Positions 1 to 64,000 of a stretch of 64,000 nt of DNA are shown here, one piece after another. The notes under the pieces are model-generated. The model saw nothing but the letters and a program-made list of their open reading frames with translations, had not been told where the DNA came from and did not search any database. How positions within the stretch are numbered: the stretch's first letter is position 1; the number at the start of each line of letters is the position of its first letter. This DNA is from Longimicrobiales bacterium (lineage in GTDB: Bacteria > Gemmatimonadota > Gemmatimonadetes > Longimicrobiales > Gaopeijiaceae), in contig OX639991.1 in the NCBI GenBank assembly GCA_951828585.1, positions 3,640,001 to 3,704,000 on the forward strand, read 5' to 3'. The position numbers were made by a program, and so were the translations under genes.

Positions 1-924
1 GGGTGGGTGGAGCCGTGGGCCGGTTTGCGGACGAAGGGCGAGGAACTCGGCGAGCTGAGCGAGCTCCTTCGGGAAGAGGAGGACGACGACCTCGAGGAGG
101 AGTGGCGCCAGGAGATCCTGTCGCTGGAAGAGGGCCTCGACCTGCTGGAGCTGCGCACGATGCTGCAGGGGGAGGACGATCACCGCGAGGCCATGCTGAC
201 CATCCACCCGGGCGCGGGAGGGCTCGAGTCGCAGGATTGGGCCGAGATGCTGTCGCGGATGTACATGCGGTGGGCCGAGCGGCGCGGATTCGGCCTGAAG
301 GTGCTCGACCTCCAGCCGGCGGAGGAGGCCGGGATCAAGAGCGTGACCCTGGAGATCACGGGCGACCACGCGTACGGGTATCTCCGGGCCGAGAAGGGGG
401 TCCACCGCCTGGTCCGGATCTCGCCGTTCGATTCGCAGTCGCGGCGGCACACCTCCTTCGCGTCGGTCTTCGTCTACCCCGTGCTCGATGACGAGATCGA
501 GATCGAGATCGACGACTCCGACCTCCGCGTCGACACCTTCCGCGCTTCGGGCGCGGGGGGCCAGCACGTCAACAAGACCGATTCGGCGATCCGCATCACC
601 CACGAGCCGTCAGGTATCGTGGTGTCGTGCCAGCAGGAGCGCTCGCAGCACAAGAACCGCTCCACGGCCATGAAGATGCTGAAGGCGGCGCTCTACCAGC
701 GGGCGCGCGAGCAGAAGGAGAAAGAGAAGCAGCTGCTCGAGTCGTCCAAGACCGAGATCGCGTGGGGGAACCAGATCCGCTCCTACGTCTTCGCGCCGTA
801 CACGATGGTCAACGACCACCGCACCGAGCTCAAGAAGGGTGACGTGAACGCGGTCATGGACGGTAAGCTGGACCCGTTCATCGAGGCCTACCTGAAGAAG
901 TTCAGCGCGGCGCGGGTGGCGTAG
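1..924 (+). CDS. prfB: Peptide chain release factor 2 (5' end cut by window edge)
   Basis: Class I release factor that reads UGA/UAA and triggers peptidyl-tRNA hydrolysis on the ribosome. The frame is open to base 1, so the N-terminus is missing and the visible part is about 307 codons against roughly 365 in full-length RF2. The SPF tripeptide near residue 139 (counted from the GTG at 7) is the RF2 anticodon-like motif and separates it from RF1. The catalytic GGQ lies at residues 184-186 inside GAGGQHVNK. The programmed +1 frameshift that many prfB genes carry near codon 25 would lie outside the window. lysS begins 4 bases after the stop. Confidence 0.95.
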   Translation, partial: GWVEPWAGLRTKGEELGELSELLREEEDDDLEEEWRQEILSLEEGLDLLELRTMLQGEDDHREAMLTIHPGAGGLESQDWAEMLSRMYMRWAERRGFGLKVLDLQPAEEAGIKSVTLEITGDHAYGYLRAEKGVHRLVRISPFDSQSRRHTSFASVFVYPVLDDEIEIEIDDSDLRVDTFRASGAGGQHVNKTDSAIRITHEPSGIVVSCQQERSQHKNRSTAMKMLKAALYQRAREQKEKEKQLLESSKTEIAWGNQIRSYVFAPYTMVNDHRTELKKGDVNAVMDGKLDPFIEAYLKKFSAARVA

Positions 925-928
925 CCGG

Positions 929-2467
929 ATGTCCCACGCGAGCGACGACCTCTCGCGGGTCAGGAAGGCGCGGCTGGAGAAGCTGGCGGCGCTCGAGGAG
1001 CGGGGCGTGGAGCCGTTCGCCTACTCCTTCGACGTGACCCGCCATGCGGCACCTTCGGTGGCCGGCTTCGAGGAGAGGGAGGCCGAGGGGGACGCTGACG
1101 GAGACGGCTGGGCCGGGAGCGGACGGTGGGCGGGCCGCATGGTGGGCTTCCGTTCGCACGGCAAGAGCGCCTTCGCGGATCTGGAGGACCACACGGGCCG
1201 CGTGCAGATCTACTTCAGGCGCAATGTGCTCGGGGACGACGCATACACCCTGCTCGACCTGCTGGATCTGGGGGACTGGATCGGGGTGGAGGGGACGCTT
1301 TTCCGCACTCGCATGGGCCAGGTGACGGTCCTGGCGGAGGACTTCCGGCTGCTGAGCAAGTCGCTCCGGCCCCTGCCGCTCGGCAAGGTGGAGGAAGACG
1401 CCGAGACGGGGGAGAGGGTCACCCACTCCGGTTTCGCCGACCGCGAGTCGCGCTACCGGCGGCGCTACGCCGACCTGGCGGTCAACCCGGGGGTCCGGCA
1501 GGTGTTCCGCGCCCGGACGCGCATCGTGACCGCAATCCGCCGCTTCCTGGACGACCTCGGCTTCGTGGAGGTCGAGACGCCCGCGCTCCAACCGCTCTAC
1601 GGAGGCGCGTCGGCGCGGCCGTTCGTCACCCGCCACCTGGCGCTGGACCGCGTGCTGTACCTTCGCATCGCCGACGAACTTTACCTGAAACGGCTCATCG
1701 TGGGCGGGATGGACCGGGTCTACGAAATCGCCAAGGACTTCCGCAACGAGGGGATCGACCGCTTCCACAACCCCGAGTTCACCATGCTGGAGTTCTACCA
1801 GGCCTTCGCGGACTACGAGGACATGATGGAATTGGTGGAGCGTCTGCTGGCGGCTGTGGCCGAAGCCGCGGGCGGGAGCCGCGGCTGCACCTTCCAGGGG
1901 GCGGAGATCACCTTCGAGCGGCCGTTTGCGCGGGTCTCTTTCGTGGGCGGCCTGCGTGAAGCCATGGGAGGTGATCCGCTGGAGGCGCCCGAGGAGGAAC
2001 TGCGTGCGCGGGCGGAGGGGCTGGGGGTGGGGGACCTCGAGGGGGCGGGACGCGGCAAGCTCATGGAAAAGCTCTTCGGGGAACTGGTCCAGCCGGCCCT
2101 CGTGCAACCAACCTTCGTGGTCGACTACCCAAAGGAACTGAGCCCGCTGGCCAAGGAGAAGCGGGGCGCGCCCCGCCTCACGGAACGGTTCGAGCTCTTC
2201 GTCGCGGGCGAGGAGCTGGCCAACGCATTCAGCGAGTTGAACGATCCGATCGCGCAACGGGCCCGTTTCGAGGACCAGGCTGCCCTGCGGGCGGCCGGAG
2301 ACGCAGAGGCACAGATGGTCGACGAGGACTACATCAGGGCGCTGGAGTACGGCCTGCCCCCGACCGGAGGCGTTGGGATCGGGGTCGACAGGCTGGTCAT
2401 GCTGCTGACGGACCAGTCGTCGATTCGGGACGTCATCCTGTTTCCCACGCTGCGCGAGGAGGAGTAG
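929..2467 (+). CDS. lysS: Lysyl-tRNA synthetase, class II
   Basis: Charges tRNA-Lys in the cytoplasm. The 512-residue length is typical. An N-terminal OB-fold anticodon-binding region (about residues 65-180) is followed by the class II catalytic core: motif 2 reads FRNEGIDRFHNPEFTMLEF, and motif 3 near the C-terminus reads GVGIGVDRLVMLLTD, with the usual ending RDVILFP. The ATG at 929 follows prfB closely and gives a family-like N-terminus. The downstream permease starts 5 bases after the stop, so the gene is probably co-transcribed from prfB to the lol genes. Confidence 0.96.
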   Translation: MSHASDDLSRVRKARLEKLAALEERGVEPFAYSFDVTRHAAPSVAGFEEREAEGDADGDGWAGSGRWAGRMVGFRSHGKSAFADLEDHTGRVQIYFRRNVLGDDAYTLLDLLDLGDWIGVEGTLFRTRMGQVTVLAEDFRLLSKSLRPLPLGKVEEDAETGERVTHSGFADRESRYRRRYADLAVNPGVRQVFRARTRIVTAIRRFLDDLGFVEVETPALQPLYGGASARPFVTRHLALDRVLYLRIADELYLKRLIVGGMDRVYEIAKDFRNEGIDRFHNPEFTMLEFYQAFADYEDMMELVERLLAAVAEAAGGSRGCTFQGAEITFERPFARVSFVGGLREAMGGDPLEAPEEELRARAEGLGVGDLEGAGRGKLMEKLFGELVQPALVQPTFVVDYPKELSPLAKEKRGAPRLTERFELFVAGEELANAFSELNDPIAQRARFEDQAALRAAGDAEAQMVDEDYIRALEYGLPPTGGVGIGVDRLVMLLTDQSSIRDVILFPTLREEE

Positions 2468-2471
2468 GGAC

Positions 2472-3728
2472 GTGAGGTCGCGGACCCGTCTCAGCTGGTT
2501 CCTGGCGCGGCGCTACCTGGCGTCCCGGAGCGGTGGGCGTTTCCTATCCTTCATTACCTGGATCGCACTGGGCGGGATCACCGTGGGCGTTACGGCGCTG
2601 GTCGTCGTGATCGGCGTCATGACCGGGATGCAGAACGAGCTGCGCGAAAAAATCCTCGGCTCGACCCCGCACATCCGGGTGGTGCAGGCCGGCAGTTCGT
2701 TGCGGCTTGACGACTGGGAAGGGGTGATCGAGAAGGTGGAGGCGGTCGAGGGAGTGGTGTCGGCGGCCCCGGTGGTGGGGACGCAGGTGGCTCTGGTTCG
2801 TTCCGAATACGCGCAGTTCCTGGCGCTCTTCGGAGTCGAGCTCGAGGGGGACGGGGTGCCCGTCACCTCGATGGAGGACAGCCTGCGAAGCGAACACCTA
2901 TCGCTGGAAAGGGAGCCGGGGGGACTCGCGCCCCTCGTGCTGGGAAGCGGCATTGCCGGGCGAATGAGCCTGTTTCCGGGTGACACGGTCGAAGTTGTGG
3001 CGCCCGATAACATCAGGTACAGCCCCAATGGGGAGGCGATTCCGCGTACGGAAGACTGGGTGATCTCGGGGATCTTTACGACGGGCATGTTCGAGTACGA
3101 CCAGAACAACGGATATGCGGCCATGGGCGATGTCCAGAATCTGCTCGGCCTGGACGCGCGGACGGCCGGCTGGGTCGGGGCGCGCGTCGAGGATCCGTGG
3201 AACGCCCAGCCGGTGGCGGAGGCGGTGCGCGAGGCGCTGGGGGGCTGGCCGTATGTCGTGGACCCGTGGACACAGACGAACCGCCAGCTCTTCTCGGCGC
3301 TGAAGCTGGAAAAGCTGGCGATGGGGGTGATCGTGTCGCTCATCATCTTCGTCGCGGCCTGCAACATCGTGAGCACGCTGGTCATGGTCGTGGTCAACCG
3401 CACCCGGGAGATCGGCATCCTGAAGGCGATGGGGCTCACGCGGAAGGACACGCTGCGGGCGTTCGTCTTCCAGGGACTGTGGGTCGGGGTCATCGGCACG
3501 ACGGCGGGACTCGTCCTGGGGTTCATGCTCGCGGTTCTCATCGAGCACTACGGGCTGATCCCCATCCCTCCGGACGTCTACTTCGTGGACCGGCTACCCG
3601 TGTCGATCTCCCCCTCGGACGTTCTCTGGATCTCCGGGGTGAGCCTCATGATCTGCCTGCTGGCAACCATCTACCCCGCCCGCCAGGCCTCGGGACTGGA
3701 GCCCGTGGAGGCGATTCGCCATGAGTGA
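2472..3728 (+). CDS. lolC: LolC/LolE-type lipoprotein-releasing ABC permease
   Basis: Inner-membrane permease that releases lipoproteins for transport to the outer membrane. It has 418 residues with an N-terminal transmembrane helix (about 22-50), a large periplasmic MacB-like domain, and three C-terminal helices of the FtsX fold containing NRTREIGILKAMGLT, the usual coupling region. The start is GTG at 2472. It overlaps the ATPase gene by 8 bases. Only one permease is present, so the exporter may be a homodimeric LolF-like type rather than LolC plus LolE; the symbol is therefore approximate. Confidence 0.88.
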   Translation: MRSRTRLSWFLARRYLASRSGGRFLSFITWIALGGITVGVTALVVVIGVMTGMQNELREKILGSTPHIRVVQAGSSLRLDDWEGVIEKVEAVEGVVSAAPVVGTQVALVRSEYAQFLALFGVELEGDGVPVTSMEDSLRSEHLSLEREPGGLAPLVLGSGIAGRMSLFPGDTVEVVAPDNIRYSPNGEAIPRTEDWVISGIFTTGMFEYDQNNGYAAMGDVQNLLGLDARTAGWVGARVEDPWNAQPVAEAVREALGGWPYVVDPWTQTNRQLFSALKLEKLAMGVIVSLIIFVAACNIVSTLVMVVVNRTREIGILKAMGLTRKDTLRAFVFQGLWVGVIGTTAGLVLGFMLAVLIEHYGLIPIPPDVYFVDRLPVSISPSDVLWISGVSLMICLLATIYPARQASGLEPVEAIRHE

Positions 3729-4491
3729 CACGGTCGCGCGGGCCCCGATGAACGAGCGCGTTGCCGACCCCACCCGGCCGGAACGGTCCCCTGCCGGCGA
3801 AACGGACGGCGGCGCGCCCCCGCTCGAGGCCCGGGGCCTGCACCGCACCTACCGGGGCGTCGCCGGCCCGGAGCTTCACATCCTGCGCGGCGTGGACTTA
3901 ACCCTGAACTGGGGCGAAGCGGTCGCCATCGTGGGAGCCAGCGGCTCGGGGAAGTCGACGCTGCTGCACCTGCTCGGCGCCCTCGACCGGCCCTCGGCGG
4001 GCTCGGTGAGCGTAGGAGGGACCGACATCGCCACGCTCAGCGAGGAGGAGGCGGCTGAACTCCGGAACAAACGCATCGGCTTCGTGTTTCAGTTCCATCA
4101 CCTGCTGCGCGACTTCACCGCGCTGGAGAACGTCATGGTCCCCGCGCTGATCCGTGGTGACAGCCCGAAATCGGCAGGATCGCGGGCCACCGCGTTGCTG
4201 GGTCAGGTGGGGTTGGGCGCCCGGCTCGGTCATAAGCCGCGCGAGTTGTCCGGTGGCGAACAGCAGAGGGTGGCCGTCGCCCGGGCGCTTGTAAACGAGC
4301 CCTACATCCTTCTCGCCGACGAGCCGACCGGCGATCTGGACACGGCCACCAGCAGGGACGTCCAGGACCTTCTCTTCGAGATGAAGCAGCGGCACGGTGT
4401 TGCGCTCGCGGTCGTAACACACAACCGTGAACTGGCCGCGAAGGCGGAGAGAGTCCTGCGGCTACGGGAAGGGTTTCTCGACAATGTCTGA
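3721..4491 (+). CDS. lolD: LolD-type ABC transporter ATPase
   Basis: Cytoplasmic ATPase that powers the preceding permease. The 256 residues carry Walker A GASGSGKST, the signature LSGGEQQRVA, and Walker B ILLADEPTGD, in the MacB/LolD subfamily arrangement. An N-terminal extension of about 35 residues rich in Pro, Arg and Asp precedes the ATPase fold, so the true start could be internal (ATG 3748). The 8-base overlap with the permease and the 8-base overlap with mcsA point to translational coupling. Confidence 0.92.
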   Translation: MSDTVARAPMNERVADPTRPERSPAGETDGGAPPLEARGLHRTYRGVAGPELHILRGVDLTLNWGEAVAIVGASGSGKSTLLHLLGALDRPSAGSVSVGGTDIATLSEEEAAELRNKRIGFVFQFHHLLRDFTALENVMVPALIRGDSPKSAGSRATALLGQVGLGARLGHKPRELSGGEQQRVAVARALVNEPYILLADEPTGDLDTATSRDVQDLLFEMKQRHGVALAVVTHNRELAAKAERVLRLREGFLDNV

Positions 4492-5005
4492 ACTCGACAG
4501 GGTGTGCGACCGCCCGGACTGCGATAGTCCGGCCCAGGTCCACCTGACCGAAGTCGTCGACAACAAGATGACCACCCAGTACCTGTGCAAGTCCTGCGCC
4601 GAGGAAAAGGGGCTGAATCCGGCTTCGGGGCAGGGCGTCGACGTTGCCGGCTTTCTTGAGCAGCTCGCGCGGGGGGATGACGTGGATGAACCGGGTGCCG
4701 CCACAGAGCCGTGTGCCTTCTGCGGCCTGAGCCTCGACGGTTTCCGGGAGACGGGCCGCCTGGGATGCCCCCACTGCTACACGACCTTCGAAGCCGGCCT
4801 GCGCCGCCTTCTCAACCGAATCCACGGAGCGGCCCGGCACACGGGTAAGGTGTATCTGCCGCCCGACCCGGCCGCCGGGGAGCGGGACCGGCGCCTCGAC
4901 GACCTTCGCCGACGGCTTCAGAGCGCCGTGGACACGGAGGACTTCGAGCGGGCCGCGACGCTGCGCGACCAGATCCGCGAACTCGAACCGGCCGGATCCA
5001 CGTGA
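4484..5005 (+). CDS. mcsA: McsA-like zinc-finger/UVR protein, activator of McsB
   Basis: Partner and activator of the protein-arginine kinase McsB. The 173 residues contain Cys pairs (CDRPDC, CKSC, CAFC, CPHC) forming two zinc-binding sites, then a C-terminal UVR motif with FERAATLRDQIREL, which in this family contacts ClpC. The ATG at 4484 overlaps the end of lolD and gives the family-like N-terminus; the frame is open further upstream but that extension is Arg-rich and unlike McsA. The stop overlaps the mcsB start (GTGA). Confidence 0.88.
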   Translation: MSELDRVCDRPDCDSPAQVHLTEVVDNKMTTQYLCKSCAEEKGLNPASGQGVDVAGFLEQLARGDDVDEPGAATEPCAFCGLSLDGFRETGRLGCPHCYTTFEAGLRRLLNRIHGAARHTGKVYLPPDPAAGERDRRLDDLRRRLQSAVDTEDFERAATLRDQIRELEPAGST

Positions 5006-6102
5006 AGACCCCGGACACCCTGCGCGACCTGGGCCTTGAGTGGCTCGACGGGAGTGGCCCGCACGCCGATATCGTCCTGTCGACCCGGGTGCGTCTTGCC
5101 CGCAACCTGCAGGGCCATCGCTATTCCACCCAGGCCGGCGCCGGCGATCGTGAGGCCGTATACAGCGCCGTCGCGGGTATGGTGGAGACCCCCGTGTTCC
5201 CGGCGGGGGTCACGCTTCTACGCATGCGTGAGATGAACGTGCACACACGGCGGATCTTTCTGGAACGCCGTCTTGTGTCGTCCGAACTGCTGGGCCGGAA
5301 GCAATCCGACCACCCCTCCGCCGGCGCCGCCCTGCTGGTCTGTCCCGACGAACCGGTCAGCATCATGGTCAACGAGGAGGACCACCTGCGGTTGCAGAGC
5401 CTGGTGTCCGGCCTCAGCATCATGGAGGCGTGGAGCATGGTCGATCGTCTCGACGACGGGATCGGCCGGGATCTTTCGCTGGCCTACCACTCCGAATTCG
5501 GCTACCTCACATCGTGTCCGACCAACACCGGCACCGGTTTGAGGGCCTCGGCGTTGGTGCACCTGCCGGCCCTGGTGCTGACGAAGGAGATCGGCAGGGT
5601 TCTCGAGGGACTCGACCGGGTCGGCCTCACGCACCGCGGGCTGTACGGCGAAGGATCCGAATTCGTGGGCAATTTCTTTCAGATTTCCAACCAGAAGACG
5701 CTTGGCCGGAGCGAGGAAGATCTGGTGGAGCACTTCGGCAACACCGTCTCCACGGTCATTGAGAAGGAACGCCGCGCGCGACAGGTCCTCCGGGGCGCCG
5801 GACCCAGGACGGAAGACCTGATCTGGCGTGCCTACGGTTTGTTGCGCCACGCCCGCCTCCTGACCTACCGCGACCTGATGGAACTCCTGTCGGGCGTGAG
5901 GCTGGGGGTCTCGCTGGAAATGCTGCCTTCGCCCAGGGTCAGCGCGCTCAACCGCATCATCATTTTCTCGCAGGCCGCCCACCTTGCCGAGGCCGCGGGA
6001 CGGGAACTCGACGGCCCGGAGAGACAGGCTCACAGGGCTCAATACGTACGTAGGGTACTGGATGGCGAATGCGGCTCCCCCACTACCGATACCGGGCCAT
6101 GA
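5002..6102 (+). CDS. mcsB: Protein-arginine kinase McsB
   Basis: ATP:guanido phosphotransferase-fold kinase that phosphorylates arginine on proteins, marking them for ClpC. The 366 residues include DIVLSTRVRLARNL near the N-terminus and the active-site loop CPTNTGTGLRAS. Near the C-terminus RQAHRA occupies the place of the RDxxRA allosteric phosphoarginine-binding motif, with Gln where Asp is usual. The start is GTG at 5002, overlapping mcsA. The repressor gene ctsR, which leads this operon in Firmicutes, is absent here. Confidence 0.93.
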   Translation: MKTPDTLRDLGLEWLDGSGPHADIVLSTRVRLARNLQGHRYSTQAGAGDREAVYSAVAGMVETPVFPAGVTLLRMREMNVHTRRIFLERRLVSSELLGRKQSDHPSAGAALLVCPDEPVSIMVNEEDHLRLQSLVSGLSIMEAWSMVDRLDDGIGRDLSLAYHSEFGYLTSCPTNTGTGLRASALVHLPALVLTKEIGRVLEGLDRVGLTHRGLYGEGSEFVGNFFQISNQKTLGRSEEDLVEHFGNTVSTVIEKERRARQVLRGAGPRTEDLIWRAYGLLRHARLLTYRDLMELLSGVRLGVSLEMLPSPRVSALNRIIIFSQAAHLAEAAGRELDGPERQAHRAQYVRRVLDGECGSPTTDTGP

Positions 6103-6166
6103 GGGCGATTTTGATAGGGGGGCGGCGCCGCGACGCCCGGCTGACGGCTACGGAGGGCCCACGAGG

Positions 6167-8665
6167 ATGAACTACAACTTTACGGAGAGAGTCCGAAAGG
6201 TCCTTTCCATGGCTCGCCAGGAGGCGATCCGGCTGCAGCACGACTATGTGGGCACAGAGCACATTCTGCTCGGGCTCATCAGCGAAGGAGAGGGAGTGGC
6301 GGCTCACGTGCTCGGCAATCTGAGCGTGGATCTCGACCGTGTCCACGAGCGGGTCGAGGAGTCGGTGCGCAAGGGCAAGGCCACGATCGCTCTGGGCGAA
6401 TTGCCGTATACGTCGCCGGCCAGAAACGTGCTGGAGTTCGCCATGTCGGAAGCCCATGAACTCAATCACTCCTATGTCGGGACGGAGCATCTTCTTCTGG
6501 GGCTGCTCCGCGAGAGCAAGGGAATCGCCGCCCAGGTGCTGAACTCGCTCGGAGTGACCATCGACGAGGCCCGCGCCGAGACGCAGAAGGTGCTCGGGTC
6601 GGACGTCAGTTCGGGAACGTCGGCAACCGCGGGCGGGATCGGCAGCGGCGGCGGTGGCCCGGTTCCGGGTGGTGCACCCTCTCGCGGTGAACGGAAATCG
6701 AAGACCCCGGCGCTGGATCATTTCTGTCGCGACCTGACGGGGCTGGCGCGCCAGGGAGAGCTGGATCCGACGATTGGGCGCGAGACCGAAATTGAGCGTC
6801 TGATCGAGATCCTCTGTCGCCGGAAGAAGAACAATCCCGTGCTGATCGGTGAACCGGGGGTGGGGAAGACCGCCATCGTGGAAGGGCTTGCCCAAATGAT
6901 CGCGCGGGGCGAAGTGACGGAAAGCCTTCGCGACCACCGGGTCCTCGCGCTCGACATGGCTGCGGTGATCGCCGGCACCAAGTACCGCGGGCAGTTCGAG
7001 GAACGCCTCAAGGCGGTGATGAACGAGATCTCCACCAACCGCAACGTGGTCCTCTTCATCGACGAGCTACACACGCTGGTGGGCGCGGGTGCCGCCGAGG
7101 GGGCGATGGACGCATCCAACATGCTCAAGCCGGCGCTGGCGCGGGGAGAACTCCAGTGCATCGGCGCGTCCACGCTGAACGAGTACCGCAAGTACGTCGA
7201 AAAGGACGGGGCGCTGGAGCGTCGCTTCCAGCCGGTGATCGTGGATCCGCCGACCGTCGACCAAACCATCGCGATCCTGACCGGGCTCAGGGGCCACTAC
7301 GAGGACCACCACAAGATCACGATCCCGGACGATGCGCTGGCCCACGCGTCGCGGCTGGCGGACCGCTACATCACCGATCGTTTTCTGCCCGACAAGGCCA
7401 TCGACGTGATCGACGAGGCCGGCGCGCGCGCCCGCATTGCCAGCCAGGTACCACCGGCCGAGGTCGAGGAGATGAAGACGCAGCTCTCGCGCCTGATCGA
7501 GAGCAAGGAGGCCGCTATCCGGGACCAGGACTTCGAACGGGCGGCCCAGTTGCGCGACGAGGAACGCGCTCTCCAGCAGCGCATTCGCGACGAACAGGAG
7601 GCGTGGAAGGAGGAGCGCAGGCGTTTCCGGCCTGAGATCTCGGTGGAGGATGTCGCGTTCATCGTCGGCCGCTGGACCGGCGTTCCGGTCACGCGAATCC
7701 GGCAAGCCGAGACCGCGCGCCTGGTCAACATGGAGGCCGAGCTTCACAGGCGCGTCGTCGGGCAGGACCAGGCGATCACGGCGATTTCCAGGGCCATCCG
7801 GCGAAGTCGCGCGGGCCTCAAGGACCCGCACCGTCCAATCGGTTCCTTCATATTCTCGGGACCGACCGGGGTGGGGAAGACCGAGCTCGCACGTACCCTG
7901 GCCGAGTTCCTCTTCGCGGACCAGGAGGCCCTGATCCGGGTCGACATGAGCGAATACATGGAGCGGTTCTCGGTGTCGCGTCTCATCGGCGCCCCACCCG
8001 GGTACGTGGGCTACGAGGACTCGGGAACGCTGACCAAGGCCGTAAGGCGGCGACCCTACTCCGTCGTGCTCCTGGACGAGATCGAAAAAGCCCACCCCGA
8101 TGTCTTCAACATCCTCCTGCAGGTTCTGGACGAGGGCCATCTGACCGACAACTACGGCCGCGTGATCGACTTCAAGAACACCGTCCTGATCATGACCTCG
8201 AACCTGGGCGCGAGGAACATCGCGAAGGGCGGGCTGGGCTTCCAGCGGGACGACGCACGCTCCGGCTACGAGAACATGCGCGACAAGGTCAACGAGGAGA
8301 TCAACCGGACCTTCAACCCCGAGTTCCTGAACCGCGTGGACGATACCATCGTCTTCCACCCGCTTAGCCGCGAGGATATCGGGCAGATCGTGCACATACT
8401 CCTGGGCGACCTGCAGGAGCGGCTGGCGCAGGGAGAGATGTCGCTCAGCCTGACACCGCCGGCGGTCGAATTCCTTGTGGAGAACGGCTACAGCGAGAGG
8501 TACGGCGCCCGGCCGCTCAAGAGAGCGATCCGGCGTTTCCTCGAGGAACCGCTGTCCGAGAAGCTCCTCATGGCCGAGTTCGGTGCCGGCGACGAAATCG
8601 AAGCCGACGTTACGGAGGACGGAGAGGCCCTTGCACTCGGGGCCGCCTCTCCGAGCAAGACATGA
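6167..8665 (+). CDS. clpC: ClpC-type AAA+ unfoldase, Clp protease ATP-binding subunit
   Basis: Hexameric unfoldase that feeds substrates to ClpP. The 832 residues contain two N-domain repeats (each with an HxYVGTEHxLLGL-like motif), the first AAA module with GEPGVGKT, a UVR-containing middle domain ([14 protein letters not shown]), and the second AAA module with GPTGVGKT and [13 protein letters not shown]. The ATG at 6167 is preceded by GGAGGG at 6152-6157 with a 9-base spacer. Longer in-frame starts overlap mcsB and lack similarity to ClpC. The N-domain is the known docking site for phosphoarginine, consistent with the mcsAB neighbours. Confidence 0.96.
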
Positions 8666-11088
8666 TACAATACCAACGCGAAGGATTCGGATCGGCGGGA
8701 AGGGCGCTCCTTGGGGGGCTGCTGCTCGCCTTGTTGTCCCCACTGGCGGCCGGCGCCCAGGATCCGGCCACCGGTCTGGTGCGCATCGATTCCCTGGTGG
8801 CGCGCGGCGCGGTGCGTGTCGCGCCCGAGGATGTGATCGGCGCTTCCGGGATCCAGGTGGGAAGCCTGACCAGTTGGCTCGACATCAGCCGCGCCATCAA
8901 GAACATGTGGGCCACGGGCAACTACGAGGACATTGCGGTGAAGCTGGACGAGTCGACCGGCAGAAACATCCTGATTCTGGAAGTCGTCGAGCGGCCCCTC
9001 ATGCGGCTCGTGCGCATTACGGGTCTGGAGTCCGTATCCCAGAGCAACGTCATCGAGGAGGCCGGACTGGAAGAGGATGCTCCGCTGTCCCGCAACCGGA
9101 TCGCCAGGGCCGAGGGGTTCATCCGTGAAGAGTTGCGCCGGCGCGGTGTCCCGTACGTCCGGATCGAGCCGCGCATCCAGCCGGTGCCGGGAGGCGAAGG
9201 CAGCGTGGACGTCCTGCTGGAGGTGGAAGAGGGCCAGCGGGTGACGATCGCCGACGTCGGGTTCACGGGCAACTGGTACTTCTCCGACGACGAGCTTCGC
9301 GGCGCCATGAACACCAGGCCGGAAGCCTTCTTCTGGTTCCGCGACGGCAACTACGACGACATCGACTTCCAACTGGATCTGCAGGAGACGCTGCCCGACC
9401 ACTACGCACAGGCCGGGTATCTGGATTTCGAGGTGCTGAACGACACGCTCATCGTGGACCCCTCTACCGGGAAGGCCCGCATCGAGGTGCACGTGAGCGA
9501 AGGACCCCAGTACCGCCTGGGGGAATTCATGATCGAAGGGAACACCGCCTTCGAGGACGATCAGCTGCGCCAGTATTTCACCGACGAGTCGGGAGGCATC
9601 TTCGAGATGCTGGGATTCGGCGACGAACGGTCCAAGGGCGTCGGCCAGGTCTTCGATGTGGTGGCTTTCGACGAGGCGGCCGCGCAGGTGCGGGCACTCT
9701 ACAACGACGAAGGCTACCTTTTCGCCCAGGTCGACCCCTACTATGAGCGAGCGACCTGGCCGGGGGCCGCACCGAACCTGGTCAGCGCCGGTTGGCGCAT
9801 CGAGGAGGGCGAACAGGCGTACATCAACCGCATCATCATCGCGGGCAACGACTTCACCTACGACCGCGTCATCCGTGACAAGATCTTCCTCCTGCCCGGC
9901 GATGTCTACAGCCAGGGCCTCGTGCTGCAATCCTACCAGAACATCCAGTCCCTGGGCTTCTTCGAGACGCCGCTGGATATCCCCGACATTCGCATCACGG
10001 AGACCGGGGACGTGGACATCATCTTCAACGTCAACGAAATGCAGACAGGCTCGGTGCAGTTCGGCACGGCAGTCGGCGGCGGTGTGGGGCTGTCGGGGTT
10101 CCTGGGATACGACCAGCCCAACCTGTTTGGACAGGCCAAGGCCGGCAGCATTCGCTGGGACTTCGGGCGTTACATCAACAGCTTCACCCTCAGCTTTACC
10201 GACCCGGCCCTTTTCCAGTCCACAATCAGCGGCTCGCTGTCGCTCTTCAACTCGACCGACCGCTTCTACCAGTTCGCCACCGGGCGGAGGCGGCGCGCCG
10301 GGTTCGTGACGCGGTTCGGCCTGCCGATCCCCGGGTCGCTGCGCACCAGGTTCTTCGTCGGCTACTCGCTCTCGCGCACCAGCTACGAGTCGTTCCGGAG
10401 GTCGGACGACACCTCTGTCTTCGGTTTGCCCCCCGGACTTCTGAGTTCGCTCCTGCTCGGGATCACGCGGCAGACGCTGAACCACCCGCTGTTCCCGACT
10501 TCGGGATCGAGCCAAACCTGGAACGTCGAGCTCAACGGGGGCCCTCTGGGCGGTGCCGGAGACTTCATCAAGCAAACCGCCGAGGCGAAGTGGGTGATCC
10601 CCGTCGGCAAGGTGGGCGGCGAAGGCCCCAGCTCGGGAGGCATTCAGTTCGCCCTCGGCCTGGGGATCAAGGGCGGCGCCCTCTTCGGAGACGCGTCCGG
10701 ATTCCCCTTCGAGTCATTCTGGATGGGGGGCGTGCAGTTCGGCGAGGTCCTGCGGGGGTACGACGAGACTACGATCACCCCCCGCGGCTACTACCCCGAG
10801 GGAAGGGCGGGCATTACCCAGGCTGAGCGCCTGGGGAACGCGTACTTCTCGGCCACCGCGGAGTACAAGGCCGTGCTCAATTCCAACCTCGGCATGTCGG
10901 CGTTCTACGATGTCGGCAACCTCTGGCGCGGCCCGCGGGATATCAACACTTCCGGGCTCTTCCGGGGCGCCGGTTTCGGGGTCCAGCTGGTGACCCCCTT
11001 CGGTCCCATCGGGCTGGACTACGCATACGGTTTCGACAAGCCCCAGCCAGGGTGGCAATTGCACTTCAAGATGGGTCCGAATTTCTAG
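8662..11088 (+). CDS. bamA: BamA outer-membrane protein assembly factor
   Basis: Central component of the outer-membrane beta-barrel insertion machine. The 808 residues start with a signal peptide (hydrophobic LLGGLLLALLSPLAAGAQ), followed by five POTRA-like repeats to about residue 430 and a C-terminal 16-strand Omp85 barrel with the usual late GLDYAYGF and terminal Phe. The start codon overlaps the clpC stop (ATGA), tying quality control to envelope biogenesis in one transcript. Confidence 0.95.
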   Translation: MIQYQREGFGSAGRALLGGLLLALLSPLAAGAQDPATGLVRIDSLVARGAVRVAPEDVIGASGIQVGSLTSWLDISRAIKNMWATGNYEDIAVKLDESTGRNILILEVVERPLMRLVRITGLESVSQSNVIEEAGLEEDAPLSRNRIARAEGFIREELRRRGVPYVRIEPRIQPVPGGEGSVDVLLEVEEGQRVTIADVGFTGNWYFSDDELRGAMNTRPEAFFWFRDGNYDDIDFQLDLQETLPDHYAQAGYLDFEVLNDTLIVDPSTGKARIEVHVSEGPQYRLGEFMIEGNTAFEDDQLRQYFTDESGGIFEMLGFGDERSKGVGQVFDVVAFDEAAAQVRALYNDEGYLFAQVDPYYERATWPGAAPNLVSAGWRIEEGEQAYINRIIIAGNDFTYDRVIRDKIFLLPGDVYSQGLVLQSYQNIQSLGFFETPLDIPDIRITETGDVDIIFNVNEMQTGSVQFGTAVGGGVGLSGFLGYDQPNLFGQAKAGSIRWDFGRYINSFTLSFTDPALFQSTISGSLSLFNSTDRFYQFATGRRRRAGFVTRFGLPIPGSLRTRFFVGYSLSRTSYESFRRSDDTSVFGLPPGLLSSLLLGITRQTLNHPLFPTSGSSQTWNVELNGGPLGGAGDFIKQTAEAKWVIPVGKVGGEGPSSGGIQFALGLGIKGGALFGDASGFPFESFWMGGVQFGEVLRGYDETTITPRGYYPEGRAGITQAERLGNAYFSATAEYKAVLNSNLGMSAFYDVGNLWRGPRDINTSGLFRGAGFGVQLVTPFGPIGLDYAYGFDKPQPGWQLHFKMGPNF

Positions 11089-11367
11089 GGCAGTCCGTGG
11101 ACGAATCCGCACGAGCACCGAGAGTGGTGAGGCGCCGGGCTGGCAAGGCGCGACGAGAGGTGAATAGCGGAGCTATTCGCCCGAGGAGCAACGCAGAGTG
11201 AAGCGGTCCAGCATGGATGCATCGCCGCTCGAATGCCGAGGGGTTTTGTCCGCGGGCTGCATATGGGCGCCAGTTGTCCTGGGGTCCACACATCAGCGGT
11301 ATTACAAGTCGCCGTTCCCGCAACCGTCGGGACGGCCTGAATCCGAATCGAATCGAAGGAGTCGAGA
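11089..11367 (+). other. Non-coding gap between bamA and skp with hairpins
   Basis: This 279-base gap is the longest in the first 24 kb. It contains a perfect 7-bp hairpin with loop GGA at 11162-11178 (GAATAGC/GCTATTC) and a second possible stem GCGCC/GGCGC at 11132-11151. No convincing coding frame was seen. It may hold a promoter for the skp-lpx run or a structured leader RNA; nothing more specific can be supported. Confidence 0.35.
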
Positions 11368-11370
11368 GTG

Positions 11371-11904
11371 ATGAGTATTTCCCGTTTGGGAGCGGCCGTG
11401 GCCCTGTCCCTGCTGTTTGCGAGCCCCTTGGCCGCGCAGGGAACCAAGGTGGGCTACATCAACAGTCTTCAGGTTCTGGCTGAGTACGGGCCGGCCCAGG
11501 ATGCCAGGCGGTCGCTCGAGGCAACCGTTGCGGGCTTCCGGACCGAGATCAACAGCCTCGACACCGGGTACCAGCAGGCGGTAGCCGAGTACCAGCAGCA
11601 GATGGTGACGATGACGCCCGAGGCCCGGCAGGAACGTGAACTGCAGCTTCAGACGCAGCGGAATGCGCTCGAGGCACGAACCCAGGAGCTGCAGGATCTG
11701 GCCAACCAGCGTGAGGTCGAAGTCTTCACGCCCATCAACGAGGCGATACGGAGTGTACTCGAGGAGATCCGCGTGGAGGGCAACTACGGCTTGATCCTGG
11801 ACGTGGCCGCGCAGGCCATTCTGGTGGCGGATCCCGCGCTCGATCTCACCCAACAGGTCCTGACCCGGCTTCAGGCCAGGAGCGGGTCCGAAGACGGCTC
11901 ATGA
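11371..11904 (+). CDS. skp: Skp/OmpH-family periplasmic chaperone
   Basis: Periplasmic holdase that escorts unfolded outer-membrane proteins to BamA. The 177 residues have a signal peptide ending near AAQG and the family hallmark KVGYINSLQVL, followed by a long helical segment rich in Gln and Glu. The ATG at 11371 sits 10 bases after GAAGGA; a GTG one codon upstream is possible. The order bamA-skp-lpxD is a widely conserved diderm arrangement. Confidence 0.9.
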   Translation: MSISRLGAAVALSLLFASPLAAQGTKVGYINSLQVLAEYGPAQDARRSLEATVAGFRTEINSLDTGYQQAVAEYQQQMVTMTPEARQERELQLQTQRNALEARTQELQDLANQREVEVFTPINEAIRSVLEEIRVEGNYGLILDVAAQAILVADPALDLTQQVLTRLQARSGSEDGS

Positions 11905-12926
11905 CGTTGGGGGAGGCCGCCGAGGCGACCGGCGGCCGCGTGGTCGGTGACGAGTCCCTGACCTTCGAGCGGATCTCACCCGTCCACGACGCCGGACACC
12001 GTGACCTCGCAATGCTCGCCGACCGGCGTTACGCGACCGATCTGTCCGGGTGCGGAGGCCGGGCGCTCCTCGTCTCGGAGGCGTTGTGCGGACTCGAGGG
12101 CGGACCCGCCGACCGGGTGGTGGTGGCGGATCCGCACGCGGCGCTCCTGGACCTGCTTCCCCTGCTTCACCCGGAGCCGCCCCGGGAGCGAGGCGTACAT
12201 CCCACCGCGGTAATCCATCCGTCCGTGGTGATTCCCGACGGTGCCGGCGTGGGTCCCCATGCCGTCATCTGCGCCGGTGCAACACTGGGCGAAGGAGTGC
12301 GAATAGGCGCGAACTGCTTCGTGGGCGAGGGGGTCGCCATCGGAGCGGAGACCGTCCTGTACCCGAATTGCATGCTCTACGGAGGCTCGGTTCTGGGTGA
12401 CCGGGTCGTTGTGCACGCGGGGAGCAGCATCGGGGTCGACGGCTTCGGGTACGTCACGTCTGGAGGGGAACACCGGAAGGTGCCACAGATGGGGGGCTGC
12501 GTGGTCGAGGACGACGTCGAGATCGGCGCGAACTGCACGATCGACCGGGGTTCGATCGGGCGAACGGTGATCGGAGCGGGGTCGAAGCTCGACAACCTGG
12601 TTCACATCGGCCACAACGTGACCATCGGTCCCCGGTCGATGCTGGTGGCGCAGGTAGGCGTGGCCGGGTCCACGCGGACAGGCGCGGGGGTCGCGCTGGG
12701 AGGTCAGGCCGGCATCTCGGGCCACATCAGGATCGGCGCCGGGGCGCGGATCGCGGCGCAGGCGGGGGTGATCGGGGACGTCGAGCCCGGACACGTGGTC
12801 TCCGGATACCCGGCCCGGGACCACAAGACCTACCTCCGGGCCATGGCCAGCCTGATGAAGCTCCCCGAACTGGTCCGCCGCATGGGCCGCCTCGAACGCC
12901 GGCTCGGCGAGAGGGACGGCGCCTGA
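11901..12926 (+). CDS. lpxD: UDP-3-O-(3-hydroxyacyl)glucosamine N-acyltransferase LpxD
   Basis: Third step of lipid A synthesis, N-acylation of UDP-3-O-acyl-glucosamine. The 341 residues comprise an N-terminal uridine-binding domain (about 1-100), then left-handed beta-helix hexapeptide repeats and a C-terminal helix. The conserved segment VHIGHNVTIG carries the catalytic His. It overlaps skp by ATGA, and its stop codon shares a base with the following ATG. Confidence 0.95.
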   Translation: MTLGEAAEATGGRVVGDESLTFERISPVHDAGHRDLAMLADRRYATDLSGCGGRALLVSEALCGLEGGPADRVVVADPHAALLDLLPLLHPEPPRERGVHPTAVIHPSVVIPDGAGVGPHAVICAGATLGEGVRIGANCFVGEGVAIGAETVLYPNCMLYGGSVLGDRVVVHAGSSIGVDGFGYVTSGGEHRKVPQMGGCVVEDDVEIGANCTIDRGSIGRTVIGAGSKLDNLVHIGHNVTIGPRSMLVAQVGVAGSTRTGAGVALGGQAGISGHIRIGAGARIAAQAGVIGDVEPGHVVSGYPARDHKTYLRAMASLMKLPELVRRMGRLERRLGERDGA

Positions 12927-14212
12927 TGGCCGATCGCAACCAGCACACCATCGCACGCGACATCACGCTCGAGGGAATCGGCGTTCATACGGGGGAGGCG
13001 GCGACGATCGCGATCAGGCCCTCCCTCCCCAACACGGGAATCGCCTTTGTGCGGACCGACCTCCCCGGCGCCCCGCCGATTCCGGCGGACCTGGATCACG
13101 TCACCGCGACGGAACTCGGCACGAGCGTGGGCGCCGGGGGCGTGGAGGTCCTCACGGTGGAACATGTGCTGGCGGCCCTGGCCGCCCTGGAGGTGGACAA
13201 CGCAACACTCGAGCTCAACGGGCCGGAGGTGCCCATCCTGGATGGCAGCTTCGCCCCGTATGTGAGCGCGATCCAGGAGGCGGGGCGCGAGTCGCAGAGG
13301 GCCGAGGCGGAGGTCGTGGAAGTCTGGGACCCGATCTCGATCGAGGACGATCACGGAGCCTCGTACGTGGCCCTTCCCGACGACGGCTACCGCATATCCG
13401 CCACCATCGAGTTCGACCATGCGGCGATCGGTTGCCAGCAAGGCCGGTTCATCATCGACCGTCGGCAATTCGGGTACGCCCTGGCCCGCGCGCGTACCTT
13501 CGGCTTCCACGAGGACGCCGAGGCGCTGCGGGCTCGGGGCCTTGCCCTGGGCTCATCCCTGGCCAACACGGTCGTGCTGGACGGCGATGGCGTGATGAAC
13601 GACGGGCTGCGCTACCCCGACGAATTCCTGCGCCACAAGGTCGGAGACATCGTGGGCGACCTGGCCCTGTTGGGAGGCCGGTTCCGAGGCCATGTCGTGA
13701 CCGAGTGTCCCAGCCACCGGGGGAACATCGCCCTGGCGCGCGCGATCCGGGCTGCGCACAACCGGCGGCGTAGAGCGCGCGGCATCGATATCACGGAGAT
13801 CATGGACGTTCTTCCGCACCGCTATCCGTTCCTCCTTGTCGACCGCGTGGTCGAGTTCGAGCCGGGGAAGCGGATCGTCGGACTCAAGAACGTAACGATC
13901 AACGAACCCTTCTTCCGCGGCCACTTTCCGGATCATCCGATCATGCCCGGGGTGTTAGTCATCGAGGCCATGGGGCAGGTCGGCGGTCTTCTGCTGATGG
14001 ATTCGGTTGGGGACCCCCGGAACAAGGTCGTCTACTTCATGGCCCTGAATAACGTAAAGTGGCGCAAACCGGTCACTCCTGGAGACCAGGTTCTCTTTGA
14101 GGTGGAGATGGTCAATCTCCGCCGGAGTGTCTGCAAGATGAAAGGGAAGGGCATGGTGGACGGAAAGGTTGTCGCCGAAGCCGAAATGATGGCCCGGATC
14201 GTGGACCGATGA
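12926..14212 (+). CDS. lpxC/fabZ: Bifunctional UDP-3-O-acyl-GlcNAc deacetylase / (3R)-hydroxyacyl-ACP dehydratase (LpxC-FabZ fusion)
   Basis: One 428-residue protein joins two envelope enzymes. Residues 1 to about 285 are LpxC, the committed zinc deacetylase of lipid A synthesis, with VEHVLAAL and HKVGDIVGDLALLG supplying zinc ligands. Residues about 290-428 are FabZ, with HRYPFLLVDR and the active-site segment GHFPDHPIMPG. Such fusions are known in Bacteroidota and some other phyla. Both enzymes act on 3-hydroxyacyl pools, so the fusion may balance lipid A against fatty-acid synthesis. Confidence 0.95.
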   Translation: MADRNQHTIARDITLEGIGVHTGEAATIAIRPSLPNTGIAFVRTDLPGAPPIPADLDHVTATELGTSVGAGGVEVLTVEHVLAALAALEVDNATLELNGPEVPILDGSFAPYVSAIQEAGRESQRAEAEVVEVWDPISIEDDHGASYVALPDDGYRISATIEFDHAAIGCQQGRFIIDRRQFGYALARARTFGFHEDAEALRARGLALGSSLANTVVLDGDGVMNDGLRYPDEFLRHKVGDIVGDLALLGGRFRGHVVTECPSHRGNIALARAIRAAHNRRRRARGIDITEIMDVLPHRYPFLLVDRVVEFEPGKRIVGLKNVTINEPFFRGHFPDHPIMPGVLVIEAMGQVGGLLLMDSVGDPRNKVVYFMALNNVKWRKPVTPGDQVLFEVEMVNLRRSVCKMKGKGMVDGKVVAEAEMMARIVDR

Positions 14213-15018
14213 GGAGCGCGGCCACCACACAGCGCGCCACCGTCAACATCCACCACACCGCGATCGTCGATCGGGGTGCCGAATTGGGGCCGGGTGTCCA
14301 AGTCGGCCCCTATGCCATCATCGGACCCGGCGTGAGGATCGGGGCGAATTCGCACGTGGGGCCACGGGTACTGGTCGAAAAGGACACCACGGTCGGGGTC
14401 AGCTGCCGGATAGCCAACGGGGCCGTACTGGGCACCGATCCGCAGGACCTGAAGTACGAAGGCGAGAAGACCCACCTGGAAATCGGAGACCGCACGCTCA
14501 TCCGCGAGTTTGCGACGCTCAACCGTGGTACGGCCGCGGCGGGTCGCACCACGGTGGGCTCGGACTGCCTGCTCATGGCCTACTGCCACATCGCCCACGA
14601 CTGCGAAATCGGCAACCACGTGATCATCTCCAACGCCACGAACATGGCGGGACACGTCACGATCGAGGACTGGGCCAATGTGAGCGGCCTGGTCGCCATT
14701 CACCAGTTCGTTCGCATCGGGGCTCACGCCTTCGTCGGCGGCGGGTCCAGGATCAACCGGGACGTGCCCCCGTTTTGCAGGGCCACGGGCAATCCCTCGC
14801 CCAAGCTTTACGGGCTCAACACGGTGGGACTGGACCGGCACGGTTTCTCCCCCGACGTGCGCCGGCGACTCAAGCGGACCTACCGGGTTCTCTTCCAGTC
14901 CCAATGGCACCTCTCCCGGGCGCTGGGGAAGGTCACCGAAGATCCGGAGCTGATGTGTCCGGAGGTGGGGTATTTCCTCGACTTCATTCGCAACAGCGAA
15001 CGCGGCATCATCTTCTAG
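14209..15018 (+). CDS. lpxA: UDP-GlcNAc acyltransferase LpxA
   Basis: First step of lipid A synthesis, 3-O-acylation of UDP-GlcNAc. The 269 residues are mostly hexapeptide repeats of a left-handed beta helix, with GTDPQDLKYEGE, the NRGT segment and the His-containing MAYCHIAHDCEIG that holds the catalytic base. A C-terminal helical domain completes the typical length. It overlaps the LpxC-FabZ gene by ATGA. Confidence 0.96.
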   Translation: MRSAATTQRATVNIHHTAIVDRGAELGPGVQVGPYAIIGPGVRIGANSHVGPRVLVEKDTTVGVSCRIANGAVLGTDPQDLKYEGEKTHLEIGDRTLIREFATLNRGTAAAGRTTVGSDCLLMAYCHIAHDCEIGNHVIISNATNMAGHVTIEDWANVSGLVAIHQFVRIGAHAFVGGGSRINRDVPPFCRATGNPSPKLYGLNTVGLDRHGFSPDVRRRLKRTYRVLFQSQWHLSRALGKVTEDPELMCPEVGYFLDFIRNSERGIIF

Positions 15019-15025
15019 AAAGTCC

Positions 15026-16060
15026 GTGGATAAGCCGCAAGTCGCACCGCGGGCGCCGAGGCCCTCGGTCGGTGTCGTCGGAGTGGGAGCGCTGGGAAAG
15101 CATCACGCACGGGTGGTGCGCGACCTCGACGGCGTGACGTGCGCCGGCATCTTCGACACGGACGGAGATCGCCGCCGGATCGTGGGGGACGAACTCGGGG
15201 TCCGGGTGATGTCGTCGCTGGCGGATCTGCTCGACGTGAGCGACGCGGTGGTGGTGGCGGTGCCCACCACCTCGCACGAAGCCGTCGCCATCGAGGCGAT
15301 TCGCGCCCGCGTCCACGTGTTCGTCGAAAAGCCGATAGCGCCCGGGATAGCCGCCGCGAACCGAATGATCGCGGAGGCCGCGGGCAGGGGCGTGGTGCTG
15401 CAGGTCGGGCACGTCGAGAGGTTCAACCCGGCCCTGGTGGCGGCGCGGCCGTACCTGGACCGGCCTCTCTTCGTGGAATCCCACCGGCTGGCGCCCTTCA
15501 CCCCCCGCTCGCTGGACATCGCGGTGGTGCTCGACCTCATGATCCACGACGTTGACCTTCTCTGCAGTCTCGTCGGCAGGCCCGTGACGGATTTGGCCGC
15601 CGCCGGGGTCCCCGTGCTCACCCGGCACGTGGACATCGCCAATGCCCGGCTGGCCTTCGAGGGCGGGGCCGTCGCGAACCTCACCGCGAGCCGGGTCTCG
15701 GTCACACGGGTCCGGAAACTGAGGGTGTGGCAGCGTTCGGGCTACCTGTCACTGGACCTGGCGGCTGGCCGCGGCGAGTTCTACCGGCTCAGAGACGGAG
15801 TGTCGGTGCTGGACGGGCCAACCCTCCCGGCCGGAGCGCCGTCGCTGGCCGGATTGGCCTCCATCGTGGAGCGGATCCCCGTCCCGGGCGACGGAACGGA
15901 GCCCCTCGTGGCGGAAGTCGCTTCCTTCCGGGATGCCGTCATGGGTCTGGCGCCGCCGCCGGTAACCGGCGAGGATGGACGGCGTGCACTTGAACTCTCC
16001 CTGGCCATCGAACAACAGATCGAGGACCATGTCGCTCATACGCGTTCGGCGTCAACGTAA
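15026..16060 (+). CDS. Gfo/Idh/MocA-family oxidoreductase in the lpx cluster (GnnA-like candidate)
   Basis: NAD(P)-dependent sugar oxidoreductase of 344 residues. A Rossmann motif GVGALGKHHA lies near the N-terminus, EKPIAP is the family's catalytic Lys segment, and QVGHVERFNPAL follows. It starts at GTG 15026, 7 bases after lpxA. Its position between lpxA and lpxB is where some bacteria encode GnnA, which oxidises UDP-GlcNAc at C3 before amination, and where others encode LpxI. No GnnB-type aminotransferase is present nearby, so the substrate is unproven. Confidence 0.8.
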   Translation: MDKPQVAPRAPRPSVGVVGVGALGKHHARVVRDLDGVTCAGIFDTDGDRRRIVGDELGVRVMSSLADLLDVSDAVVVAVPTTSHEAVAIEAIRARVHVFVEKPIAPGIAAANRMIAEAAGRGVVLQVGHVERFNPALVAARPYLDRPLFVESHRLAPFTPRSLDIAVVLDLMIHDVDLLCSLVGRPVTDLAAAGVPVLTRHVDIANARLAFEGGAVANLTASRVSVTRVRKLRVWQRSGYLSLDLAAGRGEFYRLRDGVSVLDGPTLPAGAPSLAGLASIVERIPVPGDGTEPLVAEVASFRDAVMGLAPPPVTGEDGRRALELSLAIEQQIEDHVAHTRSAST

Positions 16061-16163
16061 GCGCGAGTGGATAGACGCGAAGAAGGGGAAGTCCCCGACC
16101 AGCCTCTTCCTCCTCTTCGCCGTCGTGCTCGTCATCATCTGGTACCTCGGGCGCGCCTTCTGA
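16029..16163 (+). CDS. Small single-span membrane protein, 44 residues
   Basis: A short frame starting at ATG 16029, overlapping the end of the oxidoreductase gene by 32 bases. It encodes a basic N-terminus (RVRRQRKREW) followed by one hydrophobic helix (SLFLLFAVVLVIIWYLG). The charge pattern predicts a cytoplasmic N-terminus. It sits in the otherwise tight lpx run, with lpxB starting 12 bases later. No family was recognised; it resembles small membrane proteins by composition only. Confidence 0.5.
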   Translation: MSLIRVRRQRKREWIDAKKGKSPTSLFLLFAVVLVIIWYLGRAF

Positions 16164-16175
16164 CCGGGTAGCCCC

Positions 16176-17345
16176 TTGGTGCCCCAGCAGGTGGCCGGCG
16201 GCACTCCCCGCCTCCGCAAGGTGATGATCCTGGCGGGCGAGGCCTCCGGTGATGCCCACGGTGCGCGCGTCGCCCGCGAAATCCGCCGCCGGTGGCCTGG
16301 CGTGGAGATGGTCGGGCTGGGTGGTGGCGGCATGGCCGGGGCAGGGGTGCGGTTGCTCGCAAATCTCGACGAGCTGGCCGTGATGGGCTTCGTGGAGGTG
16401 CTTGGGAGGCTGCCCTTCTTCCTGCGAATCGAGAGACGGCTGGTGGGGCTCTTGTGGGAGGAGCCGCCGGACCTGGTGATCCCGATCGACTATCCCGGCC
16501 TCAATCTGAGGATCACCGCACGCGCGGCGAGGCTGGGGATTCCGGTGCTGTACTATATCGGGCCGCAGGTGTGGGCGTGGAAGGCGGGGCGGGCCGAGCG
16601 GCTGTCCCGGCTGGCGAACCGGATCGCCGTCATCCTTCCGTTCGAGGCACCCCTCTACCGGGCGCATGGAGGGCGTGCCCGTTTCGTGGGCCACCCGTTG
16701 CTGGATGAAGAAGTCCGCGCGCACCCCGAATCGCTGGCCCGCAGTCTCGGCATCGAGCCGGAGAGGCCGGTCCTGGCGCTCTTCCCGGGATCCCGCGAGC
16801 AGGAGTTGCGACGCCACGCCGGCCCCTTCACCGCGACGGCTCACGAGCTTCAGCGACGCGTGCCGGGCCTTGAGGTTGTCGTGAGCAGGGTCCCCTCGCT
16901 GGCGGGCTCCGCGTACCAGCCGTTTCCTTTTCCCACGACCGAAGACGCCCACTCGCTCAGAGCGCTCGCCACCGCGGGGCTGGTGAAGTCGGGCACCAGC
17001 ACGCTGGAAGCCGCCCTGGCCGAAATGCCCTTCGCGGTCGCCTACATCACCCATCCGGTTACGTTCCTGCTGGCCCGGCGCCTTGTTCGGATTCCTCATG
17101 TCACCCTTGCCAATCTGGTCGCGGGCGACCGGGTCGTACCCGAGTTCGTCCAGGGGGACATGTCGCCCCCCGCGGTGGCCGACGCCCTGGAGCCCCTTCT
17201 GGACAGATCGTCCGCCGAACGCGAGACCATGGTTGCGGGGTTGCGGACGATCCGTGACGCGCTGGGTTCGCCCGGCGCCTCCGCGCGGGTGGTGGATCTC
17301 GTGGAGGAGATGCTGCGCGAAGCCGAAGACGGTGTGGGCAACTGA
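16176..17345 (+). CDS. lpxB: Lipid-A-disaccharide synthase LpxB
   Basis: Glycosyltransferase joining UDP-2,3-diacylglucosamine and lipid X. The 389 residues begin with the diagnostic ILAGEASGDAHG and continue with GLGGGGM and VMGFVEVL; YYIGPQVWAWKAGR and LALFPGSREQEL are typical. The start is either TTG 16176 or GTG 16179; neither has a strong ribosome-binding site. The next gene starts on the last base of its stop codon. Confidence 0.95.
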   Translation: MVPQQVAGGTPRLRKVMILAGEASGDAHGARVAREIRRRWPGVEMVGLGGGGMAGAGVRLLANLDELAVMGFVEVLGRLPFFLRIERRLVGLLWEEPPDLVIPIDYPGLNLRITARAARLGIPVLYYIGPQVWAWKAGRAERLSRLANRIAVILPFEAPLYRAHGGRARFVGHPLLDEEVRAHPESLARSLGIEPERPVLALFPGSREQELRRHAGPFTATAHELQRRVPGLEVVVSRVPSLAGSAYQPFPFPTTEDAHSLRALATAGLVKSGTSTLEAALAEMPFAVAYITHPVTFLLARRLVRIPHVTLANLVAGDRVVPEFVQGDMSPPAVADALEPLLDRSSAERETMVAGLRTIRDALGSPGASARVVDLVEEMLREAEDGVGN

Positions 17346-18355
17346 TGGCGGGGCGGCTGCGCGGCCTGGTGAGCGAACTCTGGACCGGCGACGAGCCGCG
17401 GCTCGCGGCCCGGCTGCTCGGTTCGGCGCTGGGGCCCGCGGAGCTGGCCTTCCGGGCCGCCGTCGCGGTACGGAGCCGCTGGTACGACCGCAAACGACGG
17501 CCTGTCCCCCCGATCCCGGTCGTCTCGGTCGGGAACCTGACCGTTGGAGGGACTGGTAAGACACCTGTCTTACGATGGCTTGGGGACTGGTTCCGGCAGA
17601 GGGGTGTGCGGGTGGCCGTGGTGGTGCGGGGCTATGGGAGCGACGAGGTGGCGCTGTATCGGCGGTGGTTTGGAGAGGAGGCGTTGTTCGTGGGTGTGGA
17701 CCGGCGTGAGGGGGTGCGGGCGGCGGGGGAGGCGGGATACCGGCTCGCCCTTGTGGACGATGGGTTCCAGCACCGCCGTCTGGCGCGGACGCTGGACATC
17801 CTCCTGGTGGCCACCGAAGATCCGTGGCGGGTGCGGATGCTCCCGCGTGGACCCTATCGCGAACCTCTTGCCGCGGCCCGGCGCGCCACCCACGTGCTAC
17901 TGACCCGCCGCACCGCCGACCTCGGCACGGTGCAGGCCTGGAGAGAGAGATTGGCGCGGGTGGCGCCCGGAGTGCCGGTTCTGCAAGTGGAGATGACCAT
18001 GGGTGATTGGAGCGATCTGGCCGGAGGCCCGGCGAACGCGCCTCGCGAAGACGTATTGGCGGTCTGTTCCATCGCCCGCCCCCGCGCATTCGCCGCCGGT
18101 CTCGGCCGGCTTCTGCCCGGGGCGAAGGTCGAGCTGGTCTCCTACCCGGACCACCACGAATACACGGGTGAGGACGTGGCCGCGCTGCTTGGCCGCCGCA
18201 ACGGCCGGACCATCGTCTGTACGGACAAGGACGCCGTCAAGCTGGTCCGCCATCGCGAACTGGCCGAGCACGCCGTGGCGGTGGGGCTTCGCGTGGTGGG
18301 AGAACCCCGGGGGACGCTCCTCACGGCTCTGGAAGGCGTGGCGGAGAGGCTGTGA
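17345..18355 (+). CDS. lpxK: Tetraacyldisaccharide 4'-kinase LpxK
   Basis: Inner-membrane kinase that phosphorylates the lipid A precursor at the 4' position. The 336 residues include the P-loop region NLTVGGTGKTPVL (about 62-74) and VDDGFQHRRLARTLDILL, both typical of LpxK. It begins on the final base of lpxB and its stop overlaps the rlmH start (GTGA). No lpxH, lpxI or Kdo transferase is present in the window. Confidence 0.94.
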   Translation: MAGRLRGLVSELWTGDEPRLAARLLGSALGPAELAFRAAVAVRSRWYDRKRRPVPPIPVVSVGNLTVGGTGKTPVLRWLGDWFRQRGVRVAVVVRGYGSDEVALYRRWFGEEALFVGVDRREGVRAAGEAGYRLALVDDGFQHRRLARTLDILLVATEDPWRVRMLPRGPYREPLAAARRATHVLLTRRTADLGTVQAWRERLARVAPGVPVLQVEMTMGDWSDLAGGPANAPREDVLAVCSIARPRAFAAGLGRLLPGAKVELVSYPDHHEYTGEDVAALLGRRNGRTIVCTDKDAVKLVRHRELAEHAVAVGLRVVGEPRGTLLTALEGVAERL

Positions 18356-18816
18356 AGATCTCGGTTGTGGTGGTCGGCAAGGCCGGGTTGCTCGGCCCGG
18401 CGATCGGCGAATACGAGGCGCGGGCGGCGCGGTACTGGCGGATGGAGGTTGCCGAGGTGCGACAGGCACGCGGCAAGGCGGCCGCCGAGGTCATGCGCAG
18501 GGAAGCGGCCAACATCAGGGCCCGCCTGCGCCCGGGCTTCGACCGTGTCGCCGTGACGCGCGAGGGCCGGCGGTTCACGTCGCCGGAGCTGGCCCGGTGG
18601 CTGGAAGGGGTTGCGCGGACCCCGGCTAAAGGTGTCCACTTCCTCGTCGGTGGAGCCTTCGGGCTCGACCCCGGCCTGAAGGACGAGTGCGGGCTGCGTC
18701 TTTCCCTGTCCTCCGTCACCCTTCCTCATGACTTCGCCCGGCTTGTGCTGGCGGAACAGTTCTATCGGGCGGGGACGATCCTCGGAAACCAACCCTACCA
18801 CAAGGGATCACGGTGA
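18352..18816 (+). CDS. rlmH: 23S rRNA (pseudouridine-1915 N3)-methyltransferase RlmH
   Basis: SPOUT-class methyltransferase that modifies helix 69 of 23S rRNA. The 154 residues match family length. The C-terminal trefoil-knot signature is visible as FLVGGAFGLDPGL followed by LSLSSVTLPHDFARLVLAEQFYRA, and the protein ends in NQPYHKG. The start is GTG 18352, overlapping lpxK. Confidence 0.95.
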   Translation: MKISVVVVGKAGLLGPAIGEYEARAARYWRMEVAEVRQARGKAAAEVMRREAANIRARLRPGFDRVAVTREGRRFTSPELARWLEGVARTPAKGVHFLVGGAFGLDPGLKDECGLRLSLSSVTLPHDFARLVLAEQFYRAGTILGNQPYHKGSR

Positions 18817-18823
18817 GACCCAA

Positions 18824-19558
18824 GTGAGCCGCAACCCCTGGTTTCGCGACTGGTTCGGCAGCGAGTACCTGGCGCTGTACCCGCATCGCGATCGTGCCGA
18901 GGGGCGGCGTGCCGTCAGACTTCTGCGCGACGCGACCGGTCTGGGTCCGGGCACCCGGATTCTGGACGTGGGGTGCGGGCCGGGCCGGCACCTGGCGGAG
19001 ATGCACCGCATCGGCTACCGCGCCACGGGACTGGACCTGTCGCCGAGCATGCTCGAGGCCGCCCGGGCCGCGATCCCCGATTGCGCGCTGGTGCAAGCCG
19101 ACATGCGACGCCTCCCGTTTCGGGCCGCCAGCTTCGACGTGGTGACGTCCTATTTCACCTCGTTCGGCTACTTCGAGCACGAGGACGACGACCTCGGGGC
19201 GCTCCGGGAAGCACGAAGGCTGCTCGGACCCGGCGGCTGGTATCTGCTCGACTTTCTGAACGCCGCCGAGGTCGTGGCGCACTTGAAGACGGAGGACCGC
19301 CGCACGGTATCTGGGATGCAGGTGGTCCAGGAGCGGCGCCTTGCCGACGGCGGACGGATCATCGAGAAGCGCATCCGCATCGTGGCCCGGGGCGATGCGC
19401 CGGCACGGGAGTTCGTGGAGCGCGTGCGTCTGTACCGGCCCGAGGACCTCAATTCCATGCTGGCAAGCGCGGGGTTGACTCCGGGCCCCACCTTCGGCGG
19501 ATACGACTGCTCACCCTACGCCCCCGGGTCGCCCCGCTACATCGTGCTTGCCCGATGA
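18824..19558 (+). CDS. Class I SAM-dependent methyltransferase
   Basis: The 244 residues form a Rossmann-like methyltransferase: motif I is ILDVGCGPGRH, followed by the acidic TGLDLS loop and ALVQADMRRLPF. The substrate is unknown. The GTG at 18824, 7 bases after rlmH, gives SRNPWFRDWFGSEYLALYPHRD at the N-terminus, a typical opening for a family often encoded beside bshC. Its stop overlaps the bshC start (ATGA), which suggests a coupled role but does not prove one. Confidence 0.85.
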   Translation: MSRNPWFRDWFGSEYLALYPHRDRAEGRRAVRLLRDATGLGPGTRILDVGCGPGRHLAEMHRIGYRATGLDLSPSMLEAARAAIPDCALVQADMRRLPFRAASFDVVTSYFTSFGYFEHEDDDLGALREARRLLGPGGWYLLDFLNAAEVVAHLKTEDRRTVSGMQVVQERRLADGGRIIEKRIRIVARGDAPAREFVERVRLYRPEDLNSMLASAGLTPGPTFGGYDCSPYAPGSPRYIVLAR

Positions 19559-21189
19559 AGCTGCTGCCCCAGCCACTTGGCGGATCGCGCCTGACGAAGG
19601 ACTACCTCGCCGGGGCGGGAGCCGCGAGCCACTTCTACCCCGGTTCGCCGTACCGGGCCGAAACCTACCGCCGCAAGGCGGAGAAACTGGACCTGGCACG
19701 GAGTAGCCACACATTCACCACCGCCGAACGGGTCGTGCGGCCGGTGGGAGCTGAAGGGAGGGAGTTGCTCCGCCGGGTCGTGGCCGAGAACGGGTATTTT
19801 GTCACCACCGGGCAGCAGCCCGGACTTTTCGGGGGCCCCCTGTACAGCCTGTACAAGGCACTCACCGCCACCGGGCTCGCGGCAGAGCTGGAGGTTCTCC
19901 TGGCCCGGCCCGTCATGCCCCTCTTCTGGGTCGCCGCGGACGACCACGACTGGGAGGAAGCGAACCATACGTTTGTCGTGGACGGATCCAACCGGCTCGT
20001 GCGCCTGACGCTGGGCCCCGCGGCCGAGGGACCCCGGCGCCCCCTGGGGCGTACGCCGCTGGGCGCCGCCGTCGAGGAAGCCCTGGACCGGCTCGCGCAC
20101 GCATTCCCCCCGAACGACTTCCACGCGCGGTACATGGCGCGGCTCCGCGAAGCCTACCAGCCGCAGGCCACGATGGCCTCGGCTTTCCGCGGCTGGATGG
20201 CGGAGCTCTTGCGGGAAACGCCCATCGGTCTCGTCGATGCGGGGGACCCGGCGCTCAAGGAGGCTTGCAAACCGGTCTTCCGGGCAGAGGCGGAAGACCC
20301 GGTGGCCAGCGAGAGAATACTGGCGGAGACCGCCGATGCCCTGCAGGACCACGGCTACGGACTGCAGGTGCCGTTGATCCCTGGTGCCGCCAATCTCTTC
20401 GTCGACCTGCACCACGGTCGTGAACGGTTGCAGAGGACGGACGGCGGATTCCTGCTCAGGCGATCACGCGGGGAGCTTTCGCGGCGCCGTGTCCTCGACC
20501 TCATCGATGACGATCCCGGTTCCGTCTCCCCCAACGTGCTTCTCCGCCCGGTGGTCGAGAGCTTTCTGTTCCCGACGCTGGCCTACGCCGGCGGACCAGG
20601 TGAACTGGCGTATTTCGCGCAGCTCGGCGGACTGTTCCGCCGCCACGGGACCGACATGCCAGTCGTGGCGCCGCGCGGGTCGCTTCTGGCGGTGGAGAAC
20701 AAGGTACGGAAGGTCCTGGAGAAGTTCGGACTCGCAACCGACGACGTGCGCGACCTGGAGGCGCTCCTGAGCCGCTTCGCACGCGACCGGCTGCCCGAGG
20801 AGGTGCGGGACGCGACCGTGCGCTGGCGCGGGGCCGTGGAGTCGATGGGCGGCGAACTGGCCGACGCCGCGGCTACCGTCGACCCGGCACTGCGCGGTGC
20901 CGTCATGAAGGCGAGGAACACCGGTCTGGCCGCGCTCGGAGCCCTTGAGAAGAAGATCGTTCGGGCGGTCAAGCGAAACGCCGAAACGACCCGCGCCCAG
21001 ATTGCCAAGGCCCAGGTCAACCTGTGGCCGGGGGGAAAGCTCCAGGACCGGATCCTGTGCCCCCTGCAGTACCTGATGAGGTATGGACCGGAATTCCCCG
21101 CCCTTGCGTACCGCCACATCGGTACCCGGATCGACCCGGCCCGAGCAGGAGGGGACTTTGCCACTCCGGGCACGGACAGCGTAGCTTAG
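19555..21189 (+). CDS. bshC: Bacillithiol biosynthesis cysteine-adding enzyme BshC
   Basis: Final step of bacillithiol synthesis, ligating cysteine to GlcN-malate. The 544 residues contain the family landmarks FVTTGQQPGLFGGPLY and PLFWVAADDHDWEEANH. A coiled-coil region lies in the C-terminal third. The ATG at 19555 overlaps the methyltransferase stop. bshA and bshB are not in the window. Bacillithiol is known from Firmicutes, Deinococcus-Thermus and Bacteroidota-related lineages, so its presence helps narrow the organism. Confidence 0.93.
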   Translation: MKLLPQPLGGSRLTKDYLAGAGAASHFYPGSPYRAETYRRKAEKLDLARSSHTFTTAERVVRPVGAEGRELLRRVVAENGYFVTTGQQPGLFGGPLYSLYKALTATGLAAELEVLLARPVMPLFWVAADDHDWEEANHTFVVDGSNRLVRLTLGPAAEGPRRPLGRTPLGAAVEEALDRLAHAFPPNDFHARYMARLREAYQPQATMASAFRGWMAELLRETPIGLVDAGDPALKEACKPVFRAEAEDPVASERILAETADALQDHGYGLQVPLIPGAANLFVDLHHGRERLQRTDGGFLLRRSRGELSRRRVLDLIDDDPGSVSPNVLLRPVVESFLFPTLAYAGGPGELAYFAQLGGLFRRHGTDMPVVAPRGSLLAVENKVRKVLEKFGLATDDVRDLEALLSRFARDRLPEEVRDATVRWRGAVESMGGELADAAATVDPALRGAVMKARNTGLAALGALEKKIVRAVKRNAETTRAQIAKAQVNLWPGGKLQDRILCPLQYLMRYGPEFPALAYRHIGTRIDPARAGGDFATPGTDSVA

Positions 21190-21194
21190 AACTC

Positions 21195-21485
21195 ATGGTT
21201 CCATTGATCGTGATATTGGTGCTTCTCATCCCGATCCTCGCGATCGTGCTCGATTCGGACGTGGGCAAGGCGATCGCCAGGCGGCTGGAGCGCGGGAAAC
21301 GGGCGCTGGGCGACAGCGGGTCGCATGACCGTCTCGTGTATCTGGAGAGCGAGTTGGAGCGTCTGGGGAAGGAAGTGGGCCGCCTCGAGGACGAAAGCCA
21401 GTTCCTCCAGAAGCTGCTTGCCGAGCACTCCGATCCCGATGCACTTCCACCCGGCGGCGGAACCGGGGCGTCCGACCCGGATTAG
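21195..21485 (+). CDS. Small membrane-anchored coiled-coil protein
   Basis: A 96-residue frame from ATG 21195, 5 bases after bshC. An N-terminal hydrophobic helix (VPLIVILVLLIPILAIVL) is followed by a charged helix with heptad spacing (LVYLESELERLGKEVGRLED) and a disordered Pro/Gly-rich tail. The layout recalls PspB-like or other short envelope coiled-coil proteins, but no specific family was recognised. murJ starts 6 bases downstream. Confidence 0.65.
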   Translation: MVPLIVILVLLIPILAIVLDSDVGKAIARRLERGKRALGDSGSHDRLVYLESELERLGKEVGRLEDESQFLQKLLAEHSDPDALPPGGGTGASDPD

Positions 21486-21491
21486 CGCCCC

Positions 21492-23039
21492 TTGGCGGCT
21501 TCCAGCGTAGCAGCGGGCATTCTCGTCAGCCGGATCTTCGGGTTCGCCCGCGAGATCGTCTTCGCCCACCACTTCGGGACCGGGGCGCTCGCGGACGCAT
21601 GGCGGGCGGCGCTCCGGATCCCGAACGTCCTGCAGAACCTCCTGGGCGAGGGGACGCTGAGCGCTTCGTTCATCCCCGTGTACGTCCGGTTGCTGGAAGA
21701 GGGGCGTGAAGAGGAGGCGGGACGGGCGGCGGGGGCGGTGCTGGGACTGCTAGCCACGGTGGCGGGGGTGCTGGCGGCGCTGGGCGCATGGGCGGCCCCA
21801 TGGCTTACAGCGCTGATCGCCCCGGGCTTTGCCGGCGACGGACGAGCCGACATCCTGGTCTCGCTCCTGCGGCTGCTGTTCCCCACGGCGGGCGTGCTCG
21901 TGGTCTCGGCGTGGGCGCTGGGCATCCTCAACAGCCACCGGCGCTTCTTCGTGTCCTACGTGGCTCCCGCGCTCTGGAACCTGGCCATGATCGTGGCCGT
22001 GGTGGCGGCGGCGGGGCGGGGGGTCTTCGGCGCGGACCTAATCTTCGCCATGGCCTGGGGCGCGCTGGCGGGCGGCGTCCTGCAACTCCTCTTCCAGCTT
22101 CCGTTCCTCTTTCGCTTCCTGAAACATGTCGCGCCCTCGATCAGCACCCGGGTCACCGGGGTGCGCGAGATCGTGACGAATTTCGTGCCGGTCATGGCCG
22201 CGCGGGGAGCGGTCAACCTGAGCGCGCTCGTCGATACGAACCTGGCGTCGCGCCTGCTCCCCGGAGCCGTCGGGGTGCTGGGCTATGCACAGATGCTGTA
22301 CCTGCTCCCGGTCTCGCTCTTCGGCATGTCGGTCGCGGCCGCCGAACTGCCCGAAATGTCCCGGGACCGCGCCGCGGGGGTGAAGGCGGTGCGGGAACGG
22401 GCGGAACGCGCGGTGGGGACGGTGCTCTTCTGGCTGATTCCGATCACCGCCGGCTACCTCGTCTTCCGCGACGAGGTCATGGCCATCTTCCGTACCGGCG
22501 GAGCCTTCGCGGAGGCGGACGCGATCGCCGCCGGGGTGGTGCTGGCCGCGTATGCCCTCGGCCTGCCCGCGTCGGGGACGTCCCGTGTCCTTTCCTCGGC
22601 CTTCTATGCGCTCGGGAACACCCGTACACCCGCCCGCATCGCCTATGCGCGGATCGTGGTCTCGGCGGTGGTTGGGGTGGCGCTCATGTTTCCGCTGGAT
22701 CGCCTGACTGTGGGCGAACTGGGGCTGGGGGCGGCGGGGTTGGCGGTCGGCGCCTCGGCGGGCGCCTGGCTGGAGTTTTCGCTACTGAGGCGAAGTCTGG
22801 CCGGGCAACTCTCCGGGATGTCGCTCGGCGGTTCCCGTATTGCGCGTTGTCTGCTGGCGGCCCTGGTGGCGACGGCGGTGGGACTGGTGCCCAGGCTGCT
22901 GCTTCCATCGGTGCAGCCGGCCCTCGCCGCGGCGGCCACGATCCTGCCCGTCGCGATCACCTATCTGTGGGTCGCGCACGCGCTGGGAGTCTCGCCCGCA
23001 AGGCTGCAACAACTCTACCAGCGAGGGCGGCGGCGGTGA
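21492..23039 (+). CDS. murJ: Lipid II flippase MurJ
   Basis: MOP-superfamily flippase that moves lipid II across the inner membrane for peptidoglycan synthesis. The 515 residues span about 14 hydrophobic segments. The N-terminal region contains ILVSRIFGFAREIVFAHHFG and NLLGEGTLSASFIPVY, both highly typical of MurJ. The best start is TTG 21492. Its stop overlaps the uvrC start (GTGA). Confidence 0.94.
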   Translation: MAASSVAAGILVSRIFGFAREIVFAHHFGTGALADAWRAALRIPNVLQNLLGEGTLSASFIPVYVRLLEEGREEEAGRAAGAVLGLLATVAGVLAALGAWAAPWLTALIAPGFAGDGRADILVSLLRLLFPTAGVLVVSAWALGILNSHRRFFVSYVAPALWNLAMIVAVVAAAGRGVFGADLIFAMAWGALAGGVLQLLFQLPFLFRFLKHVAPSISTRVTGVREIVTNFVPVMAARGAVNLSALVDTNLASRLLPGAVGVLGYAQMLYLLPVSLFGMSVAAAELPEMSRDRAAGVKAVRERAERAVGTVLFWLIPITAGYLVFRDEVMAIFRTGGAFAEADAIAAGVVLAAYALGLPASGTSRVLSSAFYALGNTRTPARIAYARIVVSAVVGVALMFPLDRLTVGELGLGAAGLAVGASAGAWLEFSLLRRSLAGQLSGMSLGGSRIARCLLAALVATAVGLVPRLLLPSVQPALAAAATILPVAITYLWVAHALGVSPARLQQLYQRGRRR

Positions 23040-24883
23040 CCCGCGGCATCCCCTTCAACGCGGAGTCCGTGGGACGTCTCTCGGCCGAGCCCGGCGTCTA
23101 TCTGTTCCACGGAGGAAGGGGAGAAGTCCTCTACGTCGGGAAGGCCAAGTCCCTGCGCGTCCGCGTGCGCTCGTACCTCGCCGGCGGCCGCGGCGTGGGC
23201 ATCAAGACACGCGAACTGGCCCGCGCGACCACGACCGTGGAGACACTGGTCGTGGCTTCGGAGGAGGAGGCGCTCATCCTGGAGGCCAACCTCATCAAGG
23301 AGCACCAGCCGCGCTTCAACATCCAGCTGCGCGACGACAAGAAGTACCCTTATGTCAAGGTGACCGTCAACGAGCCGTTCCCGCGCGCGTTTGTGACACG
23401 GCGTGTCCGTGAAGACGGTTCCCGCTACTTCGGCCCCTTCGTCTCCGTGGGCCGCGTCCGCCGCGCACTCGATCTGGTCAAGCGGACCCACGGCGTGCGC
23501 TCTTGCCGCTACGACCTGCCGCGCGAAGCTCCCTCGCGGCCGTGCCTCGACCATCACATCGGCCGGTGCGCCGCCCCATGCGTCGGGCTCCAGTCGGAGG
23601 AGGACTATGGCGTCATGATCGACCGCCTCCTGCGCATCCTCGGGGGCGATGTGGCAGCAGTTCAAGCAGAAGTTGAGGAAGAAATGCATAAGGCATCTTC
23701 TGAATTGGACTTCGAGAGAGCGGCCCTACTGCGTGACGTCCTCTCCGGGCTGGACGGGATTGCGCGTCGGCAACGGGTGCATGTGGTCGGTGGCGGCGAC
23801 CAGGACGTCGTGGGCATCGCGCGCGATGGCCATTTGGCCGCGGTGGTCACGCTGCAGATCCGGGGCGGAGTTCTGATGGGCCGGGACGCGCTCGCCATGA
23901 CCGGGGTCGAAGGCGAAACGGATACGGAGATCGTAGCGCGGGCGGTGTCGCACGCCTACCTGTCGCGCGGAAGGGAGGCGACCGATGACCTGCCCCGCGA
24001 GGTTCTGCTCCCCGCCGACTTCGCGGACCGTCCCCTGCTGGAGAAGATTCTGGGTGACCGGGCGGCCCGAAGGGTGGCGGTGCGGGTTCCCCAGAGGGGT
24101 GCGAAGGTGAGACTGGTCGAGCTCGCCGTCACCAACGCGCGCCACTCGCTGTCGGAACAGGTGAGAACGGGCGAGATCGCCCGGCCCCACACCGATGAAG
24201 TTCTGTACGAACTGCAGGACCGTCTCGGACTCAAGGTCGTCCCGCGGCTGATCGTGTGCTTCGACATCTCGCACACCCAGGGCGCGGAGGCGGTGGCCAG
24301 CGCGATCCTCTTCGAGAACGGGGAGCCGTGCAGGTCCCGGTACCGGCACATGAAGATCAGGGGGGACTTCGGCAACGACGACTACCGCTCCATGGAGGAG
24401 GCCGTCGGGAGGTACTTCCGGCGCAAGCTGAGCGAGGAAGGGCCGCTGCCCGACCTCGTGCTGATCGACGGGGGTGTGGGGCAGTTGGGGGCCGCACGCG
24501 AGGCGTTGGCGGCCGTCGGGCTGGATCAGGTCGCGGTCGCGGCGCTGGCCAAGAAGCGGGAAGAGGTGTTTCTGCCGGGGCGAACGGAAGGTCTCCGCAT
24601 GCCCCGCACCGCGCGCTCCCTGCACCTCTTGCAACGGGTCCGCGACGAGGCGCACCGGTTCGCCGTGCGCTACAACCGCAAGTTGCGCTCGCGCCGCACC
24701 GTGCGATCCGCATTGGGCGACATTCCCGGAATCGGACCCAGGCGGCAGCAGGCGCTGCTGTCGCGATTCGGTTCGCTGCGCGGCGTGAAGGAGGCCACCG
24801 CCGCCGACATCGGCCGCATTCCCGGCTTCAGCGAAGCGATGGGCGTGAAGGTACTGACCTACCTGAATTCGCGGCCCCGGTGA
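23036..24883 (+). CDS. uvrC: UvrABC excinuclease subunit C
   Basis: Dual-incision nuclease of nucleotide excision repair, 615 residues. The GIY-YIG domain is seen as PGVYLFHGGRGEVLYVGKAK, then a UVR motif (ELDFERAALLRD, about residue 220) that binds UvrB, an RNase H-like domain with CFDISHTQG and LVLIDGGVGQLGAA, and C-terminal helix-hairpin-helix motifs (IPGIGPRRQQALL, IPGFSEAMG). The GTG at 23036 is the start; the long upstream extension is only an antiphase reading of murJ. Confidence 0.96.
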   Translation: MTRGIPFNAESVGRLSAEPGVYLFHGGRGEVLYVGKAKSLRVRVRSYLAGGRGVGIKTRELARATTTVETLVVASEEEALILEANLIKEHQPRFNIQLRDDKKYPYVKVTVNEPFPRAFVTRRVREDGSRYFGPFVSVGRVRRALDLVKRTHGVRSCRYDLPREAPSRPCLDHHIGRCAAPCVGLQSEEDYGVMIDRLLRILGGDVAAVQAEVEEEMHKASSELDFERAALLRDVLSGLDGIARRQRVHVVGGGDQDVVGIARDGHLAAVVTLQIRGGVLMGRDALAMTGVEGETDTEIVARAVSHAYLSRGREATDDLPREVLLPADFADRPLLEKILGDRAARRVAVRVPQRGAKVRLVELAVTNARHSLSEQVRTGEIARPHTDEVLYELQDRLGLKVVPRLIVCFDISHTQGAEAVASAILFENGEPCRSRYRHMKIRGDFGNDDYRSMEEAVGRYFRRKLSEEGPLPDLVLIDGGVGQLGAAREALAAVGLDQVAVAALAKKREEVFLPGRTEGLRMPRTARSLHLLQRVRDEAHRFAVRYNRKLRSRRTVRSALGDIPGIGPRRQQALLSRFGSLRGVKEATAADIGRIPGFSEAMGVKVLTYLNSRPR

Positions 24884-25033
24884 CATTGGGGAGGGTGGCG
24901 GCGGGGGGGTGGTACACTTGGCCGGTCCCGCAACGAACCCTATGTTACTGCGTATGTTACTCCGAGTGGACGATTCCCGTTTTGTCCGGTTGGGGAAAAC
25001 GGGGCAAGATTGAACGACTTCAGGAGGATGGAT

Positions 25034-26434
25034 GTGAACAGATCGCGGTACGTACCCATGCTGTTGGCCACGGGTGCCCTCATGCTTGCCGGTTGCGCGT
25101 CCAGCGGTGGCCCCGCCGGCGGAGGAGGAGGCGGAGAAGGACTCAGGGACAACGACTACACCCGCAGCGCAGAGCTCTTCCTGACGCAGGCCGAGCTGGG
25201 TGCCGCCGAGCGTTTCCAGGACGCCCTCGACGCCGCCATGAGTTCGATTTCGGAAGAACCCATGAATGCCATCGGCTACTATCAGGCGGCCCGGGCACAG
25301 GTGGGCCTGCAGGACTACGTAGCCGCGGACACCCTGTTCAACAAGGCCTTGGAACTGCATCCCCCCTACGAGCCCGATATCGAGTTTCTGCGCAATCAGG
25401 CGTGGAGGGTGGCATTCAACGTGGCCAGCGAGTCGATGGACGCGGGCAACATGGCGCAGAGTATCGAACTGTGGGAGGCAGCCGAGGTCATCTACGGCGG
25501 GCGATACCCCCAGGCACTGATCAACCTGGCATCCGTCTACCCTGACTTCGAGCGGATGGACGACGCAATTGACGCCTACGAGGCTGCCCTCGAAGTGCTC
25601 CGGGATTCCGCCACCATCGAGATGATGCGAACTGACAGCGTGCTGGGCGATGAGTGGCAGGACTACGAAAGGAACGTGGTCATCAACCGGACGGTTCTCC
25701 TGGCCGGGCAGGAACGGTTCGCTGAAGCCGCGAGCGATCTGGCCGTGTACCTGGAATCCAATCCGGACGACATCGAGATCCTGGCAAACCGGGCTGCCGT
25801 CCTGGTCGAGGCCGGAATGCCCGATTCCGCCGAGGCAATCTACGACAACCTCCTCTCCGGTGAAGCGCTTGGCGCGGGGAGGTACTACAACATCGGAGCG
25901 GGGCTGTACAACAGCGACAATCTGGAGCGGGCCGCCGAGGCGTTTGCAAAGACGTTGGAGGTGTCGCCCCAGCACCGCGAAGCCGCCTTCATGCTGGCCT
26001 ACACGCTCAACTTCGCGGACGACTTCGAGCCCTGTGTGCCCGCCGCATTGGCGCTTTTGGATCTCGACCCGTACCACCTGGACAACTACCAGATCGCGGC
26101 GCGTTGCCTGGCGGGGACCGACAAGGGCCAGGAAGCAGCGGGCTACCTCCAGGACATGCAGAACCTGGCATTCAGCATCGGCAACCCCATTTTGACCACT
26201 GGGGTTGACGGGGGAGGCTCGGTCGCGGGGGACTTCACCAACAAGAGTCTGGAGGCCGGCACCTCGGTGACGATCCGGGTGCATTTCAGTGGAGATGACG
26301 GTGCCACGGTGGGTACGGCCACTCAACGGGTGGAGGCCCCGGCACCGGGCGAAACCTCGACGTTTCAGCTCGACCTGGTCAGCGATCAGGAGGTGGTTGG
26401 CTACTACTTCCAGGTGATCCCACCAAGGGGGTAG
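25034..26434 (+). CDS. TPR-repeat lipoprotein
   Basis: Lipoprotein of 466 residues with a lipobox LAGC near residue 20, a Gly/Ser linker and then several tetratricopeptide-like helical repeats to about residue 370, ending in a small beta-rich domain. The GTG at 25034 is chosen because AGGAGG at 25022-25027 lies 6 bases upstream; ATG 25028 directly abuts the Shine-Dalgarno and is unlikely. The 150-base upstream gap probably holds its promoter. The role is unknown; such proteins often scaffold envelope assemblies. Confidence 0.82.
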   Translation: MNRSRYVPMLLATGALMLAGCASSGGPAGGGGGGEGLRDNDYTRSAELFLTQAELGAAERFQDALDAAMSSISEEPMNAIGYYQAARAQVGLQDYVAADTLFNKALELHPPYEPDIEFLRNQAWRVAFNVASESMDAGNMAQSIELWEAAEVIYGGRYPQALINLASVYPDFERMDDAIDAYEAALEVLRDSATIEMMRTDSVLGDEWQDYERNVVINRTVLLAGQERFAEAASDLAVYLESNPDDIEILANRAAVLVEAGMPDSAEAIYDNLLSGEALGAGRYYNIGAGLYNSDNLERAAEAFAKTLEVSPQHREAAFMLAYTLNFADDFEPCVPAALALLDLDPYHLDNYQIAARCLAGTDKGQEAAGYLQDMQNLAFSIGNPILTTGVDGGGSVAGDFTNKSLEAGTSVTIRVHFSGDDGATVGTATQRVEAPAPGETSTFQLDLVSDQEVVGYYFQVIPPRG

Positions 26435-26535
26435 CGGACGTCTCGACGGAGGGATTCGGGGTCCACGGTTCGTGGCGGGCCGGGAACCGGGACTCGGGAA
26501 ACCTCCGTCGTTGGGCACGGTACGGCGGACTGCTC

Positions 26536-26608
26536 GCGGGAGTAGCTCAGGTGGTAGAGCATCAGCTTCCCAAGCTGAGGGTCGCGGGTTCGAGTCCCGT
26601 CTCCCGCT
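26536..26608 (+). tRNA. tRNA-Gly (anticodon CCC)
   Basis: A complete cloverleaf: acceptor GCGGGAG pairs with CTCCCGC, the D-arm GCTC pairs with GAGC, the anticodon stem TCAGC/GCTGA encloses loop TTCCCAA with anticodon CCC, and the T-arm GCGGG/CCCGT encloses TTCGAGT. The discriminator is T at 26608 and the CCA end is not encoded. A weak GC hairpin follows at about 26612-26634 without a T tract. Confidence 0.96.
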
Positions 26609-26668
26609 TGTTCGCCCGTCCGGAGCCGCCGGGCGTGGATGATCGGTGTCGCAACAGGTGGTCCAAGT

Positions 26669-26698
26669 CTGGCACGCGCACCCGTCAATCTTTATAAT
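26669..26698 (+). promoter_or_regulatory. Candidate sigma-70-type promoter
   Basis: TATAAT at 26693-26698 is preceded after an 18-base spacer by CTGGCA at 26669-26674, a four-of-six match to TTGACA. It lies about 70 bases upstream of the next gene and just after tRNA-Gly. An exact TATAAT is rare in DNA this GC-rich, which supports the call. Confidence 0.45.
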
Positions 26699-26769
26699 CC
26701 GAAGCGGCCAAGTTACAGCGATACAGCAAGTCAGGGGCTCGTTCCCTCATCTTCACCGGGAGGTGGCTC

Positions 26770-27645
26770 ATGCGGTCTTCAGCACTGGTTCTCATGGCTG
26801 TCCTGTTCGCAGCCGGTTCGCCGGCGACGGGACAGACCCCCAACGAGGAACTCATGCGCCGGATCGAGGCGGCCGAGGGTTCCGCGCAGCTTGACATCCT
26901 CCTCCGGGGCGCGTCCGCCGCCCGGCTGCTCGGGGACTTCGACACCGCCGACGATTTGCTCGGGCGCGCCACCACGGCGCTTGAACAGGTCGAGGATACC
27001 TGGGTCCAGGAGATGATCTTCCAGGCACTGGCATCCGGAAAGGGCGCGAACGGCATGCAGCGGGCCTTTCGGCGGGGGCTGAAGACCCACTCCATGACGC
27101 CCCAGCAGATCGCATCCGTGACCAACAACTTCCCGGCCCTGTTGCAGGGAGGCGAATTCGACGAGATGATCCTGAGCTTCGACGCCAACCACCCCGACTC
27201 GCTGTATCGTTGCGCCTGTCTGGCCGAGAAGGCCTGGGTGCACCGGGTGGCGGGGCGCCTGCACGAGTCGCGGACCCTGTGGGGGGAGCTGGTCGCTGCC
27301 TGGGACCGCAACCCGCTTGAGTTCCCGAATAATCCGGACGCGCAGGCCAACTGGCAGGGGCAGTACGCGCGCAACCTGGCCCGCGCGGGGCGCACCGCCG
27401 ACGCACGCGCCGCGCTGGCCAAGGCCATGTCCATGCCGGTGAGCGACGACGAACGCCCGGGGGTACAGCGCCGATGGGCTCAGACCTACGCGGAGCTGGG
27501 AGAGGTGGAGAGAGCGGTGGAGCTTCTTGAGCCGCTGATCTCCAGCTCCACGCTGGTTACGGTGAACTCGCTGTCTACGCGCCAGACCTGGGAGCCGGTG
27601 CGCAACACCCTTGTCTTCCAGGAGATGCTCGCGCGCCACCGCTGA
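26770..27645 (+). CDS. Secreted helical-repeat protein
   Basis: The 291 residues begin with a signal peptide (LVLMAVLFAAGSPATGQ) and continue as helical repeats resembling TPR, with ARAGRTADARAALAKA and AELGEVERAVELLE as repeat-like units. Two Cys residues (YRCACL) are close together near residue 142. The ATG at 26770 follows GGGAGG at 26759-26764. No enzymatic motif was seen; the function is unknown. A candidate promoter lies upstream. Confidence 0.75.
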   Translation: MRSSALVLMAVLFAAGSPATGQTPNEELMRRIEAAEGSAQLDILLRGASAARLLGDFDTADDLLGRATTALEQVEDTWVQEMIFQALASGKGANGMQRAFRRGLKTHSMTPQQIASVTNNFPALLQGGEFDEMILSFDANHPDSLYRCACLAEKAWVHRVAGRLHESRTLWGELVAAWDRNPLEFPNNPDAQANWQGQYARNLARAGRTADARAALAKAMSMPVSDDERPGVQRRWAQTYAELGEVERAVELLEPLISSSTLVTVNSLSTRQTWEPVRNTLVFQEMLARHR

Positions 27646-27717
27646 TCCGCGGGGGCAGGGCGCGGCTGAACCGGCAGGGAAGACTCGCTTCCTGCTACGC
27701 GCGGGAGGCGCGGAACC

Positions 27718-28998
27718 TTGGTACGAATCGGTGAGATCGGACAGGGGTCGATCGCGGAAGCCCTGGAGCTTCGCATCGGCACCCGGATCCTGACGGTCAA
27801 CGGGGAGCGGGTAAGGGACAGTCTCGACTTCATGTTCCGCACCGCGGAGGAAGAGATCGAGCTGGAAGCCGTGGGGCCGGATGGCGACCGCGTGGTGTAC
27901 GAAATCGCGAGGAACCCGTCCGAGTCCCTGGGCATCGTGCCCGCGCGGGACAAGATCCGCGAATGCGCGAACGAGTGCGTGTTCTGCTTCATCGACGGCA
28001 ACCCCCCGGACGCGCGCGACCCCCTGTGGCTGCGTGACGACGACTTCCGCCTCTCGTTCACCTACGGCAGCTACGTCACGCTCACCAATCTGGGACTGCG
28101 AGGACTGCGCCGCCTCGTCGAACAGCGCATCTCGCCGCTCTATGTGAGCGTTCACGCGACCGATCCCGAAGTGAGGATTCGCCTTCTCAAGAACGAGCGC
28201 GCGGGTCTGATCGTGGAGCAGCTGCGGGAATTGCTCGCGGGGGGACTGGAGGTGCACACCCAGGTGGTGCTGTGCCCCGACTGGAACGACGGCGGGGAGC
28301 TGGACCGCACCATTCGGGACCTCTACGCCCTCGGTCCGGGGGTGCTCACCCTGTCGGTGGTGCCGGTGGGCCTGACCCGGTACAACCTGGAGCGTCCGGT
28401 TCGACCGCTGCGCCGCGACGAGGCGGCGGCGGCGCTGCGCCAAACGGAGGCGATTCGGGAGCGGGCGGGGCGGGAACGGGGACAGCACTGGTGCTACGCC
28501 GCCGACGAGCTCTTCCTGATCGCCGGGCGGGACGTTCCGGAGGCGGCCTACTACGACGACTGGACGCTGCGCGAGAACGGCGTGGGGGCGGTGCGCGCGC
28601 TCCTGGACGGGTTCGCGGGGGAGAGGGACCGGCTCGCGCCGCTGCCCGGCGTGGACCGGGTCCGGGTCGTGACGGGCGCCTCGATGAGGCCGTTCTTCGA
28701 GGAGATGGCGCCGGCGGCGTCGGGTCGGATGGACTGCGCGGTGGAGGTCATGGCGGTTCGCAATCGCTACTTCGGTCCGTCGGTGACCATCGCGGGGCTG
28801 CTGGCGGGAGCCGACATTCTCGACGCCGTGGGCGAGGGCCGCCGGGGGGACCTGGTGCTGCTGCCGGGCGAAGCCCTCAACGGCGACCGCGTGTTCATCG
28901 ACGGAGTCACCCTGTCGGAGGTGGAGGAGCGCCTCGCCCCCGCAGTCGTGCGAACGGGACATGATCTCGTCGAGGCGCTGACCCCCGTGACCCCATGA
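27718..28998 (+). CDS. DUF512-family radical SAM protein with N-terminal PDZ-like domain
   Basis: A 426-residue protein of the TIGR03279/DUF512 type. Residues 1-75 resemble a PDZ domain (GSIAEALELRIGTRILTVNG), then a CxxxCxxC iron-sulfur site at C83, C87 and C90 (CANECVFC), a radical SAM-like barrel with YVSVHATDPEVR, and the C-terminal DUF512 part. The biochemical role is not established. The TTG at 27718 follows GGGAGG by 9 bases. It overlaps der by 4 bases, suggesting coupled expression with a ribosome-assembly GTPase. Confidence 0.85.
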   Translation: MVRIGEIGQGSIAEALELRIGTRILTVNGERVRDSLDFMFRTAEEEIELEAVGPDGDRVVYEIARNPSESLGIVPARDKIRECANECVFCFIDGNPPDARDPLWLRDDDFRLSFTYGSYVTLTNLGLRGLRRLVEQRISPLYVSVHATDPEVRIRLLKNERAGLIVEQLRELLAGGLEVHTQVVLCPDWNDGGELDRTIRDLYALGPGVLTLSVVPVGLTRYNLERPVRPLRRDEAAAALRQTEAIRERAGRERGQHWCYAADELFLIAGRDVPEAAYYDDWTLRENGVGAVRALLDGFAGERDRLAPLPGVDRVRVVTGASMRPFFEEMAPAASGRMDCAVEVMAVRNRYFGPSVTIAGLLAGADILDAVGEGRRGDLVLLPGEALNGDRVFIDGVTLSEVEERLAPAVVRTGHDLVEALTPVTP

Positions 28999-30308
28999 GC
29001 CTTCCGGTCGTGGCTGTGGTGGGGAGGCCGAATGTGGGGAAGTCGACCTTCTTCAACCGGGCCATCGGGCGCCGCGTGGCGATCGTCGACGATGCGCCGG
29101 GCGTGACGCGCGACCGGAACTTCGAGGTAGCGGACTGGGCGGGACGGGACTTCTTCCTGGTGGACACCGGGGGTGTGGTGGAGGGCTCCGACCGGACGAT
29201 CGACCGCCTGATCCGTGAACAGGCGATGATCGCGGTGCAGGAGGCGGACGTGGTGCTCTTCCTGGTGGACTCCAAGACCGGGGTCCATCCGCTCGACCAG
29301 AAGCTGGCGGAGGTGCTGCGCAAGACGGCCAAACCCGTGCTGCTGGCGGTCAACAAGGTCGACAACCTCCCGGACGAGCGCTCCCACCTCGATTTCTGGG
29401 AGATGGGCATGGGCGAGCCCTACCCCGTCAGCTCGGTCTCGGGAAGGGGTTTCGGCGACCTCTTCGACGCGGTTGTCCCGCTCCTGTCGGCCGAAACGGA
29501 AGACCCCACGCCCACGGACATCCGGATTGCGGTCATCGGAAAGCCCAACGCCGGCAAGTCCTCCCTGGTGAACCGGCTCTTCGGTGAAGATCGCGTCCTC
29601 GTGAGCGAGGTGCCCGGGACAACCCGCGACCCCGTTGACCTCACCATGAGGTACCACGGGCGCAACCTCACCTTCATCGACACGGCGGGGCTGCGCCGGC
29701 ACGCGCGCATGAAGGACTCGGTGGAGTACTACAGCAGTCTGCGCACGGCGCGGGTGGTGCGCGCAGCGGACGTCTGTCTGGTCGTGGTGGACAGCGCCGA
29801 GGGACTGCACGTCCAGGACATCAAGGTGGCGGAGACGGCGTGGGAGGCGGGGTGCGGGGTGGTGATGGTGTGCAACAAGTGGGACCTGGTGGCCAAGGAC
29901 ACGGGCACGGCGGCGGCGTTTTCGGGCGAAGCAGGGAAGCGAGCGCCTTTCCTGCGCCACGTTCCCTTCCTTTTCGCGTCCGCCCTGACGGGGCTCAGAA
30001 TCCGCAAGACGCTCGACCTGGTGTGCGAGGTCGCGCGGCGCCGGCGCCACCGAATCGGCACTCCGGAAGTCAACGACGCCGTGGAGGCGCTGGTGCGGCG
30101 CCAGCCGCCCCCGCACTTCCGGGGGCGGCCCGTCAGGCTCAAGTACGCAACCCAGGCCCGGACCGTACCCCCCACATTCATCGTCTTCACGAACTTCCCG
30201 GACGCGATCCCGACGCACTACCACCGCTACATCGCCAACTCGCTCAGGAATGCATGGGACTTCAGCGGCGTGCCGCTGAGGATCAGGCTGCGCAAGAGCG
30301 GCGAATGA
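28995..30308 (+). CDS. der: GTPase Der (EngA), ribosome assembly factor
   Basis: Double GTPase needed for maturation of the large ribosomal subunit. The 437 residues contain two G domains, each with its P-loop (GRPNVGKSTFFN and GKPNAGKSSLVN), G3 (DTGG and DTAG) and NKxD motifs (NKVD and NKWD), followed by a KH-like C-terminal domain. The ATG at 28995 overlaps the DUF512 gene. Confidence 0.96.
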   Translation: MSLPVVAVVGRPNVGKSTFFNRAIGRRVAIVDDAPGVTRDRNFEVADWAGRDFFLVDTGGVVEGSDRTIDRLIREQAMIAVQEADVVLFLVDSKTGVHPLDQKLAEVLRKTAKPVLLAVNKVDNLPDERSHLDFWEMGMGEPYPVSSVSGRGFGDLFDAVVPLLSAETEDPTPTDIRIAVIGKPNAGKSSLVNRLFGEDRVLVSEVPGTTRDPVDLTMRYHGRNLTFIDTAGLRRHARMKDSVEYYSSLRTARVVRAADVCLVVVDSAEGLHVQDIKVAETAWEAGCGVVMVCNKWDLVAKDTGTAAAFSGEAGKRAPFLRHVPFLFASALTGLRIRKTLDLVCEVARRRRHRIGTPEVNDAVEALVRRQPPPHFRGRPVRLKYATQARTVPPTFIVFTNFPDAIPTHYHRYIANSLRNAWDFSGVPLRIRLRKSGE

Positions 30309-30408
30309 GCGCCGCCGGCCGATCTGGCTTCCCTCTGGCGGTTGTGGTAACCTCGTTCGCAAGTACGGGCTCCCGACGCCCGCGGGGCTCGACGATACGG
30401 GGGAGACC

Positions 30409-31032
30409 TTGACGAACGCACCCTTATTCGTGCTGGCGGCGTATGTCGCGGGGGCGACCCCATCCGCGTACTGGATCGGCCGCTTCCTCTACGGCAAGGA
30501 CCTGCGAACCCTGGGCAGTTGCAACCTCGGGGCGACCAACGCGCTGCGGGTGCTGGGGTGGCGGGCGGCGGTGTCGGTGTTCGTGGTCGACATCTTCAAG
30601 GGCTTCGCGCCGGTATGGTGGTTTCCCGGCCTCGACGACCAGACCGCCGTGTGGTGGACCGTGGTCTACGGCGCGGCGGCGATCGTGGGACATGTGTTCT
30701 CGTTCTGGGTCGGTTTCCGCGGAGGGAAGGGGGTCGCGACCAGCGCGGGCGTGCTTGGTGCGGTGGCACCGGTGGCGGTGGTTGCGGGGGCGGGGGCCTG
30801 GGTGGTGGTGCTGGTGGTCACGCGCATGGTGTCGGTGGCCTCGATGGTCGCCGCGGTGACCGTGGGAGTGGCCGGGCTCTTCATCCCGGGCCTGGGGGTG
30901 TGGAGCAAGGCGTTCCTCGGGTTCATCGCGGTCTTCGTCGTGTGGGCGCACCGCTTCAACATCAGGCGGCTGCTGGCCGGAGAGGAGCCGCGCATTGACG
31001 CGAACTTCGGCCGGGACGGTGCGGTCGAGTGA
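30409..31032 (+). CDS. plsY: Glycerol-3-phosphate acyltransferase PlsY
   Basis: Integral membrane acyltransferase using acyl-phosphate to make lysophosphatidic acid, the first step in phospholipid synthesis. The 207 residues have five or more hydrophobic segments, and the family motifs GSCNLGATNALRVLG and GFRGGKGVATSAG are present. The start is TTG 30409 just after a G-rich GGGGGAG. Its stop overlaps gpsA (GTGA), placing two consecutive phospholipid-precursor enzymes in one operon. Confidence 0.94.
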   Translation: MTNAPLFVLAAYVAGATPSAYWIGRFLYGKDLRTLGSCNLGATNALRVLGWRAAVSVFVVDIFKGFAPVWWFPGLDDQTAVWWTVVYGAAAIVGHVFSFWVGFRGGKGVATSAGVLGAVAPVAVVAGAGAWVVVLVVTRMVSVASMVAAVTVGVAGLFIPGLGVWSKAFLGFIAVFVVWAHRFNIRRLLAGEEPRIDANFGRDGAVE

Positions 31033-32075
31033 CTGCAAGGACTCCGGACAGGGTGACGGTCATCGGTGCGGGCGCGTGGGGCACCGCGCTGGCCAACCTG
31101 CTGGCCGACACTGGCGCCGAGGTGCGGATGTGGGCACGCGAACCGGAGGTTGTGGAAGCGGTCAACGCCACCGGCGAGAACACCCTCTACCTGGAAGGCG
31201 CTCGCCTGAATCCCGGCCTTGCGGTCACGAACTCGCTGGTGGCGGCCCTGGAGGATGCGGGGGTGGTCGTGTGGGTCTGTCCGGTGCAGTACTCGGCCGC
31301 GCTGCTGGCCGAGGCAGGTCCCCTCATCCCACCGGGGGCGTTGATGGTCTCGGCTTCCAAGGGGATCGAGGTGGCCACACTGCGCCGCATGGACGAGATC
31401 TTCGCCGAGGCCCTGCCGCGCGAGCAGGCGGAGCGACTGTGCGTCCTGTCGGGGCCGAGCTTTGCGCTTGAGGTGGTCGCGGGTGCGCCGACCGCCGTGG
31501 TGGTGGCCAGCCATGATCGTCAGGCCCGTCTGCATGCCCAGTCTCTCTTTCAGACGGATCGCTTCCGCGTCTACACCAACCGGGACGTGGTGGGCGTCGA
31601 GCTGGGCGGCGCCCTCAAGAACGTGATCGCGCTGGCGGCCGGTGTCGCCGCCGGCCTCGAGCTCGGCCACAACGCCGTGGCCGCGCTCATGACCCGCGGT
31701 CTGGCGGAGATGAGCCGGCTGGGGATGGCGCTCGGGGCCCAACCCGCCACCTTCGCCGGGCTCGCCGGAATGGGGGACCTGGTTCTGACGTGCACGGGGG
31801 GACTGAGCCGGAACCGGACGGTGGGGGTGATGTTGGGCCGGGGCCGCACCATGGAGGAGATCATGGGCGAGGCCCGGACGGTCGCGGAGGGCGTAGCCAC
31901 GGTGCGTGCCGTGCATTTTCTTGCCCAGAGGATCGGCGTGGAGATGCCCGTTTCGTCCGAGGTGTTTAGAATCATAGCCGAGGGTCTCGACCCGATGGAG
32001 GCCCTGGATCGTCTGATGACCCGTGAACCCACTTCGGAACACCCGGGCACGCGTGCCGCCGGGGAAAGGAACTGA
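31029..32075 (+). CDS. gpsA: NAD(P)-dependent glycerol-3-phosphate dehydrogenase
   Basis: Makes sn-glycerol-3-phosphate, the substrate of PlsY encoded immediately upstream. The 348 residues include the nucleotide-binding GAGAWGTALANLLAD, the SKGIE segment, the catalytic-Lys region ELGGALKNVIALAAG, and the later GLAGMGDLVLTC. The start is GTG 31029, overlapping plsY. Confidence 0.95.
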   Translation: MTARTPDRVTVIGAGAWGTALANLLADTGAEVRMWAREPEVVEAVNATGENTLYLEGARLNPGLAVTNSLVAALEDAGVVVWVCPVQYSAALLAEAGPLIPPGALMVSASKGIEVATLRRMDEIFAEALPREQAERLCVLSGPSFALEVVAGAPTAVVVASHDRQARLHAQSLFQTDRFRVYTNRDVVGVELGGALKNVIALAAGVAAGLELGHNAVAALMTRGLAEMSRLGMALGAQPATFAGLAGMGDLVLTCTGGLSRNRTVGVMLGRGRTMEEIMGEARTVAEGVATVRAVHFLAQRIGVEMPVSSEVFRIIAEGLDPMEALDRLMTREPTSEHPGTRAAGERN

Positions 32076-32080
32076 CCACC

Positions 32081-32440
32081 TTGGAGCCGCCGATCGCTCG
32101 CAAGACCTACTACTCGATCGGTGAGGTCAGCGCCCTCACGGGACTCAAGGCCCATGTGCTCCGGTACTGGGAATCGCAGTTCGACATGATCTCGCCGAAC
32201 AAGAACCGTGGCGGCAGCCGGGTGTACCGCATGCGGGATATCGAGACCGTCCTGCTGGTGAAGCACCTGCTTTACGAGAAGCGTTTCACCGTGGAGGGCG
32301 CCAAGCGGGAACTCAAGGGGATGCGGAGGGGAGGAAGGGCGGACGAGGCGCGGAAGATGCACACGGACCCAGCCGTTCTGCAATCGATCGGGGAAGAGCT
32401 CGCCTCCCTGCGCGAAGTGCTCACTCTTCCCACCGGCTGA
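32081..32440 (+). CDS. MerR-family transcriptional regulator
   Basis: A 119-residue protein with the MerR winged-helix DNA-binding domain: YYSIGEVSALTGLKAHVLRY and later GGSRVYRMRDIETVLLVKHL. The C-terminus is short and has no metal-binding Cys cluster or large effector domain, so it resembles the compact MerR proteins found beside translation and envelope genes rather than metal sensors. The start is TTG 32081, 5 bases after gpsA. Confidence 0.88.
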   Translation: MEPPIARKTYYSIGEVSALTGLKAHVLRYWESQFDMISPNKNRGGSRVYRMRDIETVLLVKHLLYEKRFTVEGAKRELKGMRRGGRADEARKMHTDPAVLQSIGEELASLREVLTLPTG

Positions 32441-32459
32441 CGAACTGCAAAGGAATCTC

Positions 32460-33206
32460 TTGCGCATACTCTGCACCAACGACGACGGCTACCTGTCGCC
32501 GGGTATCCGGGTCCTCGCCGAAGCCGCCCACGCCATCGGCCCGGTCGACATCGTGGCGCCGGACCGTGAACGGAGCGCCGCGAGCAACTCCCTGACGCTG
32601 CACCGGCCACTTCGCAAGCGGAAGGTCCCCGACGGCACCACCATCGTGGACGGGACCCCCACCGACTGCGTGATCCTGGCGGTGATGGAATTCCTCGACC
32701 AGCGCCCAAACCTTTGCGTCTCGGGGATCAACCACGGTCCCAACATGGGAGAGGATGTCCTCTACTCCGGAACTGTGGCAGCCGCGATCGAGGCGACCAT
32801 CCTGGGCATTCCCGCGGTCGCGTTCTCCTACGTGGGGAGCGGGATCGAAGAGGTGGAGGGGTGGCAACCGGTGGTCAGCCGGCTGCTGGCGCAGATCCTG
32901 AAGCAGGGGATCCCGGCTCACGAACTGCTCAACGTGAACCTGCCGGCCATGGATCCTGCGGAGGTCCGCGGCGTACGCGTGACAAACCTCGGGAAGCGCC
33001 GCTACTCGGACGCCATTACCCGGGCTCCGGATCCTTCGGGGAATGAGTACTACTGGATCGGGGGAGGGTACCCGCATTGGAACGGCGGGCCCGACTGCGA
33101 CTTCCGGGCGGTGCGCGACGGGTACATCTCGGTGACGCCCCTGCACCTGGATCTGACCAGCTATCCCCGCCTCGATCACGTGCGAGGGTGGAAGCTTCAG
33201 CCTTGA
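32460..33206 (+). CDS. surE: 5'/3'-nucleotidase SurE
   Basis: Metal-dependent nucleotidase of survival protein E type. The 248 residues begin MRILCTNDDGY, with the Asp pair that binds the metal, and include APDRERSAASNSLT and VSGINHGPNMGEDVLYSGTV, all conserved in SurE. The start is TTG 32460. The gene follows the MerR regulator by 19 bases. Confidence 0.95.
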   Translation: MRILCTNDDGYLSPGIRVLAEAAHAIGPVDIVAPDRERSAASNSLTLHRPLRKRKVPDGTTIVDGTPTDCVILAVMEFLDQRPNLCVSGINHGPNMGEDVLYSGTVAAAIEATILGIPAVAFSYVGSGIEEVEGWQPVVSRLLAQILKQGIPAHELLNVNLPAMDPAEVRGVRVTNLGKRRYSDAITRAPDPSGNEYYWIGGGYPHWNGGPDCDFRAVRDGYISVTPLHLDLTSYPRLDHVRGWKLQP

Positions 33207-33297
33207 TGGGGTGGGGGATGCTTCGGCGGGCGACCGGGATTCTCCTCATCGAACGGGTGCGCTCCCTGCGAGGCTGCCCCGAAGCGGACAGGCCTCG

Positions 33298-34545
33298 ATG
33301 AGACATTGGTTCGGAAACTCCTTGCGGGGCGTGTGCATGGGGCTCGCGGACGTGATCCCCGGGGTCTCGGGTGGTACGGTGGCGCTCATCCTGGGGATCT
33401 ATCCGCGCCTGATCAATGCGGTGGGGAGCATAGGCGCCGGGATGCTTCGCCGACTTCGGCTGCGCTCGTTCCGCCTGTTGCTGAAAGAGGGACTGAGGGA
33501 GCCCGCGCGCCTGCGCGACGCACCGGGGGGGACCGAGGCCGGCCATATCCTGCTCCTCGGGTCCGTCGTGGCCGGAATCGTCCCGGCAATCCTTGCCGGC
33601 GCGCAGGTTCTGCCTCCGCTGCTGAGCAGCCACCCCGAACAGATGCGGGGCCTGTTCCTGGGCCTTGTGATGGCCTCGGTGGCGATTCCCGCGCGCCAGA
33701 TCGGGCGGCGCAGTCTGTCGCGCTGGGTTCTGGCGTGCGTAGCGGCTTTGATGACCGCCTGGTTCGCGGGTCTGCCGGAGCCGTCGACCCGTCACGCCCG
33801 GGGATGGGTGACGATCGAGTTCGCCGCACCGGTTGCCGGCGAAATCCGGCTCACGCCGGGCAACCTGACGCTGGAGGCACCCGGCGAAGGAGGCCGCCCA
33901 GCCGTGGAATTCGGCCTGCTCCGGTCGCACGTGGTCGCGGCGGGCGCGGCATCGCTGGAGGTTGAGGTGGTCGCGCGGATGGCGGGCGCTGCGGGGAACC
34001 TGCCGGCAGCCTCGATCCGCGAGGGGGACGGCCCTGTGGAGATCGCCGCGGTCACGCAACCGGAGGCGCTGACCGGGGGCCGAGACCCGAGCCTGGTGTA
34101 CGTCTTCGTGGGTGGAGCCCTGGCGATATCCGCCATGGTCCTGCCAGGCGTTTCAGGGTCGTTCGTGCTCCTGTTGCTGGGCCTGTATCACTTCGTCCTG
34201 CACTCGCTCGCGCTGACGTTGGCGGGTGACCTCCGCGCCGCCGTGGTCGTCATCACCATGGTGGCGGCCATGGCCTTCGGACTGCTGACGTTCACACGTA
34301 TTCTGAAGGCCCTCTTCGCGCGGTGGCGGGAGGCGACCCTTGCCGTGCTCGTGGGGCTCATGGTCGGGTCGCTGAGGAAGCTGTGGCCCTTTGTGGAGCA
34401 GCGCGACGACGGGAGCGATTTCATGACTCTGCCGGTCGCGGGAGATCCCGACACGGTGACGGTGCTGGCCATGTTCGTGGCTGGGGTCGGGGCGGTGGTG
34501 CTGCTGGACAGGGCGGGGCGGCGGGCGGGGGCGCGGGGGCGGTAG
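33298..34545 (+). CDS. DUF368 polyprenyl-phosphate transporter with an extra central domain
   Basis: Membrane protein of 415 residues. The duplicated DUF368 motif is visible twice: ADVIPGVSGGTVALILGIY at the N-terminus and AMVLPGVSGSFVLLLLGLY after the middle. Recent work assigned DUF368 and DedA proteins to undecaprenyl-phosphate recycling across the inner membrane. Residues about 162-262 are an unusual non-membrane beta-rich insertion between the two halves, containing AAGNLPAAS. The ATG at 33298 is preferred over the longer frame, whose extension is low-complexity. Confidence 0.85.
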   Translation: MRHWFGNSLRGVCMGLADVIPGVSGGTVALILGIYPRLINAVGSIGAGMLRRLRLRSFRLLLKEGLREPARLRDAPGGTEAGHILLLGSVVAGIVPAILAGAQVLPPLLSSHPEQMRGLFLGLVMASVAIPARQIGRRSLSRWVLACVAALMTAWFAGLPEPSTRHARGWVTIEFAAPVAGEIRLTPGNLTLEAPGEGGRPAVEFGLLRSHVVAAGAASLEVEVVARMAGAAGNLPAASIREGDGPVEIAAVTQPEALTGGRDPSLVYVFVGGALAISAMVLPGVSGSFVLLLLGLYHFVLHSLALTLAGDLRAAVVVITMVAAMAFGLLTFTRILKALFARWREATLAVLVGLMVGSLRKLWPFVEQRDDGSDFMTLPVAGDPDTVTVLAMFVAGVGAVVLLDRAGRRAGARGR

Positions 34546-34568
34546 CTCGTTACCGGTCTCGCTCCAGC

Positions 34569-36044
34569 CTATCGCACTTCATCGGGCAACCTCTTCACGA
34601 TAACCGTCGGCACATCGAACTCGTCGATCTCGACGAAGGCCACGAGTCCGTCGGGGCCGAACGCGATGGGCATGGCGGCCACGAGGGCGGGGAAGGTGCC
34701 CACATAGCGGCCGTCCGAGGTCACGACATCGATGGGGGCTCGACTCCCCGCGAGACGGCCGAGCCCCACCGATTCGGACGGATAGCCGTCCTCCGGCGTT
34801 CGCAGCACCCAAAGCGTCCCGTTCCATGTGGCCCTGAGGTCGTCAACGAGCGGGATCTCCGGGTAGAACCGCACGTTCTCAATGATGTCCCCGATCCGCC
34901 TCTCGCGAAGCCTCCGTGGTGCGCTCGCGGCGTTCTCGAGCATTTCCCTGACCAGCCCTCTACTTCGCTCCAACCCTTCGCTCAGCGCAACGTGGGCCGC
35001 ATCGATCCGTCTCTTCCGGTAGTCGCGGTGAATGTCGTCGCTGACCGGCCGGGCTTCAAGCGCCCGGCGCAGGATGCGGACGACCTTGCCCGCGGGATCG
35101 GCGATCTTGATGGCGTAGGCCGAAGAATCCGAATACACTACGCCCCCGCCCGGAAGGGCATCGAACAGGAACTTGGGCGCGAAGGCCACCAGGCGCGTGG
35201 GGCCGGGCGGGTCCCATCCGGTGACGACGATCTCGGTCCGTGCTTCGTCGCCATCGAGCAGGATCCGCTCCACCTGGCGCGGACCCTCGAACACGGATCC
35301 TCGCGTCGTTATGACTCCGTCCGTCGAATCTACCGAGACGCTTGTCGTCTGAACCATGCGGGAGAGGAGGTTACCGCCAGGGTCGGCCCTGAGGATTCTT
35401 GTCCTCTCGTCCCCATTCCAGTGCATTCTCGAGACGAGGTCGAGGCTCGGCTGCCCGCCGGGGAATCGGACCAGACGCTCGAATTCCCCGTCCGATCCGA
35501 AGATGTGATACCCCGCGTGTCCGACATCGGACACGACGACGCGCCCGTCGGCGAGAGCCACCATCGCCCCCACCGACCTGAACTCACCCGGCCCATCGCC
35601 CGTCCCCCCAAAAGTCGCCAGCAATTCGCCTCGCGGGCTCACGATGACACCCGCAAGGTCTCCATAATCCGGCGCATTGGCGATATGGAGGTTTCCGCCG
35701 GCGTCAAATCCGAGTCCTGTGATGTCGGTGAACTCCTGCCACGTGCCGGTGCCGCCACCCACTCGGAAAACCTCCACTAGGTCGGCGGTCAGCGAGCGGT
35801 CTTCGACAGGAAGGTCGACAACTTCCTGGACCCCGCCAGGGTGGGAACCGGACGAGGGCTCCGTGGCCACCTCGGGCCCCGGCGGGGTGACGGGATCCGC
35901 AGTCGCTGCGGTCCCTGCCGTCTCCGCTCCAGTCCGGCCGGATATCTGGACGACCACGATTGCGAGAACAGCCGCAGACGCCAAGCCGATCAGTATCGCC
36001 AGGCGGGATCCCCCACCCCATTTCCTGCCGGAGGTCTTGTCCAC
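34569..36044 (-). CDS. Membrane-anchored six-bladed beta-propeller protein
   Basis: The 491 residues have one N-terminal transmembrane helix (about 15-36), a Pro/Gly/Thr-rich linker, then an NHL-type six-bladed propeller with repeated blades such as [14 protein letters not shown] and [13 protein letters not shown]. The start is GTG at 36042-36044. It lies 6 bases after the sulfocyanin-like gene and is the last gene of a three-gene minus-strand operon. Two related propeller genes lie at 60.7-63.2 kb. The ligand is unknown. Confidence 0.82.
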
Positions 36045-36050
36045 GCGCTT

Positions 36051-36632
36051 CTAACCCCGCAGTCCGGAATCACCCGACTCGGAGACTTGGAACCCGATCC
36101 ACATCCCCGTGACCGCATGGGCCGGGACGGGACATACCAGCGCGTACTCGCCGGCTTGCGAGGCGACGAACGTGAAGCTCTCGGTTCCGCCCCCGGGCGC
36201 CGTGGCCTCCGTCATCGACGTGGCTTTGGCCGTGATGGCGCCGTCGAACACGGGCGTGGCTTCGTCGAAGATGGGCGGGTAAATCGCTGCCTTGGCGAGC
36301 ACGCCGACGCTGTGGTAGTGGGCGGGATCGCGATTCTCGAAGTTGACCGTGACGGTGTATCCGGCGGGCACGACGACCGTGGTCTCGCCGTTCGCGTAGC
36401 CATTGAAGTTCCAGCGGTTGTTCGCGTCGGTCTCGGCCGCGACGAGGGTGATGCCGACGGTACGCGCCGCGTCGTCCACCACGATCCACTCCGCGGACCT
36501 CGCGGCTGAAACCGCGGCCTCCGCCTCCGTGGGCGAGCCGGGCTCCGATGCGGATGGGTCGTCTCCTTCGCCGCTCCCGCATCCGAACAGAGTGACGGCT
36601 CCCAGCGTCAATATCGTTGATTGCTTCGACAT
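36051..36632 (-). CDS. Sulfocyanin-like blue (type 1) copper lipoprotein
   Basis: The 193 residues begin with a lipoprotein signal (LTLGAVTLFGC) and an acidic linker, then a cupredoxin domain. The likely type 1 copper ligands are visible: His107 (HYHSVGV), and Cys167, His172 and Met177 within CPVPAHAVTGM, the arrangement seen in sulfocyanins and related electron carriers. It probably carries electrons at the outer face of the inner membrane. It sits between a thioredoxin-domain lipoprotein and a propeller protein. Confidence 0.82.
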   Translation of the reverse strand: MSKQSTILTLGAVTLFGCGSGEGDDPSASEPGSPTEAEAAVSAARSAEWIVVDDAARTVGITLVAAETDANNRWNFNGYANGETTVVVPAGYTVTVNFENRDPAHYHSVGVLAKAAIYPPIFDEATPVFDGAITAKATSMTEATAPGGGTESFTFVASQAGEYALVCPVPAHAVTGMWIGFQVSESGDSGLRG

Positions 36633-36658
36633 CCTGTTCTCCCTGGGCCGCTGCCCGG

Positions 36659-38896
36659 TCAATGGCTGTCGGCGTCCTTGCGTAGCGCCTCCACGCGCCA
36701 CGAGAACTCCTCGTCGAGCCTCAGCGCCGTGCCGGTCTTCTCGAACCGGACGTAACCGTTGCGGTCGACGAACCACGTGGTCGGCCAGGCTGTTACACCG
36801 GCGCGTTCGGTGTAGCCGTCGTCCACCAGCACCGTGAAGTCGAAGTCGTTCTTCGCGAGGAAGTCCTCGATGATCTCGTTCGTATCGTCGTTGCTGATCG
36901 AGAGCACGCGCACCTCCGGGTCTTCCCGGTAGCGTTCGTCGAACTCCTGGTATTCGGGCATCTCGACGACGCACGGGCCGCACCATGTCCCCCAGAAGTG
37001 CAGTACCGCGATCTTGCCTTCGAAGTCCGCCGAGTTGACCATCTCGCCGTCCAGCCGCGCGAGCTCGAACGCCGCGAACGTCTCCGCGTCTTCCATTCGT
37101 GACTCCAGGATGCGCTCGTGCCGCCGGGTCCGGTCCCGCTCGGCGAGCGTCGCAAGGTACTCCTCGATCCCCTCGCGGCTCCCGTTGCGGCGCTCGTACA
37201 GCGCTTCCAGAGCGGTCTCGTTGGGATTCTCGCCCCGGCTGGCTCCGAATCCGGCGATGTAGGAGTCCTCGGCCTGGTCCAGCCACATCGTCACGGCCTC
37301 GGCGTTGCCGTCCATCTCCTCGGCAGCCAATTGCTCGTAGACCTGCCCCAGGTGATACCGGACATCGCGGTTGGTCTCGGCGATTGCCAGCGCCCGCTCC
37401 AGCGTGTGACGCCCGTCTTCCGTTTGGCCGGCCTTGAAATGGGCCCAGCCGATCACGTCGTAGATGCTGCTGAGGCTGTAACGGAGTGACTGATCGAACT
37501 CGCCCTCCGTATCGTAGAACCTGCGCATCTCCTTAAGGTCCTCGAATATGTGGGGTGCGCCTGCACGTACGATGTCGGCTGCTTCCAACGCGTACGGCGT
37601 GTGATCGATCATGGCCAGCGGGGCGTCCCCGAAGGTGATGTGGGGATTCAGGCGCTCGTGCTCCGCCAAACCCCGGATGGCCTCTGCCAACTCCTCGGCC
37701 GGGACGGGGTCCATTGCCCTCAGCGCACCGAAGAGGTTGAGGTAGGCGCCGCCCTTGTACGTGTCGTTGTAGAGCGGTTTGGCCAGGTAGTCGTGTACGG
37801 CGTCCCGTACGGCTTCGAGCTGGGCGCGGTATTCGGGTGAGTCCGCGCTGTGGCCGTGCTCTTCTCCGGTCTCGTAGAGCTTGTCGCTCGCAGCCCGCAT
37901 CTCGGCGAGGTAGACCCCCGATGCGTGATAGCCAGCGGGGTCGCGCTCGACGATTTGGGCCTCGAGTTCGGCCGCGCGCTCCTCGTCGTCCATCTCCCGG
38001 TAGGTGGAGGCCATGCTGTACATGCCTTCCACCGTCTCGGGGCTCGCCTCACGGTATGCCGCCATGCTGGCTTCCACGGCTGGACGCCGCTCCTCTCGCG
38101 GGAGGAGTTCCGACATCCACAGACCCCGCCAGTGCTGTCCCCGCACCTCCGCCGACCCCGGCGCGAGTTCGAGAGCGGCCTCCATGAGGGAGGTCCAATC
38201 GTCCATGCGGCGGGCGTTGTAGGCCTCGTTCGCGAGCCTCGTGTATCCCAGGACATGGTCCGGAAACCGTTCCTTGTACTCCGCCCACGTCGCTCGCATG
38301 GAATCCGCCCACGTCGGATCTTCCAACTCATAGCGGGCCACGTCCTCGATCTCGGCCTCCATGCGCAGTATCTCCGGCCATCCACGGGCCTCTTCGTCAA
38401 GCGATTCCAGGAATTCGCGCGCCGCCTCGAAATCGACCCGCATCAGCGCCCGCAGGTAGAGGAAGGCGAACTCCGGCTGTGGCGAAGCCTCCCACGCCTC
38501 CTGGACCGTTTCGTGCGCGAGTTCCGCCTCACGGTCGACGAGGTGGGCGTAGGCCCTGGTGTAGAGCCCCCACGGATTCTCGGGATCGTCCGCCAGGATC
38601 GCGTCGGCCTGCTCGTGGACCTCCTTCGAGAGACCCCAGCTCACGAGCTGGTACGCGTAGAGAGCGCGGAGTTCCGCGTCGTGCGGCGCGCGCGCGACCC
38701 ACCCGTCGCCGAAGAGCTTTCCGGCCTCGAAGGTCTGGAGCCGGCGGTGGTCCCGAAGTTGGGTTTTCGCCGCGGCCAGTTCCTCGGGGGTGTAGTCGGC
38801 CGCTTGGCCACCACCCTCGCACGCGGTACAGATCAGGAGGACTCCAACGAGCAGGAGTCCGGCTCTTCGGCGGGATCGCCGGGAACGCTTCTTCAT
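36659..38896 (-). CDS. TPR lipoprotein with C-terminal TlpA-like thioredoxin domain
   Basis: A 745-residue protein. The signal ends in CTAC, a likely though imperfect lipobox. Residues about 40-600 are helical TPR-like repeats. Residues about 615-745 form a TlpA/ResA-like thioredoxin domain with HFWGTWCGPC; the active-site CGPC is at 639-642. A GGAGGAG Shine-Dalgarno (38901-38907 on the opposite strand) precedes ATG 38896. The thiol domain could act in cysteine reduction for copper or heme protein assembly, which fits the downstream blue copper gene; that link is inference. Confidence 0.85.
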   Translation of the reverse strand: MKKRSRRSRRRAGLLLVGVLLICTACEGGGQAADYTPEELAAAKTQLRDHRRLQTFEAGKLFGDGWVARAPHDAELRALYAYQLVSWGLSKEVHEQADAILADDPENPWGLYTRAYAHLVDREAELAHETVQEAWEASPQPEFAFLYLRALMRVDFEAAREFLESLDEEARGWPEILRMEAEIEDVARYELEDPTWADSMRATWAEYKERFPDHVLGYTRLANEAYNARRMDDWTSLMEAALELAPGSAEVRGQHWRGLWMSELLPREERRPAVEASMAAYREASPETVEGMYSMASTYREMDDEERAAELEAQIVERDPAGYHASGVYLAEMRAASDKLYETGEEHGHSADSPEYRAQLEAVRDAVHDYLAKPLYNDTYKGGAYLNLFGALRAMDPVPAEELAEAIRGLAEHERLNPHITFGDAPLAMIDHTPYALEAADIVRAGAPHIFEDLKEMRRFYDTEGEFDQSLRYSLSSIYDVIGWAHFKAGQTEDGRHTLERALAIAETNRDVRYHLGQVYEQLAAEEMDGNAEAVTMWLDQAEDSYIAGFGASRGENPNETALEALYERRNGSREGIEEYLATLAERDRTRRHERILESRMEDAETFAAFELARLDGEMVNSADFEGKIAVLHFWGTWCGPCVVEMPEYQEFDERYREDPEVRVLSISNDDTNEIIEDFLAKNDFDFTVLVDDGYTERAGVTAWPTTWFVDRNGYVRFEKTGTALRLDEEFSWRVEALRKDADSH

Positions 38897-39389
38897 CACA
38901 CTCCTCCGGGGCAGGGGACGCCTTGGCCACTCAACATGGTTAGACGGTGGTAGCGCGACTAAGGGATGCCCGGGCGGACACCGCAGGGGGCGCGTCGCCC
39001 TCAAGGAAGTGCTGCACGCGGCACCTGGTTTCGCTGGAGGTCTCGCTGGAGGCCTACCGCCGGGCCGGTTCCCGCGAAACGCGCCTTCCAGGTGATGGCG
39101 AGGATGGTCCGGCGCCAGTCCGGTTTGCGGGTGACGCTGGGTCCGACCGACCGGTGATCGGCGTGGGTGCTCGGATCCTACCAAGGCCACCGCGGGGCCA
39201 GTAGGTTATGGTAGGTGAGCCCGCATGATGCAGGCCGCCGCCTTTTTGCAAGCTCGACGTACGCGAAGCGGCGGCGGATCTTCCAGAGACGGACCCGCTC
39301 GCAAGGAACCGCGACCGGGCCGAAACCGTCCATACCGAATCGAACCTATTTCCGACTGACACCGACACGTTGAAGGAGGCCATACCAGG
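38897..39389. other. Intergenic region between divergent units
   Basis: About 490 bases between the start of the minus-strand TPR-thioredoxin gene and the plus-strand DUF433 gene. It must contain both promoters. No convincing gene, repeat or terminator was seen. An AAGGAGG Shine-Dalgarno lies at its right end (39373-39379). Confidence 0.5.
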
Positions 39390-39614
39390 ACGAACTGGAA
39401 CGAGTGCTCGGCCGTCGAGCGGACCCCGGACAGAGTGAGCGGAGCCTGGGTCTTTTCGGGCACGCGGATTCCGCTGTTCGCGCTCTACGAGAACCTTGCC
39501 AGCGGTGCCACGGTCGAGCAGTTCGTCGAGTGGTTCCCGGGCGTCGAAGAGCGGCAGGTCCGCGCGGTGCTCGACCACGAGGCGAAGACGTTGAGAACGG
39601 CGGTGGCCCGTTGA
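39390..39614 (+). CDS. DUF433-family antitoxin-like protein, apparent ACG start
   Basis: The frame encodes about 74 residues matching the DUF433 pattern, with NWNECSAVERTPDRVSGAW, then SGTRIPLFALYENL and FVEWFPGVEERQV. The family normally begins Met-Asn/Thr-Trp; here the codon before Asn-Trp is ACG at 39390, 10 bases after a strong AAGGAGG. No ATG, GTG or TTG occurs in frame until GTG 39435, which would remove the conserved opening. Either an ACG start is used or an ATG has mutated. DUF433 proteins usually pair with a DUF5615 PIN-like protein, a remnant of which overlaps its stop. Confidence 0.7.
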   Translation, partial: TNWNECSAVERTPDRVSGAWVFSGTRIPLFALYENLASGATVEQFVEWFPGVEERQVRAVLDHEAKTLRTAVAR

Positions 39615-39748
39615 GGCTTCTGTTCGACCAGGGCACGCCCGCACCATTGCGGAGACACCTGCCCGGACACTCCGTCCACACGCTCGACGTTGGAGCAACC
39701 CTCCCGTCGACGACCATTCCTTTTCGGAAACCACGTCACTTCCCTTGA
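39611..39748 (+). pseudogene. Truncated DUF5615 PIN-like toxin partner
   Basis: TTG 39611 overlaps the DUF433 stop. The first 30 or so residues, LRLLFDQGTPAPLRRHLPG and the HSVHTLD that follows, match the opening of DUF5615 PIN-like proteins. The frame then diverges and stops after 45 codons, where the family normally runs to about 110 residues. The remaining part, including later acidic catalytic residues, is missing from the following DNA. It is best read as a broken toxin. Confidence 0.6.
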
Positions 39749-39824
39749 TTCGGCCAGCCTGCCAGCTTGGCCATTATCCTACTGACCAATCCTCCAAACG
39801 TCCGTCGTTGGCGCCAACATTCCG

Positions 39825-40094
39825 TCAGACGATCCAAGGCTGGTTCCCCCTCCAGTTTCCGGTGTTTCCGGGCATACGTGCCTCGGGGTCCGCGCCTGCC
39901 TTCACCAGCGTGGTCAGCACTTGGGAATCCTCGCTCACGAGGGCGGACCTGTGTAGAAGGGTCCACCCGTGCTCATCGCGGTCGTTCGGATCCGCTCCCG
40001 ACGCCAGACAAGCGGCTACGTCATTCGCCGTCGCTCTTTCGAAGAACTCGCGAGTGTTCCACCCGTCGCAAGCCGATCCTTGGTTCATTGCCAC
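39825..40094 (-). CDS. Ankyrin-repeat fragment
   Basis: The 89 residues contain about one and a half to two ankyrin units: NDVAACLASGADPNDRDEHG followed by WTLLHRSALVSED and TLVKAGADPEARMPGN. The TPLHxAA core appears as WTLLHRSA. It has no signal peptide and is short, so it may be a remnant of a longer repeat protein. It sits between two toxin-antitoxin-like modules on the opposite strand. Confidence 0.6.
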   Translation of the reverse strand: MAMNQGSACDGWNTREFFERATANDVAACLASGADPNDRDEHGWTLLHRSALVSEDSQVLTTLVKAGADPEARMPGNTGNWRGNQPWIV

Positions 40095-40305
40095 TCGCTC
40101 CTGCGCGGGATCGTCATTGGACCTCTTAAGCTAAGAGATATGCCTCCGTTTCGGGCGTTTGGTACGGAGTCAACCGAACCCTCCAATATAGGCCGGTTCC
40201 AGTCGCCGCTGCCGTGGAGTGGCCTGTCGGCAGGACTCCGGCGATTTGTGACGCAGGGTGTCCGGGCTTCCGCCGCCGCCGGTTGCCTGATAGAGTCAAT
40301 GGACC

Positions 40306-40506
40306 ATGAGCATCAAGGCCGAATACAGGGATGGGGTGTTCGCACCCCTTCAGGAGGTGGAAGAACCCACCCCGGGCGAAGTCTACCAAGTCTTCTCCGA
40401 GAGCGAGTTGAGACGACTTGCGGCCGCCGTTCCGTGGTTGAGGGCTTCGGAGCGCAGCTTCGAGTTCTGGGAGAACGAGGAGGATGCCGTCTACGATGCC
40501 CTATAG
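40306..40506 (+). CDS. Small antitoxin-like protein paired with PemK/MazF
   Basis: A 66-residue acidic protein beginning SIKAEYRDGVFAPLQEV, the opening of AF2212/DUF104-like antitoxins, then PGEVYQVFSESELRRL. Its 3' end overlaps the toxin start, the usual arrangement for a type II module in which the antitoxin neutralises and represses. The upstream 210 bases (40095-40305) show no gene and should hold the promoter. Confidence 0.7.
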   Translation: MSIKAEYRDGVFAPLQEVEEPTPGEVYQVFSESELRRLAAAVPWLRASERSFEFWENEEDAVYDAL

Positions 40507-40834
40507 GCAGGGCGACATCGTTCTCGTCTCTTTCCCCTTCACCGATCTCAGTTCATCCAAGAGACGCCCCGCGCTGGTCCTGTCCCCAGACTCCTTCAAC
40601 GCCAGCGGAGAGGACCTCGTGCTGGCGGCGGTGACCTCCCACACCACGGATGACCCCCACGGCGTTCGTCTCTGGCACGGCGACTTCGCGGCAGGTGGGC
40701 TTCCCAAGCGATCGATGGTGAAGGCAACCAAACTTTTTACGATGCACTCCTCGCTCATCGTCAAGCGGATCGGTGCCCTCACGACGGAGAAGATGGAGGA
40801 AGTGCTACGGTCATTGCGCGACTTCTTCTCCTGA
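40496..40834 (+). CDS. PemK/MazF-family toxin
   Basis: Endoribonuclease toxin of 112 residues from ATG 40496. The family opening YRQGDIVLVSFPFTDLSSSKRRPALVLS is clear, including the Arg-Pro-Ala-Leu-Val strand that carries conserved residues, followed by KATKLFTMHSSLIVKRIG. An alternative ATG at 40484 adds four residues. It overlaps the antitoxin by 11 bases and appears intact, unlike the neighbouring DUF433 module. Confidence 0.85.
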   Translation: MPYRQGDIVLVSFPFTDLSSSKRRPALVLSPDSFNASGEDLVLAAVTSHTTDDPHGVRLWHGDFAAGGLPKRSMVKATKLFTMHSSLIVKRIGALTTEKMEEVLRSLRDFFS

Positions 40835-41040
40835 AGCCGGATGGACGCGCCAGAGGATGCCACCGCTGTGACGGCGCCTCTCTATGATTGAAGGCGTTCC
40901 TGAGGATGCGCGGACGGCCTGCCGACACAGCGCGGGGGTGTTTTTTCCGCCTCGTTGGCGGCGGCTGCCGATGGTACAGATACGTCCCGGGACATCCCAA
41001 GACGTTGTGAGAAATAAGGATGTTTTCGAAGGGTTGACTT

Positions 41041-41582
41041 GCTGGCAAGCGGCCCTTCAGCGTTCAAGCACTGATCCGGGACTACCTGCTCCAGCGAGTC
41101 GAGCACGGCATGGTGCGGAATCTGCCGATGTCGTCTCCGCGCTTCGGGAGGCGGGTCTTGAAGTGCCGCGCCAGGGCAAGGACTACCTGACCGCGCTGGA
41201 CCCCGAGAGCGGGGACCGGTGGCGGCTGAAAGGAGAACTGTATGGAGAGAACTTCGACCGCGAACGATTTGACCGAGCGGCTGCGGAGAAGTTGGAGAGC
41301 GAGAGACGGGAAATCGAGAAGTTGACCGCGAGCGAGCTGGGGCGGCTCGGCGAGAACTCGCGGCGCGTCGCGAGGAACGCGCTCAGTACAATCGAGCGCG
41401 ATACGGAGGAGGCGACCGGCAAGGTGAGCGAGTTGCCGGTCAAGGCGTGGCAACGGCCGCTGATCGTAGGCCTGAGCCTTTGGCTCGGTTTCTTCGGCGG
41501 AAGCTGGGCGACGATGTGGTGGTTGTCGAGGGGCATCGCTGAAGCACCGCGATTGGGCTCGCGCCAAAAGGCAGGCGGATGA
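41041..41582 (+). pseudogene. Relaxase/mobilisation protein C-terminal remnant, frameshifted
   Basis: In the frame from 41041 the DNA reads AGKRPFSVQALIRDYLLQRV then EHGMVRN. After a one-base slip near 41117-41122 it continues as ADVVSALREAGLEVPRQGKD and YLTALDPESGDRWRLKG, the C-terminal domain typical of MobA-like relaxases of mobilisable elements. A charged helix and one hydrophobic segment near the end (PLIVGLSLWLGFFGG) follow. The catalytic N-terminal relaxase domain with its Tyr and His triad is missing. The gene is a decayed mobility gene next to a recombinase. Confidence 0.6.
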
Positions 41583-41595
41583 GGTTGCCGCTGGC

Positions 41596-42561
41596 TTGGC
41601 CGTCCACGAGCCCGCTGGCTTAGCGGAAGCCGCGCCCGAACCGCTCACCCTAGAGACGCTGTTTGACATCTACCGGGAAGAGGTCACCCCCACCAAGGCC
41701 AAGCGTTCGCGGCGGTACGAACGGGCCGCGATCGCGATGTTCCTCAAGTTCTTCGGCCGACGCCGGCGGCCTGCGACGCTCTCCCAACGCGACTGGGAGC
41801 GGTTCATCCGGGCGGGCAGGGTAGGCCCGAGTGGGCGGCCGGTATCCAACCGGACCATCGAATACGACCTGAAGTTCCTGCTCGCGGTCCTCAACTGGGC
41901 AGCGAGGTCGAGGCACGAGGAAGGCAGGCTCCTGCTGGAGTCCAACCCGCTGAGGGGCCTGAAGACGCCCAAGCAGAAAAACCCGGCCAGGGTGCTTGTC
42001 ACCGATGCGGAGTACGAGGCCCTGCTCAAGGCGTCGTTGCGGATCGACTGGCGATTCCGCGTGGCGCTGGTGATCGCCCACGAAACGGGTCACCGCATCG
42101 GAGCCATCCGCCAGCGTCGCTGGTCGGACATCGACATGGAGGAAAGAACCATCCGATGGCGCGCCGAACACGAGAAGACGGGCCACGAGCACCGGACGCC
42201 GGTGACCGCCGAAGCCCTCGCCGCCCCGGAGGAGGCGCGAAGACACAACCCCGGGATTGGGGACGCTCCTCTCTTTCCGGCGCCCGGAGATCCCTCAAAG
42301 AGCGTAAGCCGCTCACGGGCGCGCACTTGGTGGGTGAAGGCCCAGACGCTGGCGGGACTGGAACCAAAGCATCGACGCGGCTGGCACTCGCTCAGGCGGA
42401 AGTTCGCCTCCGACCTCATGAACCAGCCACTCAAGGTGCTCTGCGAACTGGGAGGCTGGAAGACGGCCCAGACCGTCCTCCAGTGCGACCAGAGGACCGA
42501 CGAGGACCGGCTCAGGAAGGCTCTCGAAGAGTACCGGCAGGTCGGTTCCGGATCCAATTAA
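41596..42561 (+). CDS. Tyrosine recombinase/integrase with catalytic Tyr replaced by Asp
   Basis: A 321-residue phage-type integrase with an N-terminal core-binding domain (LTLETLFDIYREEVTPTKA) and a C-terminal catalytic domain. Arg167 (GHRIGAIR), His264 and Arg267 (WHSLRRKFA) and Trp288 (GGWKTAQ) occupy the RHRH/W positions. The nucleophile position, 10 residues on, is Asp298 (VLQCDQ); the sister copy at 51.2 kb reads VLQCYQ. The TTG 41596 start is uncertain because the frame is open upstream with family-like HRDWARAKRQADE. It is probably inactive. Confidence 0.8.
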   Translation: MAVHEPAGLAEAAPEPLTLETLFDIYREEVTPTKAKRSRRYERAAIAMFLKFFGRRRRPATLSQRDWERFIRAGRVGPSGRPVSNRTIEYDLKFLLAVLNWAARSRHEEGRLLLESNPLRGLKTPKQKNPARVLVTDAEYEALLKASLRIDWRFRVALVIAHETGHRIGAIRQRRWSDIDMEERTIRWRAEHEKTGHEHRTPVTAEALAAPEEARRHNPGIGDAPLFPAPGDPSKSVSRSRARTWWVKAQTLAGLEPKHRRGWHSLRRKFASDLMNQPLKVLCELGGWKTAQTVLQCDQRTDEDRLRKALEEYRQVGSGSN

Positions 42562-42609
42562 GCCGGAACAATTTGCCGGAATCCGACCCCCGAAATCCCG
42601 TAAGTCCAA

Positions 42610-42652
42610 TGGGCCTGGGTAGACTTGAACTACCGACCTCACGCTTATCAGG
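42610..42652 (-). other. 3' fragment of tRNA-Ile(GAT), likely attachment-site remnant
   Basis: On the minus strand this segment reads as the 3' half of tRNA-Ile: the anticodon loop CTGATAA with anticodon GAT, the T-arm GGTAG/CTACC around TTCAAGT, and the acceptor end CCAGGCCC. Homology stops at about 42652, so the 5' half is absent. It lies 48 bases after the recombinase stop, the usual place for the tRNA 3' end recreated by an integrated element. Confidence 0.75.
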
Positions 42653-43168
42653 CCACCAGAAAGTAGTTGGGAATCCGGGCAAGAAGTTGCGTAAATCCAA
42701 CCAGGACCGCACGATCCCTCCTTCTTGCACCTGTCCGCTGTCACGATCGATCAGATCGAAAAAGCCGGAGATTTGACGGAGAACGGACGGAGTGCCAGTG
42801 CGCCAACCGGGAGTTGGCGACGATCCCAGCCTTCAGCACACGACGGCTCAGTTCCGAGCGGCTGAAGCGCGGCGGGACCAACCCCAGCTATGCTAAGCGG
42901 GGAGCCGGTCCTGGCCCCTGACACAGTTGGGCGTCATGAGCCAGCCGATTGGTTTTGAACATCGCGGCTTGGGAGGGGGATGCTACACCCCCCTTCGACT
43001 TCCAAGCTTCCCACACCGATGTCCGAGGATCGAAGCGGGGACGGGATGATCCGACCTGAACCGCCGTGAACCCCGCACGATGTGCTATCTTCACTTCACT
43101 GGGGCGCTGTCCGTCGGCGAATCGCGCCTCGGAAGGCCGGTAGAGACTCAAACCCTCAAGTCATACGG
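42653..43168. other. Gene-free stretch upstream of the giant lipoprotein gene
   Basis: About 515 bases between the tRNA-Ile fragment and ATG 43169. No frame here resembles a known protein and no ribosome-binding site stands out before 43169. It probably includes the element's inner attachment flank and the promoter of the large gene. Confidence 0.45.
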
Positions 43169-46100
43169 ATGAAGCCTCGAGTCACTCTTTTCCGAACCAT
43201 CCTCCGGGTGTTCGCGGTGGTGGCCGGAGTCGCCTGGGCGTCGGCCTGCGGCGACGGGACCACCGAGCCGCCGACCGATCCTCCCAGGCCGACCGCCGTC
43301 GCGGTGACCCCGGCCACGGCGGAACTGGCCGCGCTGGGTTCGACCGTGCAGCTGAGCGCCGAGGTGAGGGATCAGTACGGCAACGTGATGGCGGGCGCGA
43401 CCGTCGCCTGGGCGAGCAGCGCTGCCGCGGTGGCGGGAGTGGACACGGCAGGTCTCGTGACGGCGCATGACAACGGAGTCGCGACGGTGACCGCGACGGC
43501 GGGGTCGGCGTCCGGCACGGCCGCCGTGACGGTGGCGCAGCAGGTAAGCGCGGTCGCGGTATCTCCCGCGGTCGACACCCTGGTGGTGGGCGACACGTTG
43601 CGGCTGGCGGCGGAGGCAACCGATGCGAACGGTCATCCGGTGGCGGGAATCACATTCGTGTGGGCATCGGGCGACACGCTGGTTGCGGTGGTGGACGATG
43701 CGGGCCTCGTGATCGGGACCGGGGCAGGCGAGGTGGAGATCACGGCGGCTGCGGCGGGGGCCGCGGGAACCGCGACGCTTGCGGTCGTGGCTCCGGTGCC
43801 GACGACCATCGCGGTCGCCCCGGACACGGTGGCGTTCGCGGCTCTGGGCGACACCGTGCGGCTCATGGCCGACGTGAGGGATCAGGTTGGCCGCCCGATG
43901 GCGGACCAGGCAGTGGAGTGGAGCAGCGGCGACACGCTGGTGGCCACGGTGGATTCGGCCGGGCTGGTAACGGCAACCGGCAACGGGGCCACGGCGATCA
44001 CGGCCACTGCGGGGTCGGCGTCCGGCACGGCCGCCGTGACGGTGGCCCAGCAGGTGAGCGCGGTCGCGGTGTCTCCCGCGGTCGACACCCTGGTGGTGGG
44101 CGACACGTTGCGGCTGGCGGCGGAGGCAACCGATGCGAACGGTCATCCGGTGGCGGGAATCACATTCGTGTGGGCATCGGGCGACACGCTGGTTGCGGTG
44201 GTGGACGATGCGGGCCTCGTGATCGGGACCGGGGCAGGCGAGGTGGAGATCACGGCGGCTGCGGCGGGGGCCGCGGGAACCGCGACGCTTGCGGTCGTGG
44301 CTCCGGTGCCGACGACCATCGCGGTCGCCCCGGACACGGTGGCGTTCGCGGCTCTGGGCGACACCGTGCGGCTCATGGCCGACGTGAGGGATCAGGTTGG
44401 CCGCCCGATGGCGGACCAGGCAGTGGAGTGGAGCAGCGGCGACACGCTGGTGGCCACGGTGGATTCGGCCGGGCTGGTAACGGCAACCGGCAACGGGGCC
44501 ACGGCGATCACGGCCACTGCGGGGTCGGCGTCCGGCACGGCCGCCGTGACGGTGGCCCAGCAGGTGAGCGCGGTCGCGGTGTCTCCCGCGGTCGACACCC
44601 TGGTGGTGGGCGACACGTTGCGGCTGGCGGCGGAGGCGACCGACGCGAACGGCCATCCGGTGGCGGAAGCCCGGTTCGCGTGGGCATCGGGCGACACGCT
44701 GGTCGCCATGGTGGACGATACGGGCCTCGTGACCGGGATCGGCGCAGGCGAGGTGGAGATCACGGCCGCTGCTGCAGGGGTCGCGGGGGCCGCGAAGCTC
44801 GCGGTCTTGGCTCCGGCACCGACGACCATCGCGGTCGCCCCGGACACGGTGGCGTTCGCGGCGCTCGGCGACACCGCGCGGCTCATGGCCGAGGTGAGGG
44901 ATCAGGTTGGCCGCCCGATGGCGGACCAGGCAGTCGCGTGGGCCAGCGGCGACACGCTGGTGGCCATGGTGGATTCGGCCGGGTTGGTTACGGCAACCGG
45001 CAACGGAGCCACGGCGATCACGGCCGCTGCGGGATCGGCCGCGTCCGGCACGGCCGCCGTGATAGTGGCCCAGCAGGTGAGCGCGGTCGTGGTGTCTCCC
45101 GCAGCCGCTACGCTGTTTGTGGGCGACACGTTGCGGCTGGAGGCAGCGGCGACCGACGCGAACGGTCAGCCTGTGGCGGGGACCACGTTCGTGTGGGCGT
45201 CGGGCGACACGGCGGTTGCGACGGTGGACGATGCGGGCCTTGTAACCGGGGTCGGCGCGGGCGAGGTGGAGATCACGGCCACGGCCGTGGGGGTCGCGGG
45301 GGCCGCGCAGCTCGCGGTCGTGGCTCCGGCGCCGACGGCCATCGCGGTCGCCCCGGACACGGTGGCGTTCGCGGCGGTGGGCGACACCGCGCGGCTCATG
45401 GCCGACGTGAGGGATCAGGTTGGCCGCCCGATGACGGATCAGGCGGTCGCGTGGGCCAGCAGCGATACGCTGGTGGCCGTGGTGGATTCGGCCGGATTGG
45501 TGACCGCAACCGGCAACGGAGCTACAGCGATCACGGCCGCTGCGGGATCGGCCGCGGACACTGCGATCGTTACGGTGATGCAAGTGGTCGGCGTCGTCGT
45601 TTCGCCCGCCGCCGACACGATCGCGCCCGGCGACACGTTGCGGCTTGCGGCAGAGCTGTTCGACGAGAACGGGCACCGCGTGAGCGGTGCGGCCTTCAAC
45701 TGGTCGACGAGTGACAAGTCGGTGGCCAGCGTGGACGGCGCGGGCCTGGTTCGCGGCGTCAGCGAAGGGGCCGTGACGATCACCGCGATGGCGGGCGATG
45801 CCTTCGGCGTCTCCGAGATCACGGTGGCAACCCTCGAACGGACCGCTCTGGTGGCCCTTTACGAGGCGACGGACGGCCCCAACTGGTCCAATTCCGACAA
45901 CTGGCTTACCGATGCGCCGCTCGGGGACTGGTACGGGGTGCGTACCGACGGGTCGGGGCGCGTCGTCTCGTTGAATCTTTCGGGCGAGTGGGACAGCGAG
46001 AACCCCGGGTGGATAGTTCACGGGCTGAGCGGGCCGATCCCGCCCGATCTTGCCAACCTCGCCCAACTACGGAGCCTGAACCTGTGGGGCAACGCGCTGA

Positions 46101-49100
46101 GCGGCCCGATCCCGGTCGAGCTCGGCAGCCTGGTCAACCTGGAATGGCTCTACCTGGGCGCCAACAACCTCAACGGTCCGATCCCGGTCGAACTCGTAAA
46201 CCTCGCCAAGCTGAGGCACTTTAATCTGTTCGACAATGCGCTGGAAGGCGCAATCCCGGCCGAGCTCGGTGGTCTGGTCAACCTGGAAGGCCTCTCCCTG
46301 GGCGCTAACAACCTCGCCGGTCAGATTCCGTCCGAACTTGCGAATCTCCCCCAACTACGGACCCTGGACCTGTGGAGCAATGCGCTCACCGGTCCGATTC
46401 CGTCCGAACTTGCCAACCTCGCCCAACTACGGACCCTGGAGCTGTCCGAGAACGCGCTTTCCGGTCAGATTCCGTCCGAACTTGCGAATCTCCCCCAACT
46501 ACGGACCCTGAGGCTGTACGACAACAACCTCGCTGGCCCGATCCCGGCCGAACTCGGCAGCCTGGTCAACCTGGAAAAACTCCACCTAGGCCATAACAAC
46601 CTCTCCGGCCCGATCCCGCAAAGCTTCCTGCAACTTGACAAGCTTCAGGCCTTCTACATCGGGGGCAACGAAGGTCTTTGCATGCCCGGCATTTCCGCAT
46701 TTGTGGCATGGCTGGAGGGCATCGAACGTCGGGACGATTCGGACGCCTTCTGCAACGAGTCCGACCGGAAGGTGCTCGAGTTGTTGTTCGAGCGAGCGGG
46801 CGGTCCCCGCTGGACAAATGCGGATGGGTGGGTCGGCGGCCCAGCCCTGGACGAGTGGCACGGGGTCCGCGCCGACTCGCTGGGTCGCGTGGCGGCGCTT
46901 GACCTGGAGCGAAACGGGCTCTCGGGAGGACTCCCCGCGAGTCTGGGGACGTTGGCTCGGATGACGGAGCTGAGGATCGGTGGCAACACGGCCCTTTCCG
47001 GTCCGCTTCCGCTGTCCCTGGTGGCGCTTTCGTTGCGCGCACTTCACTACCAGGGCACCGGTCTTTGCGCACCGTCTCCGGCGCGGTTCCAGGAATGGTT
47101 GAACGCGATCCCGTCCCACGAGGGCACGGGAGCCACATGCGCGCCGCTGGCGGACCGGGAGATCCTGGAGGTCGTATACGAGTCACTTGGCGGACCCGGG
47201 TGGACCAACAGCGACAACTGGCTGACGGATCGGCCGCTGGGGGACTGGTATGGGGTGGAGGTGGACGCCCAGGGCCGCGTAGTCAACCTGCGACTGCACT
47301 ACAACGGCATCTCGGGATCGATCCCCCGGGAGCTTGGAAGCCTGAAGCATCTGGTGTGGCTGAGCCTCGCAGGCAGCTCTTCCGACTTGGCGGGCACGAT
47401 CCCGGCCGAACTCGGCGACCTCGCCAATCTGCGGTTGCTGAATCTTTTCGACACGAACATCGGGGGCACGATTCCGGCCGAACTCGGCAACCTCGCCAAT
47501 CTGGAATGGCTCGACCTTGCGGAGAACAACCTGGAAGGCGCCATTCCAGCCGAACTCGGGCATCTCCGCAACCTGAGGTCGCTCAATCTTATCGACAATC
47601 ACTTGGCGGGGACGGTTCCGGTCCAACTTGGAGTCCTTTTCGAGTTGCGGGAGTTGTCCCTCAGCGGCAACGAGCTGACGGGGCCGATCCCGGCCCAGTT
47701 CGGCAACCTGTCCCACCTCCAAGTGCTTTCTCTCAGCCGGAACGGGCTATCGGGTCCGCTGCCCGCCGGACTCGGCGGGCTTGCCGGGCTCGAAGAGCTG
47801 CATGTCGGCCACAACGAGCTTGAAGGCACGGTGCCGGTGGAGTTCCGAGGTCTGACGAGCCTCCGACAGTTCTCCCTGCAGGGCAACGCGGACATGTCCG
47901 GCGCCCTTCCGGCAGAGCTGGCCGCTCTGGATTCGCTGGAAACGCTCGTGGCCGATGGCACAGGACTCTGCGCGCCGTCCGACCCCGGCTTCCTGGTCTG
48001 GCTGGACGGCCTGCCGAACGGGCGCGTTGCTCGCTGCGGAAGCAGGCCCGCGACGGCCTATCTCGTGCAGACGGTGCAGTCGCGGGAGTTCCCGGTCCCG
48101 CTCGTGGCGGGCGAGGAGGCGCTGCTGCGGACGTTCGTCACGGCAACACAGGCGAACCAGGAACCCCGGCCACGCGTCCGCGCCTCGTTCTATGTAGGCG
48201 GGGCGCGCGTCCATGTGGCCGAGATTCCGGCGAGCGCCGGTCCGATTCCGACCGAGGTGGAGGAGGGGTCGCTGGCCGCGTCCGCCAACGCCGTGGTCCC
48301 CGCCAGTGTGATCCGCCCCGGCCTGGAAATGGTCATCGAGATCGACCCGGACGGGACGCTGGACCCGGGGCTGGGCGTCGCGAGACGGATCCCCGAAACG
48401 GGCCGCCTTCCGGTCGACGTGCGCCAAATGCCTGTCCTCGACCTCACGGTGATTCCCTTCCTGTGGAGCGCCGATCCGGACTCGGCGATCCTGGGCCAAA
48501 CGGCCGGCATGGCGGCCGATCCCCATGGTCACGAACTGCTCTACGAAACCCGAACCCTGCTGCCGGTCCGCGGTCTCGACGTAACGGCGCACGCACCCGT
48601 GCTCTCGTCGAGCAACAACATGCATGCGCTCCTTCGCGAAACTCGCGCGATCCGTGCGCTCGAAGCGGGTAGCGGCCACTGGATGGGCATGATGTCGGGA
48701 ATGGGGAAATCAGACCCTGGTGTGGCCTACCGGCCGGGCCGGGTCAGCTTCTCGGTACCGAACGCGAGAGTTATGGTGCATGAACTGGGCCACAACATGA
48801 GCTTGGCGCATGCGCCGTGCGGTGCGGCCGGCCGACCTGATCCGGCGTTCCCATACGGCGATGGATCGAGCGGTGTCTGGGGCTATGATTCTCGGGATGG
48901 GGGCAGCCTGGTTCATCCGTCCACGCCGGACGTGATGTCGTACTGCTTCTATCCCCACTGGATCAGCGACTACCACTTCACCAAGGCGCTTCGCTTCCGC
49001 CTTGCCGACGAGGGGAGCGGTAGCGGCGGCATGGTTGCCGAACCGGCAGCTTCCCTCATGCTGTGGGGCGGCGTCGACGCGGATGGAGCGCCGTTTCTGG

Positions 49101-49519
49101 AACCCGCATTCGCGGTCGACGCACCGCCGCTGCTGCCTGACTCCGCCGGCGACTATCGGATCATCGGAACCGCCGCCGGCGGGGAGACGCTCTTCTCGAT
49201 CAGCTTCACGATGCCCGTGCTGGCGGACACCGATGGGGCATCGTCGTTCGTCTTCGTCGTGCCAGCCCGGGCTGCCTGGCAGGGTACGCTCGCTGCCATC
49301 ACGCTGACCGGACCAAGCGGGACCGCCGCCCTCAACGGCGACAGCAACCGCCCCATGTCCATCCTGCGTGATCCACGCACGGGGCAGGTCCGCGGCATCC
49401 TTCGCGACCTGCCGGCTGCGGCTCAGGTTGCCGGGGACCTGGCGGAGCGCACCGCTGGGCCGGGGCTGGACATGCTCTTCAGTCGCGGGATCCCGGATGC
49501 CGCCGCCTGGAGTCGCTGA
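43169..49519 (+). CDS. Giant surface lipoprotein: Ig-like repeats, plant-type LRRs and C-terminal metzincin domain
   Basis: A 2116-residue protein. A lipobox (WASAC) near residue 27 anchors it. Residues about 45-890 are ten Ig-like (Big_2) domains with alternating openings VSAVAVSP and TTIAVAP. Residues about 890-1620 hold three LRR modules, each starting with an LRRNT-like cap (YEATDGPNWSNSDNWLTD) and followed by LSGPIP-type repeats. Residues about 1640-2020 form a metallopeptidase with HELGHNMSLAH at 1871-1881 and a Met-turn VMSYC at 1922-1926, so metzincin-like. The Gly usual at position 8 of HExxHxxGxxH is Ser. It probably degrades or binds surface or host glycoproteins. Confidence 0.85.
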   Translation: MKPRVTLFRTILRVFAVVAGVAWASACGDGTTEPPTDPPRPTAVAVTPATAELAALGSTVQLSAEVRDQYGNVMAGATVAWASSAAAVAGVDTAGLVTAHDNGVATVTATAGSASGTAAVTVAQQVSAVAVSPAVDTLVVGDTLRLAAEATDANGHPVAGITFVWASGDTLVAVVDDAGLVIGTGAGEVEITAAAAGAAGTATLAVVAPVPTTIAVAPDTVAFAALGDTVRLMADVRDQVGRPMADQAVEWSSGDTLVATVDSAGLVTATGNGATAITATAGSASGTAAVTVAQQVSAVAVSPAVDTLVVGDTLRLAAEATDANGHPVAGITFVWASGDTLVAVVDDAGLVIGTGAGEVEITAAAAGAAGTATLAVVAPVPTTIAVAPDTVAFAALGDTVRLMADVRDQVGRPMADQAVEWSSGDTLVATVDSAGLVTATGNGATAITATAGSASGTAAVTVAQQVSAVAVSPAVDTLVVGDTLRLAAEATDANGHPVAEARFAWASGDTLVAMVDDTGLVTGIGAGEVEITAAAAGVAGAAKLAVLAPAPTTIAVAPDTVAFAALGDTARLMAEVRDQVGRPMADQAVAWASGDTLVAMVDSAGLVTATGNGATAITAAAGSAASGTAAVIVAQQVSAVVVSPAAATLFVGDTLRLEAAATDANGQPVAGTTFVWASGDTAVATVDDAGLVTGVGAGEVEITATAVGVAGAAQLAVVAPAPTAIAVAPDTVAFAAVGDTARLMADVRDQVGRPMTDQAVAWASSDTLVAVVDSAGLVTATGNGATAITAAAGSAADTAIVTVMQVVGVVVSPAADTIAPGDTLRLAAELFDENGHRVSGAAFNWSTSDKSVASVDGAGLVRGVSEGAVTITAMAGDAFGVSEITVATLERTALVALYEATDGPNWSNSDNWLTDAPLGDWYGVRTDGSGRVVSLNLSGEWDSENPGWIVHGLSGPIPPDLANLAQLRSLNLWGNALSGPIPVELGSLVNLEWLYLGANNLNGPIPVELVNLAKLRHFNLFDNALEGAIPAELGGLVNLEGLSLGANNLAGQIPSELANLPQLRTLDLWSNALTGPIPSELANLAQLRTLELSENALSGQIPSELANLPQLRTLRLYDNNLAGPIPAELGSLVNLEKLHLGHNNLSGPIPQSFLQLDKLQAFYIGGNEGLCMPGISAFVAWLEGIERRDDSDAFCNESDRKVLELLFERAGGPRWTNADGWVGGPALDEWHGVRADSLGRVAALDLERNGLSGGLPASLGTLARMTELRIGGNTALSGPLPLSLVALSLRALHYQGTGLCAPSPARFQEWLNAIPSHEGTGATCAPLADREILEVVYESLGGPGWTNSDNWLTDRPLGDWYGVEVDAQGRVVNLRLHYNGISGSIPRELGSLKHLVWLSLAGSSSDLAGTIPAELGDLANLRLLNLFDTNIGGTIPAELGNLANLEWLDLAENNLEGAIPAELGHLRNLRSLNLIDNHLAGTVPVQLGVLFELRELSLSGNELTGPIPAQFGNLSHLQVLSLSRNGLSGPLPAGLGGLAGLEELHVGHNELEGTVPVEFRGLTSLRQFSLQGNADMSGALPAELAALDSLETLVADGTGLCAPSDPGFLVWLDGLPNGRVARCGSRPATAYLVQTVQSREFPVPLVAGEEALLRTFVTATQANQEPRPRVRASFYVGGARVHVAEIPASAGPIPTEVEEGSLAASANAVVPASVIRPGLEMVIEIDPDGTLDPGLGVARRIPETGRLPVDVRQMPVLDLTVIPFLWSADPDSAILGQTAGMAADPHGHELLYETRTLLPVRGLDVTAHAPVLSSSNNMHALLRETRAIRALEAGSGHWMGMMSGMGKSDPGVAYRPGRVSFSVPNARVMVHELGHNMSLAHAPCGAAGRPDPAFPYGDGSSGVWGYDSRDGGSLVHPSTPDVMSYCFYPHWISDYHFTKALRFRLADEGSGSGGMVAEPAASLMLWGGVDADGAPFLEPAFAVDAPPLLPDSAGDYRIIGTAAGGETLFSISFTMPVLADTDGASSFVFVVPARAAWQGTLAAITLTGPSGTAALNGDSNRPMSILRDPRTGQVRGILRDLPAAAQVAGDLAERTAGPGLDMLFSRGIPDAAAWSR
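43562..44638 (+). repeat. Exact 510-bp tandem duplication inside the giant gene
   Basis: Bases 43562-44128 are identical to 44072-44638, a period of 510 bp (170 codons, two Ig domains). Identity is complete over 567 bases, then breaks at A43561/G44071 on the left and A44129-side divergence on the right, where a third, diverged unit begins. The frame is preserved. Either a very recent unequal exchange or an assembly collapse/expansion explains it. Confidence 0.9.
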
Positions 49520-49648
49520 CGCTCATCGGCAAGCTGTAACGGAGACGGTGAACGGTGCGGCGCCAGTAGCCCGTCCGCCAAATGGAATTTCTTCCTTGTC
49601 GAAGAGCGGCCCCAATCGCTCTCCGCTGGCCGGGTGTAGCGGCTAGAG

Positions 49649-50827
49649 TAGTGTATCATAAATCCTTGCGCAGTGGATCGTCGTGTGGTATCCTTCTCCC
49701 GTAGCCCTTCATGGAACTTCAATGGGAGAATGCGACATCATGGCGAATCACCACACGCGAGCGGTCCCGGAGATTGAAGACGGACAGCGGGAGGAGCTCG
49801 AACGCTGGCTGCGGCGGTCCAAGACCGGACAGGCCCTGGCGCTGCGCGCCCGGATCGTGCTGGCGTCGGCCGAGGGGGAGAGCGACATGGGCGTGGCGGC
49901 CCGGCTGGGCACGACGCGCGAAACGGTGGGCAAGTGGCGCCGGCGGTTCATCGAGAAGGGATGCGACGGGCTTCTGGACGAGCCGAGGCCGGGCGCCCCG
50001 CGCACGGTCAGCGACGCGGACGTCGAACGGGTGGTGACGATGACGCTCGAGGCGATGCCGCGGGGCGCCACGCAGTGGAGTACGCGCTCGATGGCGAAGG
50101 CGTGCGGCATGAGTTCCGCGACGGTGAACCGGATCTGGCGGGCCTTCGGCCTGCAGCCGCACCGCATGGAGACCTTCAAGCTCTCGGCCGACCCGCTGTT
50201 CATCGAAAAGGTGCGCGATGTCGTGGGGCTCTACATGGCCCCGCCGGAGCGGGCGGTCGTGCTCTGCGTGGACGAGAAGTCGCAGATCCAGGCGCTCGAC
50301 CGCACCCAGCCGATGCTTCCGCTGCGTCCGGGGACGCCCGCCCGCCAGACCCACGACTACAAGCGCAACGGCACCACCTCGCTCTTCGCCGCCCTCGACA
50401 TCGCTACCGGCGAGGTCATTGGAAAATGCTATCCGCGCCACCGGTCCGTCGAGTTCAGGAAGTTCCTCGCGGTCATCGAGAAGGAGGTGCCGAAGGAGCT
50501 GGACGTCCATCTGGTCCTCGACAACTACGGCACCCACAGGACCGCGATGATCCACAAGTGGCTTCTCAGGCACCCACGCTTCCACCTGCATTTCACCCCG
50601 ACCAGCGCGTCATGGCTCAACCAGATCGAACGCTGGTTCGCCGAGATCACCAACAAGCAGATCCGGCGCGGGAGCTACCGGAGCACCCGCGAACTCGTGC
50701 AGGCCATCGAGGACTACCTGGCCGTCCACAACGAGGATCCCAAGCCCTTCGTCTGGACGAAGTCCGCGGACGACATCCTGGAATCCCTGAAGAGCTACTG
50801 CGAACGAATTACCGATGCGGAACACTA
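49649..50827 (+). mobile_element. IS630-family insertion sequence
   Basis: An element of about 1.18 kb bounded by TA on each side, the target always duplicated by IS630/Tc1-mariner elements. The left end reads TAGTGTATC and the inverted right end TAGTGTTCC, and further in AATCCTTGCGCAG matches AATTCGTTCGCAG, so the inverted repeats are imperfect. It encodes one intact transposase. Its right boundary falls directly beside a 5'-truncated recombinase. Confidence 0.75.
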
Positions 50828-50828
50828 G
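49740..50828 (+). CDS. IS630-family transposase
   Basis: The 362-residue DDE transposase has an N-terminal helix-turn-helix ([21 protein letters not shown]), then catalytic residues in [20 protein letters not shown] and [18 protein letters not shown] 49740 gives the usual length; an upstream ATG at 49722 is possible. The stop codon TAG at 50826-50828 is made from the terminal TA plus the flanking G, so the reading frame ends exactly at the element's edge. Confidence 0.92.
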
Positions 50829-51292
50829 CGACATGATCCGCCAGCTTCGCTGGTCCGACATCGACATGCAGGACAAGATCATCCGGTGGCGGGCCGAGAA
50901 CGAGAAGACCGGGTACGAGCACCGAACGCCGATCACGCCCCACGCTCTCACCGTCCTGCAGGAGGCTCGGCTGCGGAACCCCAGGGCGGGGAACGCTCCC
51001 GTGTTGCCCGCGCCGAAGGACCCGTCGAGGTGCCTGGACCGGTCGCGTGTGCGAGTCTGGTGGAGTAAGGCCCAGAAAACTTGCAGGGCTGGAGCCAAAG
51101 CGCGGTCGCGGCTGGCACTCCCTGAGGCGGAAGTTCGCCTCCGACCTCATGAACCAGCCACTCAAGGTGCTCTGCGAACTGGGAGGCTGGAAGACGGCCC
51201 AGACCGTCCTCCAGTGCTACCAGCGGGCCGACGAGAATCAGCTCAGGAAGGCCCTCGAAGAACGCCGGAGGGTCTCCATTCCCGCCAATTAG
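50828..51292 (+). pseudogene. Broken tyrosine recombinase (5' truncated, +1 frameshift)
   Basis: The catalytic half of an integrase closely related to the one at 41.6 kb. It begins abruptly at IRQLRWSDIDMQDK beside the IS630 right end, so the N-terminal domain and first catalytic Arg are lost. Relative to the other copy it has one extra base near 51069-51078, after which the frame 51047-51292 continues WHSLRRKFASDL and GGWKTAQTVLQCYQ. It keeps the Tyr that the other copy has lost. About 105 bases around 51112-51219 are almost identical to 42382-42486. Confidence 0.8.
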
Positions 51293-51340
51293 CGGGAACA
51301 AATATCGGGAATCGGAACCCCGATACCTCAAGAAACCCAA

Positions 51341-51414
<74 letters not shown>

Positions 51415-51724
51415 GCTCCAAACCGGGTTGGAAGATCGAAGCGGGGCACCGCGGGGACAAGGGCGGATGAGTTGTCCCAGCGGATGAGGTCGGCCCGGCC
51501 CAACATGGCGGACCCGGTGGCACCAACCTGACTAAGTAACTTGACTAAGTTGGCTAACCAGGAATTCTGCCTGGGCCGGATCCACGCCTTTGCCGCCCCG
51601 CGCCGTGACGCCTGCGTCCCGAAACCGTATCTTCCCGGTCGGACAACAGATGCCGCCGCGGCAAGGCCCGTCTCCCAGCGGCCCACACCACCGGCAATCC
51701 CGACTTGCAAGGAGCAACCCACAG
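51415..51724. other. Gene-free stretch with a small repeat
   Basis: About 310 bases between tRNA-Arg and the LVIVD gene. TGACTAAGT occurs twice, at 51529-51537 and 51542-51550, and AACTTGACTAAGTT at 51538-51551 is a short inverted repeat. It may be an operator or a promoter-proximal site. An in-frame upstream extension of the next gene (from 51590) has no signal-like features and was not used. Confidence 0.4.
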
Positions 51725-53608
51725 ATGACCACGAGCACCCTGCTATTCCTGCTGGCCACCACCCTCCCCGGACCCGACCGCATCGAGCTGGACCCGGCCA
51801 GCATGACCATCGACGCGGGAGAGACCGTCGCCGTCACCGCCACCGCCTATGACGAGGACGGGACCGTCCTCCCGGATCCCCCCGTACGCTGGATCGCGAT
51901 GAACCCCGAGGTCGCCCAGGTGGACCAGGCCGGCCAGGTGACGGGAATCTCCCCCGGCGAAGCGCGCATCGCGGCCCGAGTGGGCAACATCATGGGGTTC
52001 GCGACGGTGATCGTGCGAGCGCTGCCCGTCGCCGCCATCGAAGCATCACTCCCGCAAGCCACCCTGGTCGCCGGCACCAGCGCCCCCGTCGTGGTCAGCG
52101 CCACGACACCCGACGGCGAACCCGTTCGCCACCCCACGCTCACCTTCTCCTCCACCAACGAATCCGTAGCCGCCGTGGACGCCACGGGACGCGTCTACGC
52201 ACGCCAGCCAGGGCAGGCAACCATCACGATTTCGGCAGGCCAGGCACGCGCCACCGTGGCCGTAACGGTCCGCGACGGCGACCCGGGCCAGGTCACCGTC
52301 ACCCCCGCCGAGGCCCAGGCCCGCACCGGCGATGTCATCCGTTTCCAGGCGCAAGGCTCAACCCCCCTCTACCCCGAGTGGAGCGTCGGCGGAAGCGGCG
52401 CCCAGATCGAAGCCGACGGCGCCGAGGGCGTCTTCGTGGCCGAAGAACCCGGCACCTACCGGATCACGGCCATGTACGGCGAGGGACGCGTGGCCGTCGC
52501 GACCGCCGTCGTTACGACCCGGATCGAAGAGGCCGAGCTCGTCCGGGTCGGCCGGGGCGCCGCTGCCGACCACCACTCCGGCGACACCTGGGTCTTCGAG
52601 GGCGCCAACGGCCGCGACTACGCCTACGTGGGCACATTCCTGTACGACTGGATGAAGGTCTGGGATGTGACCAACCCCGGTGCCCCGGTCCTCACCGACT
52701 CGGTGCAGCTCGACGCCCGCCGCATCAACGACGTCAAGATCCACCCCAACAACCGCATCGGCATCCTGACCCGCGAAGGCGCGTCGGACCGCCAGAACGG
52801 GATCGTGATCCTGGACCTCTCCGAGCCCGCCCACCCGACCATCATCTCCGAATACAAGCGCACGGTGCCGGGAGGCGTCCACAACGTCTGGGTCGAGGGC
52901 GACCTGGTCTACGCCGTCCACAACGGCACCCGCGACATCCACATCATCGACATCGCCGATCCGGCCGCCCCCGACGAGGTGGGACGCTGGGGCCTGCCCC
53001 CCTCGGACAACAAGTCGCTCCACGACGTCATCGTGCAGGACGGGTACGCCTATCTGTCCTACTGGGACGACGGCGCGGTCATGCTCGACGTGGGCGCGGG
53101 CACGCACGGCGGCACCCCCACCGAGCCCGCCTTCGTCTCCCGCTACAAGTATCCCGCGGGCAACACGCACACCGCCTGGCGCTCCGGCCGCTACCTCTTC
53201 GTGGGCGACGAGATCTTCCCCGACGACTGGAACGCCGACGCGGCGATCGAGGCCAGGGGCTACATCCACGTCCTCGACATGGAGGACCCGGAGAACCCCG
53301 TCGAAGTGGCGCGCTACGAGGTGCCCGAGGCGGGCGCGCACAACATCTGGGTGGAGGGGGACCGTCTCTACGTGGGCTATTACCAGGCCGGGCTGCGGGT
53401 GCTCGACATTTCGGGCGAGCTGCGGGGCGACCTGTACCGGCAGGGCAGGGAGATCGCCGTCCTCAAGACCACCGACAGCGAAACCACCGTCCCCAACTGG
53501 GGGATGACGTGGGGCGCCCAGATTCACAAGGGCCACATCTTCACCTCGGACCTGAACTCGGGGCTGTGGGTGGTCAAGCTGATCGAGGGGCAGCGGATCA
53601 TCTCGTAG
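51725..53608 (+). CDS. LVIVD-repeat beta-propeller protein with Ig-like N-terminal domains
   Basis: The 627 residues start with a short hydrophobic segment (TSTLLFLLATTLPG), then about three Ig-like domains to residue 275 (SMTIDAGETVAVTATA is a Big_2 opening), then a C-terminal propeller built of LVIVD-type repeats, such as DIHIIDIADPAAPDEVGRWG and IHVLDMEDPENPVEVARYE. ATG 51725 follows AAGGAG at about 51708-51713. The likely place is the cell surface or periplasm. The PLP lyase gene starts 5 bases after it. Confidence 0.8.
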   Translation: MTTSTLLFLLATTLPGPDRIELDPASMTIDAGETVAVTATAYDEDGTVLPDPPVRWIAMNPEVAQVDQAGQVTGISPGEARIAARVGNIMGFATVIVRALPVAAIEASLPQATLVAGTSAPVVVSATTPDGEPVRHPTLTFSSTNESVAAVDATGRVYARQPGQATITISAGQARATVAVTVRDGDPGQVTVTPAEAQARTGDVIRFQAQGSTPLYPEWSVGGSGAQIEADGAEGVFVAEEPGTYRITAMYGEGRVAVATAVVTTRIEEAELVRVGRGAAADHHSGDTWVFEGANGRDYAYVGTFLYDWMKVWDVTNPGAPVLTDSVQLDARRINDVKIHPNNRIGILTREGASDRQNGIVILDLSEPAHPTIISEYKRTVPGGVHNVWVEGDLVYAVHNGTRDIHIIDIADPAAPDEVGRWGLPPSDNKSLHDVIVQDGYAYLSYWDDGAVMLDVGAGTHGGTPTEPAFVSRYKYPAGNTHTAWRSGRYLFVGDEIFPDDWNADAAIEARGYIHVLDMEDPENPVEVARYEVPEAGAHNIWVEGDRLYVGYYQAGLRVLDISGELRGDLYRQGREIAVLKTTDSETTVPNWGMTWGAQIHKGHIFTSDLNSGLWVVKLIEGQRIIS

Positions 53609-53613
53609 CGGCC

Positions 53614-54552
53614 GTGGACATCGCCGGCGCGCTCAGCCGCATCCGCCCGCTGGCGTGGGAGACGCCCTTGGTGCCGCTGGACATCCCGGGCGCACCACCC
53701 GTTCACATGAAGCTCGAGTCGCTCCAGCACACCGGCTCCTTCAAGGTCCGCGGCGCGGCCAACCGGCTGCTCAAACTGGACGCCCGGCAGCGCCAAGCCG
53801 GCGTGGTGGCCGCCTCGTCCGGCAACCACGGCAGGGCGGTGGCCGAGGTGGCCGCGCGTCTCGGGGTCCCGGCCACGGTGTGCGTGCCCGACTGGGTGGA
53901 TCCCGTCAAGCTCCGCGCGATCGACGCGGCCGGAGCGACGGTCGTGAGGGCGGGTCCCAGCTACGACCACGCCGAGGAGCGGGCGGCCGAGCTGGCCGCG
54001 AAGCAGCGGGTCTCGCTCGTGCACCCCTTCGACGACATGGACGTGATTGAAGGGCAGGGGACGGTGGGCCTGGAAGTCGTCCGCCAGCTGCCGGGCGTGG
54101 AAGAGGTGATCGTGCCGCTCTCGGGCGGGGGGCTGGTGGCGGGGATCGGGCTGGCCGTGAGGGACCGCGGCGTGCGGGTGGTGGCCGTCTCCGCCGGGCG
54201 GGCCTCGGTCATGGCGCAGAGCCTCGAGCGCGGGGTCCCCGTCGAGCTGCCCGAGGAGGAAACGGTCGCGTCGGCGCTCTCCGGGGGGATCGGACTGGGG
54301 AACCGGTTCAGCTTCGATCTCTGCGGACAGGTCATCGACGAACACGTGATCGTCGGCGAGGGTGACATTCGTGCCGCGGTGCAGAGGGCCTTCCGGGAGT
54401 GCCGGCTGGTCGTCGAGGGTGGGGGGGCGGTGGGGCTGGCGGTGCTCTGGTCCGGGCGCTACCGGCCGCGGGGGCGTGCGGCGGTCGTCGTGTCGGGCGG
54501 CAACGTCGACGGGCGCATGCTGGTGTCGCTCATTGCCGCAAGAGCCGCATGA
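53614..54552 (+). CDS. PLP-dependent threonine/serine dehydratase-like lyase
   Basis: A fold-type II PLP enzyme of 312 residues. Lys44 in HTGSFKVRGA is the Schiff-base lysine; SSGNHGRAVA binds the substrate carboxylate, and PLSGGGLVAG is the phosphate-binding glycine loop. It resembles threonine ammonia-lyase and related hydroxyectoine-utilisation dehydratases; the exact substrate cannot be told. There is no C-terminal ACT domain, so it should not be feedback-regulated like biosynthetic IlvA. The start is GTG 53614; its stop overlaps the transporter start. Confidence 0.82.
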   Translation: MDIAGALSRIRPLAWETPLVPLDIPGAPPVHMKLESLQHTGSFKVRGAANRLLKLDARQRQAGVVAASSGNHGRAVAEVAARLGVPATVCVPDWVDPVKLRAIDAAGATVVRAGPSYDHAEERAAELAAKQRVSLVHPFDDMDVIEGQGTVGLEVVRQLPGVEEVIVPLSGGGLVAGIGLAVRDRGVRVVAVSAGRASVMAQSLERGVPVELPEEETVASALSGGIGLGNRFSFDLCGQVIDEHVIVGEGDIRAAVQRAFRECRLVVEGGGAVGLAVLWSGRYRPRGRAAVVVSGGNVDGRMLVSLIAARAA

Positions 54553-55310
54553 ACTCCGTGCCACCTGACTTCCCCCCGGATCATCCCGACCACGACGATT
54601 CGCAGGGAACCCTGCAGGCCCACGATCACTCCACCGAGCTTCGCGGCGCCGACAAGCGCAGCCTCGCGCTGGCCCTGGTCCTCATCACCGGGTACATGTT
54701 CGTCGAGGTCATCGGGGGCCTTCTCTCCGGCAGCCTGGCGCTGATCGCCGATGCCGGTCACATGCTGACCGACGCGGCGTCGATCGGGCTTGCGCTGACG
54801 GCCATGCACTTCGCCACCCGCTCCGCTTCGACGCGGCGCACATTTGGCTACCACCGGCTGGAGATCCTGGCCGCCCTCGTGAACGCGCTCACGCTGGTGG
54901 CGATCTCGATATGGGTGATCGTCGAGGCGTATCAACGCTTTTTCGATCCTCCAACGGTGCAGGGCGGCCTCGTACTCACCGTCGGGTCGGTCGGTCTTTT
55001 GGTCAACGTCGCGGCGGCCTGGATTCTGCACGGTTCCGCGAAGCACAGCGTGAATGTGGAGGGCGTGGCCGATGTGCACGACGTGCACTGCTGGACCCTC
55101 GCCCCCGGCTACGAGGCGCTCACCGCCCACGTCACGGTCGACCCCGGACGCGCCCGGGAGATCGGTCACCAAACCGTCCTGGACCGGCTGCGCCGCATCG
55201 CGTACCGGGAGTTCAAGCTGAACCACGTGACGCTGCAGCTCGAGGAGACCGCCGACCACTGCAACGAAGACCACCACGTCGACACCCTGAGGGCGGCCTC
55301 GCGCTCATAG
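54549..55310 (+). CDS. Cation diffusion facilitator with an internal deletion
   Basis: CDF-family zinc/cobalt exporter-like protein of 253 residues, against about 300-330 for relatives. The His/Asp-rich N-terminus, TM1-TM4 and metal-site residues in ALIADAGHMLTDAASIG are normal. After KHSVNVEG the chain jumps straight to VADVHDVHCWTLAPGYEAL of the cytoplasmic domain. TM5, TM6 (with the second HxxxD metal site) and the start of the C-terminal domain are missing. The junction at about 55055-55063 lies at a shared Val-Glu-Gly codon block, consistent with an in-frame recombination. It is probably non-functional as a transporter. Confidence 0.8.
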   Translation: MNSVPPDFPPDHPDHDDSQGTLQAHDHSTELRGADKRSLALALVLITGYMFVEVIGGLLSGSLALIADAGHMLTDAASIGLALTAMHFATRSASTRRTFGYHRLEILAALVNALTLVAISIWVIVEAYQRFFDPPTVQGGLVLTVGSVGLLVNVAAAWILHGSAKHSVNVEGVADVHDVHCWTLAPGYEALTAHVTVDPGRAREIGHQTVLDRLRRIAYREFKLNHVTLQLEETADHCNEDHHVDTLRAASRS

Positions 55311-55337
55311 AAGCGGACCCCCGCCCATCCCGCCGCC

Positions 55338-55823
55338 TCAGCGCAGGCGCACAACCACGACGCGGACCGCGCCTCTCCGATCGGTCGTCGAGACCTCCAC
55401 TTCGATTCCCGAACCGGTTCCACCCGACTCGAATTCGTGGAACCGAATGCCGCCCGGCGCCAGCGTGCCGCTGTAGGTGGCATCGTGGAATCCGACCGGC
55501 TCGGTGCCGGTGTGGACCCAGGGATAGAGCCCCTCGGGCTGGAGTTCGGGGCGGAGCAGTTCGAAGGTCGCCGATCGGAAGTCGTAGGTCGTGAAGCCGG
55601 GCTCGGGCTCGGGCGCTTCCGTCCCGTTGAGCATCATCGCCGCGGCGTATTGGGCCACGAGTTCGGACATGTCCTTGCCGGTGACCACGACGATACCGTT
55701 GGTGCCAGGCAGGGTACTGCTGTCGTTGAGGGCGGTAAAGAAGGAGCCGTCGCCCCGCGCGGCGGCGTTCCCGTAGGCGTCCCCCAGGAAGCGGTGAAAG
55801 TGCCACGAGGTGCCGTAGTACGT
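55338..55823 (-). pseudogene. C-terminal part of M30-like peptidase gene, separated by IS3
   Basis: On the minus strand this frame begins directly at the IS3 edge with YYGTSWHFHRFLGDAYGN and runs 161 codons to a normal stop at 55338. Removing the element and one CGT copy joins it in frame to the upstream half at 57313. It includes a beta-rich C-terminal domain. On its own it has no start signal near the junction, though an internal GTG (55686-55688) could start a 116-residue fragment. Confidence 0.85.
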
Positions 55824-56121
55824 TGAAGTGGTCCTACTTCGTTGGACAGTCCGAGGGCAAAGCTAAGGTGGACTCCGACTGGTTCTGAGAGCCCTCGGGA
55901 GCTTTCGCTTGGTTCTGTCTTGAAAGGGATGTTAGACGCTGAAGTCCTCTCCGGCAAGGAGAAGGACGGATGCCGGGATGAGCCCCGCTCGCCGGGAGGG
56001 GGACCCGACCGGCGAGCGGGGCTTGGACACCTGTGGCGCGCGGCGCGCAGGATGGGTGTATCACCCGCTCCCCGCGACTGTCTCGCGAGGGTGTCCGCCA
56101 GCCCCCGTGGTGATCCGCAGT

Positions 56122-56937
56122 TCACATCACCCTCGTGCCGTTGCGGTAGGTCTCGCCTGGCGTGCGCCCGGCCAGCGCCGAGTGCGGGCGTACCTCGTTG
56201 TAGAAGTCGATCCACGTCCCGATGAGCCGACCGGCTTCCGTGCCGTCGCGAAGCTCGTGCAGGTACACCGCCTCGTACTTCAGCGACCGCCACAGTCGTT
56301 CGATGAAGATGTTGTCGAGGAAACGGCCCCGGCCGTCCATCGAGAACGCCACGCCCGCACCCAGCACCCGGTCGGCGAACGCCTCGCTGGTGAACTGCGA
56401 GCCCTGGTCCGTATTCAGGATCTCCGGAGTCGTATGGATGAGCGCGTCGTCCAGAGCCCCGATGCAGAACGAGGCGTCCATCGTGTTGGACAACCGCCAG
56501 GAGAGGACGTGCCGGGTGGCCCAGTCCATCACGGCCACAAGGTAGAAAAACCCTTGCGTCACAGGGATATAGGTGATGTCGGCGCACCACACGTGGTCCG
56601 CACGGAAGATCTCGAGGCCGCGCAGCAGGTAGGGAAAGATCCGGTGCTCCGGGTTCGCCACGCTCGTGCGCGGCCGCCGGTAGGTCGCCTCCATCCCCAT
56701 GAGCCGCATGAGCCGCCGGATCCGGTGCCGGCCAGCCGTGACACCCTCGCGGCGGAGATGCCGCATCATCTGCCGGCTCCCGTAGAACGGATAGTCCATG
56801 TGGAGCTCGTCCATCCGTCGCATCAGGGCCAGGTTCTGCGCGCTCTCCCCCTTCGGCCGGTAGTAGAGCGACGACCGGCTCACGCCCAGCAGCACGCTCT
56901 GCCTCGACAGGCTCAGCGGTCCATCCGGCTCGATCAT
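56122..56937 (-). CDS. IS3 transposase OrfB (rve integrase domain)
   Basis: A 271-residue catalytic subunit with an N-terminal HTH_21 region (GVSRSSLYYRP; YPFYGSRQMMRHLRREG) and an RNase H-like integrase core. The DDE residues lie in VWCADITYIP, ILNTDQGSQFTS and FIERLWRSLKYE. It is normally made as an OrfAB fusion by -1 frameshifting; the reading frame is continuous upstream of ATG 56937 to the slippery run at 56979-56985. Confidence 0.94.
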   Translation of the reverse strand: MIEPDGPLSLSRQSVLLGVSRSSLYYRPKGESAQNLALMRRMDELHMDYPFYGSRQMMRHLRREGVTAGRHRIRRLMRLMGMEATYRRPRTSVANPEHRIFPYLLRGLEIFRADHVWCADITYIPVTQGFFYLVAVMDWATRHVLSWRLSNTMDASFCIGALDDALIHTTPEILNTDQGSQFTSEAFADRVLGAGVAFSMDGRGRFLDNIFIERLWRSLKYEAVYLHELRDGTEAGRLIGTWIDFYNEVRPHSALAGRTPGETYRNGTRVM

Positions 56938-56957
56938 CCCGAAGCGCTCCGTCCGGC

Positions 56958-57245
56958 TCAGCGCTTCAACCCGCGCCGAAAAAAATCCCGCTCGACGGTG
57001 AGCTCTCCGATCTTCGCGTGCAGGTCGTGGACCTTCGCCTCATGCTCCTTGGCGAGCTTCCGGCTCCCGCCCTTGGCAAACACCTCCGGCACGGCGTCGA
57101 GCAGCTGCCGCTTCCAGGCGCTCACCTGGTTCGGATGAAGTTCATGCCGCGCGGCGATCGCCTGCACGCTGTCGCGCTCCTGAAGCGCTTCCAGCGCCAC
57201 CCGGCCCTTGAACTCCGCTGTGAATCGTCGTCTCTTCCTGGCCAT
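56958..57245 (-). CDS. IS3 transposase OrfA (HTH_Tnp_1)
   Basis: A 95-residue DNA-binding protein: RRRFTAEFKGRVALEAL and HPNQVSAWKRQLLDAVPEVF are the classic OrfA helix-turn-helix, followed by a leucine-zipper-like helix. The ATG at 57245 follows GGAGG. Near its end GAT TTT TTT C (T7 at 56979-56985 on the opposite strand) allows a -1 slip that enters OrfB in frame with SARVEALSRTERF. Without slippage it ends RRGLKR. Confidence 0.93.
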   Translation of the reverse strand: MARKRRRFTAEFKGRVALEALQERDSVQAIAARHELHPNQVSAWKRQLLDAVPEVFAKGGSRKLAKEHEAKVHDLHAKIGELTVERDFFRRGLKR

Positions 57246-57312
57246 CTCGGTGCCTCCTGTTCAATCCTGGAATCCACCTTAACGACCTGTCCAAAAAACC
57301 GGGACCACCTCA

Positions 57313-59349
57313 CGTGTGCTGTTCGGTGGGGTTCACACTGATGGAGTTCAAGACGCCCGAGTACGAATGGGTCGTCCTCGCCAGCCTCAGCAGCACCCCG
57401 TAGTTCTCGGGGGTGATGATCGTACCTTCGCGGGGCGGATACGCGTCCCGGTCCAGCCGGGCGCCCCGGGCCACGCCGCCGACCGCCTCCATTGCCAACC
57501 GCGACGACATCTCGGCGGCGATCTCGGCCGTCCCTTCTTCGATCCAGCTCGGGTGATACGCTCCCAGACGAGTCCGGATGTACAGGGACCCCAGGTGCTT
57601 GACCTCATGGACCATCGTGGGCAACGCCTGGTAGTGACCACTGTCCGGGGCGTTCTCCAGCAGGTCGAACAGTATCTCGTTGTAGTAGACCAGCTCCATC
57701 TCGTTGGACCAGGAACACTCCTCGGTCGAGAGAAAATCGCCCGCCCAGACAAATGCGGCGACCCACTCCGGGACGACCGGAGACACGAATACGTTCACCC
57801 GCCCGTCGCCGTTGATATCGGGGACGGCGCCGAAGTACTCGTCGATCGTCTCAGCCCCGTAATCCTCGTAGTAGTCCAGCACCTGCCGCGCATCGGCCGC
57901 GCGGATGGGGTCGAGGCCCTGCTGGACCGAGTCCTGGTAGATTGCCAGGTGGTCGTTGTAGGCCACGAGGTAGGCGGGCTTGCGGGCCGGCGGCGGGTCC
58001 TCGCACGACTCTCGATAGTCCAGGTAGGGGCGAAAGACCCTCCGGTCCGGGGGAGGATCCTGGCGCATCGGTATGGTCGGGGGACTCCGGCTCACCTCGG
58101 ATCGCCTGTCCGGCAGCACCGCCCCGGTGCCCAGCTCCCGGATGAGGCGTTCGGCGTCGGCGAGGAGTCGCGCGTGCATCCTGGACGACTCGTCCGCGAT
58201 CCGCAGGCCCGCCGACAGGGCGGGGGAGAGCCGGGGCGCGGGACGGGACGGACGCGCGTTCGCCGACAACAGCTCTCGCGAAGTTCCCGAATCCGCCCGC
58301 TCGACCTTGACCACGACCGAAACCCGGGCGGCGTCCTCGACTACGTCCGTGCGAACGACCGCAATCCGGTACCGGTCGCCCTCCTCGCCAGCGGGCAGGA
58401 AGGGCGGACACGGAGAGATACCGACCGGGTGGTCCACAATGACGTCTCCTGGGACGATCCGAAGTGGAGCTTCGCACACCCGAATCTCCATTTCGCGCGA
58501 GGCCTCGTTGCCCGTCGCGTCGCGCACATGCACCCTGAAGGTCGTCTCGTCGATCCCGGTTGGCGTGCCGGCAATCACCCCGGCGGAATCCAGGACCAGG
58601 CCGGCGGGCAACGATCCGGACTCGATCGACCAGAACAGGGGACGGCTGCCTCCTCTGGCCTCGATGGTCACGCGATAGGGGACGGTCAACCGGCCGCGCG
58701 ACAACAGGGCGGATGGGATGGACAGCGGTGCATGGGTCGCCGTCGCCGTAAAGTCGATTGCGTAGGAGTCCACATGCGCGCGCAGTGTCTGCGTACCGGT
58801 GGGCAATCCGAGAATCCAGGAGGTGGACGCTTCGCCATCGCTGTCCGTGGTGGTCTTTGACGGCAGGGCGGCGCCGTTGTCGGAAGGCTCGAACTCCACT
58901 TCGGCGTCGGCGACCGACGTCCCGTTCCGACCATGCACGAAAATCGTTGGCCTGTCCGCCAGCGCGCGGAGCGCGGGCCCCGTCTGGCCGTCGCCCGATA
59001 CGATCTTCACCCCGGCGACCCTGAGCTCGACGATCAGCGTCGCATGGCCGGTCACGGACTCGTAGTCGGCCCCGATGTCCGTCTGTCCCGGTCCGACGAT
59101 GGTCGCGAGTCCGGAGGCCGAGATCGTGGCCACGCCTCTTCCGCGGACCCACCATTCAACCTCGGCGCCGGAAATCGGATCTCCCCGATTGTCGAGGACC
59201 CGGGCGGTGAACTGCACCGTTGCGCCAACCGCGTCCGCTCTGCCGATCCCGGGGCCGATCTCGATCGTCGCGGGGACCGGCGGCGGCTCGCAGGCAGCCA
59301 GACCCACGACCGTCAGCAGCAGGAAACCGGAACTTTCAACGCGATCCAT
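57313..59349 (-). pseudogene. N-terminal part of an M30-like metallopeptidase lipoprotein, interrupted by IS3
   Basis: The first 679 codons of a lipoprotein (VGLAAC lipobox near residue 19). Ig-like and cadherin-like domains fill about residues 20-300. A hyicolysin (M30)-like peptidase domain follows with EYFGAVPDINGDGRVNVFVS and MVHEVKHLGSL, then WIEEGTAEIAAE, giving HExxH and the distal Glu. IS3 inserts after the codon for Thr in NPTEQHT; the original gene continues in frame at 55823, for about 840 residues in all. The ATG 59349 start could be GTG 59355, which sits better behind GGAGG. Confidence 0.85.
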
Positions 59350-59562
59350 GAGCACTATTCTGCCTCCCCGCGGGCCGGGTGCGCGAGAAAGAGACAGGCC
59401 CCGCGAATGGCCCAATAGTAGGGCGTCAGGCCGGCTCTCGCCAAATGCTCGACCCACACGGCTCGACCCGCACGGGCGTTGACCGGAGTTCCGGGCAGCG
59501 ATTAGTGTTCTCGGTCAACCCTTGCTATTCCAGACACCGCGCAGGATCGAGCCGGTCAACAC

Positions 59563-60261
59563 ATGCCAAGCTATCGTAAGCCGGGGACGCGTCCCCCGAA
59601 GCCGGAAAACCCAGTCGACCAGGAGGACGCCTTCGTAGCGGCCACCCTCGAGGCAACCAACTGGGCCCAGAGAAACCGTCCGATCGTGACCCTGGGCGTG
59701 GTCGTGCTGGGCCTCGGGATCGCGGCCTTCATGTACTACGGGCGATACCGGGACACGTTGCATACCAACGCCGCTCTACAGCTCGAAGAACTGCAGATGC
59801 GCCTTGCTTCGGACGACCCCGTCGCCCTCCAGGCGGATCTCGAGCTCTACGTGGACCGCTTCTCCGGCACTCCCTTCGCCGACGAAGCCCGCGTCAGCCT
59901 GGCCCAGGTCGCCACCGACCTGGGCGACAGAGAAGGCGCCGCGGAAGTCCTGGAGCCGCTCGCCGGCGATGTGAGGGACCCTCTGGGTGCGCAGGCTGCG
60001 GCCATGCTTGCCGCCATAGCGGAGGACATGGGCGACTTCCAGGTGGCCGAAGGTCTCTACGAGCGATTGGCCGACGGAGCTCGCCTGGGTTTCCAGCGGC
60101 GCGATGCGCTCGCCAGCGCGGCGCGGCTGCGTCGCGCGCAGGGCGATCCCGCCGGAGCGTTGGCCCACTACGAGCGACTGCTCGCCGAGATGGACGAGAC
60201 GGACCCGGGGCGCGGGGTGGTGGAGATGCGCAGGGCCGAGGTCGCCGCGATGGTGCGGTAG
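59563..60261 (+). CDS. YfgM-like membrane-anchored TPR protein
   Basis: The 232 residues have a cytoplasmic N-terminus, one transmembrane helix at about 41-60 (IVTLGVVVLGLGIAAFMYYG) and a periplasmic TPR domain with repeat-like units EDMGDFQVAEGLYERLADGA and RRAQGDPAGALAHYERLLAE. The layout matches YfgM/TPR_21 proteins, ancillary to the Sec translocon or periplasmic chaperones. It is transcribed divergently from the interrupted peptidase gene with a 210-base gap between. Confidence 0.8.
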   Translation: MPSYRKPGTRPPKPENPVDQEDAFVAATLEATNWAQRNRPIVTLGVVVLGLGIAAFMYYGRYRDTLHTNAALQLEELQMRLASDDPVALQADLELYVDRFSGTPFADEARVSLAQVATDLGDREGAAEVLEPLAGDVRDPLGAQAAAMLAAIAEDMGDFQVAEGLYERLADGARLGFQRRDALASAARLRRAQGDPAGALAHYERLLAEMDETDPGRGVVEMRRAEVAAMVR

Positions 60262-60392
60262 GGTTCGAGCGGCAGCGAATTTGTGGGAGGGGGGGACGAT
60301 CCTCCGCGATCCGTTTCCGGGTTCGGACTTATCCAGGGGACCCGCGAAAGGCCGGGCCTGGGGGATGTCGGAACCGGGGCACAAACAAAGAG

Positions 60393-60445
60393 TGTTCCAC
60401 GATTGTTCCACGACATTCTCCACGATGTTCCACGGACGTTCCACA
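60393..60445 (+). repeat. Five helically phased copies of a TGTTCCACG-like motif
   Basis: TTCCAC or CTCCAC begins at 60395, 60406, 60418, 60428 and 60439, spacings of 11, 12, 10 and 11 bases, about one helical turn each. Most copies extend to TGTTCCACG, which equals a half-site of the chromosomal parS palindrome bound by ParB. All copies are in the same orientation, so no full parS palindrome is formed. Confidence 0.6.
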
Positions 60446-60494
60446 GGGGTTTTGCGGCGTTCTTGAACCCTCCCGAGGGCTTCCCAAAATGTCG

Positions 60495-60510
60495 CATAAT
60501 ATATATTATG
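60495..60510. repeat. Perfect 16-bp AT palindrome
   Basis: CATAATATATATTATG is a perfect inverted repeat without spacer, in a GC-rich surrounding. It lies 50 bases from the half-site array. It could be an operator, a DNA-unwinding element or a terminator-like cruciform; nothing decides between these. Confidence 0.6.
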
Positions 60511-60667
60511 TAAAGCACACAAGAACGAATGCCCTGGCGAGCAACGTCGCGGGTCACTGTGAGGAGCCCGATCCCCCGTCCACGAAGGGTTGTGCAGGCT
60601 ACAATCCCCGGCGCAAGCCAGCGTACTTTCGCGAGCCGACGCCCGAGGCCGCCTGAGGTTGGGCCCT

Positions 60668-61868
60668 TCAGCGCTCCAGCGGCCAGACCTGTACGTGCTC
60701 CACGTCGAGTTCGTCCAGTGAACGCCCCAGTATGTAGTCCTCCCCGATCTCGTAAATCTCCAGCCCCTCCGGCGTCTCGACCAACCCCAGTACGCGTCCT
60801 TCCGGGTCGAAGACCGTCCAGAGCGAACCCGGCCACTCCTCGCCCGGGAGCTCGTATTCCTCGACCCAGAGGTGGTGCAGCCTGTCGACGATGATCGAGG
60901 TGAACGCAGGCATGGATTCCGCGACGGGGACGGATTGGTACTGCTTGCGCTGCTCCGCCATGAGATTGTCCGGGTGCTTTGAGACCCGTTCTTCGATATA
61001 GCCTGCGACCTCTTCCGCGGTCGGCGGACGAGACGCATGGTCCCGGCGCACGATCCGGGCCAGCGTCCCGTCTTCGGCGAACGCCTTGATCTCGTAGCGA
61101 TCGCTGAGGCTGTGAACGACCAGATTACCCCACGGCACCTGCGCTACGGTCGGGCCGAAGATCGCCTGATTCATCATCACCATCCGGCCGGATCCAGTGA
61201 TAACCTCGACCCGGTGGTGTTCAATGCCGGGGTGCTCCCCAAGCGAACTCAAAAGCCTGCCCTCCGCGTCCCGGAGTTCGACCACCACCCTGTCGAATAC
61301 CTCCGGGGCCTGCCCGGCCAGGATCGAGCCCGTGGCTGTCACCGCCGCGGGAAAGACATAGCCTCCAAACGGGCCGTCATGGATTGGCTCCAGAGTGAAA
61401 TTGCGCCCGAAGTTCCCTTCGGAGTCGAAGACCGAGATGCTGCTGCCCGGGCCCCGACCAGGCGACGATGGAGTCACGCGCCCAGCTGTCGACATGTGAG
61501 AGATCACCGAACTCCCCCGGCCCTTCGCCCCGCCCTCCCCAGCTCTCCAGCCAGGTCCCGGACGCATCGAACACCCTCAGTTCATCGTCTCCACCGTTCG
61601 CAACCAGAATCCGGCCGTCGTCGAGTTTCGTGGCATCCCTGGCTTGGTGGAGCATGTAGGGGTCCCCGCCTTCGCGTTCTCCGATCGAGACGGAGGGCTC
61701 GGGTCCGACCAGCCACATCCGTGATCCCTCGGGCGGCTTGGCGTTTTCGATGATCCGGATGCCCGCGCTGTCGCGGCTGACGGTATTGAGCCGGGTTTCG
61801 TCGCTCCCGCCGGGGTCGCACGCCAGCAGCGCGAAGAGGATCAAGATCGTCCTACGGCTGACCTGCAT
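60668..61868 (-). pseudogene. Six-bladed beta-propeller lipoprotein with a frameshift
   Basis: The start ATG 61868 gives a lipoprotein signal (ILILFALLAC) and propeller blades such as GGRGEGPGEFGDLSHVDSWA. The frame fails near 61457: the minus strand reads GGGCCCGGGCAGC where removing one G restores the chain ISVFDSEGNFGRNFTLEP, which then runs to a normal stop at 60668. Without the shift the product would be about 399 residues. The extra G in a G/C run could be a genuine mutation or a sequencing error. Confidence 0.75.
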
Positions 61869-61878
61869 TCGTTCCCCC

Positions 61879-61968
61879 ACTTCGTTGGACAATTCCTAAT
61901 CTAACCTAACTAAGGGCAAAGCCAAGGTGGACTCCGACTGGTTCTGAGAGCCCTCGGGAGCATTCGCC
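61879..61968 (-). mobile_element. Remnant of an IS3 left end
   Basis: The stretch ACTTCGTTGGAC and then AAGGTGGACTCCGACTGG through GAGAGCCCTCGGGAGC match the left end of the intact IS3 at 55836-55912, with about 14 extra bases rich in CTAA near 61893-61911. The terminal TGAAGTGG tip and the rest of the element are absent. It lies between two tandem propeller genes and supplies the stop region of the upstream one. Confidence 0.75.
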
Positions 61969-63153
61969 CGGCCGGACCAGCTCGTACACCACGATGAACG
62001 GCACGTCGAGGTCGTTGGTGCCCGTGGCCCAGATCCTGCTTCCGCCGATGGCCCTGAATTCCACACCCTCCGGAGCCGACACGCGAAACTCCGGTTCGCC
62101 ATCGGGACGGAGGACGACCCACTGCCCCTCGTAGATGTCGGGCGTGCTGGTTTCCCGGAGCCATACTCGCCCGGTACGCGTCACCAGCATGCCCTGGATG
62201 GGCGCATGGTGGTCGGGCAGCAGCAGCCCGTCTTCGACCGCGGCCCTGAGGTTCCCGGGCACCTGTTCACCCCTCTGACGAGAGGATTCCATCGGCCCCT
62301 CCGCCTTTCTCATTCCCTCGCTGATCAATTCCCTCTTCACGCCGGACGGAATCGGCCGCAGTTCAGCCCCGATGCTGTGTTCTCGCACGAGACGGCCATG
62401 CTCGTCAAAATGCCGGACAGTTACCGATTCCGGCCTGTCGGCCACCCAGTCCGCAATCACGACGCCGTTGCCCTCCGGATCGATGCGATGGATCGGCGGA
62501 GTGGTCGTTGCGCTGTAGTTGAACAGGCCGACCCCCGCGATCCGCATGTCCGTGATATCGAACTTGAAAGCCAGCGTGTCACGCGACTCATCCGAGCGGG
62601 TCCCGACGGTCATCGGCACGCGCACCCGTGCCTGGCCGTGGCTTCCGCCGGCAGGAATGTAGAAGCCGCGTCCCCCGGCGAGTGGGACAGATGTTCTCCA
62701 CAGGCTGGGCATGACGGGCGGAGGGCCGCGGTCGGTCTCGGTCTTGAGGTACGTGCCCGCGGAGTCGAAGTAGGAGTTGTGAAGCGCCGGCCAGTTCTGC
62801 AGCCAGAGCGTGTCACCCGCGAAACCCATGTCGCGGATGAAGACGAACTCGCCGGGTCCCTCGCCCTTGCCCCCGATCGTTCGGACGAAGCTGCCGTCGG
62901 CGGCCAGGACGGTGATGGACGCGACCTGGCCCGCGCGCACGTAGACTCTGCCCGCCGCATCCAGCATGAGGCTCGGAGCGCTTACGAAGGCGAGCCACTC
63001 GGGGACATCGACTCCGTCTCCGAGCCGGAGCACCTCGCACGCCTCCATGGTTTCGACCTCGGTGACCAGCTGCGAGGCCAGCTCGCCGCGGAAGAGCGCG
63101 GCGGCGGCGAGTACCGGCGTGGCGAGGTTGAGGAGCCGCTGTCTCGTGATCAT
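61906..63153 (-). CDS. Secreted six-bladed beta-propeller protein with IS-derived C-terminus
   Basis: The 415 residues start with a signal peptide (RLLNLATPVLAAAALF) and form a 6-bladed propeller with blades such as GGKGEGPGEFVFIRDMGFAG. ATG 63153 follows GGAA within AAAGGAACTCTCC. The last 20 or so residues, CSRGLSEPVGVHLGFALS, are encoded by the IS3-end remnant; the intact IS reads SSRGLSEPVGVHLSFALG in the same frame. The natural C-terminus was therefore replaced. It is tandem to, and a paralogue of, the gene downstream. Confidence 0.8.
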   Translation of the reverse strand: MITRQRLLNLATPVLAAAALFRGELASQLVTEVETMEACEVLRLGDGVDVPEWLAFVSAPSLMLDAAGRVYVRAGQVASITVLAADGSFVRTIGGKGEGPGEFVFIRDMGFAGDTLWLQNWPALHNSYFDSAGTYLKTETDRGPPPVMPSLWRTSVPLAGGRGFYIPAGGSHGQARVRVPMTVGTRSDESRDTLAFKFDITDMRIAGVGLFNYSATTTPPIHRIDPEGNGVVIADWVADRPESVTVRHFDEHGRLVREHSIGAELRPIPSGVKRELISEGMRKAEGPMESSRQRGEQVPGNLRAAVEDGLLLPDHHAPIQGMLVTRTGRVWLRETSTPDIYEGQWVVLRPDGEPEFRVSAPEGVEFRAIGGSRIWATGTNDLDVPFIVVYELVRPGECSRGLSEPVGVHLGFALS

Positions 63154-63215
63154 GGAGAGTTCCTTTCGGCTCAATCTGATCGGGAGCCGATAGCGTGACC
63201 TTGGGGAACCATCGA

Positions 63216-64000
63216 TCAATTCGCCTCGCCCTCGCTCCGAAACATCTCCCCGACCAGCCCCGCCAGCGCCGTACTCATCGGCGCACCCGACAGGTTTGCC
63301 GCGATCGCCACGATCAACCCCGTGTCGCGGTTGAGGGTGAGCACCGTCCGTCCCCCCACCGAGCCTCCCGTGTGCGACACGATCCTCTCACCGTGCTCAT
63401 TCGTGGCGGAGCGCCAGCCAATGCCGTAACCCGTTTCCGTTCCGTCCCGAAGGCGCTGCGAGGCAAACAGCATCTCGAGCGTTTCGGCCTGCAGGAACCC
63501 CGGCTCCAGGTGGGCGTTGGCGAAAACCAGCATGTCTTCGGGCGTGGAGAGGAATCCGCCGCCCGCCCACTTGTAGCTGTTGTCCACGTAGGGGGCGTTG
63601 GACACCTGTCCGGTTGAATCCGCCACGTAGAAGCGGGTCCTGTCCGGGATGATCGGCCCGTTCCAGTCGGCCACCGTCCGGTCCATCCCCAGAGGGTCGA
63701 AGACGACCCGGTCCATGTAATCCAGGAAGTCTTCCCCGCTGGCCCCCTCCACCACCGCGCTGATCAGGTTCCAACCGTAGGACGAGTACGCGAATTCGGT
63801 CCCCGGCTCGTTGATGAGCGAGTCGTCGTCGAAGATCGCAAGTCCCGACTGCACGGTGGGATAGCGTGTTCGGGAGAAGTTCTCCAGGCCCCGGTAGTGG
63901 CGGATTCCACCCAGGTGCCCCGCGACCTGCCGGGTGGTTACCGGCCAGCGCTTCTCCGGAAAGGACGAGACGTAATCCTGGACCGGCGCGTCCAGATCCA
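63216..64000 (-). CDS. Serine beta-lactamase-family hydrolase (5' end outside window)
   Basis: The C-terminal 260 residues of a class C/penicillin-binding-protein-like serine hydrolase (PF00144). The frame stays open to base 64000. The Tyr motif region reads FAYSSYGWNLISAV, followed by DYMDRVVFDPLGMDRT, GGGFLSTPEDMLVFANAHL and, near the end, VSHTGGSVGG in place of the KTG box. The SxxK nucleophile lies beyond the window. The substrate is unknown; many members are esterases or D-peptidases. Confidence 0.88.
   Translation of the reverse strand, partial: DLDAPVQDYVSSFPEKRWPVTTRQVAGHLGGIRHYRGLENFSRTRYPTVQSGLAIFDDDSLINEPGTEFAYSSYGWNLISAVVEGASGEDFLDYMDRVVFDPLGMDRTVADWNGPIIPDRTRFYVADSTGQVSNAPYVDNSYKWAGGGFLSTPEDMLVFANAHLEPGFLQAETLEMLFASQRLRDGTETGYGIGWRSATNEHGERIVSHTGGSVGGRTVLTLNRDTGLIVAIAANLSGAPMSTALAGLVGEMFRSEGEAN

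Follow-up and report, generated by a model that had tools for sequence, protein, structure and literature searches.

Results

Within the window, by which we mean the whole 64-kb stretch of DNA that was analyzed, ~10.5 kb separate a PemK/MazF-like toxin gene (40484–40834, forward strand), the left border of an island, from a tRNA-Arg(CCT) gene (51341–51414, reverse strand), its right border. Between them lie, in order, a relaxase gene fragment, a putative integrase pseudogene, a 3′ segment of a tRNA-Ile gene, a gene for a 2145-aa repeat protein, an IS630 transposase gene, and a second integrase remnant. The 2145-aa open reading frame (43082–49519) shows repeats at a spacing of ~510 bp in its early part and, by eye, leucine-rich-like repeats later.

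The region of the toxin gene is also found near tRNA-Arg in G005 and G006, where the PemK region and the tRNA gene are ~170 bp (L151) and ~60 bp (L153) apart, respectively, and where the flank beyond tRNA-Arg (window position 51768 onwards) is conserved at 78%. This close spacing was seen in two of the 13 loci compared, themselves chosen from 30; the remaining loci showed different left neighbors, other pieces of integrase, or no conservation of the flank, with several retaining the right flank next to different left neighbors. The interval has the features of a decayed tRNA-borne island, namely extra DNA beside a tRNA gene, integrase remnants within it, and absence of that DNA in relatives. 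A contig of G016, on which the integrase nearest to the window copy lies beside tRNA-Arg, is collinear with window positions 27927–33459 (74–78% identity) and 40263–40911 (87%). Next to the integrase of the nearest relative, L053, lies a gene for a CAP12/Pycsar-type TIR protein (L053:4294-5394, reverse strand; PF10137), possibly anti-phage cargo.

The first integrase was initially recognized as a frame at 41596–42561 (forward strand), which translates to 321 aa and is open, with no internal stop. Its product matches the PF00589 domain (62.7 bits; cut-off, 27.1) and also PHROG integrases (phrog_1). The earlier note had placed R167, H264, R267, and W288 of the catalytic set in this frame, and the family alignment recovers all four at those positions; likewise, the GAC codon for Asp298 that it had reported within 42484–42492 lies at 42487–42489 (forward strand), at the position of the catalytic tyrosine. 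Of what marks an active tyrosine recombinase, the frame has the PF00589 match, the Arg, the His-x-x-Arg, and the His/Trp, and lacks the nucleophilic Tyr.

The alignment comprised the window copy plus 90 further copies (91 in total) from its own genome and related genomes, taken from the best matches listed; because it was drawn from best matches, this sample leans towards intact genes. Loci repeating the same places (L001, L011, L012, L015, L016, L047-L052, and L054-L076) were left out, as was L053, seemingly the contig G016:C210 itself, with which it agrees in length. Also outside the tally is the window's 51.2-kb copy (L009), and a cut at E 1e-60 excluded fragments and distant relatives (L008, L010, L013, L014, L017, and L040-L046). 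Internal stops are present in 3 of the 91 copies.

At the nucleophile column, 89 copies have Tyr, the window copy has Asp, and one (L007) does not reach the column, so that every other copy extending this far (89 of 89) carries the tyrosine. Tyr298Asp is unique within this sample of 91, which leans towards intact genes. Among 80 codon-aligned copies, the codon is TAC in 41, TAT in 38, and GAC in the window copy. In a profile of three family members, with the residue counted by hand, the column corresponds to residue 261 of PDB 4a8e, which we take to be the XerA of the study cited next. Passages of that paper identify Tyr261 as the catalytic tyrosine of archaeal XerA and report a Y261F variant as inactive (PMC3646895). 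From this alignment, Asp at the nucleophile position would be expected to cause a loss of strand cleavage.

The alignment does not place a nucleophilic tyrosine elsewhere in the window copy: Tyr313, considered as an alternative, lies outside the conserved column, 15 residues past it, and is absent from two intact copies aligned. Structure prediction from three sequences said little about the active site, with a mean pLDDT of 54.9 and values <50 across residues 257–310. Titles and abstract openings among the papers listed offered no obvious precedent for tyrosine recombinases without the nucleophile, a statement about those titles and openings rather than a claim of absence from print.

An error of sequencing or assembly at 42487 would account for the aspartate if the true codon were TAC, and such an error could be suspected where a single base differs and all 79 other codon-aligned copies have TAC or TAT. 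We nevertheless regard it as very unlikely, given that the assembly consists of one contig of 4.47 Mb at 99.5% completeness and that a real substitution would be unremarkable in a gene that is otherwise decayed; the truncation described below stands regardless of this base.

The TTG at 41596 is no more than the earliest permitted start codon downstream of a stop, and family homology begins upstream of it, at ~41536. The putative 5′-truncated pseudogene (tyrosine recombinase, PF00589) accordingly spans 41536–42561 (forward strand). Its homology starts at codon 47 of L050:8416-9576, a 387-aa integrase of the same genome, leaving the start and the first 46 residues gone (the first 66 when counted from the TTG). 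The lost part is presumably the N-terminal arm-binding region of lambda-type integrases. A script found the N-terminal GRNR motif in frame upstream in 81 of the 91 copies, or 82 with a variant seen by eye; the ten without a scripted motif include the window copy, L077 (the variant form), and some copies that are cut by contig ends or masked.

Fused to this 5′ end is a MobA/MbeA-like relaxase gene fragment with an overlapping accessory frame (41071–41537, forward strand), 93% identical to L050:7253-7721. It represents residues 184–343 of the 529-aa L050 relaxase, itself a match to PF03432, in broken frames; for residues 1–183 and 344–529 of that intact protein, no counterpart was found in the window. 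The locus retains neither an intact relaxase nor a complete N-terminal region and start codon for the integrase. When window 40300–43100 was used to query 23 genomes at the DNA level, relaxase-region matches stopped at 41536–41537 and most of the integrase matches listed started at 41535–41536. The putative deletion junction is thus at 41536–41537, where a 2-bp overlap, TC, is common to both homologous blocks.

At L050, where both genes are full length, the relaxase and integrase blocks are 92.5% and 74% identical to the window, respectively, and lie 832 bp apart, leaving ~0.83 kb absent from the window. Read by hand, at least 10 loci among the matches listed, L050 included, have the two blocks on one strand and 745–832 bp apart; elsewhere among these matches the relaxase block is alone or more distant (for example, ~1.9 kb in G002:C40). 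Loss of the 5′ part would probably be enough by itself to inactivate the integrase, given the region that it presumably encoded.

Other conserved positions have also been lost. For a count of invariant columns, 11 of the 91 copies were dropped for stops, partial sequence, or masking (masked bases, X, are present in L038), leaving 80. The window copy has four losses at columns invariant in all others (D68E, a gap at R71, L174R, and Y298D), the highest number in the set; three other copies have two losses, 13 have one, and 63 have none.

A relative-rate test against the nearest relative, L018_1501, used the nearest 24 of 78 outgroups and gave nonsynonymous-to-synonymous (N:S) counts of 6:18 to 10:8 for the window lineage, all below a neutral expectation of ~2.4:1. 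Synonymous changes exceeded nonsynonymous changes in 20 of the 24 tests, were equal in 1, and were fewer in 3. The window and intact sister lineages did not differ significantly in N:S (lowest Fisher p 0.09, in tests that share data), and since the ratio is not different from that of an intact lineage, inactivation of the window integrase was probably recent. For most of the time since its divergence, the integrase seems to have evolved under constraint. Long neutral decay was also considered, and the test gives no sign of it. The pattern fits recent inactivation and also residual constraint.

Another reading is that the shortened, Tyr-less protein has been retained for DNA binding or regulation, for example by occupying att sites or joining tetramers with its intact paralogues. 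The frame is indeed open, its nonsynonymous share is not significantly unlike that of the sister lineage, and three intact paralogues exist in the genome. Against this, the copy has lost the start codon of its homologues together with the part upstream, it has the most invariant-position losses among 80, and the tyrosine is replaced in none of the 89 other copies; we give such retention very little credence.

The second integrase remnant (50830–51292, forward strand; L009) begins directly after the IS630 family transposase ORF that it abuts (49683–50828, forward strand), and its 5′ part was not found. The TAC codon that the earlier note had cited from this copy at 51.2 kb is there, at 51218–51220, in what is itself a fragment rather than an intact gene, with a frameshift near 51076–51087. 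A tract at 42394–42486 (forward strand) of the first integrase is identical to 51125–51217 of the second (0 differences in 93 bp) and stops one base before the Asp codon, while the sequence flanking it shows 10 differences over 45 bp and 12 over 57 bp between the remnants. Each of the other 79 copies shows at least 4 differences from the window tract (median 13), and gene conversion between the two remnants is probable. Among six copies elsewhere in the same genome, three (L002, L003, and L004) are full length by script, with both the start motif and the Tyr, and L005 has a stop within its N-terminal part; with only three of six whole, integrase decay is common in that genome.

Downstream of the first integrase, an att-like segment (42585–42653, forward strand) combines 25 bp of integrase 3′ flank with 44 nt of the 3′ part of tRNA-Ile(GAT), the latter on the reverse strand. 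The segment is identical over 69 bp to an intact tRNA-Ile(GAT) locus at 2.398 Mb, where another integrase fragment is found, and a third copy of the tRNA-Ile core occurs at 1.980 Mb (L017; G000:C1:1979566-1979647), 3′ of an integrase remnant that, by eye, still has its Tyr codon. Similarity of L017 to the window extends beyond the tRNA-Ile core; ARAGORN found no tRNA gene in L017.

A second tRNA-Ile core was not found in the 64-kb window (35-mer with up to 3 mismatches; 15-mer with up to 2), nor was a second tRNA-Arg segment (31-mer with up to 3 mismatches), whose only match was the tRNA itself; at those mismatch levels the window contains no paired att direct repeats around an element. Only one example of each tRNA att core having been found, the window offers no pair to bracket an excisable segment, although a partner core may lie outside it or be more diverged. 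In G016, the contig with the nearest integrase does carry a second tRNA-Arg segment (G016:C210:38140-38206).

Among the best 22 copies from relatives (L018-L039), 15 adjoin tRNA genes, and none was found beside the own-genome copies L002-L007. At L018 (G016:C210), two integrases face tRNA-Arg from both sides, and at L026 (G006:C71), two flank and face one tRNA-Ile gene; further convergent integrase pairs ~200 bp apart occur among the matches listed. This one integrase family reaches as many as 38 matches in a genome among the matches listed (G000-G022 and G033), a figure equal to the number of candidates scored and perhaps a ceiling, being abundant in the genus and also strong in one genome of a related genus.

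Discussion

Taken together, these comparisons make it highly probable that the window integrase is a recently inactivated pseudogene in a decayed mobile island at tRNA-Arg(CCT). In the scenario that we favor, a deletion removed the 5′ end of an integrase gene from an abundant, often tRNA-adjacent family and joined the rest to part of a relaxase gene; the gene also carries Tyr298Asp and other losses, and the substitution may have come before or after the deletion. The aspartate, the truncation, the fusion, the broken second copy, and the failure to find a second att core in the window can be read from the sequence. From these we infer that no working protein comes from this frame and that the aspartate is one among several decay mutations. 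The most likely description of the locus is an ordinary dead mobile-element remnant, not an element locked by one base change.

A lock of this kind had been proposed in the earlier note, by which one base change in an otherwise working integrase would abolish strand cleavage and fix the element in place. The part of the proposal that concerns catalysis holds up, as the substitution falls at the nucleophile position and loss of cleavage is expected; the part that concerns a working element does not. The other catalytic residues are intact, the constraint on the open frame resembles that of its sister, and Tyr298Asp could predate the deletion, all of which would suit a lock. However, the same gene has lost its start, its first 46 codons, and three more otherwise invariant positions, the relaxase is only partial, the other integrase copy is itself a broken fragment, and a search of the window found no further att core to pair with either tRNA segment. 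In addition, three intact paralogues elsewhere in the genome might act in trans. We therefore judge a single-base lock to be very unlikely.

Some role in DNA binding could also be imagined for the remnant, with the shortened integrase still being translated and retained to bind att sites and modulate the intact paralogues. This would be a very improbable reading. A decayed pseudogene remains the preferred one, and by itself the window integrase matters little. The lesson is that a missing catalytic residue should be interpreted alongside the whole gene before a mechanism is proposed, and a genus with many copies of one integrase family could serve the study of how islands accumulate and decay.

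The closest known systems are the integrases of integrative elements (PF00589 and phrog_1), with which the window copy has in common the R-H-R-W residues and the profile match, and, like them, it is followed by a tRNA 3′ segment; unlike them, it is missing the Tyr and 46 residues at its N terminus. Within the same genome, the paralogue L050:8416-9576 (G000:C1, near 1.518 Mb) belongs to a module of the integrative mobilizable kind and has the same order, a relaxase region followed by an integrase. The two loci have ~93% DNA identity in the relaxase fragment and 65% protein identity in the integrase, and the L050 copy has the Tyr, the start, and the 0.83 kb that are absent from the window copy. 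The nearest relative found is the integrase of Gemmatimonadetes bacterium SB0661_bin_33 (L053, VXMI01000136.1), with 85% protein identity; it adjoins tRNA-Arg(CCT), and, unlike the window copy, it is 389 aa long with the Tyr present.
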